Of a stretch of DNA of 64,000 bases, positions 1 to 64,000 are shown piece after piece. The stretch lies in the NCBI RefSeq assembly GCF_022965805.1, contig NC_133101.1, positions 18,943,054 to 19,007,053 on the forward strand, given 5' to 3'. The first letter of the stretch is position 1. Each line of letters starts with the position of its first letter. A model generated the notes under the pieces. The model was not told the DNA's origin, did no database searches, and saw only the letters and a program-made list of their open reading frames with translations. The DNA comes from Primulina eburnea. Its lineage: Eukaryota > Streptophyta > Magnoliopsida > Lamiales > Gesneriaceae. The position numbers and the translations under genes were made by a program.

Positions 1-8
1 CAACTAGG

Positions 9-3000
9 ATGTCGTTGCAGCTGGCTGATAGATCTGTCAAGTATCCACGTGGGATTATCGAAGATGTTTTGGTGAAAGTGGATAAGTTTATTTTCCCTGC
101 AGATTTTGTGATACTTGACATGGAGGAAGATGTAGAGATGCCTTTAATCCTAGGGAGACCATTTCTGGCTACAGGGAAAGCACTGATTGATGTTGAAGAG
201 GGGAAATTAAGACTGAGAGTTGGAGAAGAAGAAATTATTTTTGATGTCTTTAATACTCTCAAGCACACAATGCACAATGATAGTTGTTTTCGTATTGATG
301 TCCTAGATTCTCTCGTTTGTGATTTTGTGCAGGATGGATTGAAGGAACCATTGGAGGTCACCCTCACTACTGAAAAGCCGGAGGATGAGCTAGACGAGGA
401 AGAGATAGAGATGGTAGCTCACTTGAATGCCATTCCACCTTGGAGAAAGCAAGTTAGGCTTAGACTAGAGGAATTGGGAGACAGAAAAGATTTAATGCCT
501 CAAAAGTCGAGCCTAGAGGAGCCACCTATTTTGGAGCTCAAACCACTACCTCCACATCTCAAGTACGTATATTTAGGAGAAAATAATAAACTGCCTGTTA
601 TTATTTCCTCTTCTTTGACAGATGATATGGAGAGTAAGCTCTTTGGAGTCCTTAAGGAGCATAAAAGAGCATTCGCTTGGAAGGTTTTGGACATAAAAGG
701 GATAAGTCCTTCGATCTGTATGCACAAAATTCTCATGGAAGATAAATACTCACCTCTAGCACAACCACAAAGGAGACTCAATCCAAATATGCAAGAGGTA
801 GTAAAAGCTGAAACAATCAAACTTCTGGATGCAGGTATTATCTATCCTATCTCCGATAGTGCGTAGGTAAGTCCTGTACAATGTGTGCCTAAAAAGGGTG
901 GGATCACTGTTATTACTAATTAAAAAAATGAGTTGATTCCCACTCGAACTGTTACGGGTTGGCGTGTGTGCATAGATTATAGGAAGTTGAATAATGCCAC
1001 CCGTAAAGACCACTTTCCCCTTCCCTTTATCGATCAAATGCTTGAAAGGTTAGCGGGTCATGAATTTTATTGCTTTTTGGATGGGTATTCAGGGTACAAC
1101 CAAATTATGATTGCGCCGGAGGACCAAGAGAAGACCACTTTCACTTGTCCTTACAGCACTTTTGCTTTTAGACGAATGCCCTTTGGTTTGTGTAATGCGC
1201 CGGCCACTTTTCAGCGATGCATGACTGCTATATTTCACGACATGATAGAAACGTTTCTTGAAATTTTTATGGATGACTTCTCAATATTTGGCTCATCTTT
1301 TGATGATTGTTTGCAGAATTTGAAGGTGGTGTTGAAGAGATGCGAGGAGACGAATTTGGTACTTAATTGGTAAAAATGCCACTTCATGGTACAAGAGGGC
1401 ATTGTCCTAGGGCACAAGATTTCGGGGCACGGAATAGAGGTGTACAAGACGAAAGTTGAAGTTATCAAGAACTTACCACCTCCGGTGTCCATAAAGGGAG
1501 TTAGAAGTTTTCTAGGCCACGCCGGCTTCTACCGGCGTTTTATCAAAGATTTCTCTAGGATTGCAAAACCTCTATCTTCTTTACTCATGAAAGATGCGCC
1601 TTTTGATTTTACGTCGGATTGTTTGCAAGCATACAAGAAGTTGAAGGAGCGCTTGGTGACGGCTCCTGTCTTGGTGGCACCGGATTGGGATCTACCTTTC
1701 GAGGTCATGTGCGATGCCCAGTGATACTGCGGTTGGTGCTGTCCTCGGCCAAAGACTGAATAAGGTATTTCACACTATATACTATGCAAGTAGGACTCTA
1801 GATGAAGCACAATTAAATTATGCCACCACTGAAAAAGAGTTGCTTGCAGTAGTGTTTGCACTTGACAAGTTCCACTCATACCTTGTTTTGTCGAAAGTAA
1901 CTGTGTTTACTGATCACTCTGCCCTTAAATATTTACTTGCCAAGAAAGATGCAAAGCCACGCTTACTTCGGTGGATTTTATTGTTGCAAGAATATGATGT
2001 AGAAATAAAAGATAAGAATGGTGTTGAGAATGTGGTTGCGGATCATTTGTCTAGATTAGAATTTATCAGTGATGATTGTGCGAATGATGCGATTGATGAT
2101 TGGTTTCCAGATGAGCAGTTGTTTGAAGTGAAAAATTGTCCATGGTATGCAAATTTTGCAAATTTTCTTGTTACAGGATCACCCCCCCCCCCCCCCAAAT
2201 TTAACATTTCACCAAAGAAAGAAATTATTTTCGGACGTGAAGTATTATTTTTGGAGGAACCTTTCTTGTTCAGAATTTGTGCAGATGCCATGATTCGGAG
2301 ATGTGTCGCAGAGGAAGAGTTTGGGCAAATCCTCAACCATTGCCATGACCGTGAGGTAGGTGGTCACTTTGGACCAACGAGAACGGCATCTAAGGTACTC
2401 GAATGTGGCTTTTATTGGCCAACCCTCTTTAAAGATGCTCGTTCTTATGTGCTTGAATGTGATAAATGCCAGCGGTCAGGTAACATTTCTAACCGTCATG
2501 AAATGCCTTTAAATAATATCATTGAGTGTGAGGTTTTTGATGTATGGGGGATAGACTTTATGGGACCGTTTCCTAGTTCTTTCACAAAAAAACACATTTT
2601 GGTTGCGGTGGATTATGTGTCTAAGTGGGTAGAGGCGGAAGCATACGCCACTAATGATGATCAAGTGGTCCTGAAATTTTTAAAGAAAAACATTTTTAAC
2701 AGATTTGGAACACCACGAGCAATCATTAGTGATGGTGGCACCCATTTTTGCAACAAATTATTTGAAAAACTTTTGAGCAAATACGGTGTCACACACAAGA
2801 TCTCTACCCCATATCATCCCCAGACAAGTGGTCAAGTGGAAGTATCGAATCGAGTGATCAAGCGCATTTTAGAGAAAGTGGTAGGTGTCAGTAGGAAAGA
2901 TTGGTCGGCGAGGTTAGATGATGCTCTTTGGGCATATAGGACTGCTTTCAAAACACCAATAGGCACGACACCGTACAGATTATTGTTTGGTAAAGCATGT

Positions 3001-3432
3001 CACTTACCGGTAGAGTTAGAGCATTGGGCATATTGGGCAACAAAAGCACTAAACTTTAACTTTGCTGATGCATGTGAACATCGTTTGCTTCAATTGGACC
3101 AATTGGAGGAGTTCCGGAATCTGGCCTATGATCTTGCATTGTCGTACAAAGAGAAAACAAAGAAGGCTCATGACAAGAGGATCATCGAGAGAGAATTCAA
3201 AGAAGGCGAAAGTGTCCTACTCTACAACTCCCGGTTGTGACTCTTTTCCGGGAAGTTGAAATCACGGTGGTCTGGTCCATTCGTGATCTCGAAAGTTTAT
3301 CCATCGAGAGCTGTAGAATTACACGATGGAAAAGATGGGACCTTCACGATCAATGCACAGCGACTGAAGCACTACATGGGTGGCGCAATTGAGCCACAAA
3401 TTGGAGTCACTCGGCTCCATGACAGTCATTAA
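9..3432 (+). pseudogene. pol: Athila pol remnant: protease, RT, RNase H, integrase
   Basis: Polyprotein remnant that would encode aspartic protease (C-terminal part), reverse transcriptase, RNase H and integrase. Visible motifs are RT palm FMDD near 1268, RNase [10 protein letters not shown] near 1911, an integrase HHCC zinc region (about 2338-2470) and core signatures WGIDFMGPF (near 2548), ISDGG (near 2729) and PYHPQTSGQ (near 2809). It is inactivated by in-frame stops at 864-866, 921-923, 1371-1373 and 3238-3240 and by an extra base near 1720 that shifts the frame. A run of 15 C at 2182-2196 encodes a proline tract. The frame after the 3238 stop continues to a natural end at 3430-3432. Domain identity is secure; the copy cannot make a full product. 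Confidence 0.93.
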
Positions 3433-3592
3433 GGACATGGGTGAAAAGTCGAGCTCTAGACTGTAAATTGAGAACTATTTCTACTCCCTATTTTGATTTT
3501 TTTTCCTTTATTTATTAATCGCATCATTTGCATATAGGTAGTTGCATTCATTGTTTTTATTTATTTTTTTTAAGTTTTTTTTTCGAGAATGG

Positions 3593-3907
3593 CTCGCTGG
3601 GGCGGTTAAAACTGACCGCCCCAGCGAGCCCTTGCTTTTTGAAAAATCATAGTCGCCGAAAACACTTTGCTAGGGCGGTCACTTTTGACCGCCCCCGCGA
3701 GAGATTTTTTTCAAAAAAATATTTTAAAACGAAAACTCCTCGCCAGGGCGGTCACTTTTGACCGCCCCCGCGAGGGATAATTTTTAAGAAAATAATTTTT
3801 GGCGAGAACCCCTCGCTAGGGCGGCCAGCGAGCACTCTCGTATGTTTCAAATAATTGTTCGCCGAAAATGACTCGCTATGGCGGACACTTTTGACCGCCC
3901 TAGCGAG
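3593..3907 (+). repeat. Array of 36-bp GC-rich hairpins upstream of the env-position ORF
   Basis: Four 36-bp imperfect palindromes lie at 3593-3628, 3667-3702, 3739-3774 and 3872-3907, with a shortened fifth at about 3812-3832. Each has a left arm like ctcgctagggcggtca and a right arm like tgaccgccccagcgag around a short A/T loop, so each can fold into a stem of about 15 bp. They are separated by A/T-rich spacers containing ttcgccgaaaa-like words. The same 36-bp unit recurs three times in this element's 3' LTR (7335-7515). The array sits between the end of pol and the next ORF. Confidence 0.9.
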
Positions 3908-3917
3908 TCGCGCAGAC

Positions 3918-3927
3918 TATAAAAATA
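3918..3927 (+). promoter_or_regulatory. Candidate TATA box after the hairpin array
   Basis: The sequence tataaaaata begins 10 bases after the last hairpin and is followed by a pyrimidine-rich run (tttctttttctcttcccc), a typical plant core-promoter arrangement. The env-position ORF starts 279 bases downstream. Promoter activity is inferred from sequence only. Confidence 0.4.
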
Positions 3928-4196
3928 AAAAAATTTCTTTTTCTCTTCCCCACTTCAAACCCTACTCCTCCTCCACAAAAAAATCGGCGGCCTCCTTGCT
4001 CTTGTGTGCTAAAGACCTTTATTTTGTGATTTTTTAGGGAATCGACTCGATCTTGGTTTCTACAATCCACCCGGAAGCATTTAGACGACAATTTTTTTCC
4101 ACTCCGGTCATCTTCCACGGATTCCGGCGACCATCTCCGGCGAACTTCAAGAACTTTCCAGCGACTTCATATTTTTTTTTGCACTCCACTCTCGAC

Positions 4197-5345
4197 ATGG
4201 CACCTAAACGGTCTAACGTAACTCACGGTGCCTCTAGTTCTCGTTCGACTCCGTCTATGTTTGTTAATGAGAAAGCTAGGGAGCGGTTTGAGCATGCTAA
4301 ACTACATCGGAAACCGATCCCTGAGCGAGGGTTTAGTGCATTTGTTATCAATCAATTTCCGGAAGTCCTAGTAGGGGGAAGAGGGTGGAGTAATTTTTTA
4401 GCACAACCGAATGCAGCGGTGGTTCCGGTTGTGCGTGAATTCTATGCCAATGCTCCGGAGGGGAGTGAGCATAAGGCATCTGTGAGGGGACGTCTAGTCC
4501 CGTATGATTCGAGAACTATCAATGACTTGCTGGGTTTACTGTCGGTGGATGATTCGGTGTTTCAGGCGTGGGTACTTAACCTGGATTATGATTTGATTAT
4601 TCAGACACTCTGTTATCCGGGCACTACGTGGAAACAACCGGGGACGTATACGGTTTTTCTGGAAAAATTTTTGCAAGTAGATGCGGAATTGTGGTATGCC
4701 TTCTTGTCGAAGAGATTGATGCCGGTAGGGCATACGAGGGATGTGCAGCGCGAGCGGGAGGTTGTTCTGTATGCCATATGTACTGGGATGGCGATTGATG
4801 TAGGCAGGCTCATTTTCGGACAGCTCACCATATGTATAGATAGCAGAAATTTGGCTTTCTATTTTTTGACGATCGTGACTGAGCTATGTGCCCGAGCGGG
4901 GGTAATTTTTGAAGCTGATGATGAGTGGCTACCGCCGATGAGAGCCATTGACGAGGCTCTACAAACATCCAAGAGGGAGAAGAGGCAGGCTGAGCTGCCC
5001 GAGGAGGTATTTTTCCGTCATGGGCAAGCGGCTCAACCACCTCCGGCCGTAGGACTTGCACCTCCACCTCCGCAGGCACGCCGCCGTGCCATGCGCGAGC
5101 GCGTCGCCGAATTGGGTGCTTGGGCCACTTATCAGAATGAATACCAGGCAGTTAATCAAGCACACATTCAGAACATCGAATACCTGGTGCATGGGATCTC
5201 ATCTCATTTGGGCATCGACACTTCCGGCCAGCCACCTCCACCCGCATACCCGCCACCCTTCCAGTTTCAGTACCATTATCCTATGCCGCCACCAGCTGAC
5301 GAGGAAGTCCCACCGCCTGAGCATGACGAGGAGGATGATTTCTGA
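4197..5345 (+). CDS. Env-position ORF of Athila element (putative plant transposon protein)
   Basis: Open frame of 382 codons from the ATG at 4197 (MAPKRS...). The frame is open upstream to 4053, but the first 48 residues look like translated leader. It lies downstream of pol, where Athila elements carry an env-like third ORF. The N-terminal two thirds (NEKARERFEHAKLHRKPI, then a segment including YDSRTINDLLGL and the motif WKQPGTYTVF) resembles the 'putative plant transposon protein' domain found in many plant retroelement ORFs. The C-terminal part is proline-rich with a possible helical segment (residues about 300-340), and the last residues are acidic. I see no convincing signal peptide or transmembrane helix, so an envelope role is not supported. 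It is the only intact coding frame in this element. Confidence 0.7.
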   Translation: MAPKRSNVTHGASSSRSTPSMFVNEKARERFEHAKLHRKPIPERGFSAFVINQFPEVLVGGRGWSNFLAQPNAAVVPVVREFYANAPEGSEHKASVRGRLVPYDSRTINDLLGLLSVDDSVFQAWVLNLDYDLIIQTLCYPGTTWKQPGTYTVFLEKFLQVDAELWYAFLSKRLMPVGHTRDVQREREVVLYAICTGMAIDVGRLIFGQLTICIDSRNLAFYFLTIVTELCARAGVIFEADDEWLPPMRAIDEALQTSKREKRQAELPEEVFFRHGQAAQPPPAVGLAPPPPQARRRAMRERVAELGAWATYQNEYQAVNQAHIQNIEYLVHGISSHLGIDTSGQPPPPAYPPPFQFQYHYPMPPPADEEVPPPEHDEEDDF

Positions 5346-7145
5346 CCAGGGGAGTTTACTCTTTCCCCTTTCTTTTTATTTTTATTTTGCTTATTCTGTC
5401 GTTGCATTTGCATTAATGTTTTTTTTTGGTTTTTAGTGTTTATTTCGTTTTGTGCACTGAGGGCAATGCACCACTCTAGTATGAGGGGGGTAGATCGTTT
5501 TGTTTGTTAGTTAATTGGTGTAGATTCGTTGCATTTCGTTTGTCTGGTGTCGTTTATGGTAAGAAGACATAGTTTATGAGCCAATGATGATGTTGAATTG
5601 ATAGTTTACAAAAGTATTGATTGGGTCACTTCGTGAATGATACTCGTGATTGTTAAAGCATGAATTTTGGTACAAAGTTTGAACTTTTTGAGCACATATG
5701 TGTGGGGACTAGAATTTTGTAGGAATAATGGTGAAATTTGAAGGTTTTGTGTGGTTAACTTGAAAGGTATCATTTATGAGTTGATTTAGCATGTAAACCC
5801 GTGAAAATAAGTCGTTGTCGCTAATTGGGACCTTGAATGAGAACATCTGATTTGCCTTGAACTTTACTTGTACCTCCTTTCCAATGCACAAATTAAAAGA
5901 TCATACTCCCAACCGGCTGTAATCCAAAGTTATATTATATTCTTAGCCTAGGGAGTACATGTGTGAAAATTGTGCATTCAAAAAAAAAAAGAAAAAAAAG
6001 AAGGAGATGTAAGGTGAGGAATGCATTCATTTCTTCTGCATTGATCTGATTGATAATACTATCGGAGTGAAACAAGAGATCTAAAGAAAAACATAAACTA
6101 GACTAAATTAGTAACAAGTAAACCTTTAGTATGTCTATCTCCAACTATTTTGGAGATATAATATAGTAATCATAAAGCCTGAGACAACCCAGAAAGCAAT
6201 TGGATCATAATATGATCAACTTTCTAAGCTGGCTTGGGTCATGAGTATTTACTTAGACTTAGAACCGAATTCTTTGCAATAAATAGTTGTAATTTCGGAA
6301 AAAAAAGAGTCAAGTTTTTCTTACATTGAATCATTCATATATGTGTAGATATAGCTAACACATATATTTTTTATGGATTCATTTGGTTCTTTTGAATCTT
6401 GCTCGAGCCAGATGATAAAAAATTATCATGTCCGGTTCCTTCGGAGGATGGATGTATAAGAATTCACCTATCCCAATAACAAAAAAACCTGATTTGAATG
6501 ATCCTGTATTAAGAGCTAAATTGGCAAAAGGTATGAGTCATAATTATTACGGAGAACCCGCATGGGGGAGCCTAAATAAAAGGAATGAAATTCTATTCCT
6601 ATGCTAAAAGTTGGAGATGTAAGGAGACGAGGAAAGTCAGACGAAAAGTCTTGACGATTGCACAATGAAAATGATCGGTGTACTCCCAACTTTTAGCCAC
6701 TTGAGCTTATTTTCCTTCTTTTCGACACCCTTATCTGCACTTACAAGTTGAATAAAGTTCAATTTATGGCTAGTGATAAATGGACACGGGGATGCATGCT
6801 AGTGAGACTTGTATTGAAGTGTTAATTGAGTGACTCGCATGATTTGATGATTGATCTATTTGATGTACGAATGACTAGACCCATCACGACTCACACACAT
6901 TCAAATTAGTGTCGAGATTTATGTGTAGATGAGAATGAGTATTCGTTTGCGATTTGACTTGATTATGATTGGTAGTGGGAAAGTAAACTGAGGCATGAAC
7001 ATAAACGTTGTTAACTCACCATTGACATTTACTTGTGTTTGTTTCTTTCTTGTTTGAGTTCTTTTTGTGTTTGTTGAAGTTGCTTAGAATCTCGTGCTTT
7101 AACCTATTTTACTCGAGGGCGAGCAAAAGGTTAGTATGAGGGGGT
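5346..7145 (+). other. Non-coding 3' region of the Athila element
   Basis: No credible gene is seen between the env-position ORF and the 3' LTR. The stretch includes a first polypurine-like word (tagtatgaggggggtag) near 5478-5494, a plastid DNA insertion (6015-6612), and the true polypurine tract (ttagtatgaggggg) just before the LTR at 7146. Confidence 0.75.
6015..6612 (+). other. petD: Plastid DNA insertion: petD group II intron end and exon 2 start
   Basis: The segment from about 6480 to 6565 translates as [19 protein letters not shown] and continues through HNYYGEPAW, the start of exon 2 of plastid petD (cytochrome b6f subunit IV). It is preceded by a group II intron end with a domain V-like hairpin (gagccagatgat ... 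attatcatgtccggttc, about 6405-6440) and the 3' border ctatcccaat. Homology stops after catgg at about 6565. The insertion lies inside the Athila 3' region and is flanked by a 12-base direct repeat, ggagatgtaagg, at 6003-6014 and 6613-6624. One glycine codon has become serine, consistent with decay in the nucleus. The left limit of plastid homology is not certain. Confidence 0.85.
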
Positions 7146-8536
7146 TGATAGGACTCGTTTTTACGTGTTTTTAGTGTTGGTTTTGAGTCGCATTCATGCA
7201 TCATATTAGTTGTTTAGTTTAATTTAGCATTTTTTTAGCATTATCTAGCATGCGACTGATCTCGTGTGTTTTGTGGTTATTTTGTAGGATTTGAACCAAA
7301 AAGTGGGAGAATAATTGCCAAGCATCGAGAAGGACTCGCTAGGGCGGTCAAAAGTGACCGCCCCAGCGAGAATGTTGGTCTAGCCGAGAATATTTTGCGC
7401 GAGTGTCTCGCTAGGGCGGTCAAAAGTGACCGCCCCAGCGAGACCAGGGACATGGCCGAGGAACTTTCTGCGAGAACCTCTCGCTAGGGCGGACACTTTT
7501 GACCGCCCTAGCGAGACGCGAGATCTAAGAAGATATCTTTCCAATTTTTGTGGACTCTATCTTACACCATAGACCTAAAACACATGGGGGTGCCGTTTTT
7601 CAGACCATTCTCATTTTTTTCATCATATTTTCTTGGAGAAAGGCTAGGAGCAAGGGAGATTTCGAAGACCTCGAGATTTCCACGCGTCGTGGCCGTCATC
7701 CGTCGTCATCTTTAGTATTTTCATTATTCAGTTTTTATTTCTTAGATTGTTGTTGGTTTTTATTATGAATTTTAGTAGCTAAACTCTAGATTTGTTGGGA
7801 TTTGAGGGGATCCTACCCCGTACTCGGTGTTGAACATTATTTATCGACGGTTTTATGAGTGATTTGTTTATGCTATTGTTCGTTCTTGTTTCAATCGAAG
7901 CCTAGCTAACTTCTTTTGATTATGTCATGTTGTTGATGATTTCGATAGAATAATTTACAATAGGATCGAATAGTATAGACCACGGATTTACAATTTTAGT
8001 AGATATACGGAATTGGATACGTGTCGATAGTGATAATTCACCCGGATGAAAGCTAGCGGATTCCATAGAACGTAATGCAATCTTGAACTGTTAAATAATT
8101 GAGGATACTTGATTACTGCATGTTTGTGATTAGTATTAATATAGCTCGACAGAGTATATTAATTAGTCTAAGGAATTCCGTCGAATGCACGAGTAAGAGT
8201 CGAGTATAATTATTTAAACACGAGTGGTAGGTGAACTGATAATTCCAAACAAATTCATTTCTCATTTGATTTTAATCCAAATTAATCATTGATTCCTTGA
8301 ATACGTTTTCCTTGCATTTTAATTGTTTTAGTTGTTTCAGTTACATTAGTTTAATCATCCAATCATTTTATCGTTACTAAAGAATTTTTACTTGAAAATA
8401 AAAAATATTGTAACACAGTCCTTGTGGAACGATACTCGTATTCACTTACGTTTATTATAACTTGACTATCGTGCACTTGCGATATTTAAATCGAGCTTTC
8501 AATTATAAAATAAATTTTGGGACTATTCACTGTGCA
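7146..8536 (+). repeat. 3' LTR of the Athila element
   Basis: Starts with tgataggactcg right after the polypurine tract and ends with tgtgca, about 1391 bp. It contains three 36-bp hairpins and no coding potential. The 5' partner lies outside the window, so the limits rest on the polypurine tract, the tg...ca ends and the switch to minus-strand gag sequence. Confidence 0.75.
7335..7515 (+). repeat. Three 36-bp hairpins in the Athila LTR
   Basis: Palindromic units at 7335-7370, 7407-7442 and 7480-7515, each 36 bp, match those at 3593-3907. Two have the centre aaaag and the third has the centre of the internal copy at 3872. Confidence 0.9.
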
Positions 8537-8539
8537 AGT

Positions 8540-9192
8540 TTTGCTCGATCACTTGCCCATGCTGAATTCAGTGATTCCCCATCCCTCTGTCTAAATGAAG
8601 TGATTTCATTTCGCAGTTGTGTAATTTTAGTTGGGGGAAAGTACCTGTGCATGAAGAACTCAACTAGCCCATCCCAAGTAGTGATAGAACCAGCTGGAAG
8701 ATCGCGAAGCCACTCCATAGCTTCTCCTTGAAGGGAGAATGGAAATAATCTGAGTCTAATGGCATCAGTACTCACCCCATTGCATTTGATAGTATCACAG
8801 ATTGATAGAAAGTTCTCCAAATGTGCATTGGGGTCTTCAGAAGGTGATCCTCCAAATTTGACTTGAAGTTGGATCATCTGGATGATGCCCGGTTTGAGCT
8901 CAAATGTATTAGCCTGTATTGTAGGACGCACAATGCTAGACCCATAACCTCCAAATGCTGGCCGATGAAGTTCCATCAACGTTCGTTCATCCTCTTCTCC
9001 GGACATTTCTTCGAATTCTGGTTTAAGATCTATTTCAGGTTCTGCTTCAGACTCGGATTCAAAAGACAAGTTGTTGTTCCTTCGATTTCTGCGGATGCTG
9101 CAAAGAGTGCTTTCAATCTCCAGATCAAGTGGCACTAGATTTTTGACGTCCTGAGCACGGTTCATATAACACGAGCTAACCCCTGAAATCAA
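8540..9192 (-). pseudogene. gag: gag N-terminal part, truncated
   Basis: About 215 codons from the ATG at 9190-9192 on the minus strand. It contains the retrotransposon capsid region (about residues 90-205), including RLRLFPFSLQGEAMEWL and ITQLRNEITSFRQRDGESL. Gag would form the cytoplasmic virus-like particle. The frame is cut by the neighbouring Athila LTR after the codons for SLNSAW, so the nucleocapsid zinc knuckle is missing. No internal stop was seen. A glutamate-rich stretch lies at residues 45-70. Confidence 0.85.
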
Positions 9193-9351
9193 AAATTTAA
9201 GTGCACAATTTAAGCTCCAAAAGAGTATATAATAAGAAAAACTGAAACAAAATTAATTAAAATACTAAAGAAAAGAATAACTGAAAAATTTAAAACTAAG
9301 AATAAAAGCCTAGTATCAAACAAATAATTTATCCTAATATTAAATAAATAG

Positions 9352-9369
9352 TCCCCGGCAACGGTGCCA
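9352..9369 (-). other. Primer-binding site, tRNA-Asp type
   Basis: Minus strand reads tggcaccgttgccgggga, the primer site used by Athila/Tat-group elements (consensus tggcgccgttgccgggga), separated from the LTR end by a short agttttt spacer. Confidence 0.9.
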
Positions 9370-9375
9370 AAAACT

Positions 9376-10886
9376 TGACCGATTATTTCGGTTGTGATTA
9401 ATTCTAGCAAGCAGACTAGGTCAAGTTATAGTAAATGGACGAACAATCCAAGTATCGATCCCACAGAGACTATTATTTAAATACTAAGATTTAGATTATT
9501 CGATTTAATCTAGGCAACGATAATAAGTGATATGATGATTACTTAAACTAATTAAATTGAATTGATTTATGCTGAATAAACGACTAAAATCAAATTGACA
9601 GAAAAGCTTGGAACGGGGATTTTCAAATTTAAATAAAATGACCGGGACACACAACGGTAACAAACTCAGATTTTTATCATGCACTGAAATTATTTAACTA
9701 CAGATTATTCGTTGTCACGATGCAATTCTCTGATTTAATTATAAATCTATTTCTAGAATTTATAATCCTGTTTTCATTTAACAGTCCAATTATTTCTAAT
9801 TGAATTTAATCAAACAAAAATGCATTTATCAACGATGGAATTACAGCAATCGCCTAAAGTCGCACATTGAAATCGAATACTATTTCTAGTCGATTTAACC
9901 GTGTGTTGATTAATGTTTTTGAAGCTAAATTCAATCTATTTTCTTCCGAGTCAAGATCGAACAACAAACATGCAAATAATTGGCCAAATTAAAAGCATGA
10001 GAATTATGCAAACATTAATCAATAACATGAAATAATTTTATAAATCAAACGATCCAACGAATAAACAAAAATCAATCGTTTGTCCCAATCGTGGTCCCGA
10101 TCAAAAGAGAAACTACTCCATGAACTCGAAACTAAAACCAAATCTAATATTCGAATTCATGACTGAAAATAAGAAAAAAGAAAGAGAAGAGAAAATCTCA
10201 GTGATGGTGCGCGGGTCTTGCGTGTGAAGTGCGCGATTTCCTCTCGTCTCTCCCAAGTCGTCGTCGTCCTTCAGAGTCGGAAATTTCTCGCCTTTTTTTC
10301 TCCAAAGTCGGCTGCCAAGGGTTCCCCTCTCGTCCAAAAGTCCGATCTCTATCTTATTTCTTTCTTTTTATTCTTCCAAATCTTCGCGAAATCTGATCTG
10401 AAACTATGGTACACGGACCCCGTGTAGGGGTCCGGATCTGGGTCCGTGTAATGGCTAATAATTGATTTCCGGAAAGTGCTTGGCACGGACCCCGTGTAGG
10501 GGTCCGGCATCAGGTCCGTGCTATCGCGCAAATTTTCTTTTCTCGCTGATGCTTGACACGGACCCATACACGGCGTCCGTATTCGGGTCCGGGGGATCTC
10601 GATTTAATTATCTTCTTTGCTTCTTCAGGAACGGACCCTTACACGGGGTCCGTGTATGGGTCCGGGTGCTCTCATTGTGATCTTTTCCTGTTTTTCCGGG
10701 CATTTCTGACGTGGCACTGCGACGCTTGACTTTTCTTTCATTTATTTGGCTTTCATCGACTTTTGGTCAAACCTGAAAATGCTGATAATAATACGAATTA
10801 AGCGCAGAACTCGGAATAAAAACGCCAGATAAGCGTGAATACGACAAAATAAAGACTCTAAAATGCTATATGATTCGTGCTTATCA
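9376..10886 (-). repeat. 5' LTR of the minus-strand element
   Basis: 1511 bp bounded on the plus strand by tgaccgatta and cgtgcttatca, that is tg...ca in both orientations. It contains a nested palindrome array at 10405-10667 and no coding potential. Confidence 0.8.
10405..10667. repeat. Array of nested cggaccc palindromes in LTR
   Basis: Four blocks each combine cacggacccc, a short centre and its inverted copy (for example cggaccccgtgt followed by aggggtccg and gggtccgtg). Spacers of 25-45 bp separate the blocks. Each block can fold in more than one way. The sequence differs from the Athila and C-family palindromes, but the arrangement is similar. Confidence 0.85.
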
Positions 10887-13800
10887 GACGGCCATTTCTA
10901 GCAACTTCAAATGCTTTAATTAATTGTCGAAATGGAATAATGAAATTGTCTTTTGGAAATATGACTCTAGAACTTAATGTGTTTAATTTATGTAAACAAC
11001 CAAGTATTAATGAAAATGAAAATGAATATGATAATGAAATTGAAATTGAAACAATTGTGGAAGAAAATATACAAGAAGAAAACTTAAATCAACAATCTGA
11101 AGTTTTTTCAGTAGAAAGTTTTGAGTCTGAAAATAATTTTAAAGAAGATGATAATACAAAACTTGAATTAAAAGCTTTACCATTAGAATTGAAATATGTA
11201 TTTCTTGGTCAAAATAAAACATTTCTTGTTGTAATTTCTTGTACTCTTCTACCAAATCAAGAAGAAGATTTAATTCAATTACTTAAAAAATATAAAAATG
11301 CAATTGGATGGACTTTGAAAGATGTAAAAGGTATGAATCCTTTAATTTGTACACATAAAATTCACTTGGAAGAAAATGCTAAAACGTATCAACAACCACA
11401 AAGAAGGTTAAATCCACATATGAAGGAAGTTGTTAAGAATGAAGTATTAAAACTATTAGACGCTGGAATTATCTATCAAATCTCAGATAGTAAATGGGCA
11501 AGTCCAACACAAGTAGTACCTAAAAAGTCAGGCATCACTGTTATAAAAAATGAAAAGGGAGAGTTATTACAAGCTAGGATTCCATCTAGTTGGCGTATAT
11601 GTATTGATTATAGAAAATTAAATGACGCAACTAGAAAAGATCATTTCCCACTACCATTTTTAGATCAAATTATAGAAAAAGTAGTAGGAAATTCTTATTA
11701 CTGTTTTCTTGATGGGTATTCGGGGTATTATCAAATACCTATATCATTAGAAGATCAAGAAAAAACTACTTTCACCTGTCCTTTCGGAAATTTTGCATTT
11801 AAAAGAATGCCATTTGGTTTATGTAATGTTCCGGCCACTTTTCAAAGATGCATGTTAAGTTTTTTTTGTGATATGATTGAAGAATTTGTAGAAGTTTTTA
11901 TGGATGATATAACTGTTTTTGGAAACTCATTTGAAAATTGTCTTAAAAATCTAGAAGAAGTATTAAAAAGATGTGAAGAAAAAAATCTTGTTTTAAATTG
12001 AGAAAAATGTCATTATATGGTTAAATCTGGGATTGTCTTAGGACATGTGATATCTGAAAAAGGAATTGAAGTTGATAAAGCCAAAGTTGATGTTATTGCT
12101 AATTTAACATCACCAAAAACAATCAAAGAAGTTCGATCATTTTTGGGTCATGCAGGATTTTATAGAAGGTTTATAAAAAATTTCAGCATAATATCTAAAC
12201 CAATTTCAAATCTTTTAACAAAAGATACACAATTTGAATGGACTCAAAAATGTGAAAATGCTTTTAAAAAAATAATTAATCTTTTAATTACATCACCTTT
12301 TTTACAACCTCCAGATTGGTCTTTACCATTTGAATTAATGTGTGGTGCAAGTGATTATGCTATAGGAGCTGTGTTAGGACAAAGAAAAGAAGGAAAACCT
12401 TATGCAATTTATTATGCTAGTAGAACATTAAATAGTGCTCAAATAAATTATTCAACTACTGAAAAAGAATTACTTTCAGTAGTATTTGAATTAGATAAGT
12501 TTCGATCTTATTTAATCGGTTCTACTACTATTGTTTACACAGATCATTCTGTCGTAAAATATTTATCAAATAAACAAGATGCTAAGCCAAGATTAATACG
12601 GTGGATTTTATTGTTACAAGAATTTGATATTATAATTAAAGATAAAAAAGAAAAAGAAAATGTTGTAGCCGATCATTTATCTAGAATAACGGCTGAATCA
12701 TCTCATAATGAAATACCAATAAATGAAAATTTTCCAGATGATCAGTTGTTTTATGCTACTATTATGCCATGGTTTTCTAACATTGTAAATTTTCTTGTGA
12801 CAAATAAAATGCCTTCTCATTGGAATTCACAGGATAAGAATAAATTCTTGATAGAAGTTAAAAAATTTTATTGGGATGATCCTTACTTATTTAAGTATTT
12901 TTCTGACCAAATTTTTCGACGATGCGTACCTGACAATGAAGTAAAGAATGTTATTAAATTTTGTCATTCTGAAGCATGTGGGGGTCATTTTTCATACAAT
13001 AAAACAGCTACAAAAATCTTACAATGTGGATTTTATTGGCCGTCTTTATTCAAAGATACGCATTTATTTTGCAAATCTTGTGAAAACTGTCAGAAGATGG
13101 GATCAATTTCAAAACGCAACATGATGCCTTTAAATCCAATCATAATTATTGAAATATTTGATAGTTGAGGGATAGATTTTATGGGTCCATTTCCATTATC
13201 TTTTGGATATACGTACATTTTAGTCGCTGTTGATTATGTTTCAAAATGGATTGAAGCAATTGCATGTAGAACTAATGATCATAAAGTTGTTATAAAATTT
13301 TTAAAAGAAAATATTTTTAGCCGATTTGGAATACCTAGAGCAATAATTAGTGATGGGGGAAGTCATTTTATAAATAAATCATTTTCTTCTTTGTTAAGAA
13401 AATATGGCATTACACATAAAGTTTCTACTCCATATCATCCTCAAAGTAATGGTCAAGTTGAACTTGCAAATAGAGAAATAAAACAAATTTTAGAAAAAAC
13501 AGTTAATTCAAATCGAAAAGATTGGTCTTTAAGATTAACTGATGCATTATGGGCATATAGAACTGCATTTAAAACATCATTAGGGATGTCACCATATAGG
13601 TTAGTTTTTGGTAAATATTGTCATTTACCGGTTGAACTTGAACATAAAGCTTATTGGGCAATAAAAGCATTTAATATTAATTTAGATGATGCATCTAAAT
13701 TAAGAAAATTGCAAATAAATGAACTTGAAGAATTAAGAAATGATGCATATGAAAATTCAAAGATTTATAAAGATAAAACTAAAGCCTTTCATGATAAAAA

Positions 13801-14053
13801 TATTATGAGAAAGTCATTTGAACTTGGACAAAAAGTTTTGCTTTATAACTCTCGTTTGCATATATTTCAAGGTAAACTAAGATCGAGGTGGTCAGGACCA
13901 TTTATAGTCAATTTTGTTTATCCTCATGGTGCTGTTGATATTGAAAATCCCAAAAATAATGATGTGTTTAAAGTTAATGGACAAAGACTTAAGCCTTTTA
14001 TAGAAAATGAAATTCTTAATGATGAGTTTATGCCTTTATATGATCCACAATAG
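10887..14053 (+). pseudogene. pol: Element A pol remnant: protease end, RT, RNase H, integrase
   Basis: One reading frame, starting in the middle of the protease, is interrupted by only two stops, both TGA where a tryptophan codon is expected (11999-12001 and 13166-13168). Motifs include [11 protein letters not shown] near 11900, RNase [10 protein letters not shown] near 12541, integrase zinc region about 12960-13095, IDFMGPF near 13172 and PYHPQSNGQ near 13429. The stop at 14051-14053 is the natural end of pol. Codon use is strongly A/T-rich. Apart from the two stops it is nearly identical to element B pol, which is broken at other positions. Confidence 0.93.
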
Positions 14054-14080
14054 TTGTTGATATTTTCATTTTGTTTTTGC

Positions 14081-14082
14081 AG
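14081..14082 (+). promoter_or_regulatory. Candidate splice acceptor before the cysteine-rich ORF (copy A)
   Basis: A pyrimidine-rich run ends in ttttgtttttgcag 28 bases after the pol stop, and the element B copy has the same sequence at 52190-52191. It would suit a spliced message that places the downstream ORF behind the leader. Inference from sequence only. Confidence 0.4.
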
Positions 14083-14191
14083 ATTCTAGTTCATTTCCCG
14101 GTTAAGTGGCGGATAACGGTACTCCGTGACTGTCTAAGTCGGTTCTTTAGTTTTCCCAAAATAATTGAAATATATATATAATAATAATAAT

Positions 14192-14717
14192 ATGGATGCG
14201 TGTATTATGAATCATCGTAAATATTTTTCTTGTTTACCTGATAATGAGTTGAAAAAATTTATAAAGCTAGATGTGAGCGGCTAAGGTTGATAATGTCATA
14301 TGGAATACCGAGTGATGTCCGTTTGATAATTGAAGCAAAAGTCCGGTTGGTTGGGGAAGCAAGTGAAATAATAATAAGACATATGCCAGGATTTGGTAAA
14401 AGTACATATGCCAAAAAGCGAAGAGCTAAACGTATAGGTGGATGTCATAAATGTGCAAGGTGGACTTGTAATGGGAAATGCAAAAATGTTGGAATGACAT
14501 CAATGAATAGAGAAGATAAAATTTTATTCATTAAGAATGGTCTGAGTAAAGAGCCTTTGGATAATTTTCTAGAGGTTCTTGATACGCATTCTAGTGGATT
14601 TGTGCAAAATGAACTTCTTAAACTATGGTGGCAATTTCAACATGAGGAATATCAATATGGACGGTGGAATCAGCCTTACAAAGATCCTACTGTAGTAACA
14701 CATGTCTATTTAGATAA

Positions 14718-14718
<1 letters not shown>
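14192..14718 (+). pseudogene. Cysteine-rich, basic-motif protein (carlavirus CRP-like), copy A
   Basis: The frame begins at the ATG at 14192 but loses one A near 14250, so the first part runs into a stop. From 14287 the frame is open to the codons for VYLDK at 14718 and then into a TA microsatellite. It encodes the basic motif GKSTYAKKRRAKR followed by a small C-x2-C-x4-C-x3-C cluster (CHKC...C...C), then a 65-residue tail rich in aromatic residues. A basic stretch followed directly by a cysteine cluster is the hallmark of the nucleic-acid-binding proteins of carlaviruses (Pfam viral NABP), which bind RNA or DNA and affect silencing. Similarity is by recalled motif only. It is not a retroviral protein and not an ordinary gag knuckle (no CCHC spacing). 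Confidence 0.6.
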
Positions 14719-14791
<73 letters not shown>

Positions 14792-14803
14792 TTATCTAAA
14801 TCA
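14706..14803 (+). repeat. TA microsatellite inside a larger palindrome
   Basis: About 70 bases of (ta)n are flanked by exact inverted copies of atttagataagta and tacttatctaaat. In element B the corresponding place holds about 130 bases of unique sequence (52856-52984), so copy A has replaced that segment with a fold-back. Confidence 0.85.
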
Positions 14804-14975
14804 GAGGAAGATGTGATCCACAATCACAACTGCGCTGTATATATTTGTTTTAATTGTGTCATTTTTATTTTCTTTTAATAATAATAGTTTCCTGTTCAAA
14901 TATTGACTTTTAGCATGTTACGCTTATAAATTCATATGCTGTGATCTAACAATTACAGAAAACACATTTCTCAAC

Positions 14976-15604
14976 ATGTCAACGTCCACGGTAAGTAAAA
15001 TAAAAAAAATTTGTGTATTTTGTGGATCTAGTGCAGGAAAAGATTCAATTTATGAAGAAGTAGCAGAAAAACTTGGAGTAACACTTGCTAAAAAAAGATT
15101 CATTTGGTATATGGTGGTGGTGAAGTTGGCCTCATGGGAAAAGTTGCAAAAGCTGCGCATGCAGGTGGAAGTGAAGTCTTAGGCATTATTCCGATTACCT
15201 TAGCCAATCTTACATGACCAACAATAGGAGAAGAAATGAAAGTGGACAACATGTACTGAAAGAATTACTCAAATGATTGAACATTCAGATGCTTTCATTG
15301 CTTTGCCAGGAGGTTTCGGTACTTTGGAAGAAATATTTCATACTGTTTGTTGGGCACAATTAAATATCCACAATAAGCCAATTGGTTTGTTAAATGTTAA
15401 CAATTATTATGATAAACTGTTATCGTTTCTTGATGATGTTGTGGAATAGGGATTTATTTCATTAGCTTCGCGAAGGATGTTAGTTTCTGCTACAAGTGAA
15501 GGTGAACTTATTGATTTACTGCAAGGATTTAGTCATGAACCAGATCCATTCTTATCTCAACTTAATTGGCCAACATCCAAGAGTAAGAAAAGAAAATTCA
15601 TGTG
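14976..15604 (+). pseudogene. LOG: LOG-family cytokinin phosphoribohydrolase, decayed copy A
   Basis: Counterpart of the intact gene at 53158-53787. The start (ICVFCGSSAGK) is clear. A one-base deletion near 15094 shifts the frame, and further damage follows: a TGA in the codons after NLT, an extra base near 15253 and a TAG replacing glutamine near 15447. The catalytic-site motif PGGFGTLEE is still readable at about 15306-15332. There are no introns. It lies within element A between the cysteine-rich ORF and the 3' LTR. It cannot produce a full enzyme. Confidence 0.9.
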
Positions 15605-17061
15605 ATGCTAAACTTGTGATTCAACGGTATGTTTTTAATTTTTTTTTTTAAGGTATGAATAATTTCCTTTTCTTCTTCTCTTCTTAGTTTTTTTTATTAT
15701 ATAAAAATAAAAATATGTAGTAATAATAATAATACTTTTTAGTTCAATGTCGAGTAAGGTGTCAGTAAAATGCACCTGAGACGCATTAGTTAATAATTAT
15801 CGGAAAATCACAATACACTAGATTTTAATATTCATTATGTTCAAATTACAGACTACAAGAAAAATTAGTTTTCATATGTACCAATTTATATACATATATA
15901 TTTTGATCAATTAATATAAAATATATAATAGATGTGTTTATTTATTTACATATATGTATATATTTGTGTGTGTTTTCAAATAAAATAATTTCTAAAATTT
16001 TTATAAGAATATAGTTAAAAGATATTGTTTGTATGGTTGTTAACATGTATAATTGAAAGAATTTTTTTGTAAAAATATAATATATACTCACACATCTTTT
16101 GTGAGTAAGTGGTGATAAATGAGAAAACAATTAATAAATTTTTATTGATTATTAAAAAATTGTTAATTTCAAGAATATAACTCTCCTAAAAAAAATATTT
16201 ATTGAAAAAAAAAAAAAAAAAAGACGTAAATAAATAACGGACTGCAAAATATTTTATTCATTGTATTTTTTTCTAGATTTGATTGATGTATTATCAATGT
16301 GTTCTAAAAACATCAATCAATGTGTTTTTTTTAAAAAAAAAACCAAAAAACAAAAAGATTTGTTTGTGCTAGATAAGTTCAAAGGTAGTCGGATGTATCC
16401 GTTATATAAAATATTTATATATATATAAATATAAATTTATGGTAGAATGTTTGGATAAAAAAAATTTATGTTATTGTAAAATTTTGCAGTCACGTTATTT
16501 AAAAAAAACAAAAAAATATAGAAAGAAAAAAAAAGAAGAAAAGGGGATTTTATTCTTTGTAAATTTTCCTATTTTATTTTCAATATTAGTTTATTTAATT
16601 GTATGCTTTAATACTTAGTCTTTTTCTATGAGAGTTAATATTCATTCCAACTCCATGAGTGAAAACTAGCTATTCATTAAATATTTTGACCTGAAAAAAT
16701 ATATGGAGTTGAGGCTTTTACAAAAATATTCTTGATATTATACATGTTATGGTGGGTGGCGTGAATTATCTTTTTGACTATATTATTATAAAAAATTTTA
16801 GAAATTTAAAAATTATATATATTATTAATTTTTATATTATGTTAAAATATGAATAAAAACACATCAAATTATATATTATTATATTAAACAAAAATATGTA
16901 TATATATATGTATATATATATATATATAAAATCGGTATATGATTTTGTTTTTAAAATGAATATGTTTGTATTTGAATATATAAAAAGAATAAAGAATCTA
17001 GGTTGTGATTTTTCGATAAATTTTTTTACTAAGGGACTAGTAATAAGATAGTGTGGGGGTG
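15605..17061 (+). other. Non-coding stretch between LOG and 3' LTR, element A
   Basis: Very A/T-rich sequence with homopolymer and TA runs and no credible gene. It is collinear with 53788-55223 in element B. It ends with the polypurine tract gtgtgggggtg at about 17051-17061. Confidence 0.8.
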
Positions 17062-18757
17062 TGATGAAACTTAAAATTAATAATTTATTATATGTTAAAA
17101 CCTGTATTTTAAAATTTTAAGTTTCATTAAAATTATAAATTATGTTATTTTAGTATTGTTTGTTTATATTTAAATGTCTTAAAATTTGTTTTATTTTCAG
17201 GTTTTCTACGTGTTGTTAAAATAATGATAACTCAAGCTAGAAAATTCAAATGGAGGTGACTCAAACATGGTTGGAATCCTTGAGAAATTATCTACAACTT
17301 TGCAGAAGACATGATTGCCTAAAAAGTTCATTAAGATGATCAAATTGTGCAAATATCAAAAGGATGACAAATTTACTTTTACCATGACCAGCATATAGTA
17401 AAAAATTCACAACTATTTCAATATTTAACCAAATGAGGTGAATCAAGTGCCAAATTCATCTACAGAAAATTCCCCACATGTTTTCCATTTTGATGAGATT
17501 CAAATTAGGTGATTAAAGTCGTGGAACAAGGCATTGAGTAGTGAAGGGACATGGAATTAGAGTTGGAGGAGACAAAGAATACTATTACAACTACATGGCA
17601 GTAATAAAATTTTTGACTCTTTCTCTCATTTGGCCTATAAATAGGGGCCTTGTGCTAGTTTGAGAATCATTCTATCTCATTGTAAAATATAGTGTGAGTG
17701 TGTATCAAAGTTCTAAGTTCCAATATATTTTCTTTCATTCTCTCAACTATGAGTGATATTTTAGTGTTGATCAAAAGTAAGTTCATGGCAAGCTAAATCT
17801 ATTATGTCAAGGTGAAAAGGATGCATTCTTGGTGAAGTAAGATTGTTTATATTTTGTATATTCTATCTTTATTTCTTTTCATTTAGCTAACTTCTTTTTA
17901 TTGTAGGTAAAAATGAATTATTTGTTGTTATCAATTTACATCAAATACTTGATACCATTGAAGTGGTTATCTTGATTTGTTGTTTAATTTTGATACAATA
18001 AATATTTCATCAATTATTATTATTGTTATATTATATACATATATATATATATATCATTATTTTATAATATTTCATTTAGACGATAGCATGGCTCTGCCGA
18101 TTGTTCTAAATGAAATATTATGATTTGATACTAACATCTAACAATCTAACATTTACTTTATCGCAACTAACTTTTATTTTCCGCATCTAACATTTACTTT
18201 ATCACAACTAACTTTTATTTTTCCACATCTAACATTTATTTTATCGCAATTCGCAACTAACTTTTATTTTTCGCATCTAACTTTTACTTTACCGCAACTA
18301 ACTTATTAAATCAATATATTTCATTTAGGCAATAGCGTGGCTCTGCCGGTTGTTCTAAATGAAATATAATGATTTAATTTAACATTTACTTTATGCAATT
18401 ATATATTTATATGATTATAACTATAATCATAGGTACCATATATAAAATATCGGTTAACTCGGTATGTTCTATAGTGGGAGCTATATTATATTATGTGTGT
18501 GTTTAATTTTCTTGGAATCATTATTTATGGTGGTTTCCTTTGTTTTACTTTTATTTAAACAATATTACATAAACCAAGAATAAAACCTCAAGCCTTGACA
18601 AAATTTATAATTTGTAAACTTCATTCTTGCATTTGGTAATCTATAAATTAATAAATTTAAACTCAAAATAACCTCTAAGTGGATCGATCTCGTACTTACG
18701 AAATATATTACTTGCAGACAACCTACACTTGAGTGAATTATTATTTAAGTAGTAGCA
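17062..18757 (+). repeat. 3' LTR of element A
   Basis: Begins tgatgaaactt and ends agtagca, 1696 bp, matching the LTRs of element B. It contains two stem-loops (18066-18119 and 18315-18367), with arms like tatttcatttag and ctaaatgaaata around a cgtggctctgcc-type centre. Between them are tandem repeats of about 30 bp built on cgcaactaacttttattt. Confidence 0.9.
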
Positions 18758-19203
18758 ACAGACAAGCCAAATATGCCAATATTCAACGCCGACCTCTAGA
18801 ATTTGAGACAGGAGACAGAGTATTTCTGAAGATTTCTCCTTTCAGAGGTGTTATCAGATTTGGCAAATGAGGGAAGTTGTCTCCTCGATATATCGGTCTG
18901 TATTAGATTATTGAGAAGATAGATAGTCGTGCCTATCGTCTTGCTCTTCCGCCTTCTCTATCTGGAATACATGATGTCTTTCATGTATCTAGGTTACGGA
19001 AATATCTCCGTGATGATTCTCATATTCTTCAGCCAGATGAGGCCGAACTTGACGACACTCTAAGTTATATTGAAAAACCGATTCAGATTCTCGATCGTAA
19101 AAAAAAGCAACTCAGAACGAAGACTATTCCACTTGTGAAAGTTCATTGGAGTCGACATGGCATTGAAGAAGCTACCTGGGAGACTGAATCAGACATGAGA
19201 CAG
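18758..19203 (+). pseudogene. pol: Chromovirus integrase C-terminus and chromodomain, fragment
   Basis: Translates as the C-terminal integrase region and chromodomain of a C-family Tekay/Del element (GDRVFLKISPF, SGIHDVFHVSRLRKYL, then VKVHWSRHG and EATWETESDM), with stops near 18868 and 18905. The chromodomain guides insertion to modified chromatin. The left edge is the insertion point of element A. The right edge is an abrupt joint to the middle of the F LTR at about 19203, just before the expected end of pol. Confidence 0.85.
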
Positions 19204-19854
19204 AAAAACATAAAATATTTTTATTAAATAATTATTTTAATTGTTTAAAATAAAGTTGATGGTTTTTCATATTTTTGAAAATAATGGGTTTTGGGGTGAT
19301 TTTATACGCCGGGACGTAAATTTTATCGGTGTTGATTTTTCAATAAAAATGAGAGCTTTTTGGCAACCCGACTAATAAATTCACAAATTTATTTAAACAA
19401 AAACCTTGTTGATATTTTATTAAATCCCAATTAAAACTAATGAGCTTAATTTATTGGCTTAATAGGCCCAAGCCTAGTTAATAGTTTAATTAATATTTAA
19501 AAAAGTAAAACCCTATACCTAGCAACACAAACTCACACCTCCCACTCTCAAATTAAGAAAACTCTCCCTTAAAAGCACACAACACACACGGCACAGACAC
19601 ACACACCACAAAGGGAAAGGATTTTCGAGAAGGTTCAAGGAGGAACAAGCCAAAGGTTTCACTCCGTTCTTCGACGTCAACGGTTTTTCGTGCGTATATA
19701 ACGCAAAGGCACGCCATACATGTAATGCCTGAGATTTTATCACTGTAATCTGAGATTGATTAATTGACAGAATTGCGATTAAAGAAGATTTCAGAAGCTA
19801 GAGGGCGTTGGATTTAATTTGAATAGAAATTCATGAAATTGATGTGGAGGGCAG

Positions 19855-20055
19855 AGATTTGTGCGCACATGCGCGAGGGAGAGGCGCGCATATGCGAGAG
19901 CAAGACAGTAGCCCAAGGTGCAAAACAGAGTTTCTCCCGCACATGAGCGAAGTGATGGCGCGCATATGCGCGAGCGGCAGAGTTGCTGAGCGCAGAGACC
20001 AGTAGGTCTCGCGCATTTGCGCCGATGATAGTCGCGCATATGCACGAGACGTGCA
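19855..20055 (+). repeat. gcgcatatgcgc palindrome array, solo LTR
   Basis: About six or seven copies of palindromes close to tcgcgcatatgcgcga, some decayed (for example gcgcacatgcgcga), are spaced 20-45 bp apart. The same array occurs in the other C-family LTRs and in the LTR at the right end of the window. Confidence 0.9.
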
Positions 20056-20094
20056 GCACAAAGGAAATAGCCACGTATTTGTGCCATGCAACTT

Positions 20095-20105
20095 GATATA
20101 TAAAT
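20095..20105 (+). promoter_or_regulatory. Candidate LTR TATA box
   Basis: gatatataaat lies about 45 bp downstream of the palindrome array, where a U3 core promoter is expected. The related LTR at the right end of the window has gatatttaaaac at the same relative place. Confidence 0.5.
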
Positions 20106-23100
20106 TTGTTTCATTTCCTTCAGCATTCAGCAAGAAAGAACGAAAATTCTCCAGCAAAATCTTCAAAGTTTCCTTAAGCTTTAGAAATTTGATTATTCAA
20201 GATTCGGTTATCAGATATGTAATTCGAGCACAGTTCTGTGATCCTCTCGTCAAGAGCTACACAAGGACGTAAGTTTTATTGATTTCTGATATGATTTCAA
20301 ATTATGATATTGTAGGAATTGTGATTTGATTATTATTATGTGTTATGGAAATACTGATAATCGTAGAATGGAAATCAGATCGAAGAACAGACAGTAGATG
20401 GAATTATTATGAATTTTCAGATTATATGATTGAGAATATACAGATTTGATATTGGACTCGTATTTATTGATTTATTATGAGTTATGATATTGTATCTGTG
20501 ATGTTGAGTTGACGGGGATACCGTTATTGTGCTGTTATGACGTCAATATTGCTCAGATTATGTCTTGATTTGAATATGGATCAGAACAGGTCTTGAATTG
20601 AGTTGTATATTGATATTGTACTTCTCGAATATGTCATTTCAGATTGATTGACATTGACAGCTTTTAATTTAGAATTCAATTTCGTCAAAGAACAACGAAA
20701 GAAATGTATAAATCAATGTTGAACCGGGAGAATAACTCGAGTGAGATATAACTTGAGTTTTCCTAAACCACATACTTAGTTGCTATTGGTTTCAGATATT
20801 TGAATTCATTGCATTTATATGCTTGTTCTATTGATTTATAGAAAGCATGTATTAGATGATTGATTTTGAGACAGAGAGTCTTTGGTAGATGTGCCAATTC
20901 GTGACAGAGTTATTGGCAGAGGTGCCAGGTTACTGGGCATTGGTCGATATCGATGTGCTTAGGAGCAGATCAACTTCTATTACAGATATTCGATATAGAG
21001 TACCAAAGTCTGGGAATAAGAACGTATCACCATCTAGCTGAGGAGAGTAGGTGAGTTGTTGCGTTCTTATTCAACCGGGATCTCTAGATCATATGAGTCG
21101 AGTCAAGAGTTTGATTTACAGCTTTATGTTGATTTACATTGTACAGATTATGATATATGTTGTTGTCAATGTTTTATGCTTTTATATAGAATTGTATAAA
21201 CAGCATGTATACATTGTTTATACTGAGAATTATATTCTCAATGGAGTATCCGGCTGTTGTTGTGTTTGTATGTGTGCATGACAACAGGTGAGACAGGATC
21301 AGGGTCGAGAAGAGGATGAGAGATCGAGATAGAGTGGTTATTCCGGACTTTGAATTAGATTTGGCTTTCAACACTTGATATGTAGTTGTTGAACTTTAGT
21401 TTGATATGATTGTATCGTGAGTGTGTTTTATACCTTAGATCATGTTGTAGATATTACACTGATCTTGTATGTAAATAAAATGGAGTAGAACTTGTTGTAT
21501 AGATTCGTACACTTGTTTATATGTTGCGCACTTGTGTCTTTTAAAAATAAAAAATTAGACCCATTACTATTAATTTGATCCAATTATCCCAAGAATTATT
21601 AAGAAGAAAGATTAGCGTCCGGGTCCCCATAATACATCTCTTTTTCTAATTCATCATGTCATAATATAGTTTTAAAAGTTGTGTGCATGAAAAACCATGA
21701 AGTTGCCTTGTTTATTTTTGAATTATTGCACTTGCATGTATTAAATCCATGAGGTTTGATCCAAAAACTTGTTCTAGGCATGTTAAGGTGCTGCCATGAT
21801 GTCAAAATATGTTTAAGCAAGGCTTTTATATGAACTAGAGTCCTAACCAAACACCAAACTCACGGCAGAAACATGCACAGGCTGGAAATCGGTTTGTTGC
21901 TGTCAAGGTTATGGCATCGGGTTTCCTTGGTGAAGGGGAGGGCTGGACTTGGCTTGGGTTCAGGGCTGGCCTAGGGTCTGGTTGTGTCAAGGGGAGAGTC
22001 CTAGCCAAGCTAGGACTCGGTTTAGAAAGGCTGGGAGGAGTCCCGAGAGCAAGCTTCAGTTTTGCGAAGGGTTCGCGCAGCTTGCTGGGAGGGAAGGGCT
22101 CGGTCCAAGGCTCAAGGGTTGGGCAAGGGCGAGTCCTCAGGGTCCAAGGTAGGTTTTCTAGTGGGTGGTTCGGGTGCTGGAGCGATGGCTTGGTCCATAG
22201 GTTCCCAAACTTAGAGCCCTTGCTTATTGGAACTCTCGGCTGCAGCACTTGGAGATTGCTAGCGTTTGTTTCTGGGTTTTTTTTTTGGGTTCTAAGTGAT
22301 CTAAGGGTCCAGGAGGGTACTGTAGGGTGTTTGTCAGGGTTTAGATCAACTTGTTTTGGGGGCGACTCGAGAAAATCGAAAGATGGTTCGGGGTCGAAGT
22401 TTATGTGTCATAATAGGGTTTCTAAACTTAAATTAATTGAAAAATGGCTCACGGGAGTCGAGTCATGGTTCATAAGGCTAAATAATATAAAAAGACTAAA
22501 TTTTAGATTTAGGAATTTTATATTAAAGTTTGGGATTTTTCGAGATTAAAACACCGTCAAAACAATTAATTAAAGATAAATGAAAAAGTCTAATCTTTAA
22601 GCTAAATAAAATCGTGGGAAAATTAATTTAGACTTAAATAATTATTTGGGACATGTAAGAGTCAATGAATTCAAGAAAAAGTTAAAATCGAGGAATTTTA
22701 CGTCTAGGAGTAAAACGATCTTTTTACACCAAAAATTAGTAAACATCATGGCAGTGCCCTAAATGCTGTTTTTATGATATTATGATCATTTTTAAATGTT
22801 TATGAAATGTTCATGATTAAATTATGATTTTTAAATGTCTATTTGATTTTTATGGTTTAAGGAAGACATTTAAAAGACATGTTGCATGCTTGGTTTCAAA
22901 AGAAAAAATGTTATGTTATGCATGATTTTTTAAAGTGATGTGAATGTAAATCGTTGAAGGAAGTGAAGTAATTGTGACTAATTCGATAATATTGGAGATA
23001 TCGTGAGGGTGACGGTCACAGTGGAAGCCCGACGATCGTATTTCCATTATTACGAATATGAGGATATGTGGTTATGAGGTAAAGTTAAGAATTAGAATAT

Positions 23101-23928
23101 CGTGAGGGGAAAAGGCCCCAGAGGGAACCCATTTTCGGGAAAAGACCTTTGAGGGAACCCCGACGATCGTATTTATATTCGAAAGAGGATAGGCCAAGGC
23201 TCAGTTGACGGGTGGGAGTGTCGCTGATGTCCCCGCCGACCAGTACTGTGGTTACATGTAGATGGATCCATTGACTTTTGAGGTTTGAGGAAAGTCACAA
23301 TTAACGATCTGAATTCAACAAAGGGAAAGGAAAAGGAAAATGCTTATGATCATGATTAAATGTTTTTTTGTCATGTTGAGGAAAAAAGAAAAAGGTTAAA
23401 GTTTATGTGTGAATTTCATGAAAAGTTATTTTGAGGTAAAAGTCTGTTGCATGCGATTTTATACGTATTATTTGTTATTAAGATTATGGTGTGTTGAGTC
23501 TTTAGACTCACTAGGTGTAATGGATGCAGGTGAGTTTGAGGGAGGACTTGATGGGTGATTTTGCTGGACTGTCGGTGCACACAACCCGAGGACCAGCGCT
23601 TCTATTTTTTCCTATTTACGATTTATGATTCATGATTTACGTTTAAAGATTTTAAGACTATTTGTTTATACTTTTGAGAGCTTTTTGAGAGTTTTAGTAT
23701 GGGCTATACTTTTCAAATTTATTGCCTTTTAGGTTGGTAAAACATGCGACAATTTCATTTTTATGACTATTTCACTTGATTTTAAAATGCTAGTTGGTTG
23801 ATGTTTTAATTTAAAGGGTAAAATATTTTATTAAATATTTTCATGAAGTATATGTATATGGCCGAAATTGAGTGTGTTAAAAAAAATTCTAGTACTTTTA
23901 AAGCAATCAAAAGGGCAGACGTTTCAGT

Positions 23929-23946
23929 TGGTATCAGAGCAAAGGT
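23929..23946 (+). other. Primer-binding site, initiator-Met type (F)
   Basis: tggtatcagagcaaaggt lies two bases after the LTR end; tggtatcagagc is the complement of the initiator tRNA-Met 3' end used by chromoviruses. Confidence 0.92.
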
Positions 23947-24148
23947 CATGTAAAGGGTTGTGCCACCATCAGCGCCGAGAAGATCAGTCGTCAAACCTCA
24001 AAGTTGTAAGTTTTACATGCTTTATATGATTCAGTATGATGTTACCTACTTAACGATATGAATATTATGTTTACGCTACATGTTAACTAGCCTTTTTAGT
24101 ATTTATGCTTTGCATGCTTAAATTGCTAAATGAGTTAGGATATGTCAC

Positions 24149-25303
24149 ATGATTAGAGAACTTAGATTTGAATGCATGTTGGTTACGTTAGAATCTGGAA
24201 AACGTTCAGATAAAATACCTCCTAGACGTGCCCTCGTTAATGGAAACCAAGCCGAGAATAGTGTGAATCATCAAGGAGATGGACCCCCACCAACACCACC
24301 AGTGGATCCTGCTACTCTTGCTTTAGAGGGGATGGCTCGTCTCTTCGAGCAACAGTTACAGTAGCAGCAGTTGCAGCAAATGCAACAGCAGCAGTTACAG
24401 CAGCCACCTAGACCACAACATGATATTTTTGAGCAGTTCCGGAGGCTAGGGTGCCAAAGGAATTTTATGGCACTACCGATCTTTTTGCTGCAGAGGGTAG
24501 GATGCGTTCTCTTGAGGTACACTTTCGCTAACTTGATATGGGAGATGCGGACCGTGTGAGGTGTACCACTTATCTGTTTAGAGATGATGCTTCCTTATGG
24601 TGGGAAGGAGTAGAGCACGGTGTTAACTTGGATACACTTACTTGGGCTCAATTCAAGACGATATTCTATGAGAAGTATTTTACTGCTGATATTAGAGGGC
24701 GGCTGAAGAGAGAGTTTATGAGCCTCCGTCAGAGAGACTCGACTATTTCTGAGTTTGTGAAGAAGTTTGATAGGGGTTGTCATTTTGTACCCATTATTGC
24801 CAGGGATGCCGAAGAGAAGTTTAGTCACTTTATGGACGGTCTACGACCTACCATCCAGAATAATGTTATGATGATGTGTCCTTTGGATTATCCTACTGCC
24901 GTCACTTATGCCTTCCAGTCTGAACAGTCTTTGAAGGACATCGATTTTGAGATCCAGCGCAAGAGGCAGCACTTTCAGAATAATAATCAGCCGAATAAAA
25001 AGCCATATACGGGTCTTCTTAGACCTCAAGGGCCTCAAAAGCCCCAAAGTCCAGTCAAGAAGTCAGCTCCACCAAAGCCACAAAATCCTGGAGCACCAAA
25101 GCCTGCTGAGAGGCAACTATGCAAGGAGTGCAATCGCCTACATCTTGGCAAACGTGAATGGGGATCATTTAAATGTTTCTACTACAAAGAGGCTGGACAC
25201 AAAGCTATCGAGTGGCCAAAGAGGAAAGCAGCTACTACGGCACGAGCTTATGTTATGAATGCAGAAGAAGCTGAGGAAGAGGCAGACACTACACTCATTA
25301 CGG
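24149..25303 (+). pseudogene. gag: F gag (capsid and nucleocapsid), disrupted
   Basis: N-terminal part from 24149, then a TAG at 24362-24364 within a glutamine-rich tract, a frameshift near 24450 and a stop just before 24538. The remaining 255 codons carry the capsid domain (for example DDASLWWEGVEHGVNLDTLTW and FMSLRQRDSTISEFVKKFDR). A proline-rich linker and the nucleocapsid region follow (QLCKECNRLHLGK, then CFYYKEAGHKAIEWPKRK). The zinc knuckle has lost two of its three cysteines (Y and W replace C), so it could not bind zinc. The frame runs directly into a GT at 25304, the start of a candidate intron. Confidence 0.88.
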
Positions 25304-25944
25304 GTAACCTAGTAATTTAACATTTTTATATTGCTTATTATTGCATGAAATGTTAAATTGGTTATTAGATTTGGTTCAGGAACAAGATTTAACCTAGTGA
25401 AAATTAGGTTGCATGTTCTACTTGTTGGATTTAAGTTATTATTTTAGGAACCATAAAAAATGATGTTAATTTTGTGCCATATTTTATGGATGTTTTGATT
25501 CCAAATAAAAATTTGAGGGCCAAAATTTAAATAAAATCATAACTAAGGGGTTTTTATAAGGGTATCAAAATTATTGGGGTTAAATATGAAATTTTTGAGA
25601 ATTTAAGGGCTAAAAAGAAATTTTCGAAAATATATGGTCCGAAATGCAATTAACCAAAAGTTAAGGGACCATAATGTAATTGCCAAATTCTTAAAGACCA
25701 TGGTTGTATTTTTCGAAATCTTCAAGGACTAAAATCAAAAGTTTCAAAAATATAAGGGCCATAATGCAAATATCCAAAATTTTGGGGACTAGACTGCAAA
25801 TTTCGAAAAAATTGAAGGGCTAAAACGTAATTTTTCAAGAAATGCTTAAGTTAAACACACAATCTACATATAATTTTTGGAATTAATGATAGTAAATCTT
25901 TAAGCTTCAACACGAAAAGATTTAAAAGACATTTTTCGCCGCAG
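25304..25944 (+). other. Candidate spliceosomal intron between gag and protease of F
   Basis: 641 bp starting gtaacc after acgg and ending cgccgcag before agaggatc. Removing it joins the gag frame to the protease frame without a shift (…LIT, then RIIILGVATYALLDSG). Inside are stops in all frames and degenerate repeats of about 45 bp built on words like aagggaccataatgcaat and tttcgaaaa (about 25500-25845). The protein homology that surrounds it is normally continuous in this element group. Confidence 0.5.
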
Positions 25945-28900
25945 AGAGGATCATCATTCTAGGTGTAGCTACCTATGCATTGCTAGATTCGGGAGCTACA
26001 CATTTATTCATATCTGAAACCTTCACCAAAAGACTGAAAATTACTCCTCAAGATATGGGTTTGGGTTTCAAAGTTTCTATCCTCTCCGGTGTTCAAATGC
26101 TCACGTCTAAGATTGTCAAGAATCTGGAGCTTCGTTTATTCGAGGATGTTGTGCGGGCAGATCTTATTGTGCTTCCTATGCCCGAATTCGATATTATACT
26201 CGGCATGGATTGGTTATCAGCGAATGGAGCTTCGATCAATTTTTGTCAGCGATCAGTATCTATTAGGCCACCTAGTGGTAAATCTTTTGTCTTCGAGGCG
26301 GCAAGAAACAAGCAAATGCCACACATTATCTCTTGTATATTTGCGAGGAAGCTTCTTAAGCGGGGATGCCAAGCTTTTCTAGCATGTGTCACTACTGCGC
26401 ATGCATCTAGTAGTCATAAGTTAGAAGATGTTGACATTGTCAGAGATTTCCCTAGCGTCTTTCCCGAGGACGTTGCTGGCATTCCGCCCGATTGTGAAGT
26501 GTAATTCTCTATTGATCTAATGCCGGGCACAGTTCCTATATCAAAAGCGCCTTATCTTCTAGCACCTGCAGAAATGAAAGAATTAAAAGATCGAATTCAA
26601 GAATTGCTAGACAAGGGTTTCATTCGCCCTAGTTACTCTCCATGGGGCGCTCCGATACTATTTGTGAAAAAGAAAGATGGTAGTATGCGTCTTTGCATTG
26701 ATTATTGAGAGCTTAATAGGGTTACCATCAAGAATAAGTATCCACTGCCAAGAATTGAGGATTTGTTTGATCAGTTGCAAGGAGCATCGATATTTTTTAA
26801 GATTGATTTGTGATCTAGATACCAGCAATTGATGGTAAAAGAGTCAGATGTCCACAAGACAACATTTCGCACGAGATATGGGCACAATGAGTTTATGGTC
26901 ATGCCATTCGGGTTGACCAATGCGCCAGCGATCTTCATGGATCTCATGAATCGCGTATTTCAGCCGTATCTGGATCAGTTTATTATTGTCTTCATTGATG
27001 ACATATTGATCTATTCCAAGAGCAGAGAGGAGCATAGCCGTCCTTTTAGTGCGGCACTGCAAGTACTGCAAGACAGAAAGCTTTATGCAAAGTTCAGCAA
27101 GTGCGAGTTTTGGCTTGATAGAGTGGCGTTCCTAGGCCACATCATTTCTAGTAGTGAAGTTTAAATTGATCCAAGTAAGGTTGAGGCAGTGAAAGAGTGG
27201 CCAATACCCAAGAGTGTTACCGAGATTCGCAGTTTCTTGGGATTTGCTGGCTATTATCGCAAGTTTATTCAGAGGTTCTCATCTATAGCGGTACCTATGA
27301 CCGCCTTGACAAAGAAAAATGCAAAGTTTATTTGGGGACCCGAGTGTCAAGACAGTTTTGACAAGTTGAAGCCAGCCTTGATACCAGCACCAGTGTAATC
27401 TATGCCTTCGGGGCAAGCGGCGTATGTTCTTTTTACCGACGCTTTTAAACTTGGTTTGGGCGCAGTTCTAATGCAAAACGACCGAGTTATCGCCTATGCG
27501 TCGAGACAGTTGAAAATTCACGAAAAGAACTACCCTACTCATGATCTTAAGCTTGCAGCAGTTGTCTTTGCACTAAAAATTTGGAGACACTACCTTTATG
27601 GGGAGAAGTGCAAGATATTCACTGATCATAAAAGTTTAAAATACTTCTTCACCCAAAAGGAGTTGAATATGAGACAGCGCAGATGGCTTGAGTTAGTAAA
27701 GGACTATGATTGTGACATTAGCTACCATCCGAGAAAAGCTCATGTAGTGGCAGACGCATTTAGTAGAAAAGCAGCAGTTATCACTCAATTATCATTCCAA
27801 AGACCGTTGCAGCCCGAGATACAGCAGTTTGAGCTCACAGTGTATGCTAGGGGCGAAGCCCCAAATCTTGCCACATTGTCAGTACAGTCGACTTTGAGAG
27901 ATAGAATCCGGGATGGACAGTCCACTGATGGGCAGTTGCAAAAGTGGAGAGCTAGAGATGAAGCCAAGGGCCGGAATCTATATTCAGTGGTGGATGGTTT
28001 AGTTCGTTATCGAGATCGTCTATGGATTCCTAGTGACAATTCTTAGAGAGATCTTATTATGAAGGAAGCCCATGACACACCTTACTCCATCCATCCGGGT
28101 AGTACGAAGATGTACAAAGATTTGCAGTTGTTATGTTGGTGGCCAGATATGAAGAGGGACATTCTGAGATTTGTATCCGAGTGTTTGACTTGTCAACAAG
28201 TCAAAGAAGAGCATCAAAGACCCGCGGAGAAATTGAAGCCACTCCCTATTCCCGAGTGGGAATGGGAAAATATCACTATGGACTTTGTAGTAGGATTGCC
28301 AAAGACCGTTAAGGGATTGAATGCCATTTGAGTGATAGTGGATCGTCTTAAGAAAGAAACGCATTTTCTACCTATTAAGAGGATGTTCACCATGGTTCAG
28401 TATGCAGAGTTATATATTCGGGAGATAGTTTGTCTGTATGGGATTCCAGTGTCTATTGTTTCTGACTGAGATCCGAGATTTACGTCATCTTTTTGGAAAA
28501 GTCTGCATGCAGCGATGGGGACCAAGTTATTATTCAGTACAACATTCCATCCTCAAACCGATGGTCAGTCAGAAATAGTTATACAGAATTTGGAAGATCT
28601 ACTGCGAGCATGTGTTATTGATTTCCAAGGCAGTTGGGAACCAAAGTTACCTCTAGTGGAGTTCACTTACAATAATATTTTCCAATCATCAATCGGGATT
28701 GCTCCTTTTGAGGCACTTTATAGAAGGAAATGTAGATCTCCTATTCATTGGGACGAGGTTGGGGAAAGAAAAGATATTGGTCCGGATGTGATTGAAGAGA
28801 CTGCCGAGCTTGTAGTCAAAATTTGTGAGACAATGAAGACTGCACAAAGCCAACAAAAGAGTTATGCAGACAAAAGACGTAGGGACTTAGAGTTTGAAGT

Positions 28901-29324
28901 GAGCGATCATGTATTTGTGAAAATAACACCCATGAAGGGTGTTATGCGCTTTGGCAAGAAAGGCAAGCTTGGTCCTAGATTTATAGGTCCGTTTGAGATT
29001 TTGGAGAGGATTGGAGCACTAGCTTATAGAGTGGCATTGCCACCCGTACTTTCTGGAGTTCATAATGTGTTCAATATTTCGATGCTGCGGAAGCACATGT
29101 CGAATCCGTCACATGTACTAAATTATGAACCTCTTCAATTAACTCCAAATATGACATATGAAGAAAGACTTGTCCAGATCTTAGCAAGGCAAGAAAGAAG
29201 GTTGCGGAACAAAGTCATTCCAATGGTCAAGGTCAAGTGGCTGAATCACTCGGAGGAGGAAGCTACTTGGGAAACCGAGAGGGACTTGAGGAGTTGCTAT
29301 CCAGATCTATTCGGTAAGTTCTAA
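25945..29324 (+). pseudogene. pol: F pol: protease, RT, RNase H, integrase, chromodomain
   Basis: A single frame throughout with no frameshift but stops at 26502, 26706, 26811, 27162, 27396, 28044, 28329 and 28467. Protease active site LLDSGATH is at about 25980. RT shows [10 protein letters not shown] near 26992, RNase [10 protein letters not shown] near 27621, an integrase zinc region about 28080-28195, MDFVVGLPK near 28279 and HPQTDGQSE near 28551. The C-terminal chromodomain (KVIPMVKVKWLNHSEEEATWETE) ends at 29324. About half of the stops are explained by C-to-T type changes (CGA to TGA, TGG to TGA) when compared with copy G. Confidence 0.93.
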
Positions 29325-29363
29325 TTTCGAGGACGAAATTTTATTTAGGGGGGGGAGAGAAAT

Positions 29364-32342
29364 TGTAAGGTCAAAAATTAAGACGACGTATTTCAACTGC
29401 TTGCAAATCTAGAAAATATGAAAAAATAAGTAATTAATTGATTTTAATTGCTTATTGAGCGTGTGACATACATGCTTATATGTTAAATAGGATTTTATTA
29501 TCATCAAGCATAAAATTGTATTTTTAAGGAATATTAAAGTTGCGATCGAGGAACAGATACCGAGGATTGAAAAACTTAAAATGTTTTTATTAAATAATTA
29601 TTTTAATTGTTTAAAATAAAGTTGATGGTTTTTCATATTTTTGAAAATAAGGGGTTTTGAGGTGATTTTATACTCCGGGACGTAAATTTTATCTGTGTTG
29701 GTTTTTTAATAAAAATGCGAGCTTTTTGGCAACCCGACTAATAAATTCAAAAATTTATTTAAACAAAAACCTTGTTAATATTTTATTAAATCCTAATTAA
29801 AACTAATGAGCTTAATTTATTGGCTTAATAGGCCCAAGCCTAGTTAATAGTTTAATTATTATTTTAAAAAATAAAACCCTATACCTAGCAACACAAACTC
29901 ACGCCTCCCACTCTTAAATTCAAAAAACTCTCCCCTAAAAGCACACAACACACACGGCACACACACACACCACAAAGGGAAGGGATTTTCGAAGGTCAAG
30001 GAGGAAAAAACCAAAGGTTTCACTCCGTTCTTCGACGTCAATGGTTTTTCGTGTGTATATAACGCAAAGGCACACCATACATCTCTTTTTCTCATCCATC
30101 ATGTCATAATATAGTTTAAAAGTCATGTGCATGATAAACCATGAAGTTGCCTTGTTTATTTTCGAATTATTGCACTTGTATATATTAAATCCATGAGGTT
30201 TGATTCAAAAACTTGTTCTAGGCATGTTAAGGGGCTGCCATGATGTCAAAGTATGTTTATGCAAGGCTTTTATATGAACTAGAGTCCTAACCAAACACCA
30301 AATTCACGGCAGAAACATGCACAGGCTGGAAATCGGTTTGTTGCTGTCAAGGTTATGGCTTCGGGTTTCCTTGGTGAAGGGGAGGGCAGGCCTTGGATTG
30401 GGTTTAGGGATGGCCTAGGGTCTGGTTGTGTCAAGGGGAGAGTCCTAGCCAAGCTAGGACTCGTTTTAGAAGGGCTGGGAGGACTCCTCCCCGAGAGCGA
30501 GCTTCAGTTTTGCGCAGGGTTCGCGCAGCTTGTTGGGAGGGAAGGGCTCGGTCCAGGGCTCAGAGGCTGGGCTAGGGCGAGTCCTCAGGGTCCTAGATAG
30601 GTGTTCTAGAGGGTGGTTTGGGTGCTAGAGCGATGGCTTGGTCCATAGATTCACAAACTTAGAGCCCTTGCTTATTGGAACTCTCGGCTGCAGCACTTGG
30701 AGGTTGCTAGCGTTCGTTTCTGGGTTTTGGGTTGGGTTCTAAGTGATCTAAAGGTCCAGGAGGGTACTCTATGGTGTTGGTCAGGGTTTAGATCAACTTG
30801 GTTTGGGGGCAATTCGAGAAAATTGAAAGATGGTTCGGGGTCGAAGTTTATGTGTCAAAATAGGGTTTCTAAACTTAAATTAATTGAAAAACACCTCACG
30901 GGGGTCGAGTGGTTCATAAGGGCTAAAATAATATAAAAAGACTAAATTTTATATTACAGTTTGGGATTTTTCGGGATTAAAACACCGTCAAAACAATTAA
31001 TTAAAGATAAATGAAAAAGTCTAATCTTTAAGCTAAATAAAATTGTGGGAAAATTAATTTAGGATTAAATAATTATTTGAGACATGTAAGAGTCAATAAA
31101 TTCAAGAAAAAGTCAAAATCGAGGAATTTTACGTCTAGGGGTAAAACGGTCTTTTTACACCTAAAATTAGTAAACGTCATGATAGTGCCCTAAATGTTGT
31201 TTTTATGATATTATGATTATTTTAAATTTTTATGAAATGTTCATGATTAAATTATGATTTTTAAATGTCTATTTGATTTTTATGGTTTAAGGAAGACATT
31301 TAAAAGACATGTTGCATGCTTGGTTTCAAAAGCAAAAATGTTATGTTATGCATGATTTTTTAAAGTGATGTGCATGTAAATCGTTGAAGGAAGTGAAGTA
31401 ATTATGACTAATTCGATAATATTGGAGATATCGTGAGGGCGACGATCCCAGTGGGAGCCCGACGATCGTATTTCCATTATTACGAATATGAGGATATGAG
31501 GTAAAGTTAAGAATGAGAATATCGTGAGGGGAAAAGGCCCCAGAGGGAACCCATTTGTGGGAAAAAACCCCCGAGGGAACCCCGACGATCGTATTTCTAC
31601 AAGAAAGAGGATAGGCCAAGGCTCAGTTGACGAGTGAGAGTGTCGCTGATGTCCCCGCCGCCCAATACTGTGATTACATGTAGATGGATCCATTGACTTT
31701 TGATGTTTGAGAAAAATCACAATTAACGATCTGAATTCAACAAAGGGAAAAAAAAGAAAATGTTTATGATCATGATTAAAGGTTTTTATGTCATGTTGAG
31801 GAAAAAGAAAAGGTTAAAGTTTATGTTTGCATGTCATGAAAAGTTATTTTGACGTAAAAGTAATTTCTCTGTTGCATGCGATTTTATACATATTATTTGT
31901 TATAAAAATTATGGTGTGTTGAGTCTTTAGACTCACTAGATGTGATGGATACAGGTGAGTTTGAGGGAGGACTTGATGGGTGATTTTGCTGGACTGTCGG
32001 TGCACACAACCCGAGGACCAGCGCTTCTATTTTTCCGCATTTACGATTTATGATACATGATTTACTCTAAAGATTTTAAGACTATTTATTTATGCTTTTG
32101 AGAGGTTTAGTATGGGCTATACTTTTCAAATTTATTTCTTTTTAGGTTTGTAAAACATGCGACGATTTCATTTTTATGACTATTTCACTTGATTTTAAAA
32201 TGTCAGTTGGTTGATGTTTTTTTTTAAAGGGTAAAATATTTTATAAAAATATTTTCATGAAGTATATGTATATGGCCAAAAGTTGAGTGTGTTAAAAAAA
32301 ATTCTAGTGCTTTTTAAGCAATAAAAAAGGGCAGACGTTTCA
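29364..32342 (+). repeat. 3' LTR of F
   Basis: 2979 bp from tgtaaggtcaaaaatt to gcagacgtttca, right after the polypurine tract. It contains a stretch with accaaaccctag-like and gctaggactc words and no supported gene. Confidence 0.9.
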
Positions 32343-34845
32343 ATTTCCATAAGTTCAAAGGCCTAAAAACGCAACTAAAGACAACAAACCAGTAGCGTGC
32401 AAGCTGGAAGCACTTTTCTGTTATGGATTTTGAGGGGCTCGATTTCATGGGTTAAGGGTGTTGGGCTTGGTCTCTGCTTGTGCAGGGCTAGCTAGGGTCT
32501 TATATAAGCCAGGAATAGAGTCCTAGCACGCTAGGACTCGAACACCAGGGCTGGGAAGGAGTCCTAGCAAGCTAGGACTCTAACCCGTGAGTGCAAGGGA
32601 AGCATTGCAGGTTTGCTGCTGGTGCAGGGAAGAGAGTAGCTCGGCCAGAGGGTCTGGTCTGGGTTAGGTTAGGTACTTAGGGTCCTAGGAGGGTGTTTGA
32701 GAGGCTAGTTCAAGGGCTGGCTCGTTGATTAGAAGCCTAGCATCAGAAAACGTGAGAAAGGTGTTTGGCAGCAAGGGTGTTGTGTGAGGTTGCTGTCTTG
32801 TTCAGTTAGGTTTCTGTGTGCGGTCAGGGGCTGGTCTTGGTCTGGGCGTGGTCTAGGTAAGGTTAGGGTCATGAGGGGTCAAGTGATTAGGGGCTAGAAG
32901 TGTCCTAGTTGGGCTAGGAGTCCTAAATATTCTAGGAGACTCACACACAAAACATGTAGTATTTTGAGTCAAGTTACAGCAGGGATTTTGCGATTTACTG
33001 GCTGGTTATATGGGCTGGACATGGTTAGTAGGGTCCATAAGTGGGTTGGCTAGGGTTTGGTTCAAGGTGGCTCGGGCGTTGCTCGAATAAATTAGGAGAT
33101 GGCTCGGTGTGTTCGGTAGGGTGTCAAAAACAAAAATTAAAAGGCTAAAATCGAATCCATGGGTCCATGGGTCCACGGGTGTGGATCATGACTTGGGAGG
33201 GTAGAATAAATCTTAAAAATGTTATGTTTAAAATTTGGGATCAAAATAATGAGTTTTGGATTTATTCGAGATTTAATCGCCACACGAAACGCTAATTAAT
33301 GAGTTAATAGAAATGCCTAGTTTTAAGCTTTGTAAAATTATGCAAATTTAAGCTTAAATAATTATTAAAAGTCTAAGTTTTTTATTTGGGAATTTTATAT
33401 TAAGGTTTGGTTTAATTCGAGACTAAAACGCAGTAATACGTCTTAATTAAAAGATTAAATTAAAAGTCCTCGATTTAAGCTAAATAAAAATATGAGAAAA
33501 TTCATGTAAGCTTAAATAATTATTTGAGACATGTTTAAGTCAATGAAATTAAGAAAATGTCAAAAACGGGAAATTATACGTCTAGGGGTAAAACGATCAT
33601 TTTACACCTAGAAATTAGTAAACGTTATGGCAGTGTCCTGAATGTTGTTTTATATGCTAATATGATTATGCAAGTGTTTATGAATTTTTATGACATGGAT
33701 TTTAAATGTTTACGATTTATTATGCCAAAATGTTATTCTAAAAGGTTATGATTTAATATGTTAAAATGTTTATGATTTAAATGCATATTTTAAATTTTTA
33801 TGATGTTGAGATGTTTATTTAAAAGATTTATGGATTTTATATGTTAAAAGGTTTTTTTTTAAATGTTTATGGATTTTTATGAGGAAACGATGACGTTAAA
33901 AAATATGTTGCATGCTTGTTTTTAAAAGGAAAAGAATTTTAAATGAGTGATTCTTATAAAGTGATGACACTGTAAAACGTTGAAAAAAGTGAAGTAATTG
34001 TGACTAATGAGGATATGAGGATATGATTGAGAATAGGCGAAGGCTCAGTTGACGAATTTATGTCGCTAATGTCCCCGTCATCCAGTACTGTGGTTACATG
34101 TAGATGGATCCATCGACTTCTTGAGGATTGAGGAAAGTCACAATTAACGATCTGAATTCAATGAAAGGTAAAATATTTATGATCATGATGAAAGGATATA
34201 TGTTATGAAATGAGAAAAAAGAAAATGTTGAGGTTTATGTTATGCATGTTCATATGAATATGTTGAGGATGATATGAAAATGTTTACGAAAATGTTTATG
34301 AAAAGTTTATGAAAATGTCTATGTTTAAAATTGATGCTTCATTATGAAAATGTTTTATTTAAAGTTATGCATCATGAAAATGTTAATGTTTAACGTTTAT
34401 GCATCTTCATGAAAACGATATTTTAAGTACAAATATTTTTACGATGCATGTGTTCTGTATATGTAGTATTTGTTATCAAGGATATGACGTGTTGAGTCTT
34501 TAGACTCACTAAGTGTGATTGATCCAGGTGATTATTATAATTAGGATAATGGAGATCTTGATTGTTGACTTTGCTGGACTGAAGGTACACATAACCCGAG
34601 TACCGACGGTAGTTTTTCGCACTAGTTATGATTTATGATTTTAAGTGATGTTAAAGATAATTTTACGACAATTATTTATGAGTGGTTTTTGAAAGGTTAC
34701 AGAATTAGCTATATTTTTCAAATGATATTTTTATGTTTAGTAAAATGATGTCAAAAATATTTTATGGTTCGACCGAATGCTAGGTGAGTTTGAAAAAAAA
34801 AGTCTCTAGTATATTTTAAGAAAACGAATAGCAGGACATTTCAGT
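32343..34845 (+). repeat. Related chromovirus LTR remnant, 5'-truncated
   Basis: Similar in layout to the F and G LTRs (repeated gctaggactc words near 32530-32580, the tagatggatccat block near 34100, end gcaggacatttca) but clearly diverged. It starts at the F boundary, lacks its beginning, and is joined directly to protease sequence of G at 34846 with no primer site or gag. It is probably the 5' LTR of G after a deletion, though a separate LTR is possible. Confidence 0.7.
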
Positions 34846-37788
34846 AGCTACCTATGCATTGCTAGATTCAGGAGCTACACATTCATTCATATCTGAAACC
34901 TTCATCAAAAGACTGAATATTTCTCCTCAAGATATGGGTTTGGATTTCAAGGTTTCTATTCCTTCCAGTGATCAAATGCCTACGTCTAAAATTGTCAAGA
35001 ATCTGGATCTTCGTTTATTCAAAGATATGGTTCAGGCAGATCTTATTGTGCTTCCTATGCCCGAATTTGATATTATTCTCGGGATGGATTGGTTATCAGC
35101 GAATGGATCTTCGATTGATTTTCGTCAGCGATCAGTGTCTATTAGACCACCTAGCGGTAAATCTTTTATCTTTGAGGCGGCGAGAAACAAGCAAATGCTG
35201 CATATTATCTCTTGTCTATATGCAAGGAAGCTTATTAAACGTGGATGCCAAGCTTTTCTAGCATGTGTCACTACCGCGCATGCTTCTATCAGTCAGAAGT
35301 TAGAAGATGTTGATATCGTCAGAGATTTTCCTAGTGTCTTTCCCGATGATGTTTCTGGCATTCCACCCGACCGTGAGGTGAAATTCTCTATTGAACTAAT
35401 GTCGGGCACATTACCTATTTCTAAAGCACCTTATCGTCTAGCACCTGCTGAAATGAAAGAATTAAAAGATCAAATTCAAGAACTACTAGATAAGGGTTTT
35501 ATTCGCCCTAGCTATTCTCCATGGGGCACACCGGTATTATTTGTGAAGAAGAAAGATGGTAGTATGCATCTTTGAATTGATTATCGAGAGCTTAATAGGG
35601 TCACCATCAAGAATAAGTTTCCATTGCAAAGAATTAAAGATTTATTTGATCAATTACAAGCAGCATTATATTCTAAAATTGATCCTCGTTCTGGATACCA
35701 TCAATTGAAAGTAAAATAGTCTGATGTGCACAAGACAACGTTTCGTACTAGATATGGGCACTACGAGTTTATGGTCATGCCATTTGGGTTGACCAATGAG
35801 CCAGCGATTTTCATGGATTCATTAATCGAGTATTTCAGCCCTATTTATATCAATTCATCATAGTTTTCATTGATGATATTTTGATCTATTCCAAGAGCAA
35901 AGAGGAGCATAGTCGTCATTTGAGGACATCACTGCAGGTACTGCAAGACAGAAAGCTTTTTGCAAAATTTCTACAAGTGTGAGTTTTGGCTTGATAGAGT
36001 GGCTTTATTATGCCACATCATTTCTAGCGATGGCGTTGAATTTGATCCAAGTAAAGTTGAGGCAATGAAATAATGGCCAGTACCTAAGAGTGTTATCGAG
36101 ATTTGCAGTTTCTTGGGACTAGCGGGCTATTATCGCAAATTTATTCAGGGACTCTCATCTATAGCGGTACCCATGACCTCTTTGACAAAGAATAATGCAA
36201 AGTTTTTATGGAGACCCGAGTGTCAAGACAATTTTGATAAGTTGAAGCAGGCCTTGATATCAGCTCCAGTGCTATATATGCCATCGGGGCAAGGAGAGTA
36301 TGTTTTGTATACCGTCGCTTCTAAACTTGGTTTGGGCACAATTATGATGCAAAACAACCGAGTTATAGCTTATGCGTCGAGACATTTCAAAATACACGAG
36401 AAAAACTACCCTACACACGATCTTGAGCTCGCAGCAGTAGTTTTTGCATTGAAAATTTGGAGACATTACTTATATGGGGAGAAGTGAAAAATATTTACCG
36501 ATCATAAAAGTTTGAAATACTTCTTCACCGAAAAAGAATTAAACTTGAGACAACGTAGATGGCTTGAATTAGTGAAGGACTACGATTGCGACATTAGCTA
36601 CCATTCGAGAAAAGCTAATGTTGTGGCAGACGCATTAAGTAGAGAAGCAGCAGTTATCACTCATCTATCGTTTCAAAGACCGTTGCAGTCCGAGATACAG
36701 TGGTTTGAGCTTACAGTTTATCCTAGAAGCGAGGCCCCTAATCTTGCCACTTAATCAGTACAGTCGACTTTGAGAGATAGAATTCGTGATGAACAGTCTA
36801 GTGACGAGCAGTTGCAAAAGTGGAGAGCTAGAGATGAAGCCAATGGCTGGAAGTTATATTCTGAGATGGATGGTATAGTTCGTTATCGAGATCGTTTATG
36901 GGTTCTTAGTGACGATTCAATGAGAGATCTTATTATGAAGGAAGCTCATGACACACTATATTCCATTCATCCGGGAAGCACGAAAATGTACAAAGATTTA
37001 CAGTTGTTATATTGGTCGCCAGGCATAAAGAGAGACATTTTGCGATTTGTATCCGAGTATTTAACTTGTTAGTAAGTTAAAGTAGAACATCATAGGCCAG
37101 AAAGAAAACTTAAACCACTTCCTATTCCCGAGCGGAAATGGGAAAATATTAAGATGGACTTTTTTCTGGGGTTGCCAAAGACAATTAAGGGTTTCAATGC
37201 TATATGGGTGATAGTGGATCGTCTTACGAAATCAATGCATTTTCTACCTATCAAGAGAGCCTTCACCATGATTCAGTATGTCGAGTTATATATTCGAGAG
37301 ATAGTTAGTCTGCATAGGATTCTCGTATCTATTGTTTTTTACAGAGATCCGAGATTCACGTCATCTTTTTGGAAGAGTCTGCATGCAGCGACGGGGACCA
37401 ATTTATTATTCAGTATACAACATTCCATCCTCAAACCGATGGTTAATCCGAAAGAGTTATTCAAATTTTGGAGGATCTACAGCGAGCATGTCTTATTGAC
37501 TTCCAAGGCAGTTGGGAAAAAAATTACCTTTAATGGAGTTCACCTACAATAATAGCTATCAATAATCTATCGAGATGGCTCCTTTTAAGGCACTTAATGG
37601 AAGAAAATGTTGATCTCCTATTCATTGGGACAAGGTTGGTGAAAGAAGAGAGATTGGTTCGGTTGTGATTGAAGAGATTGCCGAGCTTGTGGTCAAAATT
37701 CGTGAGAGAATGAAGACTGCAAAAAGCCGACAAAAGAGTTATGCGGATAAGATACAAAGAGATTTAGAGTTTGCAATGGGAGACCATG
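34846..37788 (+). pseudogene. pol: Chromovirus G pol, protease to integrase
   Basis: Close relative of F pol. Protease active site LLDSGATHSF near 34859, an open frame of 238 codons to a TGA at 35573-35575, then RT with several stops and shifts ([11 protein letters not shown] near 35867), RNase H (about 36290-36760), and integrase (zinc region about 36960-37070, core about 37154-37550). It breaks at gaccatg where element C inserted (target duplication ccatg at 37784-37788) and resumes at 58887. gag is missing. Confidence 0.9.
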
Positions 37789-39217
37789 TATGGGGACCCG
37801 GACGCTAATTCAATTTTTAATCGTCATTAGGATCAATTTACTAATCAAGTAATTTGGGTCATAAATTTTTTTCCTTTAAATGCGGAACATAGTGAAATCA
37901 AACTAATATATAGATCAGTATAAAAGTATTAATCTGTTACAATATACAATCATTTAAAACTAAGGTTCAACAACTAAATGTCAAGTGTCAAAACTCTATG
38001 TACATCAAAGTTCGTAGTCTCCACTCTATCACGATCTCTCCTCATTTCCTCGACCCTGATCCTTTCCCACCTGTTGTCATGTACACATACAAACAAGACA
38101 ACAGCCGGATAACTCCGGTGAGAAAATAATCCCAGTATAAAACATGTATACATGCAGTGTATGAGATCATATATAAAAGTATAAATCATGTATCATAAAA
38201 GAACATGAATCGATGCAAATCTGTAAATCAACTAATGACTCATCATCTCGGACTCAACTCACCTCTAATCTAGGGATCCCGATTTCTGAATGTTAGCACC
38301 TATATCGAATTTCAGCAATAGGAATGAATCAACTCCCAAGCGACATCGATATAGTACACGCATCCAGTGTATTGGAGAATCAGTCGACTCCTATTCTGAC
38401 AATGTGCAATGTGCCCGTGACTATTCGGTCATCATCAGGAACTTCTGTCAGTGACTCTTGCTCAATAGCTAATTGCTATACTTTGTTTTTCTATGAATCA
38501 ATAGAATAAGCATATCAATCTCATATAAATTCAAGTCTCAATGTAAGTAAAATAAAGTATGTGATTTGTTGGGAAACTCAAGTCCAATCAGACTTAAGTC
38601 GATCTCCCGGTTGACAATGTCTTATACCTTTCGTTCGTCTTCTCGGTTTAAAGCAATATCAGTTCTAACTCAAGGCTGTCTCTGTAAATCTGAAATGACA
38701 TATCGAGAATAGTAATATCAATATTCCATTCCCAATTCAAATACAGAATCTGATTAGTCTGAATTTATTTCAAATCATCGGCATAACGGCACAATCTCAG
38801 TATCCATGTCAATACTATATCAACAAATAACAATTACAAATCATGACCCCTATCCGGTACAATATGTAATTCATTCATAATCCAAATCTGTCCCATAATC
38901 AATCGATATAAAATCATAAAATCATAAAATTTCATAATCAGTCTGTTCTTCGATCTGACTTCAATTCTACGATGTCTAACACGTCAAGAACATCACATAT
39001 AAATCATATCAAATTCCTACAACATCACAATTTCAAATGATATCAGAACTCATTAAAACTTACGTCCTGTTGTAGCTGTCGACACGAGGATCCCAGTACC
39101 GTGTTTGGATTCAAACTGTGATAAACGGAACTCACAAAATCACAATTCTAGTACATATGAAGTTGAGGGAATTCTCGATTTCTGCTGTGGAATTCTGAAG
39201 AATTTCGAAAGAGGAGG

Positions 39218-39220
<3 letters not shown>

Positions 39221-39284
<64 letters not shown>
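39221..39284. repeat. TA microsatellite at the TATA position of the C LTR
   Basis: A run of about 64 bases of (ta)n. Aligned with the solo LTR, it occupies the place of gatatataaat, immediately downstream (minus strand) of the palindrome array. Confidence 0.75.
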
Positions 39285-39285
<1 letters not shown>

Positions 39286-39329
39286 CATGTAATTGATACG
39301 TGTCTCTCTTAAAATTTTTCCAAAGCCTC

Positions 39330-39610
39330 TCGCGCATATGCGTGTCCTCTCCTCGCGCATATGCGCGAGACCTACTGTCTCGGGGCCTAAGCTTCTCGAC
39401 AGCTCGCACATATGCGCGCCCCAAATCCGCGTATGTGCGCCGAGCACTTCACTTCAACCCGTAGGCTACTGGTCATCTCGTGCATGTACGCGCCTACGCA
39501 CCGCGCATGTGCGCCAAGTTTCTTGTCTGCGAAGTCATGCAGCTCAACACCTCGCGCATATGCGCGCCCTCACACCGCGCATATGCACGCAAAGTTCTGT
39601 CCGCGCACCA
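39330..39610. repeat. gcgcatatgcgc palindrome array, C 3' LTR
   Basis: About eight copies of cgcgcatatgcgcg-like palindromes, partly decayed, spaced 15-50 bp apart, as in the other LTRs of this family. Confidence 0.9.
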
Positions 39611-39827
39611 TGCTCGACTCAACAAGTTAAAATCCCGGTAACGAAATACTCCTTTTATAATTACATCAACTATCAATAAATCAATCTCAGATCACAGTGA
39701 TCAAATTTCAGGCATTACAATTCTCCCCCTCTAAGACACGATTTCGTCCCCGAAATCACAGGCAATCAAATCGTATCAAATGCAATAATCAGACAAAATA
39801 ATAGAAATTGAAAATAGAAGACTCACA

Positions 39828-42800
39828 TCAGTGAAATAAGTCTGGGAACTCTTGCCACATATCTGATTCAGTCTCCCAAGTAGCTTCTTCAGTTCCATGA
39901 TGAGTCCACTGCACTTTCACAAGAGGAATAATCTTTGTTCTGAGCTTCTTTTCTTTTCGATCAATAATTCGAACTGGTCTCTCAACATAACTCAGTGATT
40001 CATCTAGCTTGGCCTCGTCTGGCTGAATAATGTGAGAATCATCGGGGAGATACTTCCGCAGCATTGATACATGAAACACATCATGTATCCCAGATAGAGA
40101 AAGCGGTAAGGCGAGTCGATAGGCACGATCTCCTATTTTTTCGAGAATCTCATACGGCCCAACATATCGTGGAGACAGCTTCCCTTTCTTGTCAAATCTG
40201 ACACCTCCTCTGAAAGGTGAAATCTTCAAGAATACTCGGTTTCCAACCTCAAATACCAACGGTCTTCGTCGGATATTTGCTTATTTTGCCTTTCTATCTT
40301 GATATGTCTTCATTCTTTTCTGAATCAGCTTTACCTTCTCAGTCATATCTCTGATCATATCAGGTCCAATCTCAGGAACTTCAGAGATATCGTCCCAATA
40401 AAGAGGGGATATGCACTTCTTTCCGTACAACGCTTCAAATGGGGCCATCTCAATACTCGTCTGATAGCTATTGATGTACGAAAATTCACAAAGTGGCAAT
40501 GCATCTTGTCATCCAGTGCTAAAATCAAGCACTGGAGCTCTCAGCATATCTTCCAATGTCTGTATAGTCCTGCTCTGACTGTCCGTCAGTCTATGGATGA
40601 TATGCGGTACTCAGATGTAACTTCGTACCTAGAGCCTGCTGCAAACTCTGCAAAAAGTGCGATGTGAACCGAGGATCACGGTCTGAAACAATCAACTTCG
40701 GCACTCCGTGCAATCTGACCACTTCCCTTACATAAATCTCAGCCATCTGGTCATATCGATATATCATCTTGTACGGAATAAAACATGCAGATTTGGTCAG
40801 TCTGTCAATAACAACCCAAATTGCATCAGAACCTTTGGAGGAACGCGGTAGCTGCGTCACGAAATCCATGGAAATGTGATCTCATTTCCATTCATGAATC
40901 GATAAACTTTGTAATAGTCCTCCGGGTTTCTTTCTTTTGGATTTCACCTGTTGGCAATTCAGACATTTGGACACAAACGTTGTGACATCAGATTTCATCT
41001 GTTTCCACCAAAACTGTCCTTTCAAATCATTATACATTTTTCTGCCACCAGGATGAATGCTAAAACGACTGTTGTGCGCTTCTGTCAATATCTCCTGTCT
41101 TAACTCTGAAACATCCGGCACAACAATACAATTATTCACGTACAGTACATCTTCACGTACCTGATACTCTGACTGATGACTTGCTCTGACCATTGATATC
41201 GAATACTGCACATTCTGATCAATTTTCTGAGCCGCTTTAATCCCCAAAATCAGCTCTGGTTCAGCTTGAACAGTATATAATCTCAACGGTTGACAATCTG
41301 TCTCAAATACCTATCCAGACAAATAGCACTCTTCTATCAAATTTGAAACACCTATAGTCGATAAGGATAAAGAACATACCTTTCGACTCAGTGCAACCGC
41401 TGCTGCATTGGATTTTTCCGGATGGTATTTGATTTCACAATCAAAATCTTTAAGCAGATCGAGCCATCTCCTTTGTCTCATATTCAGTTCTGATTGGGAA
41501 AACAAATACTTTAAGCTTTTGTGATTAGAATATATTTCGAATTTCTCACCGTAGAGGTAGTGTCGCCATATCTTCAGTGCAAACACAATGGCTGCCAATT
41601 CAAGATCATTAATTGGGTAACGAGACTCATGTGGCTTCAACTGTCTCGAGGCATAAGCAATCACATGTCCCCGCTGCATAAAAACACAACCAAAACCTCT
41701 GTGAGAAGCGTCACAATAAACAACAAATCCACCAGTACCTGACGGTACAGTCAATATCGGTGCACTGGTCAACCTTTTCTTCAGCTCAACAAAACTGGAC
41801 TCACGTTCCTCAGACCAAACAAATGGAGCATTCTTCTGAGTCAATTTAGTAATCGGTTTAGCAATGCTGGAGAAATCTTTAATGAATCGTCTGTAATATC
41901 CTGGCAAACCCATAAAGCTACGTATTTCTGGTACAGATGTCGGTCTCGGCCAACTAATCACAGCCTCAACCTTGCTAGGATCAACAGATATCCCATCACC
42001 AGATATGATGTCACCCAGAAATACTACCTGTCTCAGCCAAAACTCACATTTCGACAGTTTAACATACAGTTTCTCAGTTCTCAGAATTCTCAACACAGGT
42101 CTCAAATGTTCAGCATGCTCTATCATATTCTTTGAATAAATCAAAATATCATCAATGAATATGATAACAAAATCATCCAAATATTTCTGAAACACACGGT
42201 TCATCAGAACCATAAAAACAGCTGGGGCATTCGTAAGACCAAAAGGCATGAAAATAAACTCATAATGTCCATACCTGGTCCTGAACGCTGTCTTTGAGAT
42301 ATCAGAATCCCTGACTCTCAGCTGATGATATCTAGATCTCAGATCGATATTGGAATTTACTGAAGAACCCTGCAACTGATCAAACAAGTCGTCTATACGA
42401 GGCAAAGGGTATTTATTCTTTACCGTTGCTTTGTTCAGTTGCCGGTAGTCAATGTAGAGTCTCATTGAACCATCTTTCTTTCGCACAAACAATACTGGAG
42501 CACCCCAAAGAGATACACTCGGTCGGATATATCCCTTGGTCAGTAAATCCTCCAACTGCTCCTTCAAATCTTTCAATTCTATTGGTGCCATTTTGTACGG
42601 AGTTCTAGAAATCGGAACTGTACCTGGTACAAACTCAATGCTGAAATCTATCTCTCGAATCGGAGGCAATCCCAGAATCTTGTCTGGGAAGACATCAGCA
42701 AACTCACACACCACTGGAAAGTCCGCCAATGATGGACTCGACTTCGGTAAATCAACTAAATAGACAAGGAATCCATCCGTTCCTTTCTGCAACAATCGAG

Positions 42801-44081
42801 TCATAGATATAACAGATATTAAAGGGATTCTAGCTCGAGAACCCTTACCGTAAAATTTCCACTCCTCAGCCATCTCAGGTCTGAATCTCACAATCTTGTG
42901 GAAACAATCAACTGTAGCTCTGTACTTGGTCAGCATATCGATACCGATAAGATAATCAAAATCAGACAACCCAAGCACAATACAGTCTAGCCCAATCTCA
43001 TGCCCGTCATATCGTAGTATACAAGATCTAACAGAATTCACTGATACAAGACCTTTCCCCAAAGGAGAAGAAACAGATACTACAACAGATAGGGACTCAA
43101 CAGGCAATGCATGAATCAATGCAAATCTCTCAGAAATAAATGTATGCGATGCACCAGTATCAATCAATACGTAAGCAGGATAACCAGAAATAAAACAGTT
43201 ACCTGTCACCACATCATCAGGTGCATCCTGTGCCTGCTCCTCAGTCAAAGTAAAAACTCTGGCCTGCTGTCTCGGAGGTTGGCTCACTATCTTGCTTCCT
43301 CCTGGCCTTTGCTGTGACTGGGTCGATGGTGCGGGTTGGAAAGAGTGGACAGCTGATGGTCGTCTCTCTTTCTGAGCCATTGAACCAGATGACTCTGCTC
43401 TCTGGGACCCCTGGGACCCTCTCTGAGGACACACTCTTGCAAAATGTCCCTGCTGTCTACAGATGTGGCAACTACCAAGTACTCCTTGGCACTGCTCTAT
43501 GGAGTGTCTCCCTCAACAATTGCTGCAATAAGGGCCTGTATAACTCTGGCTCTGACTGGTCTGTCGTGAGCCACTCGAGCTAGAAGAACTGCTTCTAGAT
43601 TTCTTGAATTGTTTTCCTCTGGCTTTCAAATAGTCCTTCTTTCAACCACTGCTGCTGCAACTCTCAAACCGGGGAGGGGGTTGTTGTGGTATCGGTACTG
43701 GGGCAACATACGAAGCTCCTCTCTTTCTAATCAGACCGGCTTCTGATCCCTTTGCTCTGTTCAGGGCATCAGTAAAATTATTCGGTCGCCCTGTGTTCAC
43801 CAGTATAAATATCTCAGGATTCAAACCATTGATGAACTGATCATCCACCGCTTCTTCATTCTCGGCCACCTGTGGAGCAAATCTCAGTAACGAAGAGAAC
43901 TTGGCCACATACTCCTCAATGTTCAACTGGCCATGTCTCAAATTTGCAAACTCAGCACCTTTATCCTTTCGGTATGACACATGGAAGAATCTCTGATAGA
44001 ATTCGGTTTTGAAAACATTCCAGGTAATGTTCGTACCTCGATGCTCCAATGCCTTCTTTGTTGTGATCCAGTAGTTCTTTG
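39828..44081 (-). pseudogene. gag-pol: C gag (3' part) and pol
   Basis: Read from 44081 downward. Capsid part (44049-43642, TEFYQRFFHVSYRKDKGAEF), stops near 43640 and 43513, then a zinc knuckle with correct spacing ([14 protein letters not shown]). A 707-codon frame (43434-41311) follows with protease ([10 protein letters not shown]), RT ([11 protein letters not shown]) and RNase H. A TAG at 41311 and further stops precede integrase (41286-40591). A one-base shift near 40570 moves the frame for the last part, which ends with a chromodomain (KIIPLVKVQWTHHGTEEATW) at 39828. This is a relatively well-preserved chromovirus polyprotein. Confidence 0.92.
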
Positions 44082-44086
44082 CAATG

Positions 44087-45733
44087 TGATGAAACTTAAA
44101 ATTAATAATTTATTATATGTTAAAATCTGTATTTTAAAATTTTAAGTTTCATTAAAATTATAAATTATGTTATTTTAGTATTGTTTGTTTATATTTAAAT
44201 GTCTTACTAAATTTTTTTTATTTTCAGTTTTTTTACGTGTTGGTAAAATAATGATAACTCAAGCTAGAAAATTCAAATGGAGGTGACTCAAACATGGTTG
44301 GAATCCTTGAGAAGTTATCTACAACTTTGCAGAAGACATGATTGCCTAAAAAGCTCATTAAGATGATAAAATTGTGCAAAGATCAAAAGGAGGACACATT
44401 TACTTTTACTATGACCAGCATTTAGTAAAAAAATCATAACTATTTCAATATTTATCCAAATGAGGTGAATCAAGTGGCCAAACTCATCTACAGAAAATTC
44501 CCCACATGTTTGTGGTTTTAATCAGAGTCAAATTCGGTGAGCAAAGTCGTGGAACAAGGCATTGAAAGAAGGGACATGGAATTGGAGTTGAGGAGACAAA
44601 GAATACTATTACAACTACATGGCATTAATAGAATTTTTGACCCTTTCTCTCATTTGGCCGATAAATAGAGGTCTTATGCTAGCTTGAGAATCATTCTATC
44701 TCATTGTAAAATATAGTGTGAGTGTGTATCAAAGTTCTAAGTTCCAATATATTTTCTTTCATTTTCTCAACTATGAGTGATATTTTAGTGTTGATCAAAA
44801 TTAAGTTCATGGCAAGCTAAATCTATTATGTCAAGGTGAAGAGGATGCATTCTTAGGTGAAGTAAGATTGTTTATAGTTTGTACATTCTTTCTTTATTTC
44901 TTTTCATTTAGCTAACTTATTTTCATTGTAGGTATAAAAATGAATTACTTGTTGTTATCAATTTACATCAAATGCTTGATACCATTGAAGTGGTTATCTT
45001 GATTTGTTGTTTAATTTTGATACAATAAATATTTCATCACTTATTATTATTGTTATATTATATATATATAGATATATATATTTATATAATAATATCATAA
45101 TATTTCATTTAGACAATAGCGTGGCTCTGCCGGTTGTTCTACATGAAATATTATGATTAATACTAACAATCTAACTTTTACTTTCTCGCAACTAACTTTT
45201 ATTTTCCGCATCTAACTTTTACTTTCTCGCAACTAACTTTTATTTTTCGCAACTAACTTTTTCTTTACCGCAACTAACTTATTAAATCAATATATTTCAT
45301 TTAGGCAATAGCGTGGCTCTGCCGGTTGTTCTAAATGAAATATAGTGATTTAATTTTACATTTACTTTATGCAATTATATATTTATATAGTTATAACTAT
45401 AATCATAGGTATCATATATAAAATATCGGTTAATTCGGTATTTTCTATAGTGGGAACTATATTATATTATGTGTGTGTTTAATTTTCTTGGAACCATTAT
45501 TTATGGTGGTTTCCTTTGTTTTACTTTTAGTTAAACAATATTACATAAACCAAGAATAAATCCTCAAGCCTTGACAAAATTTATAATTTGTAAACTTTAT
45601 TCTTGCATTTGGTAATCTATAAATTAATAAATTTAAACTCAAAATAACCTCTCTGTGGATCGATCTCGTACTTACGAAATATATTACTTGCAGACAACCT
45701 ACACTTGGGTGAATTATTATTTAAGTAGTAGCA
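44087..45733 (+). repeat. 5' LTR of B
   Basis: 1647 bp, tgatgaaactt to agtagca. It contains two stem-loops (45100-45152 and about 45292-45343) around tandem repeats built on cgcaactaacttttattt. The first 130 bases differ from the 3' LTR at only a few positions by eye. Confidence 0.93.
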
Positions 45734-45739
45734 AGTTTT

Positions 45740-45757
45740 TGACGCCGTTGCCGGGGA
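45740..45757 (+). other. Primer-binding site, tRNA-Asp type (B)
   Basis: tgacgccgttgccgggga follows the LTR after the spacer agtttt, one base from the tggcgccgttgccgggga consensus of Athila/Tat elements. Confidence 0.92.
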
Positions 45758-45914
45758 GGTATAAATTAAGTTTATATTTGTTATTTATGTTTTATTTATA
45801 AGTATTGTGTTTTTTTTTCTTTTTGTTTGAGTGTTTGGAGTCGAAAAAAAAGTGGTAGACTTATTCGAATATCTGAAAATAATTTAAATATGGATGATAA
45901 TTCAAATAATCAAG

Positions 45915-45955
<41 letters not shown>

Positions 45956-46890
45956 CAAGAACATGATCAATTAAGAACACTTAGGCACCATATGAACCCT
46001 ATTAGAACCAGTGCCCCATCTTGTTTAGTTTTTCCTCCCGATACATCTAATTTCAACTTTAAACCTCAAATTATTCAACTTTTACCAAATTTTCATGGCT
46101 TAGATTCTGAAAATCCATATTTGCATCTAAGAGAATTTGAGGAAGTTTGTAACACTTATAATGATCAAAATTGTAGCATGGATATAGTTCGATTAAAGAT
46201 TTTTCCTTTTTCTTTAAAAGATAAAGCTAAAACATGGCTACAAAATTTGAGATCGAGTTCAATAAGGTCATGGGAAGAAATGCAACAACAATTTCTTAAA
46301 AAGTTTTTTCCTTCCCATAGAACAAACTCTTTTTAAAAGACAAATTACAACTTTTTCTCAAAAACAAGGAGAAACATTTTATCAATGTTGGGATAGATAT
46401 AAAGAATTACTTAATACATGCCCACATCATGGTTTTGAAACATGGAGAATAGTTTCTCACTTTTATGAAGGTCTTATACCAAAAGATAGGCAAATGATTG
46501 AATTCATGTGTAATGGAACTTTTGAAGATAAAAACCCAAATGAAGCTATGGAATATTTGGATTCATTAGCAGAAAATGCTCAAAATTGGGATAATATAGG
46601 CACAATAGAAACACCAACAACTAAAATCAATAATTCAACAAATGGGGGTGGTATCTATAATCTTAAAGATGATACAGATATTCAAGCTAAACTTGCATCT
46701 TTAGCAAGAAAAATTGAGTCATTAGAAATGAAAAAGAGTGGTCAATTGAAAAGTATTCAAGAAATTTTTTGTCATATATGTGATACACATGATCATGCTA
46801 CAAAAGATTGTCCAACATTACCTTCATTTAAAGAATGTCTCCATGAACAAGCAAACTATGTTAACAATTATAAAAAAGGTAAATTAACTT

Positions 46891-47878
46891 TAAATCCCTG
46901 ACAGGCTTTATAACTTTGTCGTCAGTCCCTATGTCAGAAAACTTGTGTTTCAACTCCCTGACATAATTGATTTATTATTTTAAACTCCCTAATGCTTAGC
47001 AAAATACTATAATACCCTTCTTGATTTCATGAAATCAAAGTACAAATTTATCTACATTTGGTATCAATTAGTATAAATCGAGCACTATAATATATTAACT
47101 GAGTATTTGAAATGTACAAAATCGAGCATTAAATACAATAGATCGAGTATTATTCTAGAAGTGCTCCATTTATGCTAGTACATGCTATTAGAACATGTAG
47201 TACATATTCCATTATTTTGAGTATACTCTTTAATTAATTGAGCATTAAATACAATAGATCGAGTATTATTCTAGAAGTGCTCCATTTATGCTAGTACATG
47301 ATATTAGAACATGTAGTACATATTCCATTATTTTGAGTATACTCTTTAATTAATTGAGCATTAAATACAATAGATCGAGTATTATTCTAGAAGTGCTCCA
47401 TTTATGCTAGTACATGCTATTAGAACATGTAGTACATATTCCATTATTTTGAGTATACTCTTTAATTAATTGAGTATTAAATACAATAGATCGAGTATTA
47501 TTCTAGAAGTGTTCCATTTATGCTAGTACATGCTCAATTTATTATAAAAATACTCATCTTCAGGCAGAAATGTCTCTAGTTCTAGGGGTAGTGCATATGT
47601 AGGATTGTTCACCATGACACGAGCATTATACGTTACATGAATTATTATTGACACAAAATTATGTTAATTTCGGCATAACATATCGTAAATTCAGTATAAT
47701 TCGTCTCCAATTAAGTACATAACTTGGATATTTGAGTATAAAATTGGAAAATGGAAAAAAAGGCATTTTAGTCAGTTTTTGTAGTTAGGGAGTTTAAACA
47801 AATAAATATTTGCATGTGGGGATCGAGAAAAAAAAACTTCTGACATAGGGACTGAAAAGGAAGTTCAGTTTGGATTTA
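46891..47878. mobile_element. MITE-like insertion with imperfect terminal inverted repeats
   Basis: About 988 bp interrupting B gag. The ends are inverted relative to each other: taaatcc...cagtccctatgtcagaa on the left and ttctgacatagggactg...ggattta on the right. A further inner match pairs taaactccctaa with ttagggagttta, giving imperfect inverted repeats of about 100 bp. It has no coding capacity and is absent from the normal gag continuity. I could not define a target duplication with certainty, so the superfamily is left open. Confidence 0.65.
47124..47540 (+). repeat. 116-bp tandem repeat, about 3.6 copies
   Basis: Units start at 47124, 47240, 47356 and 47472, exactly 116 bp apart, each beginning gagcattaaatacaatagat (gagtatt in the last). 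They differ at only a few bases. The array forms the core of the MITE-like insertion. Confidence 0.93.
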
Positions 47879-48764
47879 GGCATTTTAGAGCAACTCACCC
47901 TTATAAAAAACCAATACTAGATCCTTTTTCACCATCATATAATCCGGGATGGAAAAATCATCCTAATTTTAGTTGGAGGAATGATAATAATGCACAACCT
48001 TCCCAACAATATTTTCAAAATAACCAAAATCATCAAGGTTATATTCCTTATGTTACACCTCCAAGAAAAAACTTTGAAGATGTAATTCATGCATTTATCC
48101 AAAAGCAAGAGTCTATCAATATTCAAAACAGTCAATCTATGAGTGATTTGAAAGAAACTCTTGCAAAATTTGCATCTGCACTTAATATTCATGAAAAAGG
48201 AAAATTTCCATCTCAACCTCAACCTAATCCTAAAAATCAAAATCAAGAATTAAAAAATGAAAAAATTGATCAGATAAAATCTGTTATTACCCTTAGAAGT
48301 GGTAAAATAGTTAATGATCCATATATCAATGAAAACAAGGATCATTTAAAATCAAAGAGTAAGGATGATCATCCTGATACTTTTGAGAATGATGATACCT
48401 TAAATTCTAAGAATAATATGGTGAATGATAAATCATCTAAAATAGTAAATGAGTCAAATAAACCTCCACCATTTCCTCATGCATTAACAAATTATAAAAA
48501 ACAAAAAAGTGATTCTGATATCTATGAAGTTTTTAAACAAATAAAGATAAATATTCCATTATTAGATGCTATTAAACAAGTACCTTCCTATGCAAAATAT
48601 TTAAAAGACTTATGTACTGTGAAGAGAAAATTGCATGTGAAGAAGAAAGCATTCTTGGCTGAACAAGTAAGTTCTATTCTTCAAAATAATTCTAGTTTAA
48701 AATATAAAGATCCTGGTTGTCCAACAATTTCATGTATTATTGGAAAAAATAAAATTAAAAAGCT

Positions 48765-51700
48765 TTGTTAGATTTGGGAGCAAGTGTGAATTTACTACCT
48801 TATTCGGTTTATGAAAAATTTAATTTAGGAGAATTAAAACCCACTTCTGTTACTCTCTTACTGGCGGATAGGTCAATCAAAATACCTAGAGGTATTGTAG
48901 AAGATGTGTTGGTTCAAGTTGATAAATTCATATATCCTGTAGATTTTATTGTTTTAGATACACAACCAATAGAAGTACATAATGAAATTCCAGTAATATT
49001 GGGACGACCATTTCTAGCAACTTCAAATGCTTTAATTAATTGCCGAAATGGAATAATGAAATTGTCTTTTGGAAATATGACTCTAGAACTTAATGTGTTT
49101 AATTTATGTAAACAACCGAGTATTAATGAAAATGAAAATGAAGATGATAATGAAATTCAAACAATTGTGGAAGAAAATATACAAGAAGAAAACTTAAATC
49201 AACAATATGAAATTTTTTCAGTAGAAAGTTTTGAGTCTGAAAATAATTTTAAAGAAGATGATAATACAAAACTTGAATTAAAAGCTTTACCATTAGAATT
49301 GAAATATGTATTTCTTGGTCAAAATAAAACATTTCCTATTGTAATTTCTTCCACTCTTCTACCTAATCAAGAAGAAGATTTAATTCAATTACTTAAAAAA
49401 TATAAAAATGCAATTGGATGGACTTTGAAAGATATAAAAGGTATGAATCCTTTAATTTGTACACATAAAATTCACTTGGAAGAAAATGCTAAAACGTATC
49501 AACAACCGCAAAGAAGGTTAAATCCACATATGAAAGAAGTTGTTAAGAATGAAGTATTAAAACTATTAGACGCTGGAATTATCTATCCAATCTCAGATAG
49601 TAAATGGGTAAGTCCAACACAAGTAGTACCTAAAAAGTCAGGCATCACTGTTATAAAAAATGAAAAAGGAGAGTTATTACAAACTAGGATTCCATCTAGT
49701 TGGCGTATGTGTATTGATTATAGAAAATTAAATGATGCAACTAGAAAAATCATTTCCCACTACCATTTTTAGATCAAATTCTAGAAAAAGTAGCAGGAAA
49801 TTCTTATTATTGTTTTCTTGATGGGTATTCGGGGTATTATCAAATACCTATATCATTAGAAGATCAAGAAAAAACAACTTTCACTTGTCCTTTCGGAACT
49901 TTTGCATTTAAAAGAATGCCATTTGGTTTATGTAATGCTCCGGCTACTTTTCAAATATGCATGTTAAGTATTTTCAGTGATATGATTGAATAATATGTAG
50001 AAGTTTTTATGGATGATATAACTGTTTTTGGAAACTCGTTTGAAAATTGTCTTAAAAATCTAGAAGAAGTATTAAAAAGATGTGAAGAAAAAAATCTTAT
50101 TTTAAATTGGGAAAAATGTCATTATATGGTTAAATCTGGGATTGTCTTAGGACATGTGATATCTGAAAAAGGAATTGAAGTTGATAAAGCCAAAGTTGAT
50201 GTTATTGCTAATTTAACATCACCAAAAACAGTCAAAGAAGTTCGATCATTTTTGGGTCATGCAGGATTTTATAGAAGGTTTATAAAAAATTTCGGCATAA
50301 TATCTAAACCAATTTCAAATCTTTTAACAAAGGATACACAATTTGAATGGACTCAAAAATGTGAAAATGCTTTTAAAAAAATAATTAATCTTTTAATTAC
50401 ATCACCTATTTTACAACCTCCAGATTGGTCTTTACCATTTGAATTAATGTTTGATGCAAGTGATTATGCTATAGGAGCTGTGTTAGGACAAAGAAAAGAA
50501 GGAAAACCTTATGCAATCTATTATGCTAGTAGAACCTTAAATAGTGCCCAAATAAATTATTCAACTACTGAAAAAGAATTACTTTCAGTAGTATTTGCAT
50601 TAGATAAGTTTCGATCTTATTTAATTGGTTCTACTACTATTGTTTACACAGATCATTCTGCCGTAAAATATTTATCAAATAAACAAGATGCTAAGCCAAG
50701 ATTAATACGGTGGATTTTATTGTTACAAGAATTTGATATTATAATTAAAGATAAAAAAGGAAAAGAAAATGTTGTTGCCGATCATTTATCTAGAATAATG
50801 ACTGAATCATCTCATAATGAAATACCAATAAATGAAAATTTTCCAGATGATCAGTTGTTTTATGCTACTATTATGCCATGGTTTGCTAACATTGTAAATT
50901 TTCTTGTGACAAATAAAATGCCTTCTCATTGGAATTCACAGGATCAGAATAAATTCTTGATAGAAGTTAAAACATTTTATTGGGATGATCCTTACTTATT
51001 TAAGTATTGTCCTGACCAAATTTTTCGACGATGCATACCCGACAATGAAGTAAGTAATGTTATTAAATTTTGTCATTCTGAAGCATGTGGAGGTCATTTT
51101 TCATCCAATAAAACAGCTACAAAAATCTTACAATGTGGATTTTATTGGCCATCTTTATTCAAAGATACGCATTTATTTTGCAAATCTTGTGAAAACTGTC
51201 AGAAGATGTGATCAATTTCAAAACGAAACATGATGCCTTTAAATCCAATCATAATTATTGAAATATTTGATAGTTGGGGGATAGATTTTATGGGTCCATT
51301 TCCATTATCTTTTGGATATAAGTACATTTTAGTCGCTGTTGATTATGTTTCAAAATGGATTGAAGCAATTGCATGTAGAACTAATGATCATAAAGTTGTT
51401 ATAAAATTTTTAAAAGAAAATATTTTTAGCCGATTTGGAATACCTAGAGCAATAATTAGTGATGGGGGAAGTCATTTTATAAATAAATCATTTTCTTCTT
51501 TGTTAAGAAAATATGGCATTACACATAAAGTTTCTACTCCATATCATCCTCAAAGTAATGGTCAAGTTGAACTTGCAAATAGAGAAATAAAACAAATTTT
51601 AGAAAAAACAGTTAATCCAAATCGAAAAGATTGGTCTTTAAGATTAACTGATGCATTATGGGCATATAGAACTGCATTTAAAACATCATTAAGGATGTCA

Positions 51701-52162
51701 CCATATAGGTTAGTTTTTGGTAAGCATTGTCATTTACCGGTTGAACTTGAACATAAAGCTTATTGGGCAATTAAAGCATTTAATATTAATTTAGATGATA
51801 CATCTAAATTAAGAAAATTGCAAATAAATGAACTTGAAGAATTAAGAAATGATGCATATGAAAATTCAAATATTTATAAAGATAAAACAAAAGCCTTTCA
51901 TGATAAAAATATTATGAGAAAGTCATTTGAAATTGGACAAAAAGTTTTACTTTATAATTCTCGTTTACATTTATTTCCAGGTAAACTAAGATCGAGGTGG
52001 TCAGGACCATTTATAGTCAAATTTGTTTATCCTCATGGTGCTGTTGATATTGAAAATCCCAAAAAAAATGATGTGTTTAAAGTTAATGGACAAAGACTTA
52101 AACCTTTTATAGAAAATGAAATTCTTAATGATGAGTTTATGCCTTTATATGATCCACAATAG
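48765..52162 (+). pseudogene. pol: Element B pol: protease, RT, RNase H, integrase
   Basis: Protease active site LLDLGASVNLLPYSVY at about 48765. One base is missing near 49749 in RT (ATRK then frame change), and a TAA replaces a codon at about 49991. [11 protein letters not shown] is near 50007, RNase [10 protein letters not shown] near 50649, and an integrase zinc region near 51070-51205. A TGA occurs at 51209-51211, then integrase core IDFMGPF near 51281, ISDGGSHF near 51457 and PYHPQSNGQ near 51539. The natural end is at 52160-52162. The lesions differ from those of element A. Integrase is the best preserved part. Confidence 0.93.
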
Positions 52163-52189
52163 TTGTTGATATTTTCATTTTGTTTTTGC

Positions 52190-52191
52190 AG
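52190..52191 (+). promoter_or_regulatory. Candidate splice acceptor before the cysteine-rich ORF (copy B)
   Basis: cattttgtttttgcag, 28 bases after the pol stop and conserved with element A at 14081-14082. It could create a spliced message for the downstream ORF, as for env genes. Confidence 0.4.
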
Positions 52192-52277
52192 ATTCTAGTT
52201 CATTTCTCGGTTAAGTGGCGGATAACGGTACTCCGTGACTGTCTAAGTCGGTTTCTTCAGTTTTCCCAAAATAATTG

Positions 52278-52325
<48 letters not shown>

Positions 52326-52329
<4 letters not shown>

Positions 52330-52855
52330 ATGCGTGTATTATGAATCTTCGTAAATATTTTGATTGTTTACCTGATAATGCGTTGAAAAAAATTTATAAA
52401 GCTAGAAGTGAGCGGCTAAGGTTGATGATGTCATATGGCATACCGAGTGATGTTCGTTTGATAATTGAAGCAAAAGTCCGATTGGTTGGGGAAGCAAGTG
52501 AAATAATAATAAGACATATGCTAGGATTTGGTAAAAGCACATATGCTAAAAAGCGAAGAGCTAAACGTATAGGTGGATGTTATAAATGTGCAAGGTGGAC
52601 TTGTAATGGGAAATGCAAAATTTTGGAATGACGTCAATGAATAGAGAAGATAAAATTTTATTCATTAAGAATGGTCTGAGTAAAGAGCCTTTGGATAATT
52701 TTCTAGAGGTTCTTGATACGCATTCTAGTGGATACGTGCAAAATGAACTTCTTAAACTATGGTGGCAATTTCAACATGAGGAATATCAATATGGACGATG
52801 GAATCAGCCTTACAAAGATCCTACTGTAGTAACGCATGTCTATTTAGATAAGTAA
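52326..52855 (+). pseudogene. Cysteine-rich, basic-motif protein (carlavirus CRP-like), copy B
   Basis: From the ATG at 52326, directly after a TA run, 101 codons are open. Residues 38-50 (YGIPSDVRLIIEA) precede the basic motif at residues 70-81 (KSTYAKKRRAKR) and cysteines at 85, 88, 93 and 97 (C-x2-C-x4-C-x3-C). One base is missing after the last cysteine (near 52621), and the rest of the protein continues in the next frame from 52613 to 52855 (KILFIKNGLSKEPLDNF ... YGRWNQPYKDP). Copy A is broken at a different place, so the family ORF was longer than either surviving piece. The basic-plus-cysteine arrangement recalls carlavirus nucleic-acid-binding proteins; homology needs a profile search. 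Confidence 0.62.
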
Positions 52856-53137
52856 ATATATATACAATCTCGTCTTGGGAATCTGACGTTAAAAGACCCT
52901 GTTTGCCAATTTATAAGAAAATTGGATGGGAAGCATATCCTCGACTCATAGAAGGCGTTGAAGCCGTTACTGAACGTAAAATCAGAGGAAGATGTGAGCC
53001 ACAATCACAACTACGCTGTATATATTTGTTTTAATTTTGTCATTTTTATTTTCTTTTAATAATAATAATTTCATGTTCAAATATTGACTTTTGGCATGTT
53101 ACGCTTATAAATTCATATGTTGTGATCTAACAATTAC
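52856..53137 (+). other. Spacer between cysteine-rich ORF and LOG, with a coding-like segment
   Basis: About 52880-53020 reads without a stop as a protein-like stretch (for example KKIGWEAYPRLIEGVEAVTE) in a frame different from the end of the preceding ORF. It may be a further part of the cysteine-rich ORF or of another captured gene. Element A lacks it. The rest is A/T-rich leader. Confidence 0.45.
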
Positions 53138-53139
53138 AG
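53138..53139 (+). promoter_or_regulatory. Candidate splice acceptor before LOG (copy B)
   Basis: tgtgatctaacaattacag ends 18 bases before the LOG ATG. It contains a ctaac branch-site-like word, though close to the AG. The same sequence occurs in element A (AG at 14957-14958). Confidence 0.4.
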
Positions 53140-53157
53140 AAAAACATATTTCTCAAC

Positions 53158-53787
53158 ATGTCAACGTCCACGGTAAGTAAAATAAAAAATATTTGTGTAT
53201 TTTGTGGATCTAGTGCAGGAAAAGATTCAATTTATGAAGAAGTAGCAGAAAAGCTTGGAATAACACTTGCTAAAAATAAGATTCATTTGGTATATGGTGG
53301 TGGTGAAGTTGGCCTCATGGGAAAAGTTGCAAAAGCTGCGCATGCAGGTGGAAGTGAAGTCTTAGGCATTATTCCGATTACCTTAGCCAATCTTACAGGA
53401 CCAACAATAGGAGAAGAAATGAAAGTGGACAACATGTATGAAAGAATTACTCAAATGATTGAACATTCAGATGCTTTCATTGCTTTGCCAGGAGGTTTCG
53501 GTACTTTGGAAGAAATATTTCATACTGTTTGTTGGGCACAATTAAATATCCACAATAAGCCAATTGGTTTGTTAAATGTTAACAATTATTATGATAAACT
53601 GTTATCGTTTCTTGATGATGTTGTGGAACAGGGATTTATTTCATTAGCTTCGCGAAGGATGTTAGTTTCTGCTACAAGTGAAGGTGAACTTATTGATTTA
53701 CTGCAAGGATTTAGTCATGAACCAGATCCTTTCTTATCTCAACTTAATTGGCCAACATCCAAGAGTAAGAAAAGAAAATTCATGTGA
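53158..53787 (+). CDS. LOG: LOG-family cytokinin riboside 5'-monophosphate phosphoribohydrolase, retroelement cargo
   Basis: Intact 209-codon ORF. LOG enzymes release active cytokinin bases from their ribotides in the cytosol and nucleus. Visible features are an N-terminal Rossmann strand (ICVFCGSSAGK, residues 12-22), [12 protein letters not shown] (44-55), NMYERITQM with R96 (92-100) and the signature PGGFGTLEE (111-119), followed by [16 protein letters not shown]. Usual plant LOGs have an RK pair where this has R96-I97, so activity is not assured. Length is normal and the basic tail KSKKRKF could act in nuclear entry. Plant LOG genes have several introns; this has none, as expected for capture from mRNA. 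It is inside element B between the cysteine-rich ORF and the 3' LTR, and intact although the other genes of B are broken. Confidence 0.9.
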   Translation: MSTSTVSKIKNICVFCGSSAGKDSIYEEVAEKLGITLAKNKIHLVYGGGEVGLMGKVAKAAHAGGSEVLGIIPITLANLTGPTIGEEMKVDNMYERITQMIEHSDAFIALPGGFGTLEEIFHTVCWAQLNIHNKPIGLLNVNNYYDKLLSFLDDVVEQGFISLASRRMLVSATSEGELIDLLQGFSHEPDPFLSQLNWPTSKSKKRKFM

Positions 53788-54588
53788 TGCTAAACTTGCG
53801 ATTCAACGGTATGTTTTTAATGTTTTTTTTTAAGGTATAAATAATTTCTTCTTCTTCTTCTTCTTCTTCTCTTCTTAGTTTTTTTTTATTATATAAAAAT
53901 AAAAATATGTAGTAATAATAATAATACTTTTTAGTTCAATGTCGAGTAAGGTGTCAGTGAAATGCACCTGAGACGCATTAGTTAATAATTATCGGAAAAT
54001 CACAATACACTAGATTTTAATATTCATTATATTCAAATTACAGACTACAAGAAAAATTAGTTTTCATATGTACCAATTTATATACATATATATTTTGATC
54101 AATTAATATAAAATATATAATAGATGTGTTTATTTATTTAAATATATGTATATATTTGTGTGTGTTTTCAAATAAAATAATTTCTAAAATTTTTATAAGA
54201 ATATAGTTAAAAGATATGGTTTGTATGGTTGTTAACATGTATAATTGAAAGAATTTTTTTTGTAAAGTATAATATATACTCACACATCTTTTATGAGTAA
54301 GTGGTGAGAAATGAGAAAACAATTAGTAAACTTTTATTGATTATTAAAAAATGGTTAATTACAAGAATATAATTCCCCTAAAAAAATATTTATTGAAAAA
54401 CAAAGAAAAAGAAAAGATGTAAATAAATAACGGACTGCAAAATACTTTATTCATTGTAATATTTTTTTCAAGATTTGATTGATGTACTATCAATGTGTTC
54501 TTAAAAAAAAAAAACAAACAAACAAACAAAAAGATTTGTTTGTGCTAGATAAGTTTCAAAGGTAGTCGAATGTATCTGTTATATAAAT

Positions 54589-54623
<35 letters not shown>

Positions 54624-55223
54624 TATTTGTGGTAAAATGTTTGGAAAAAAAAAGTTTATGTTATTGTAAAATTTTGCAGTCACGTTATTTAAAAAATATA
54701 TATATAATAAAAAAAAGAAAAAGAAAAAGAAAGGGGATTTTATTCTTTGTAAATTTTCCTATTTTGTTTTTAATATTAGTTTATTTAATTGTCTGCTTTA
54801 ATACTTAGCCTTTTTCAATGAGAGTTAATATTCATTCCAACTCCATGAGTGAAAACTAGCTATTCATTAAATATTTTGACCTGAAAGAATATATGGAGTT
54901 GAGGCTTTTACAAAAATATTCTTGATATAGTACATGTTATGGTGGGTGGCGTGAATTATCTTTTTGACTATATTATTATAAAAAAATTTAAAAATTATAT
55001 ATATTGTTACTTTTTATATTATGTGAAAATAAGAATAAAAACACATCAAATTATATATTATTATATTAAACAATATATATATATATATATAAATCGGTAT
55101 ATGATTTTGTTTTTAAAATGTATATGTTTGTATTTGAATATATAAAAGGAATAAAGAATCTAGGTTGTGACTTTCCGATAAATTTTATTACTAAGAGACT
55201 AGTAATAAGATAGTGTGGGGGTG
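53788..55223 (+). other. Non-coding stretch between LOG and 3' LTR, element B
   Basis: A/T-rich, no supported gene, collinear with 15605-17061. Just after the LOG stop, caacggtatgttt looks like a splice donor and is conserved in copy A. A (ctt)n run lies near 53850 and a TA run near 54593-54620. It ends with the polypurine tract gtgtgggggtg at 55213-55223. Confidence 0.8.
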
Positions 55224-56835
55224 TGATAAAACTTAAAATTAATAATTTATTATATGTTAAAATCTGTATTTTAAAATTTTAAGTTTCATTAAAATTATAA
55301 ATTATGTTTTTTTAGTATTTTTTGTTTATATTTAAATGTCTTACTAAATTTGTTTTATTTTCAGTTTTTTTACGTGTTGGTAAAATAATGATAACTCAAG
55401 CTAGAAAATTCAAATGGAGGTGACTCAAACATGGTTGGAATCTTTGAGAAGTTCTCTACAACTTTGCAGAAGACATGATTGCCTAAAAAGCTCATTAAGA
55501 TGATCAAATTGTGCAAAGATCAAAAGGAGGACACATTTACTTTTACTATGACCAGCATTTAGTAAAAAAATCATAACTATTTCAATATTTATCCAAATGA
55601 GGTGAATCAAGTGGCCAAACTCATCTACAGAAAATTCCCCACATGTTTGTGGTTTTAATCAGAGTCAAATTCGGTGAGCAAAGTCGTGGAACAATGGCAT
55701 TGAAAGAAAGGACATGGAATTGGAGTTGAGGAGACAAAGAATACTATTACAACTACATGGCATTAATAGAATTTTTGACCTTTTCTCTCATTTGGCCTAT
55801 AATAGAGGCCTTGTGCTAGCTTGAGAATCATTCTATCTCATTGTAAAATATAGTGTTAGTGTGTATCAAAGTTCTAAGTTCCAATATATTTTCTTTCATT
55901 TTCTCAACTATGAGTGATATTTTAGTGTTGATCAAAAGTAAGTTCATGGCAAGCTAAATCTATTATGTCAAGGTGAAGAGGATGCATTCTTGGTGAAGTA
56001 AGATTGTTCATATTTTGTACATTCTTTCTTTATTTCTTTTCATTTAGCTAACTTATTTTCATTGTAGGTATAAAAATGAATTACTTGTTGTTATCAATTT
56101 ACATCAAATGCTTGATACCATTGAAGTGGTTATCTTGATTTGTTGTTTAATTTTGATACAATAAATATTTCATCACTTATTATTATTGTTATATTATATA
56201 TATATAGATATATATATATTTATATAATAATATCATAATATTTCATTTAGACAATAGCGTGGCTCTGCCGGTTGTTCTACATGAAATATTATGATTAATA
56301 CTAACAATCTAACTTTTACTTTCTCGCAACTAACTTTTATTTTTTGCATCTAACTTTTACTTTCTCGCAACTAACTTTTATTTTCCGCAACTAACTTTTT
56401 CTTTACCGCAACTAACTTATTAAATCAATATATTTCACTTATTAACTTTTTCTTTACCGCAACTAACTTATTAAATGAATATATTTATATAGTTATAACT
56501 ATAATCATAGGTACCATATATAAAATATCGGTTAATTCGATATTTTCTATAGTGGGAACTATATTATATTATGTGTGTGTTTAATTTTCTTGGAACCATT
56601 ATTTATGTTGGTTTCCTTTGTTTTACTTTTAGTTAAACAATATTACATAAACCAAGAATAAATCCTCAAGCCTTGACAAAATTTATAATTTGTAAACTTC
56701 ATTCTTGCATTTGGTAATCTATAAATTAATAAATTTAAACTCAAAATAACCTCTCTGTGGATCGATCTCGTACTTACGAAATATATTACTTGCAGACAAC
56801 CTACACTTGGGTGAATTATTATTTAAGTAGTAGCA
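55224..56835 (+). repeat. 3' LTR of B
   Basis: 1612 bp, tgataaaactt to agtagca. The first stem-loop is present (about 56235-56290). The second and part of the repeat region have been replaced by a duplicated piece of cttattaactttttc type near 56440-56475, so it is shorter than the 5' LTR. Confidence 0.93.
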
Positions 56836-56840
56836 CAATG

Positions 56841-57076
56841 TCATGTAACTGGTGTCCTATTAGTTTCACTCTCAGCTCATCTGTATAGTCCAGTGAGTCA
56901 AACAGCATCTTGATGTCGTCTAACCAACTCTCACAATCCCATGAAGTCTCAGTGCCCCTCAGAGTCGGCGGATTAAATGACTGAAACCTCTTTAATAATG
57001 TTTCCATCAGAGTTTCTGTGACATCCATCGGAGGATTCGAAGTACTGCCCTGTTCTGGTACTCTTCGAGGAGACAT
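56841..57076 (-). pseudogene. gag: C gag, N-terminal part
   Basis: From the ATG at 57074-57076 on the minus strand, MSPRRVPEQGSTSNPP to KLIGHQLHD, the start of a Tekay-type gag. The capsid domain is split here by element B and resumes at 44081. Apart from the insertion no damage is seen in this part. Confidence 0.88.
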
Positions 57077-57310
57077 AACTAATTATTAAAAAGATTAGTA
57101 ACCCAAAAAACAATTCTATTTCAGTCCTCCTCCGATCATCTTACTGCTGATTCAGAATCGATGCTGATTCATACTCAATAACACATATTACCATATCAAA
57201 TCAGATAAACAATTAACATGTATTAAAGCAGTAAGACATGCTAGCAATCAAAAGCAAGGAAGAAGACTCAATCTACCCCGCTCACTAGCTTCTACCTCAG
57301 TCTAAAGGAT

Positions 57311-57327
57311 CTATGCCTCTGATACCA
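57311..57327 (-). other. Primer-binding site, initiator-Met type (C)
   Basis: Minus strand reads tggtatcagaggcatag, a few bases inside the LTR; one mismatch to the tggtatcagagc consensus. Confidence 0.88.
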
Positions 57328-57332
57328 CCTGT

Positions 57333-58881
57333 TGTGGGGACTCGGACGCTAATTCAATTCTTAATTGTCATTAGGATCAATTTACTAATCAAGTAATTTG
57401 GGTCATAAAATTTTTTCTTTAAATGCGGAACGTAGTGAAATCAAACTAATATACAGATCAGTATAAAAGTATTAATCTGGCACAACATACAATCATTTAA
57501 AACTAAGGTTCAACAACTAACTGTCGAGTGTCAAAACCCTATGTACATCAAAGTCCGTAGTCTCCACTCTATCACGATCTCTCATCATTTCCTCGACCCT
57601 GATCCCGTCCCACCTGTTGTCATGTACACATACAAACAAGACAACAGCCGGATAACTCCGGTGAGAAAATAATCCCAGTATAAAACATGTATACATGCAG
57701 TGTATGAGATCATATATAAAAGTATAAATCATGTATCATAAAAGAACATGAATCGATGCAAATCTGTAAATCAACTAATGACTCATCATCTCGGACTCAA
57801 CTCACCTCTAATCTAGGGATCCCGATTTTTGAATGTTAGCACCTATATCGAATTTCAGCGATAGGAATGAATCAACTCCCAAGCGACATCGATATAGTAC
57901 ACGCATCCAGTGTCTTGGAGAATCAGCCGACTCCTATTCTGACAATGTGCAATGTGCCCGTGACTATTCGGTCATCATCAAGCACTTCTGTCAGTGACTC
58001 TTGCTCAATAGCTAATTGCTATACTTTGCTTTTCTATGAATCAATAGAATAAGCATATCAATCTCATGTAAATGCAAGTCTCAATGTAAGTAAAATAAAG
58101 TATGTGATTTGTTGGAAAACTCAAGTCCAATCAGACTTAAGTCGATCTCCCGGTTGACAATGTCTTATACCTTTCGTTCGTCGTCTCGGTCTAAAGCAAT
58201 ATCAGTTCTGAACTCAAGGCTGTCTCTGTAAATCTGAAATGACATATCGAGAATAGTAATATCAATATTCCATTCCCAATTCAAATACAGAATCTGATTA
58301 GTCTGAATTTAATTCAAATCATCGGCATAATGGCACAATCTCAGTATCCACGTCAATACCATATCAACAGATAACAATTACAAATCATGACCCCTATCCG
58401 GTACAATCTGTAATTCATTCATAATCCAAATCTGTCCCATTCTATTGCATGTAATTGATACGTGTCTTCCTTAGAATATGTCCAAATCCTCTTGCGCATA
58501 TGCGCGTCCTCTCCTCATGCATATGCGCGAGACCTACTGTCTCGGCGCCTAAGCTTCTCGAGAGCTCGCGCATATGCGGGACCCAAATCCGCGCATGTGC
58601 GCCGAGCACTTCACTTCAACCCGTAGGCTACTGGTCATCTCGCGTATGTGCGCGCCTACGCACCGCTCATGTGCGCCAAGTTTTCTGTCCGCGAAGTCAT
58701 GCAGCTCAACACCTCGCGCATATGCGCGCCCTCACACCTCGCATATGCGCGCAAAGTTCTGTCCGCACACCATGCTCGACTCAACAAGTTAAAATCTCGG
58801 TATCGAAATACTCCTTCTATAATTACATCAATTATCAATAAATCAATCTCAGATCACAGTGATCAAATTTCAGGCAGTACA
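57333..58881 (-). repeat. 5' LTR of C
   Basis: 1549 bp, same family as 37789-39720, with an internal loss of about 385 bp near 58440 (the TATA region and transcribed start are missing). The gcgcatatgcgc palindrome array is at about 58490-58765. Confidence 0.92.
58490..58765. repeat. gcgcatatgcgc palindrome array, C 5' LTR
   Basis: About eight palindromic units collinear with those at 39330-39610, with different decay of individual units. Confidence 0.9.
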
Positions 58882-58886
58882 CCATG

Positions 58887-59299
58887 TATTCGTGAAAATA
58901 GCGCCTTTGAAAGGTGTCATGCGTTTTGGCAAGAAGGGCAAGCTTAGTTCAAAATTTATTGGTCCGTTTGAAATTTTGGAGTGAATTGGGACACTAGCTT
59001 ATAAAGTGGCATTGCCACCAATGCTTTCTGGAGTTCACAATGTGTTCCATATTTCGATGCAGCGAAAGTACATGTCAAATCCATCACATGTGCTAAATTA
59101 TGATCCTATACATTTAACTCTAAATATGACATATGAAGAAAGACCTGGTCAAATCTTGACAAGGAAAGAAAGAAGATTGCGTAACAAAGTCATTCCAATG
59201 ATCAAAGTCAAGTGGCTGAATCACTCGAAAGAGGAAGCTACTTGGGAAACCGAGAGGGACTTGAAGAGTCGCTATCCAGAGCTACTCGGTAAGTTCTAA
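58887..59299 (+). pseudogene. pol: G integrase C-terminus and chromodomain
   Basis: Continuation of 34846-37788 after element C. It reads VFVKIAPLKGVMRFGKKGKL, a TGA near 58982, then SGVHNVFHISMQRKYM and the chromodomain (KVIPMIKVKWLNHSKEEATW), ending at 59299 with a TAA. It is very similar to the F pol end. Confidence 0.92.
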
Positions 59300-59337
59300 T
59301 TTCGAGGACAAAATTTTATTTTTAAGGGGGGAGGAAT

Positions 59338-62220
59338 TGTAAGGTCCAAAATTAAGACGACGTAATTCAACTGTATGAAAATCTAGGAAATATGAAAAAT
59401 GACTAATTAATTAATTTAAATTGCTTAATTTATTATGTGACATGCATGATTATATGTTAAATAGGATTTTATTGTCATTATGAATAAACTATATTTTTAA
59501 GAATTATTCGAGTTGCGATCGAGGAACGGGGATCGAGGGCTGAAAAACGTAAAATGTGTTTATTAAATAATTGTTTTTAATTATTTAAAATATGGTTGAT
59601 GAATTTTCATAATTTTGAAAATAAGGAGTTTTGAGGTGATTTTATACGTCGGGACGTAAATTTTTATCGGTGTTGGTTTTTCAACAAAAATTCGAACGTT
59701 TTGGGAACCTGACTAATAAATTCACAAACTTATTTAAACAAAATACTTATTATAATTTAAATAAAGACTAACGGGCCTAATTAAACCCCTTAATAGGCCT
59801 AAGCCTTGTTACTTGATTAACTATGTATTTAAAGTGCAAAACTCACCCCCAAACCCTACATACTACACGCTCCACTCTCGTTTTCAAATCAAATTCTCTC
59901 CCAAACCCTCCCCAAGCAATTCACGACACACACACACAATATTTGGTAGATAAAATTCGAAGCTTTCAAAGGGAACACAAGCTTAGGCCCTCATCGTCGT
60001 CGTTCTTCGTCGTCAACGTATAATCGTGCGTTTAAAATGAAAAGTCACACCATACATCTCTTTTTCTCATCTATCACATCTTAATATTGTTTTAAATAAC
60101 GTTTGTATGAAATCCATGAAGTTCTTATTATTATTTTTGCAATATTGCATGTACAAGTGGTAAAATTATGAATTTTCTTAATCCAAAATCATGTCCTAAA
60201 CGTGTTAAGTAGCTGCCATGATATTAGGTTATGATCAAGTGTTGTTTTTACACGATTTTAAGGTTCTAGAATTGCACAAACACGCTGCAACTCGAACAAA
60301 CAAAAGATGGAATCGAATTTCTGTCATGGGGTATTAGGTGATTGGTTTTCACCTTGGGTGCTTGGCTGGGTCACGGCTGGGGGCCAGGGTTTGTATGAGT
60401 CTAGGGTTTGAGTCGTGAGGGCTGGGAGGAGACCTAGCATGCTAGGACTCCCACCCGAGAAGGGTATTGCTGCGCGCCTTGGTGCAGCAGCACGCAAGGG
60501 TTGCACGGCTCAACCAGAGGTGTTGGGCTGGGCTACAGTGACGCACTAGGGTCCTAGGAGGGTGCACAGGAGGTTGGTCCAGGGGGTGGCTCGGTGAGTC
60601 AGGGTTTAGGCGCACAACGTGCAGTCCATGCAATTGAGGATTCTAGGCCGCTGCAAGAACATGGAAGGGTGGTTCGGTTTTGAGTCCTAGGTTGGTTCCT
60701 AAGGGTGCTAAGGGTCAATTAGGGTCTAGAAAAGGGGTGTCTGAGGTGTGGCTCAGGGTGGTTCTAGCAGGGCTCGAGAAAAATCAAAGTTGGCTCGTGT
60801 GTACCAAGATGGGCTCGGCTAGGGTTTTCTTTTTAAAATAAAATCTAAACACGGCTCACGGGGGTCGAGTCGTGATTCACGAGGGCTAAAATAATATAAA
60901 AAGTCTAAGTTTTAAGTTTAGGAGTTTTATATTAAAGTCTGGGATTTTTTCGGGATTAAAACGCCTTCAAAACAATTAATTAAAGATTAATTAAAAAGTC
61001 TAGTATTTAAGTTAAATAAATTATGAAAAAATTAATTTAAGCTTAAATAATTATCTAGACATTTTAGAGTCAATTAAATTAAAAAAAAGTCAAAAATCCA
61101 AAATTTTACGTCCAGGTGTAAAACGGTCATTTTACACCTAAAAATTAGTTAGCGTCATGGCAGTGCTCTGAATGTTGTTTTATATGGTATTATTATTATT
61201 GTAAATGTTTATGGAATTTTATGATTCATTTATGGAATTTATGATGAAATGATAAAGTTAAAAGGATATGTTGCATGCTTGTTTTTAAAAGGAAAAAGGA
61301 TATTAAATGCATGATTTTTTAAAGTGATGAAAATGTAAAACGTCGAAGGAAGTTAAGTAATTGTGACTATTGAGGATATGAGGATAAGAATGGGGATATC
61401 GTGAGGGAAAAAGCCCTAGAGGCAGCCCATTTATGGGAGAAGGCCCAGAGAGAGCCCAACGATCGTATTTCCATTCGATGATGATAGGCCAATGCTCAGT
61501 TGACGAGAGTGTCGCTGATGTCCCCGCCGCCCTGTACTGTGGTTATATGTAAATGGATCCATCGACTTTTTGAGGATGAGGAAAGTCACGATTAACGATC
61601 TGAATTCAATAAAAAGAAAAAATGTTTATGATCATGATGAAAGGATACATGTTATGAATGAGGAAAAGGAAAAAAAAAGGGTTGAGGTTTTATGTTAAGC
61701 ATGACATGAAAATTTTATTTTTACGTAAAAGTATTTTCACTGTTGCTTGTGATTTTATATGTATTATTTATTATAAAGATTATGGTGTATTGAGTCTTTA
61801 GACTTACTAGGTGTGATGGATGCAGGTGAGTTTGATGGAAGTCTTGATGGTTGACCTGACTGGACTGAAGATACACATAACTCGAGGACCAGCACTTCTA
61901 CTTTTCCGCACTTATGATTTAAGTTTATGATTTACGTCAAAGATTTTTAAGACTATTTATTTATACTTTGGAGTGGTTTTTGAGAGGATGATACTCTTCA
62001 AGTTTATTGCTTTTTATGTTGGTAAACATTTGAGGATTTTATGCTTTGAGATATTTCATTTAATTTTCAAATACTAGTTGGTTGATTTATTATTTTAAAA
62101 TGGTGCAAAATATTTTATAAAAATATTTTTATGTATTGTGAGGGCTCGGCCGATTCCTTAGAGGATTTGGGGAAAAAAATTTCTAGTACTTTTTAAGCAA
62201 AAAGATTAGCAGACGTTTTA
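59338..62220 (+). repeat. 3' LTR of G
   Basis: 2883 bp, from tgtaaggtcc after the polypurine tract (aaggggggaggaat) to cagacgtttta (ca mutated to ta). No supported gene. Its right side abuts a Mutator-like transposase relic, so G appears to have inserted into it. Confidence 0.88.
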
Positions 62221-63100
62221 TAGTCAATCTCAAAAAAGAATCTAATAGTGCAATGATTGAAAGTTGTCTTTCCTCACATAGTCTCACATTTATTGATTCT
62301 ACCCCATTTGTTTTTATAATGTTATAACGAGACCTTGGGTTGTCTGTTTGAGTCCATCGATTTAGATAGTCATTTTCATCGAAAAAACATTGTGCCATCG
62401 GGATATATCTTCTTAATTTTTTCGTACCCCGCATCAAAGTCAATTTTCTTATAAATTATTGTTAAGTGCATAAACATTTTTTTACGACCCTTATTTTTGC
62501 AACGATTTTTCATGTTTTGAAACAAGTTCCATACACAGCGACCATGATGCTTATATTTGTAAACCACAGAAATTGCAGCAAAGATCCTCGGATGTCTGTC
62601 TGAGATAATTATCAACTCTTCATCGACGAGTACTATTTCCAAGAGCTGCGTCAAAAACCAGTTTCATGAAGCAGAAGATTGTACAAGAAAAATGCCCCAA
62701 GACAATGGATACTGGAGAAAATCTCCATCTTGTACCGAAGCCAAGAGTAAAGTTCCATCATACTTTCCTTTCAACCATATACCATCGATAGTTGCGACTT
62801 TTATCATGCATGTATATCCTCTCACACAAGTACCATACACTAAGATCATGTACTCTCATCTACTACTAAACTTGTTATACTATATGGATTCATTTTCTCG
62901 ACCATCTTAAAATAAGAAGACCAAAGAACAAAAAAATTCCCGGTACACCTTTAAAGATATACCCTGCAAGTTGTTTGTCTTTCAAGGCCTTGTAATAGGT
63001 AATGTCAGCCCCTTTGATTCCATATCATTGTCATAATAGATTTCGGTTGATGTGTCCCTTGTTTTCTCCGTAAGTTCTCTACCAACATGTCAAAAAGGAC
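62221..63100 (-). pseudogene. Mutator-like (MULE) transposase remnant
   Basis: Read on the minus strand from about 63100. DITYYKALKDKQLA, then the transposase core start (KVATIDGIWLKGKYDGTLLL, near 62795), LIIISDRHPRIFAAI near 62610, KHHGRCVWNLFQNMKN and finally SRYNIIKTNGVESINVRL with IIALLDSFLR near 62240. These are the order and motifs of MULE transposases (D near IDGIWLKG, D in ISDRHP, E in GVESIN). Several frameshifts and stops are present, and the C-terminal SWIM finger is missing because the G LTR cuts the gene. Terminal repeats are not visible in the window. Confidence 0.85.
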
Positions 63101-63359
63101 AAATGAGCTTGCTTGTCGGTGTCTTTTACGCCTTTCTATCAAGTCACAAGTGTATGTGTTCCAGTATGTATGAATCTCAGAATGTGTTGTGTCATCACGT
63201 TTTGTTGTCCAAATTCTCCAACAGAACCATTACTTACGCAACGAACACCATATAACTTCGAGAATATTTCACACTTCCAAATTCAAAAAAAGAGTTCAAA
63301 AAAATTTTGGATAACTCTTTTTCACATCAGTCTTGCTTGAAAATTTCTGACCAATATAG
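63101..63359. other. No supported gene; probably upstream part of the MULE
   Basis: Short unconvincing open frames on both strands. It may contain the decayed N-terminal region of the transposase on the minus strand, but I cannot align it with confidence. Confidence 0.4.
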
Positions 63360-64000
63360 ATGTTAGAACCATTAGTATAGTGCCCAAATTCAGTACACGT
63401 ATAAACCATGCATTTATTTAATTATTTAAAACATTTAACTAATTTTAAATTTATTTTAGCAGTGCATGATTTATGAAAATACATTATTTTAAATTATTCA
63501 TGTTTATGTTGTAATAATGTCCGATATTTTATAGCACGATTATCAGAAGTTATTTGACTAATTAATTGATATTATTATGGAAGGTCGGAATACCGAGAAA
63601 AAGAATGAAATGCATGTGTTGAAGTATTGAGGGCAGTAGCCTCGCGCACATGCGCGAGAAGAGGCGCGCATATGCGCGAGAGGACATGCGCAGAATCAGA
63701 GGACCTCGCGCATATGCACGGAGAGGGGGCGCACATGAGCGACAATGGGTGCGCACATGCGCGAGGATGGCCAGTAGCCTAGGATTTGAGACAAGATCTT
63801 CGGCGCACATGCGCGGCATGAAGGCACGCATATGCGCGAGCTGTTAGAAAGCTGAGCGCGGAGACCAGTAGGTCTCGCGCATATGCGCGAGACGTGTTGC
63901 TTGAAAAATTAGGCCACGTTTATGGCCATGCATTCTGATATTTAAAACTTGTTATTCCCTCACAATTCAGAGCACAAATTCGAAGATTTCTCAGAAAATC
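63360..64000 (+). repeat. Start of an LTR related to the C family, cut by the window end
   Basis: Possible start tgttagaacc at about 63361. It shares with the C-family LTRs the palindrome array, the following gagaccagtaggtctcgcgc block, a TATA-like gatatttaaaac (about 63937-63948) and the tcagagca-type leader. Upstream sequence is different, so this is a sister family. No coding sequence. Confidence 0.6.
63640..63895. repeat. gcgcatatgcgc palindrome array at right end
   Basis: About eight units such as cgcgcatatgcgcgag, with variants gcgcacatgcgcgag, spaced 15-40 bp apart, in a LTR otherwise diverged from the C family. Confidence 0.9.

What the first reader, a model, noticed from the sequence alone, without database searches (positions are those of the whole stretch)
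52163..55223. Retrotransposon family that carries a viral-like cysteine-rich gene and a plant cytokinin gene as cargo
Seen: between integrase and the 3' LTR of element B (target duplication caatg, complete) lie a basic cysteine-rich ORF and an intact LOG ORF. Element A (14192-15604) has the same two genes in the same order at a different insertion site. Known: LOG enzymes make active cytokinins, and plant Ty3/gypsy elements sometimes carry extra ORFs here. Inference: the element captured both genes before at least two transpositions and may alter host cytokinin level or silencing. I know of no described element with this pair.
Basis: partly seen in the sequence, partly recalled or inferred. 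Interest (0 to 1): 0.92.

Follow-up and report, generated by a model that had tools for sequence, protein, structure and literature searches.

The report
Retrotransposon carrying viral and cytokinin-type genes
A family of plant jumping genes carries, between its integrase and its end repeat, a gene resembling a plant-virus silencing suppressor followed by a gene resembling a plant-hormone enzyme, and nearly all copies checked in this genome keep one or both, so the pair looks like a working part of the element rather than a stray passenger.

Summary
Confirmed, and larger than stated. Element B is a Ty3/gypsy element with two LTRs and a CAATG target duplication; between integrase and 3' LTR it carries a carlavirus-type nucleic-acid-binding (NABP/CRP) gene, frame-broken here, and an open LOG-type gene. 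A and B share no 3' flank. Of 59 integrase copies of this subfamily in the genome (Primulina eburnea assembly), found without regard to cargo, 57 have NABP within 3 kb and/or LOG within 6 kb downstream, 48 both. In a sister subfamily (LOG about 67% identical) 19 of 20 LOG-selected copies carry NABP. Integrase, NABP and LOG differ by similar dS (1.2-1.4) with dN/dS 0.07, 0.26 and 0.19: co-inherited under purifying selection. The pair recurs in a Citrus protein and probably in an unnamed relative. Relatives of the LOG group apart from host LOG3/LOG8; most have lost a lysine kept in host hits and, outside Primulina, most end in an EAR-like LxLxL. LOG-type (YgdH) domains in Citrus and Populus gypsy elements are in print; I found no report of the NABP or the pair. 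Effects on silencing, hormone or cell division are inferred, not shown.

The parts
44082..44086 (+). target site duplication CAATG, left
44087..45733 (+). 5' LTR of element B
45740..45757 (+). primer binding site-like TGACGCCGTTGCCGGGGA; likeness to the tRNA-Asp PBS of Athila is recalled, not tested
45827..46901 (+). two ORFs of the gag region (first one Retrotrans_gag PF03732; no significant match for the second), broken
46912..47865 (.). insert with imperfect inverted ends and a 116-nt tandem repeat, nested in B
48139..51211 (+). gag-protease-RT-RNase H frames, broken; Pfam matches (RT, RNase H, H2C2) only in 50009-51211
51230..52162 (+). integrase; no chromodomain found
52180..52191 (+). 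polypyrimidine-CAG, splice-acceptor-like; a like site lies between integrase stop and NABP in subfamily 2 (splicing inferred)
52208..52253 (+). noncoding block conserved between subfamilies; small hairpins predicted, no pair with a change on both sides
52326..52631 (+). NABP/CRP-type gene, frame-broken in this copy
52607..52855 (+). rest of the NABP gene, in another frame in this copy
53127..53139 (+). second acceptor-like site just before the LOG ATG; a like site in subfamily 2
53158..53787 (+). LOG-type gene, 209 aa, open
53788..55223 (+). AT-rich spacer and PPT-like tract
55224..56835 (+). 3' LTR of element B
56836..56840 (+). target site duplication CAATG, right
10887..18757 (+). element A, 5'-truncated; 3' LTR 17062-18757
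14192..14718 (+). NABP gene of A, broken in its N-terminal part
14976..15605 (+). LOG-type gene of A, broken by frameshifts and stops

Best explanation
A long-lived lineage of non-chromovirus (probably Athila-like) Ty3/gypsy elements whose env position holds a fixed two-gene accessory module: a CRP/NABP-type protein related to those of carlaviruses, then a LOG-type protein of a lineage of its own. Shown: position, order, near-universal occupancy, co-divergence and purifying selection. Inferred: each gene is translated from a spliced RNA made with its own acceptor site. The NABP-type protein works as viral CRPs do, as a silencing suppressor and/or nuclear regulator. The LOG-type protein either releases active cytokinin or, with its basic tail (and, in most relatives from other plants, an EAR-like end), acts in the nucleus. 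Together they would keep host cells dividing and silencing weak, so that new insertions reach dividing and germ-line cells.
For: 57 of 59 integrase copies, not selected for cargo, have NABP or LOG downstream, 48 both; LOG starts 1866-2073 nt after the integrase start in 49 of 59. 12 of 12 copies read over 3 kb have NABP. The sister subfamily has the same order in 19 of 20 LOG-selected copies. dS is alike: IN 1.38 (one pair), LOG 1.26-1.36, NABP 1.23-1.27, with dN/dS 0.07, 0.18-0.20 and 0.26-0.27. 57 of 80 subfamily-1 LOG hits have no stop in the matched stretch (counted by eye). Citrus P0182 is NABP plus a LOG tail (E 3e-11); Xanthoceras P0003 is LOG plus a gag-pro piece of this element type (E 2e-8). 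P0002 (LOG) and P0122 (NABP) lie on contigs of the same length, 1524 nt, from the same source. Acceptor-like sites sit at matching places in both subfamilies. Viral CRPs are described as silencing suppressors, and that of chrysanthemum virus B as a transcription factor causing hyperplasia (introduction of PMC12172455, passages). The three residues after PGGxGT are LEE in 103 and LKE in 3 of 106 matched element-query hits.
Against: No transcript, protein or phenotype was examined. The residue after the motif arginine is K in 91 of 91 matched LOG8-query hits but M, I or L in 97 of 106 matched element-query hits, so LOG activity is doubtful. The EAR-like end is missing in the window's LOG and in the subfamily-2 LOGs printed, so it cannot act in this genome as far as read. 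The NABP model is poor (pLDDT 62.6) and the viral likeness rests mainly on a short Cys/Arg-rich core. Copies with open frames were favoured, since the searches score only the best candidates. Close-copy dN/dS values scatter from 0.13 to 1.38 on few changes.
Confidence: 0.6

Rival explanations
1. The cargo is maintained only for the element's own replication (nucleic-acid chaperone or export protein plus nucleotide-binding protein) and has no effect on host hormone or silencing.
For: NABP-type proteins bind nucleic acid by family name. The lysine after the motif arginine is lost in 97 of 106 matched element-query hits, which may mean a nucleotide-binding role without cytokinin release. The Primulina LOGs read lack the EAR-like end.
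Against: LxLxL in the last 14 residues of 94 of 120 element-query hits against 0 of 120 LOG8-query hits, and 2.8% in shuffled element tails, points to host nuclear partners in other plants; hits are related, so the count is not of independent events.
Confidence: 0.25
2. Chance passengers: the genes were picked up and are decaying hitch-hikers.
For: A's copies are broken and B's NABP is broken; 23 of 80 subfamily-1 LOG hits hold stops.
Against: Occupancy 57 of 59, dN/dS 0.18-0.27 at dS about 1.3, the pair also in Citrus.
Confidence: 0.05
3. The NABP likeness is convergence of a basic zinc finger, not descent shared with flexivirus CRPs.
For: The best match of B to Carla_C4 spans 38 residues and B misses the Viral_NABP cut-off; the structure model is too weak to compare.
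Against: 20 of 21 members scanned match Viral_NABP and 20 of 21 Carla_C4 at E up to 0.01, best 2.3e-8 and 1.5e-7; the Viral_NABP match in A covers residues 20-124 of the query.
Confidence: 0.1

Closest known systems
Ty3/gypsy consensuses with a YgdH (LOG-type) domain, Citrus sinensis, C. clementina, Populus trichocarpa (PMC9289625, sections 12 and 17 and passages read; it cites Steinbauerova 2011, not held)
   Same: LOG-type domain in plant Ty3/gypsy elements; Citrus and Populus proteins are among our hits
   Different: No NABP or gene pair is mentioned in the parts read (its supplementary chart of all domains was not seen); our case is in Gesneriaceae with 57 of 59 occupancy
Phalaenopsis gypsy elements with an ALKBH5-like RNA demethylase (PMC9289625)
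   Same: Host-type enzyme gene kept as an extra ORF in many copies
   Different: Different enzyme; no viral-type second gene named in the parts read; its activity was shown in vitro, ours is not tested
Athila-type elements with env-like ORF (PMC7264820, first of three parts and passages read)
   Same: Extra sense ORF between pol and 3' LTR; PBS-like sequence (likeness recalled)
   Different: Two genes with known-family domains instead of an env-like ORF
Carlavirus/mandarivirus CRP or NABP (PMC12172455, passages)
   Same: Carla_C4 / Viral_NABP domain; a basic stretch beside a Cys cluster
   Different: Carried by a retrotransposon; conserved C-terminal extension in the plant family; function unknown
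Host LOG enzymes (AtLOG3 2a33, AtLOG8 1ydh)
   Same: Sequence match of 213 and 177 bits, PGGxGTLEE motif; confident model, pLDDT 85, not compared with solved folds
   Different: Groups apart; RK changed to RI/RM/RL in most relatives; EAR-like tail in most relatives outside Primulina

Membership tests
LTR retrotransposon (Ty3/gypsy) | two LTRs flanked by target duplication | tested here: met
   (element B; other copies not checked)
LTR retrotransposon (Ty3/gypsy) | RT-RNase H upstream of integrase | tested here: met
Chromovirus branch | chromodomain after integrase | tested here: not met
   only rve found in 51230-52162 at E up to 0.001; another element in the window does show PF00385
Athila lineage | place in an RT tree | not tested
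   no RT reference set used; the name rests on recall of PBS and gag style
Athila lineage | env-like transmembrane ORF after pol | tested here: inconclusive
   the ORFs there are NABP- and LOG-type; transmembrane segments were not predicted
Carlavirus-type NABP/CRP | Carla_C4 / Viral_NABP domain above cut-off | tested here: met
   Carla_C4 for A and B; Viral_NABP above cut-off for A, below for B; 20 of 21 relatives match each at E up to 0.01
Carlavirus-type NABP/CRP | silencing suppression or nuclear action | not testable with these tools
   none
LOG phosphoribohydrolase | PGGxGTxxE motif | tested here: met
LOG phosphoribohydrolase | RK pair seen in the five solved chains shown and in matched host hits | tested here: not met
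   RI in the window LOG; RM 40, RI 29, RL 28, RK 7, other 2, unmatched 14 of 120; the role of the K is not known here
LOG phosphoribohydrolase | release of cytokinin base from nucleotide | not testable with these tools
   none

The most novel reading that the evidence does not exclude
Eudicot genomes carry an ancient retrovirus-like lineage that manipulates its host with a two-gene module, a flexivirus-type CRP plus a LOG relative that in most lineages is tagged with an EAR-like nuclear tail, driving proliferation and weak silencing; and flexivirus CRPs and the element gene share one origin, with the direction of transfer (virus to element or element to virus) open.
Probability: 0.3. Interest if true: 0.9.

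Novelty: new variant of a known kind. Interest (0 to 1): 0.74.

Why it matters
Gag-pol is considered sufficient for LTR retrotransposition, and what extra ORFs in plant elements do is mostly unknown (PMC7264820). That makes it directly testable whether a retrotransposon steers host cell division or silencing. It also warns that genome annotations naming such proteins LOG3-like (P0001 in Primulina eburnea) count element genes as host cytokinin genes.

Tried and rejected
Segmental duplication of A and B: rejected, similarity ends at the LTR end on the one side testable. Recent host-LOG capture: spoken against by the tree, with cautions: hosts were one LOG3 and eight LOG8, the element rows were best hits of the element query, and one outgroup row and P0108 were flagged as odd or long. 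A viral contig source: the IMG/VR scans gave no NABP relative, and six LOG hits at 39-45% identity that were not followed up. Rfam: nothing above gathering score in 52100-53200; the best matches (mir-297, E 0.029 and 0.081) lie on the TA repeat. Structured leader: conserved sequence, but none of 12 predicted pairs has a change on both sides. NABP fold: model too poor to search; no fold search was run for either model. Viral CRP tree: no viral CRP sequences were at hand, so the direction of transfer is untested. LTRs and target duplication were checked for B alone. P0179 (labelled Clostridioides difficile) was taken as probable contamination but stayed in alignment A1. In the dN/dS script the integrase pairs with L017 had only 28 codons and were not used.

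Full report
What is there. Element B in the window has two LTRs (44087-45733, 55224-56835; K2P 0.027 over 1608 sites) and the same five bases, CAATG, on both sides. Its integrase ORF ends at 52162. Between integrase and 3' LTR lie a basic Cys-rich ORF matching Carla_C4 (3.7e-8) and an open LOG-type ORF (PF03641, 7.2e-37). Element A (10887-18757) has the same order but is cut at its 5' side, and both its cargo genes are broken. Similarity of A and B ends at the 3' LTR end. A and B are 97.2% identical in RT to IN, 91.7% in the IN-LOG gap, 99.0% in LOG (619 aligned sites), 94.2% in the spacer and 93.4% in the 3' LTR, gaps not counted.

B is not a coding-complete element. Gag and pol are split into several ORFs, an insert with a 116-nt tandem repeat lies in the gag region, and NABP changes frame after the Cys cluster.

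Where it comes from. Contig C1 of the window's assembly is 65,783,404 bases, the same as the longest contig listed for P0001, a LOG3-like protein of Primulina eburnea, 99% identical. C8 likewise matches P0008. Primulina is in Gesneriaceae, Lamiales.

Copies. An integrase search scored 128 of 55,000 candidates: 59 at 93-100% identity (subfamily 1, with A and B) and 69 at 83-84% (subfamily 2). LOG search: 150 scored of 1384, 80 of them at 83% or more, the other 70 at 68-69%. NABP search: 150 scored of 1248, 93 at 76% or more, 57 at 58-61%. Joining coordinates, 54 of 59 subfamily-1 integrase copies have an NABP hit within 3 kb and 51 a LOG hit within 6 kb; 57 have at least one, 48 both, 2 neither. 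B itself counts as LOG only, because its broken NABP did not reach the scored list. Of the 6 that count as NABP only, A, L037 and L046 do hold a frame-broken LOG; the other 3 were not read. Twelve of the 57 copies other than A and B, about every fifth down the list, were read: 12 of 12 have NABP, 11 of 12 have LOG within 3 kb, and the twelfth has a LOG hit 5.5 kb on. Some of these LOG and NABP genes are frame-broken. Seen the other way, 67 of 93 NABP hits have a LOG hit within 2 kb and 67 of 80 LOG hits have an NABP hit within 2 kb upstream.

Subfamily 2. Twenty LOG places, about every seventh of the 150 scored (of 1042 candidates), were read in 10-kb stretches. 19 of 20 have NABP upstream and 19 of 20 some integrase; L019 has neither. 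Many have open 181-aa NABP and 212-aa LOG frames.

Selection. Between B (A for NABP) and subfamily 2, dS is 1.26-1.36 for LOG (4 pairs), 1.23-1.27 for NABP (3 pairs, 142 codons) and 1.38 for IN (one pair); dN/dS is 0.18-0.20, 0.26-0.27 and 0.074. Between close copies the ratio scatters from 0.13 to 1.38 on few changes. Similar dS suggests that the three genes have travelled together; low ratios say both cargo genes were under constraint.

Beyond this genome. NABP search: 67 hits of 81 candidates, with named eudicots Orobanche, Rhamnella, Parasponia and Citrus. Citrus P0182 runs from NABP into a LOG tail (48% over 46 residues, E 3e-11), Xanthoceras P0003 joins LOG and a gag-pro piece (E 2e-8), and Primulina P0006 and P0008 join IN or RNase H to LOG. 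P0002 and P0122, LOG at 79% and NABP at 74%, both sit on a 1524-nt contig of the same source, probably the same one. Rosids and asterids are both represented, so the genes are old in such elements or have moved between species; these data do not decide.

The LOG. Thirty rows (the window, three subfamily-2 copies, 26 best hits from other sources) form one group (99/92) apart from host LOG3 plus eight LOG8 (96/88), with two bacterial outgroups. That the 26 sit in elements is inferred from the grouping, the copy numbers and the cases above, not shown for each; and as best hits of the element LOG they were likely to group with it. PGGxGTLEE is kept. The residue after the motif arginine is K in 91 of 91 matched LOG8-query hits (29 of 120 unmatched) but M, I or L in 97 of 106 matched element-query hits, K in 7 (14 of 120 unmatched). 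LxLxL in the last 14 residues: 94 of 120 against 0 of 120; shuffled element tails 2.8%. A basic cluster in the last 25: 108 of 120 against 20 of 120. The reading of LxLxL as an EAR motif that binds TOPLESS, and of KKRK as a nuclear signal, is recalled. The window's LOG and the subfamily-2 LOGs read end in the basic run without LxLxL, so this part of the idea does not apply to the Primulina copies read.

Expression. Both subfamilies show a polypyrimidine-CAG tract between integrase stop and NABP and an acceptor-like CAG just before the LOG ATG, and a conserved noncoding block, CGGTTAARTGGCGGATAACGGTACTCCGTGACT with few changes, between integrase and NABP. Spliced messages for genes in this position are reported for Bagy2 (PMC7264820). 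Splicing here is inferred.

How it may work. Viral CRPs of this kind are described as silencing suppressors, and that of chrysanthemum virus B also as a transcription factor inducing hyperplasia (introduction of PMC12172455, passages). LOG proteins release active cytokinin (established knowledge). Two genes that both favour cell division or weaken silencing would help an element reach dividing cells. This is a hypothesis; no function was measured.

Print. PMC9289625 (sections 12 and 17 and passages read) reports the YgdH domain in Citrus and Populus gypsy consensuses and does not mention NABP in the parts read; its supplementary chart of all domains was not seen. Searches for the pair or for NABP in retrotransposons: searches gave no paper; others gave 3, 6 and 2; two listed 15 of 40 and 10 of 50. 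None of the listed titles or passages read (PMC3136472, PMC11963269, PMC7264820) names the pair. Most subscription papers are not held, among them Steinbauerova 2011, so absence from print is not established.

Noticed in passing
window 540-5345: A related Ty3/gypsy element (pol 65% identical to B) has a Transposase_32 (PF20167, 6e-38) ORF after its integrase where B has NABP and LOG.
   Followed up: partly
window 46912-47865: Insert in B with imperfect inverted ends and a 116-nt unit repeated about three and a half times, like a nested DNA element.
   Followed up: partly
window 37791-39719 and 57335-58881: 93-97% identical direct repeats on both sides of B, with a reverse-strand pol frame (41311-43434) between; B seems to sit inside another retrotransposon.
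   Followed up: no
window 14976-15605 and 53158-53787: LOG is 99.0% identical between A and B although LTRs are 93.4% and the IN-LOG gap 91.7%; selection or recombination between copies may explain it.
   Followed up: partly
window 28515-29324: Frame with SH3_Tf2-1 and chromodomain, a chromovirus integrase fragment.
   Followed up: no
P0108, P0031 and others: LOG-type proteins of Malvaceae genomes come in many entries and large clusters (up to 327 members), suggesting element amplification there too.
   Followed up: no
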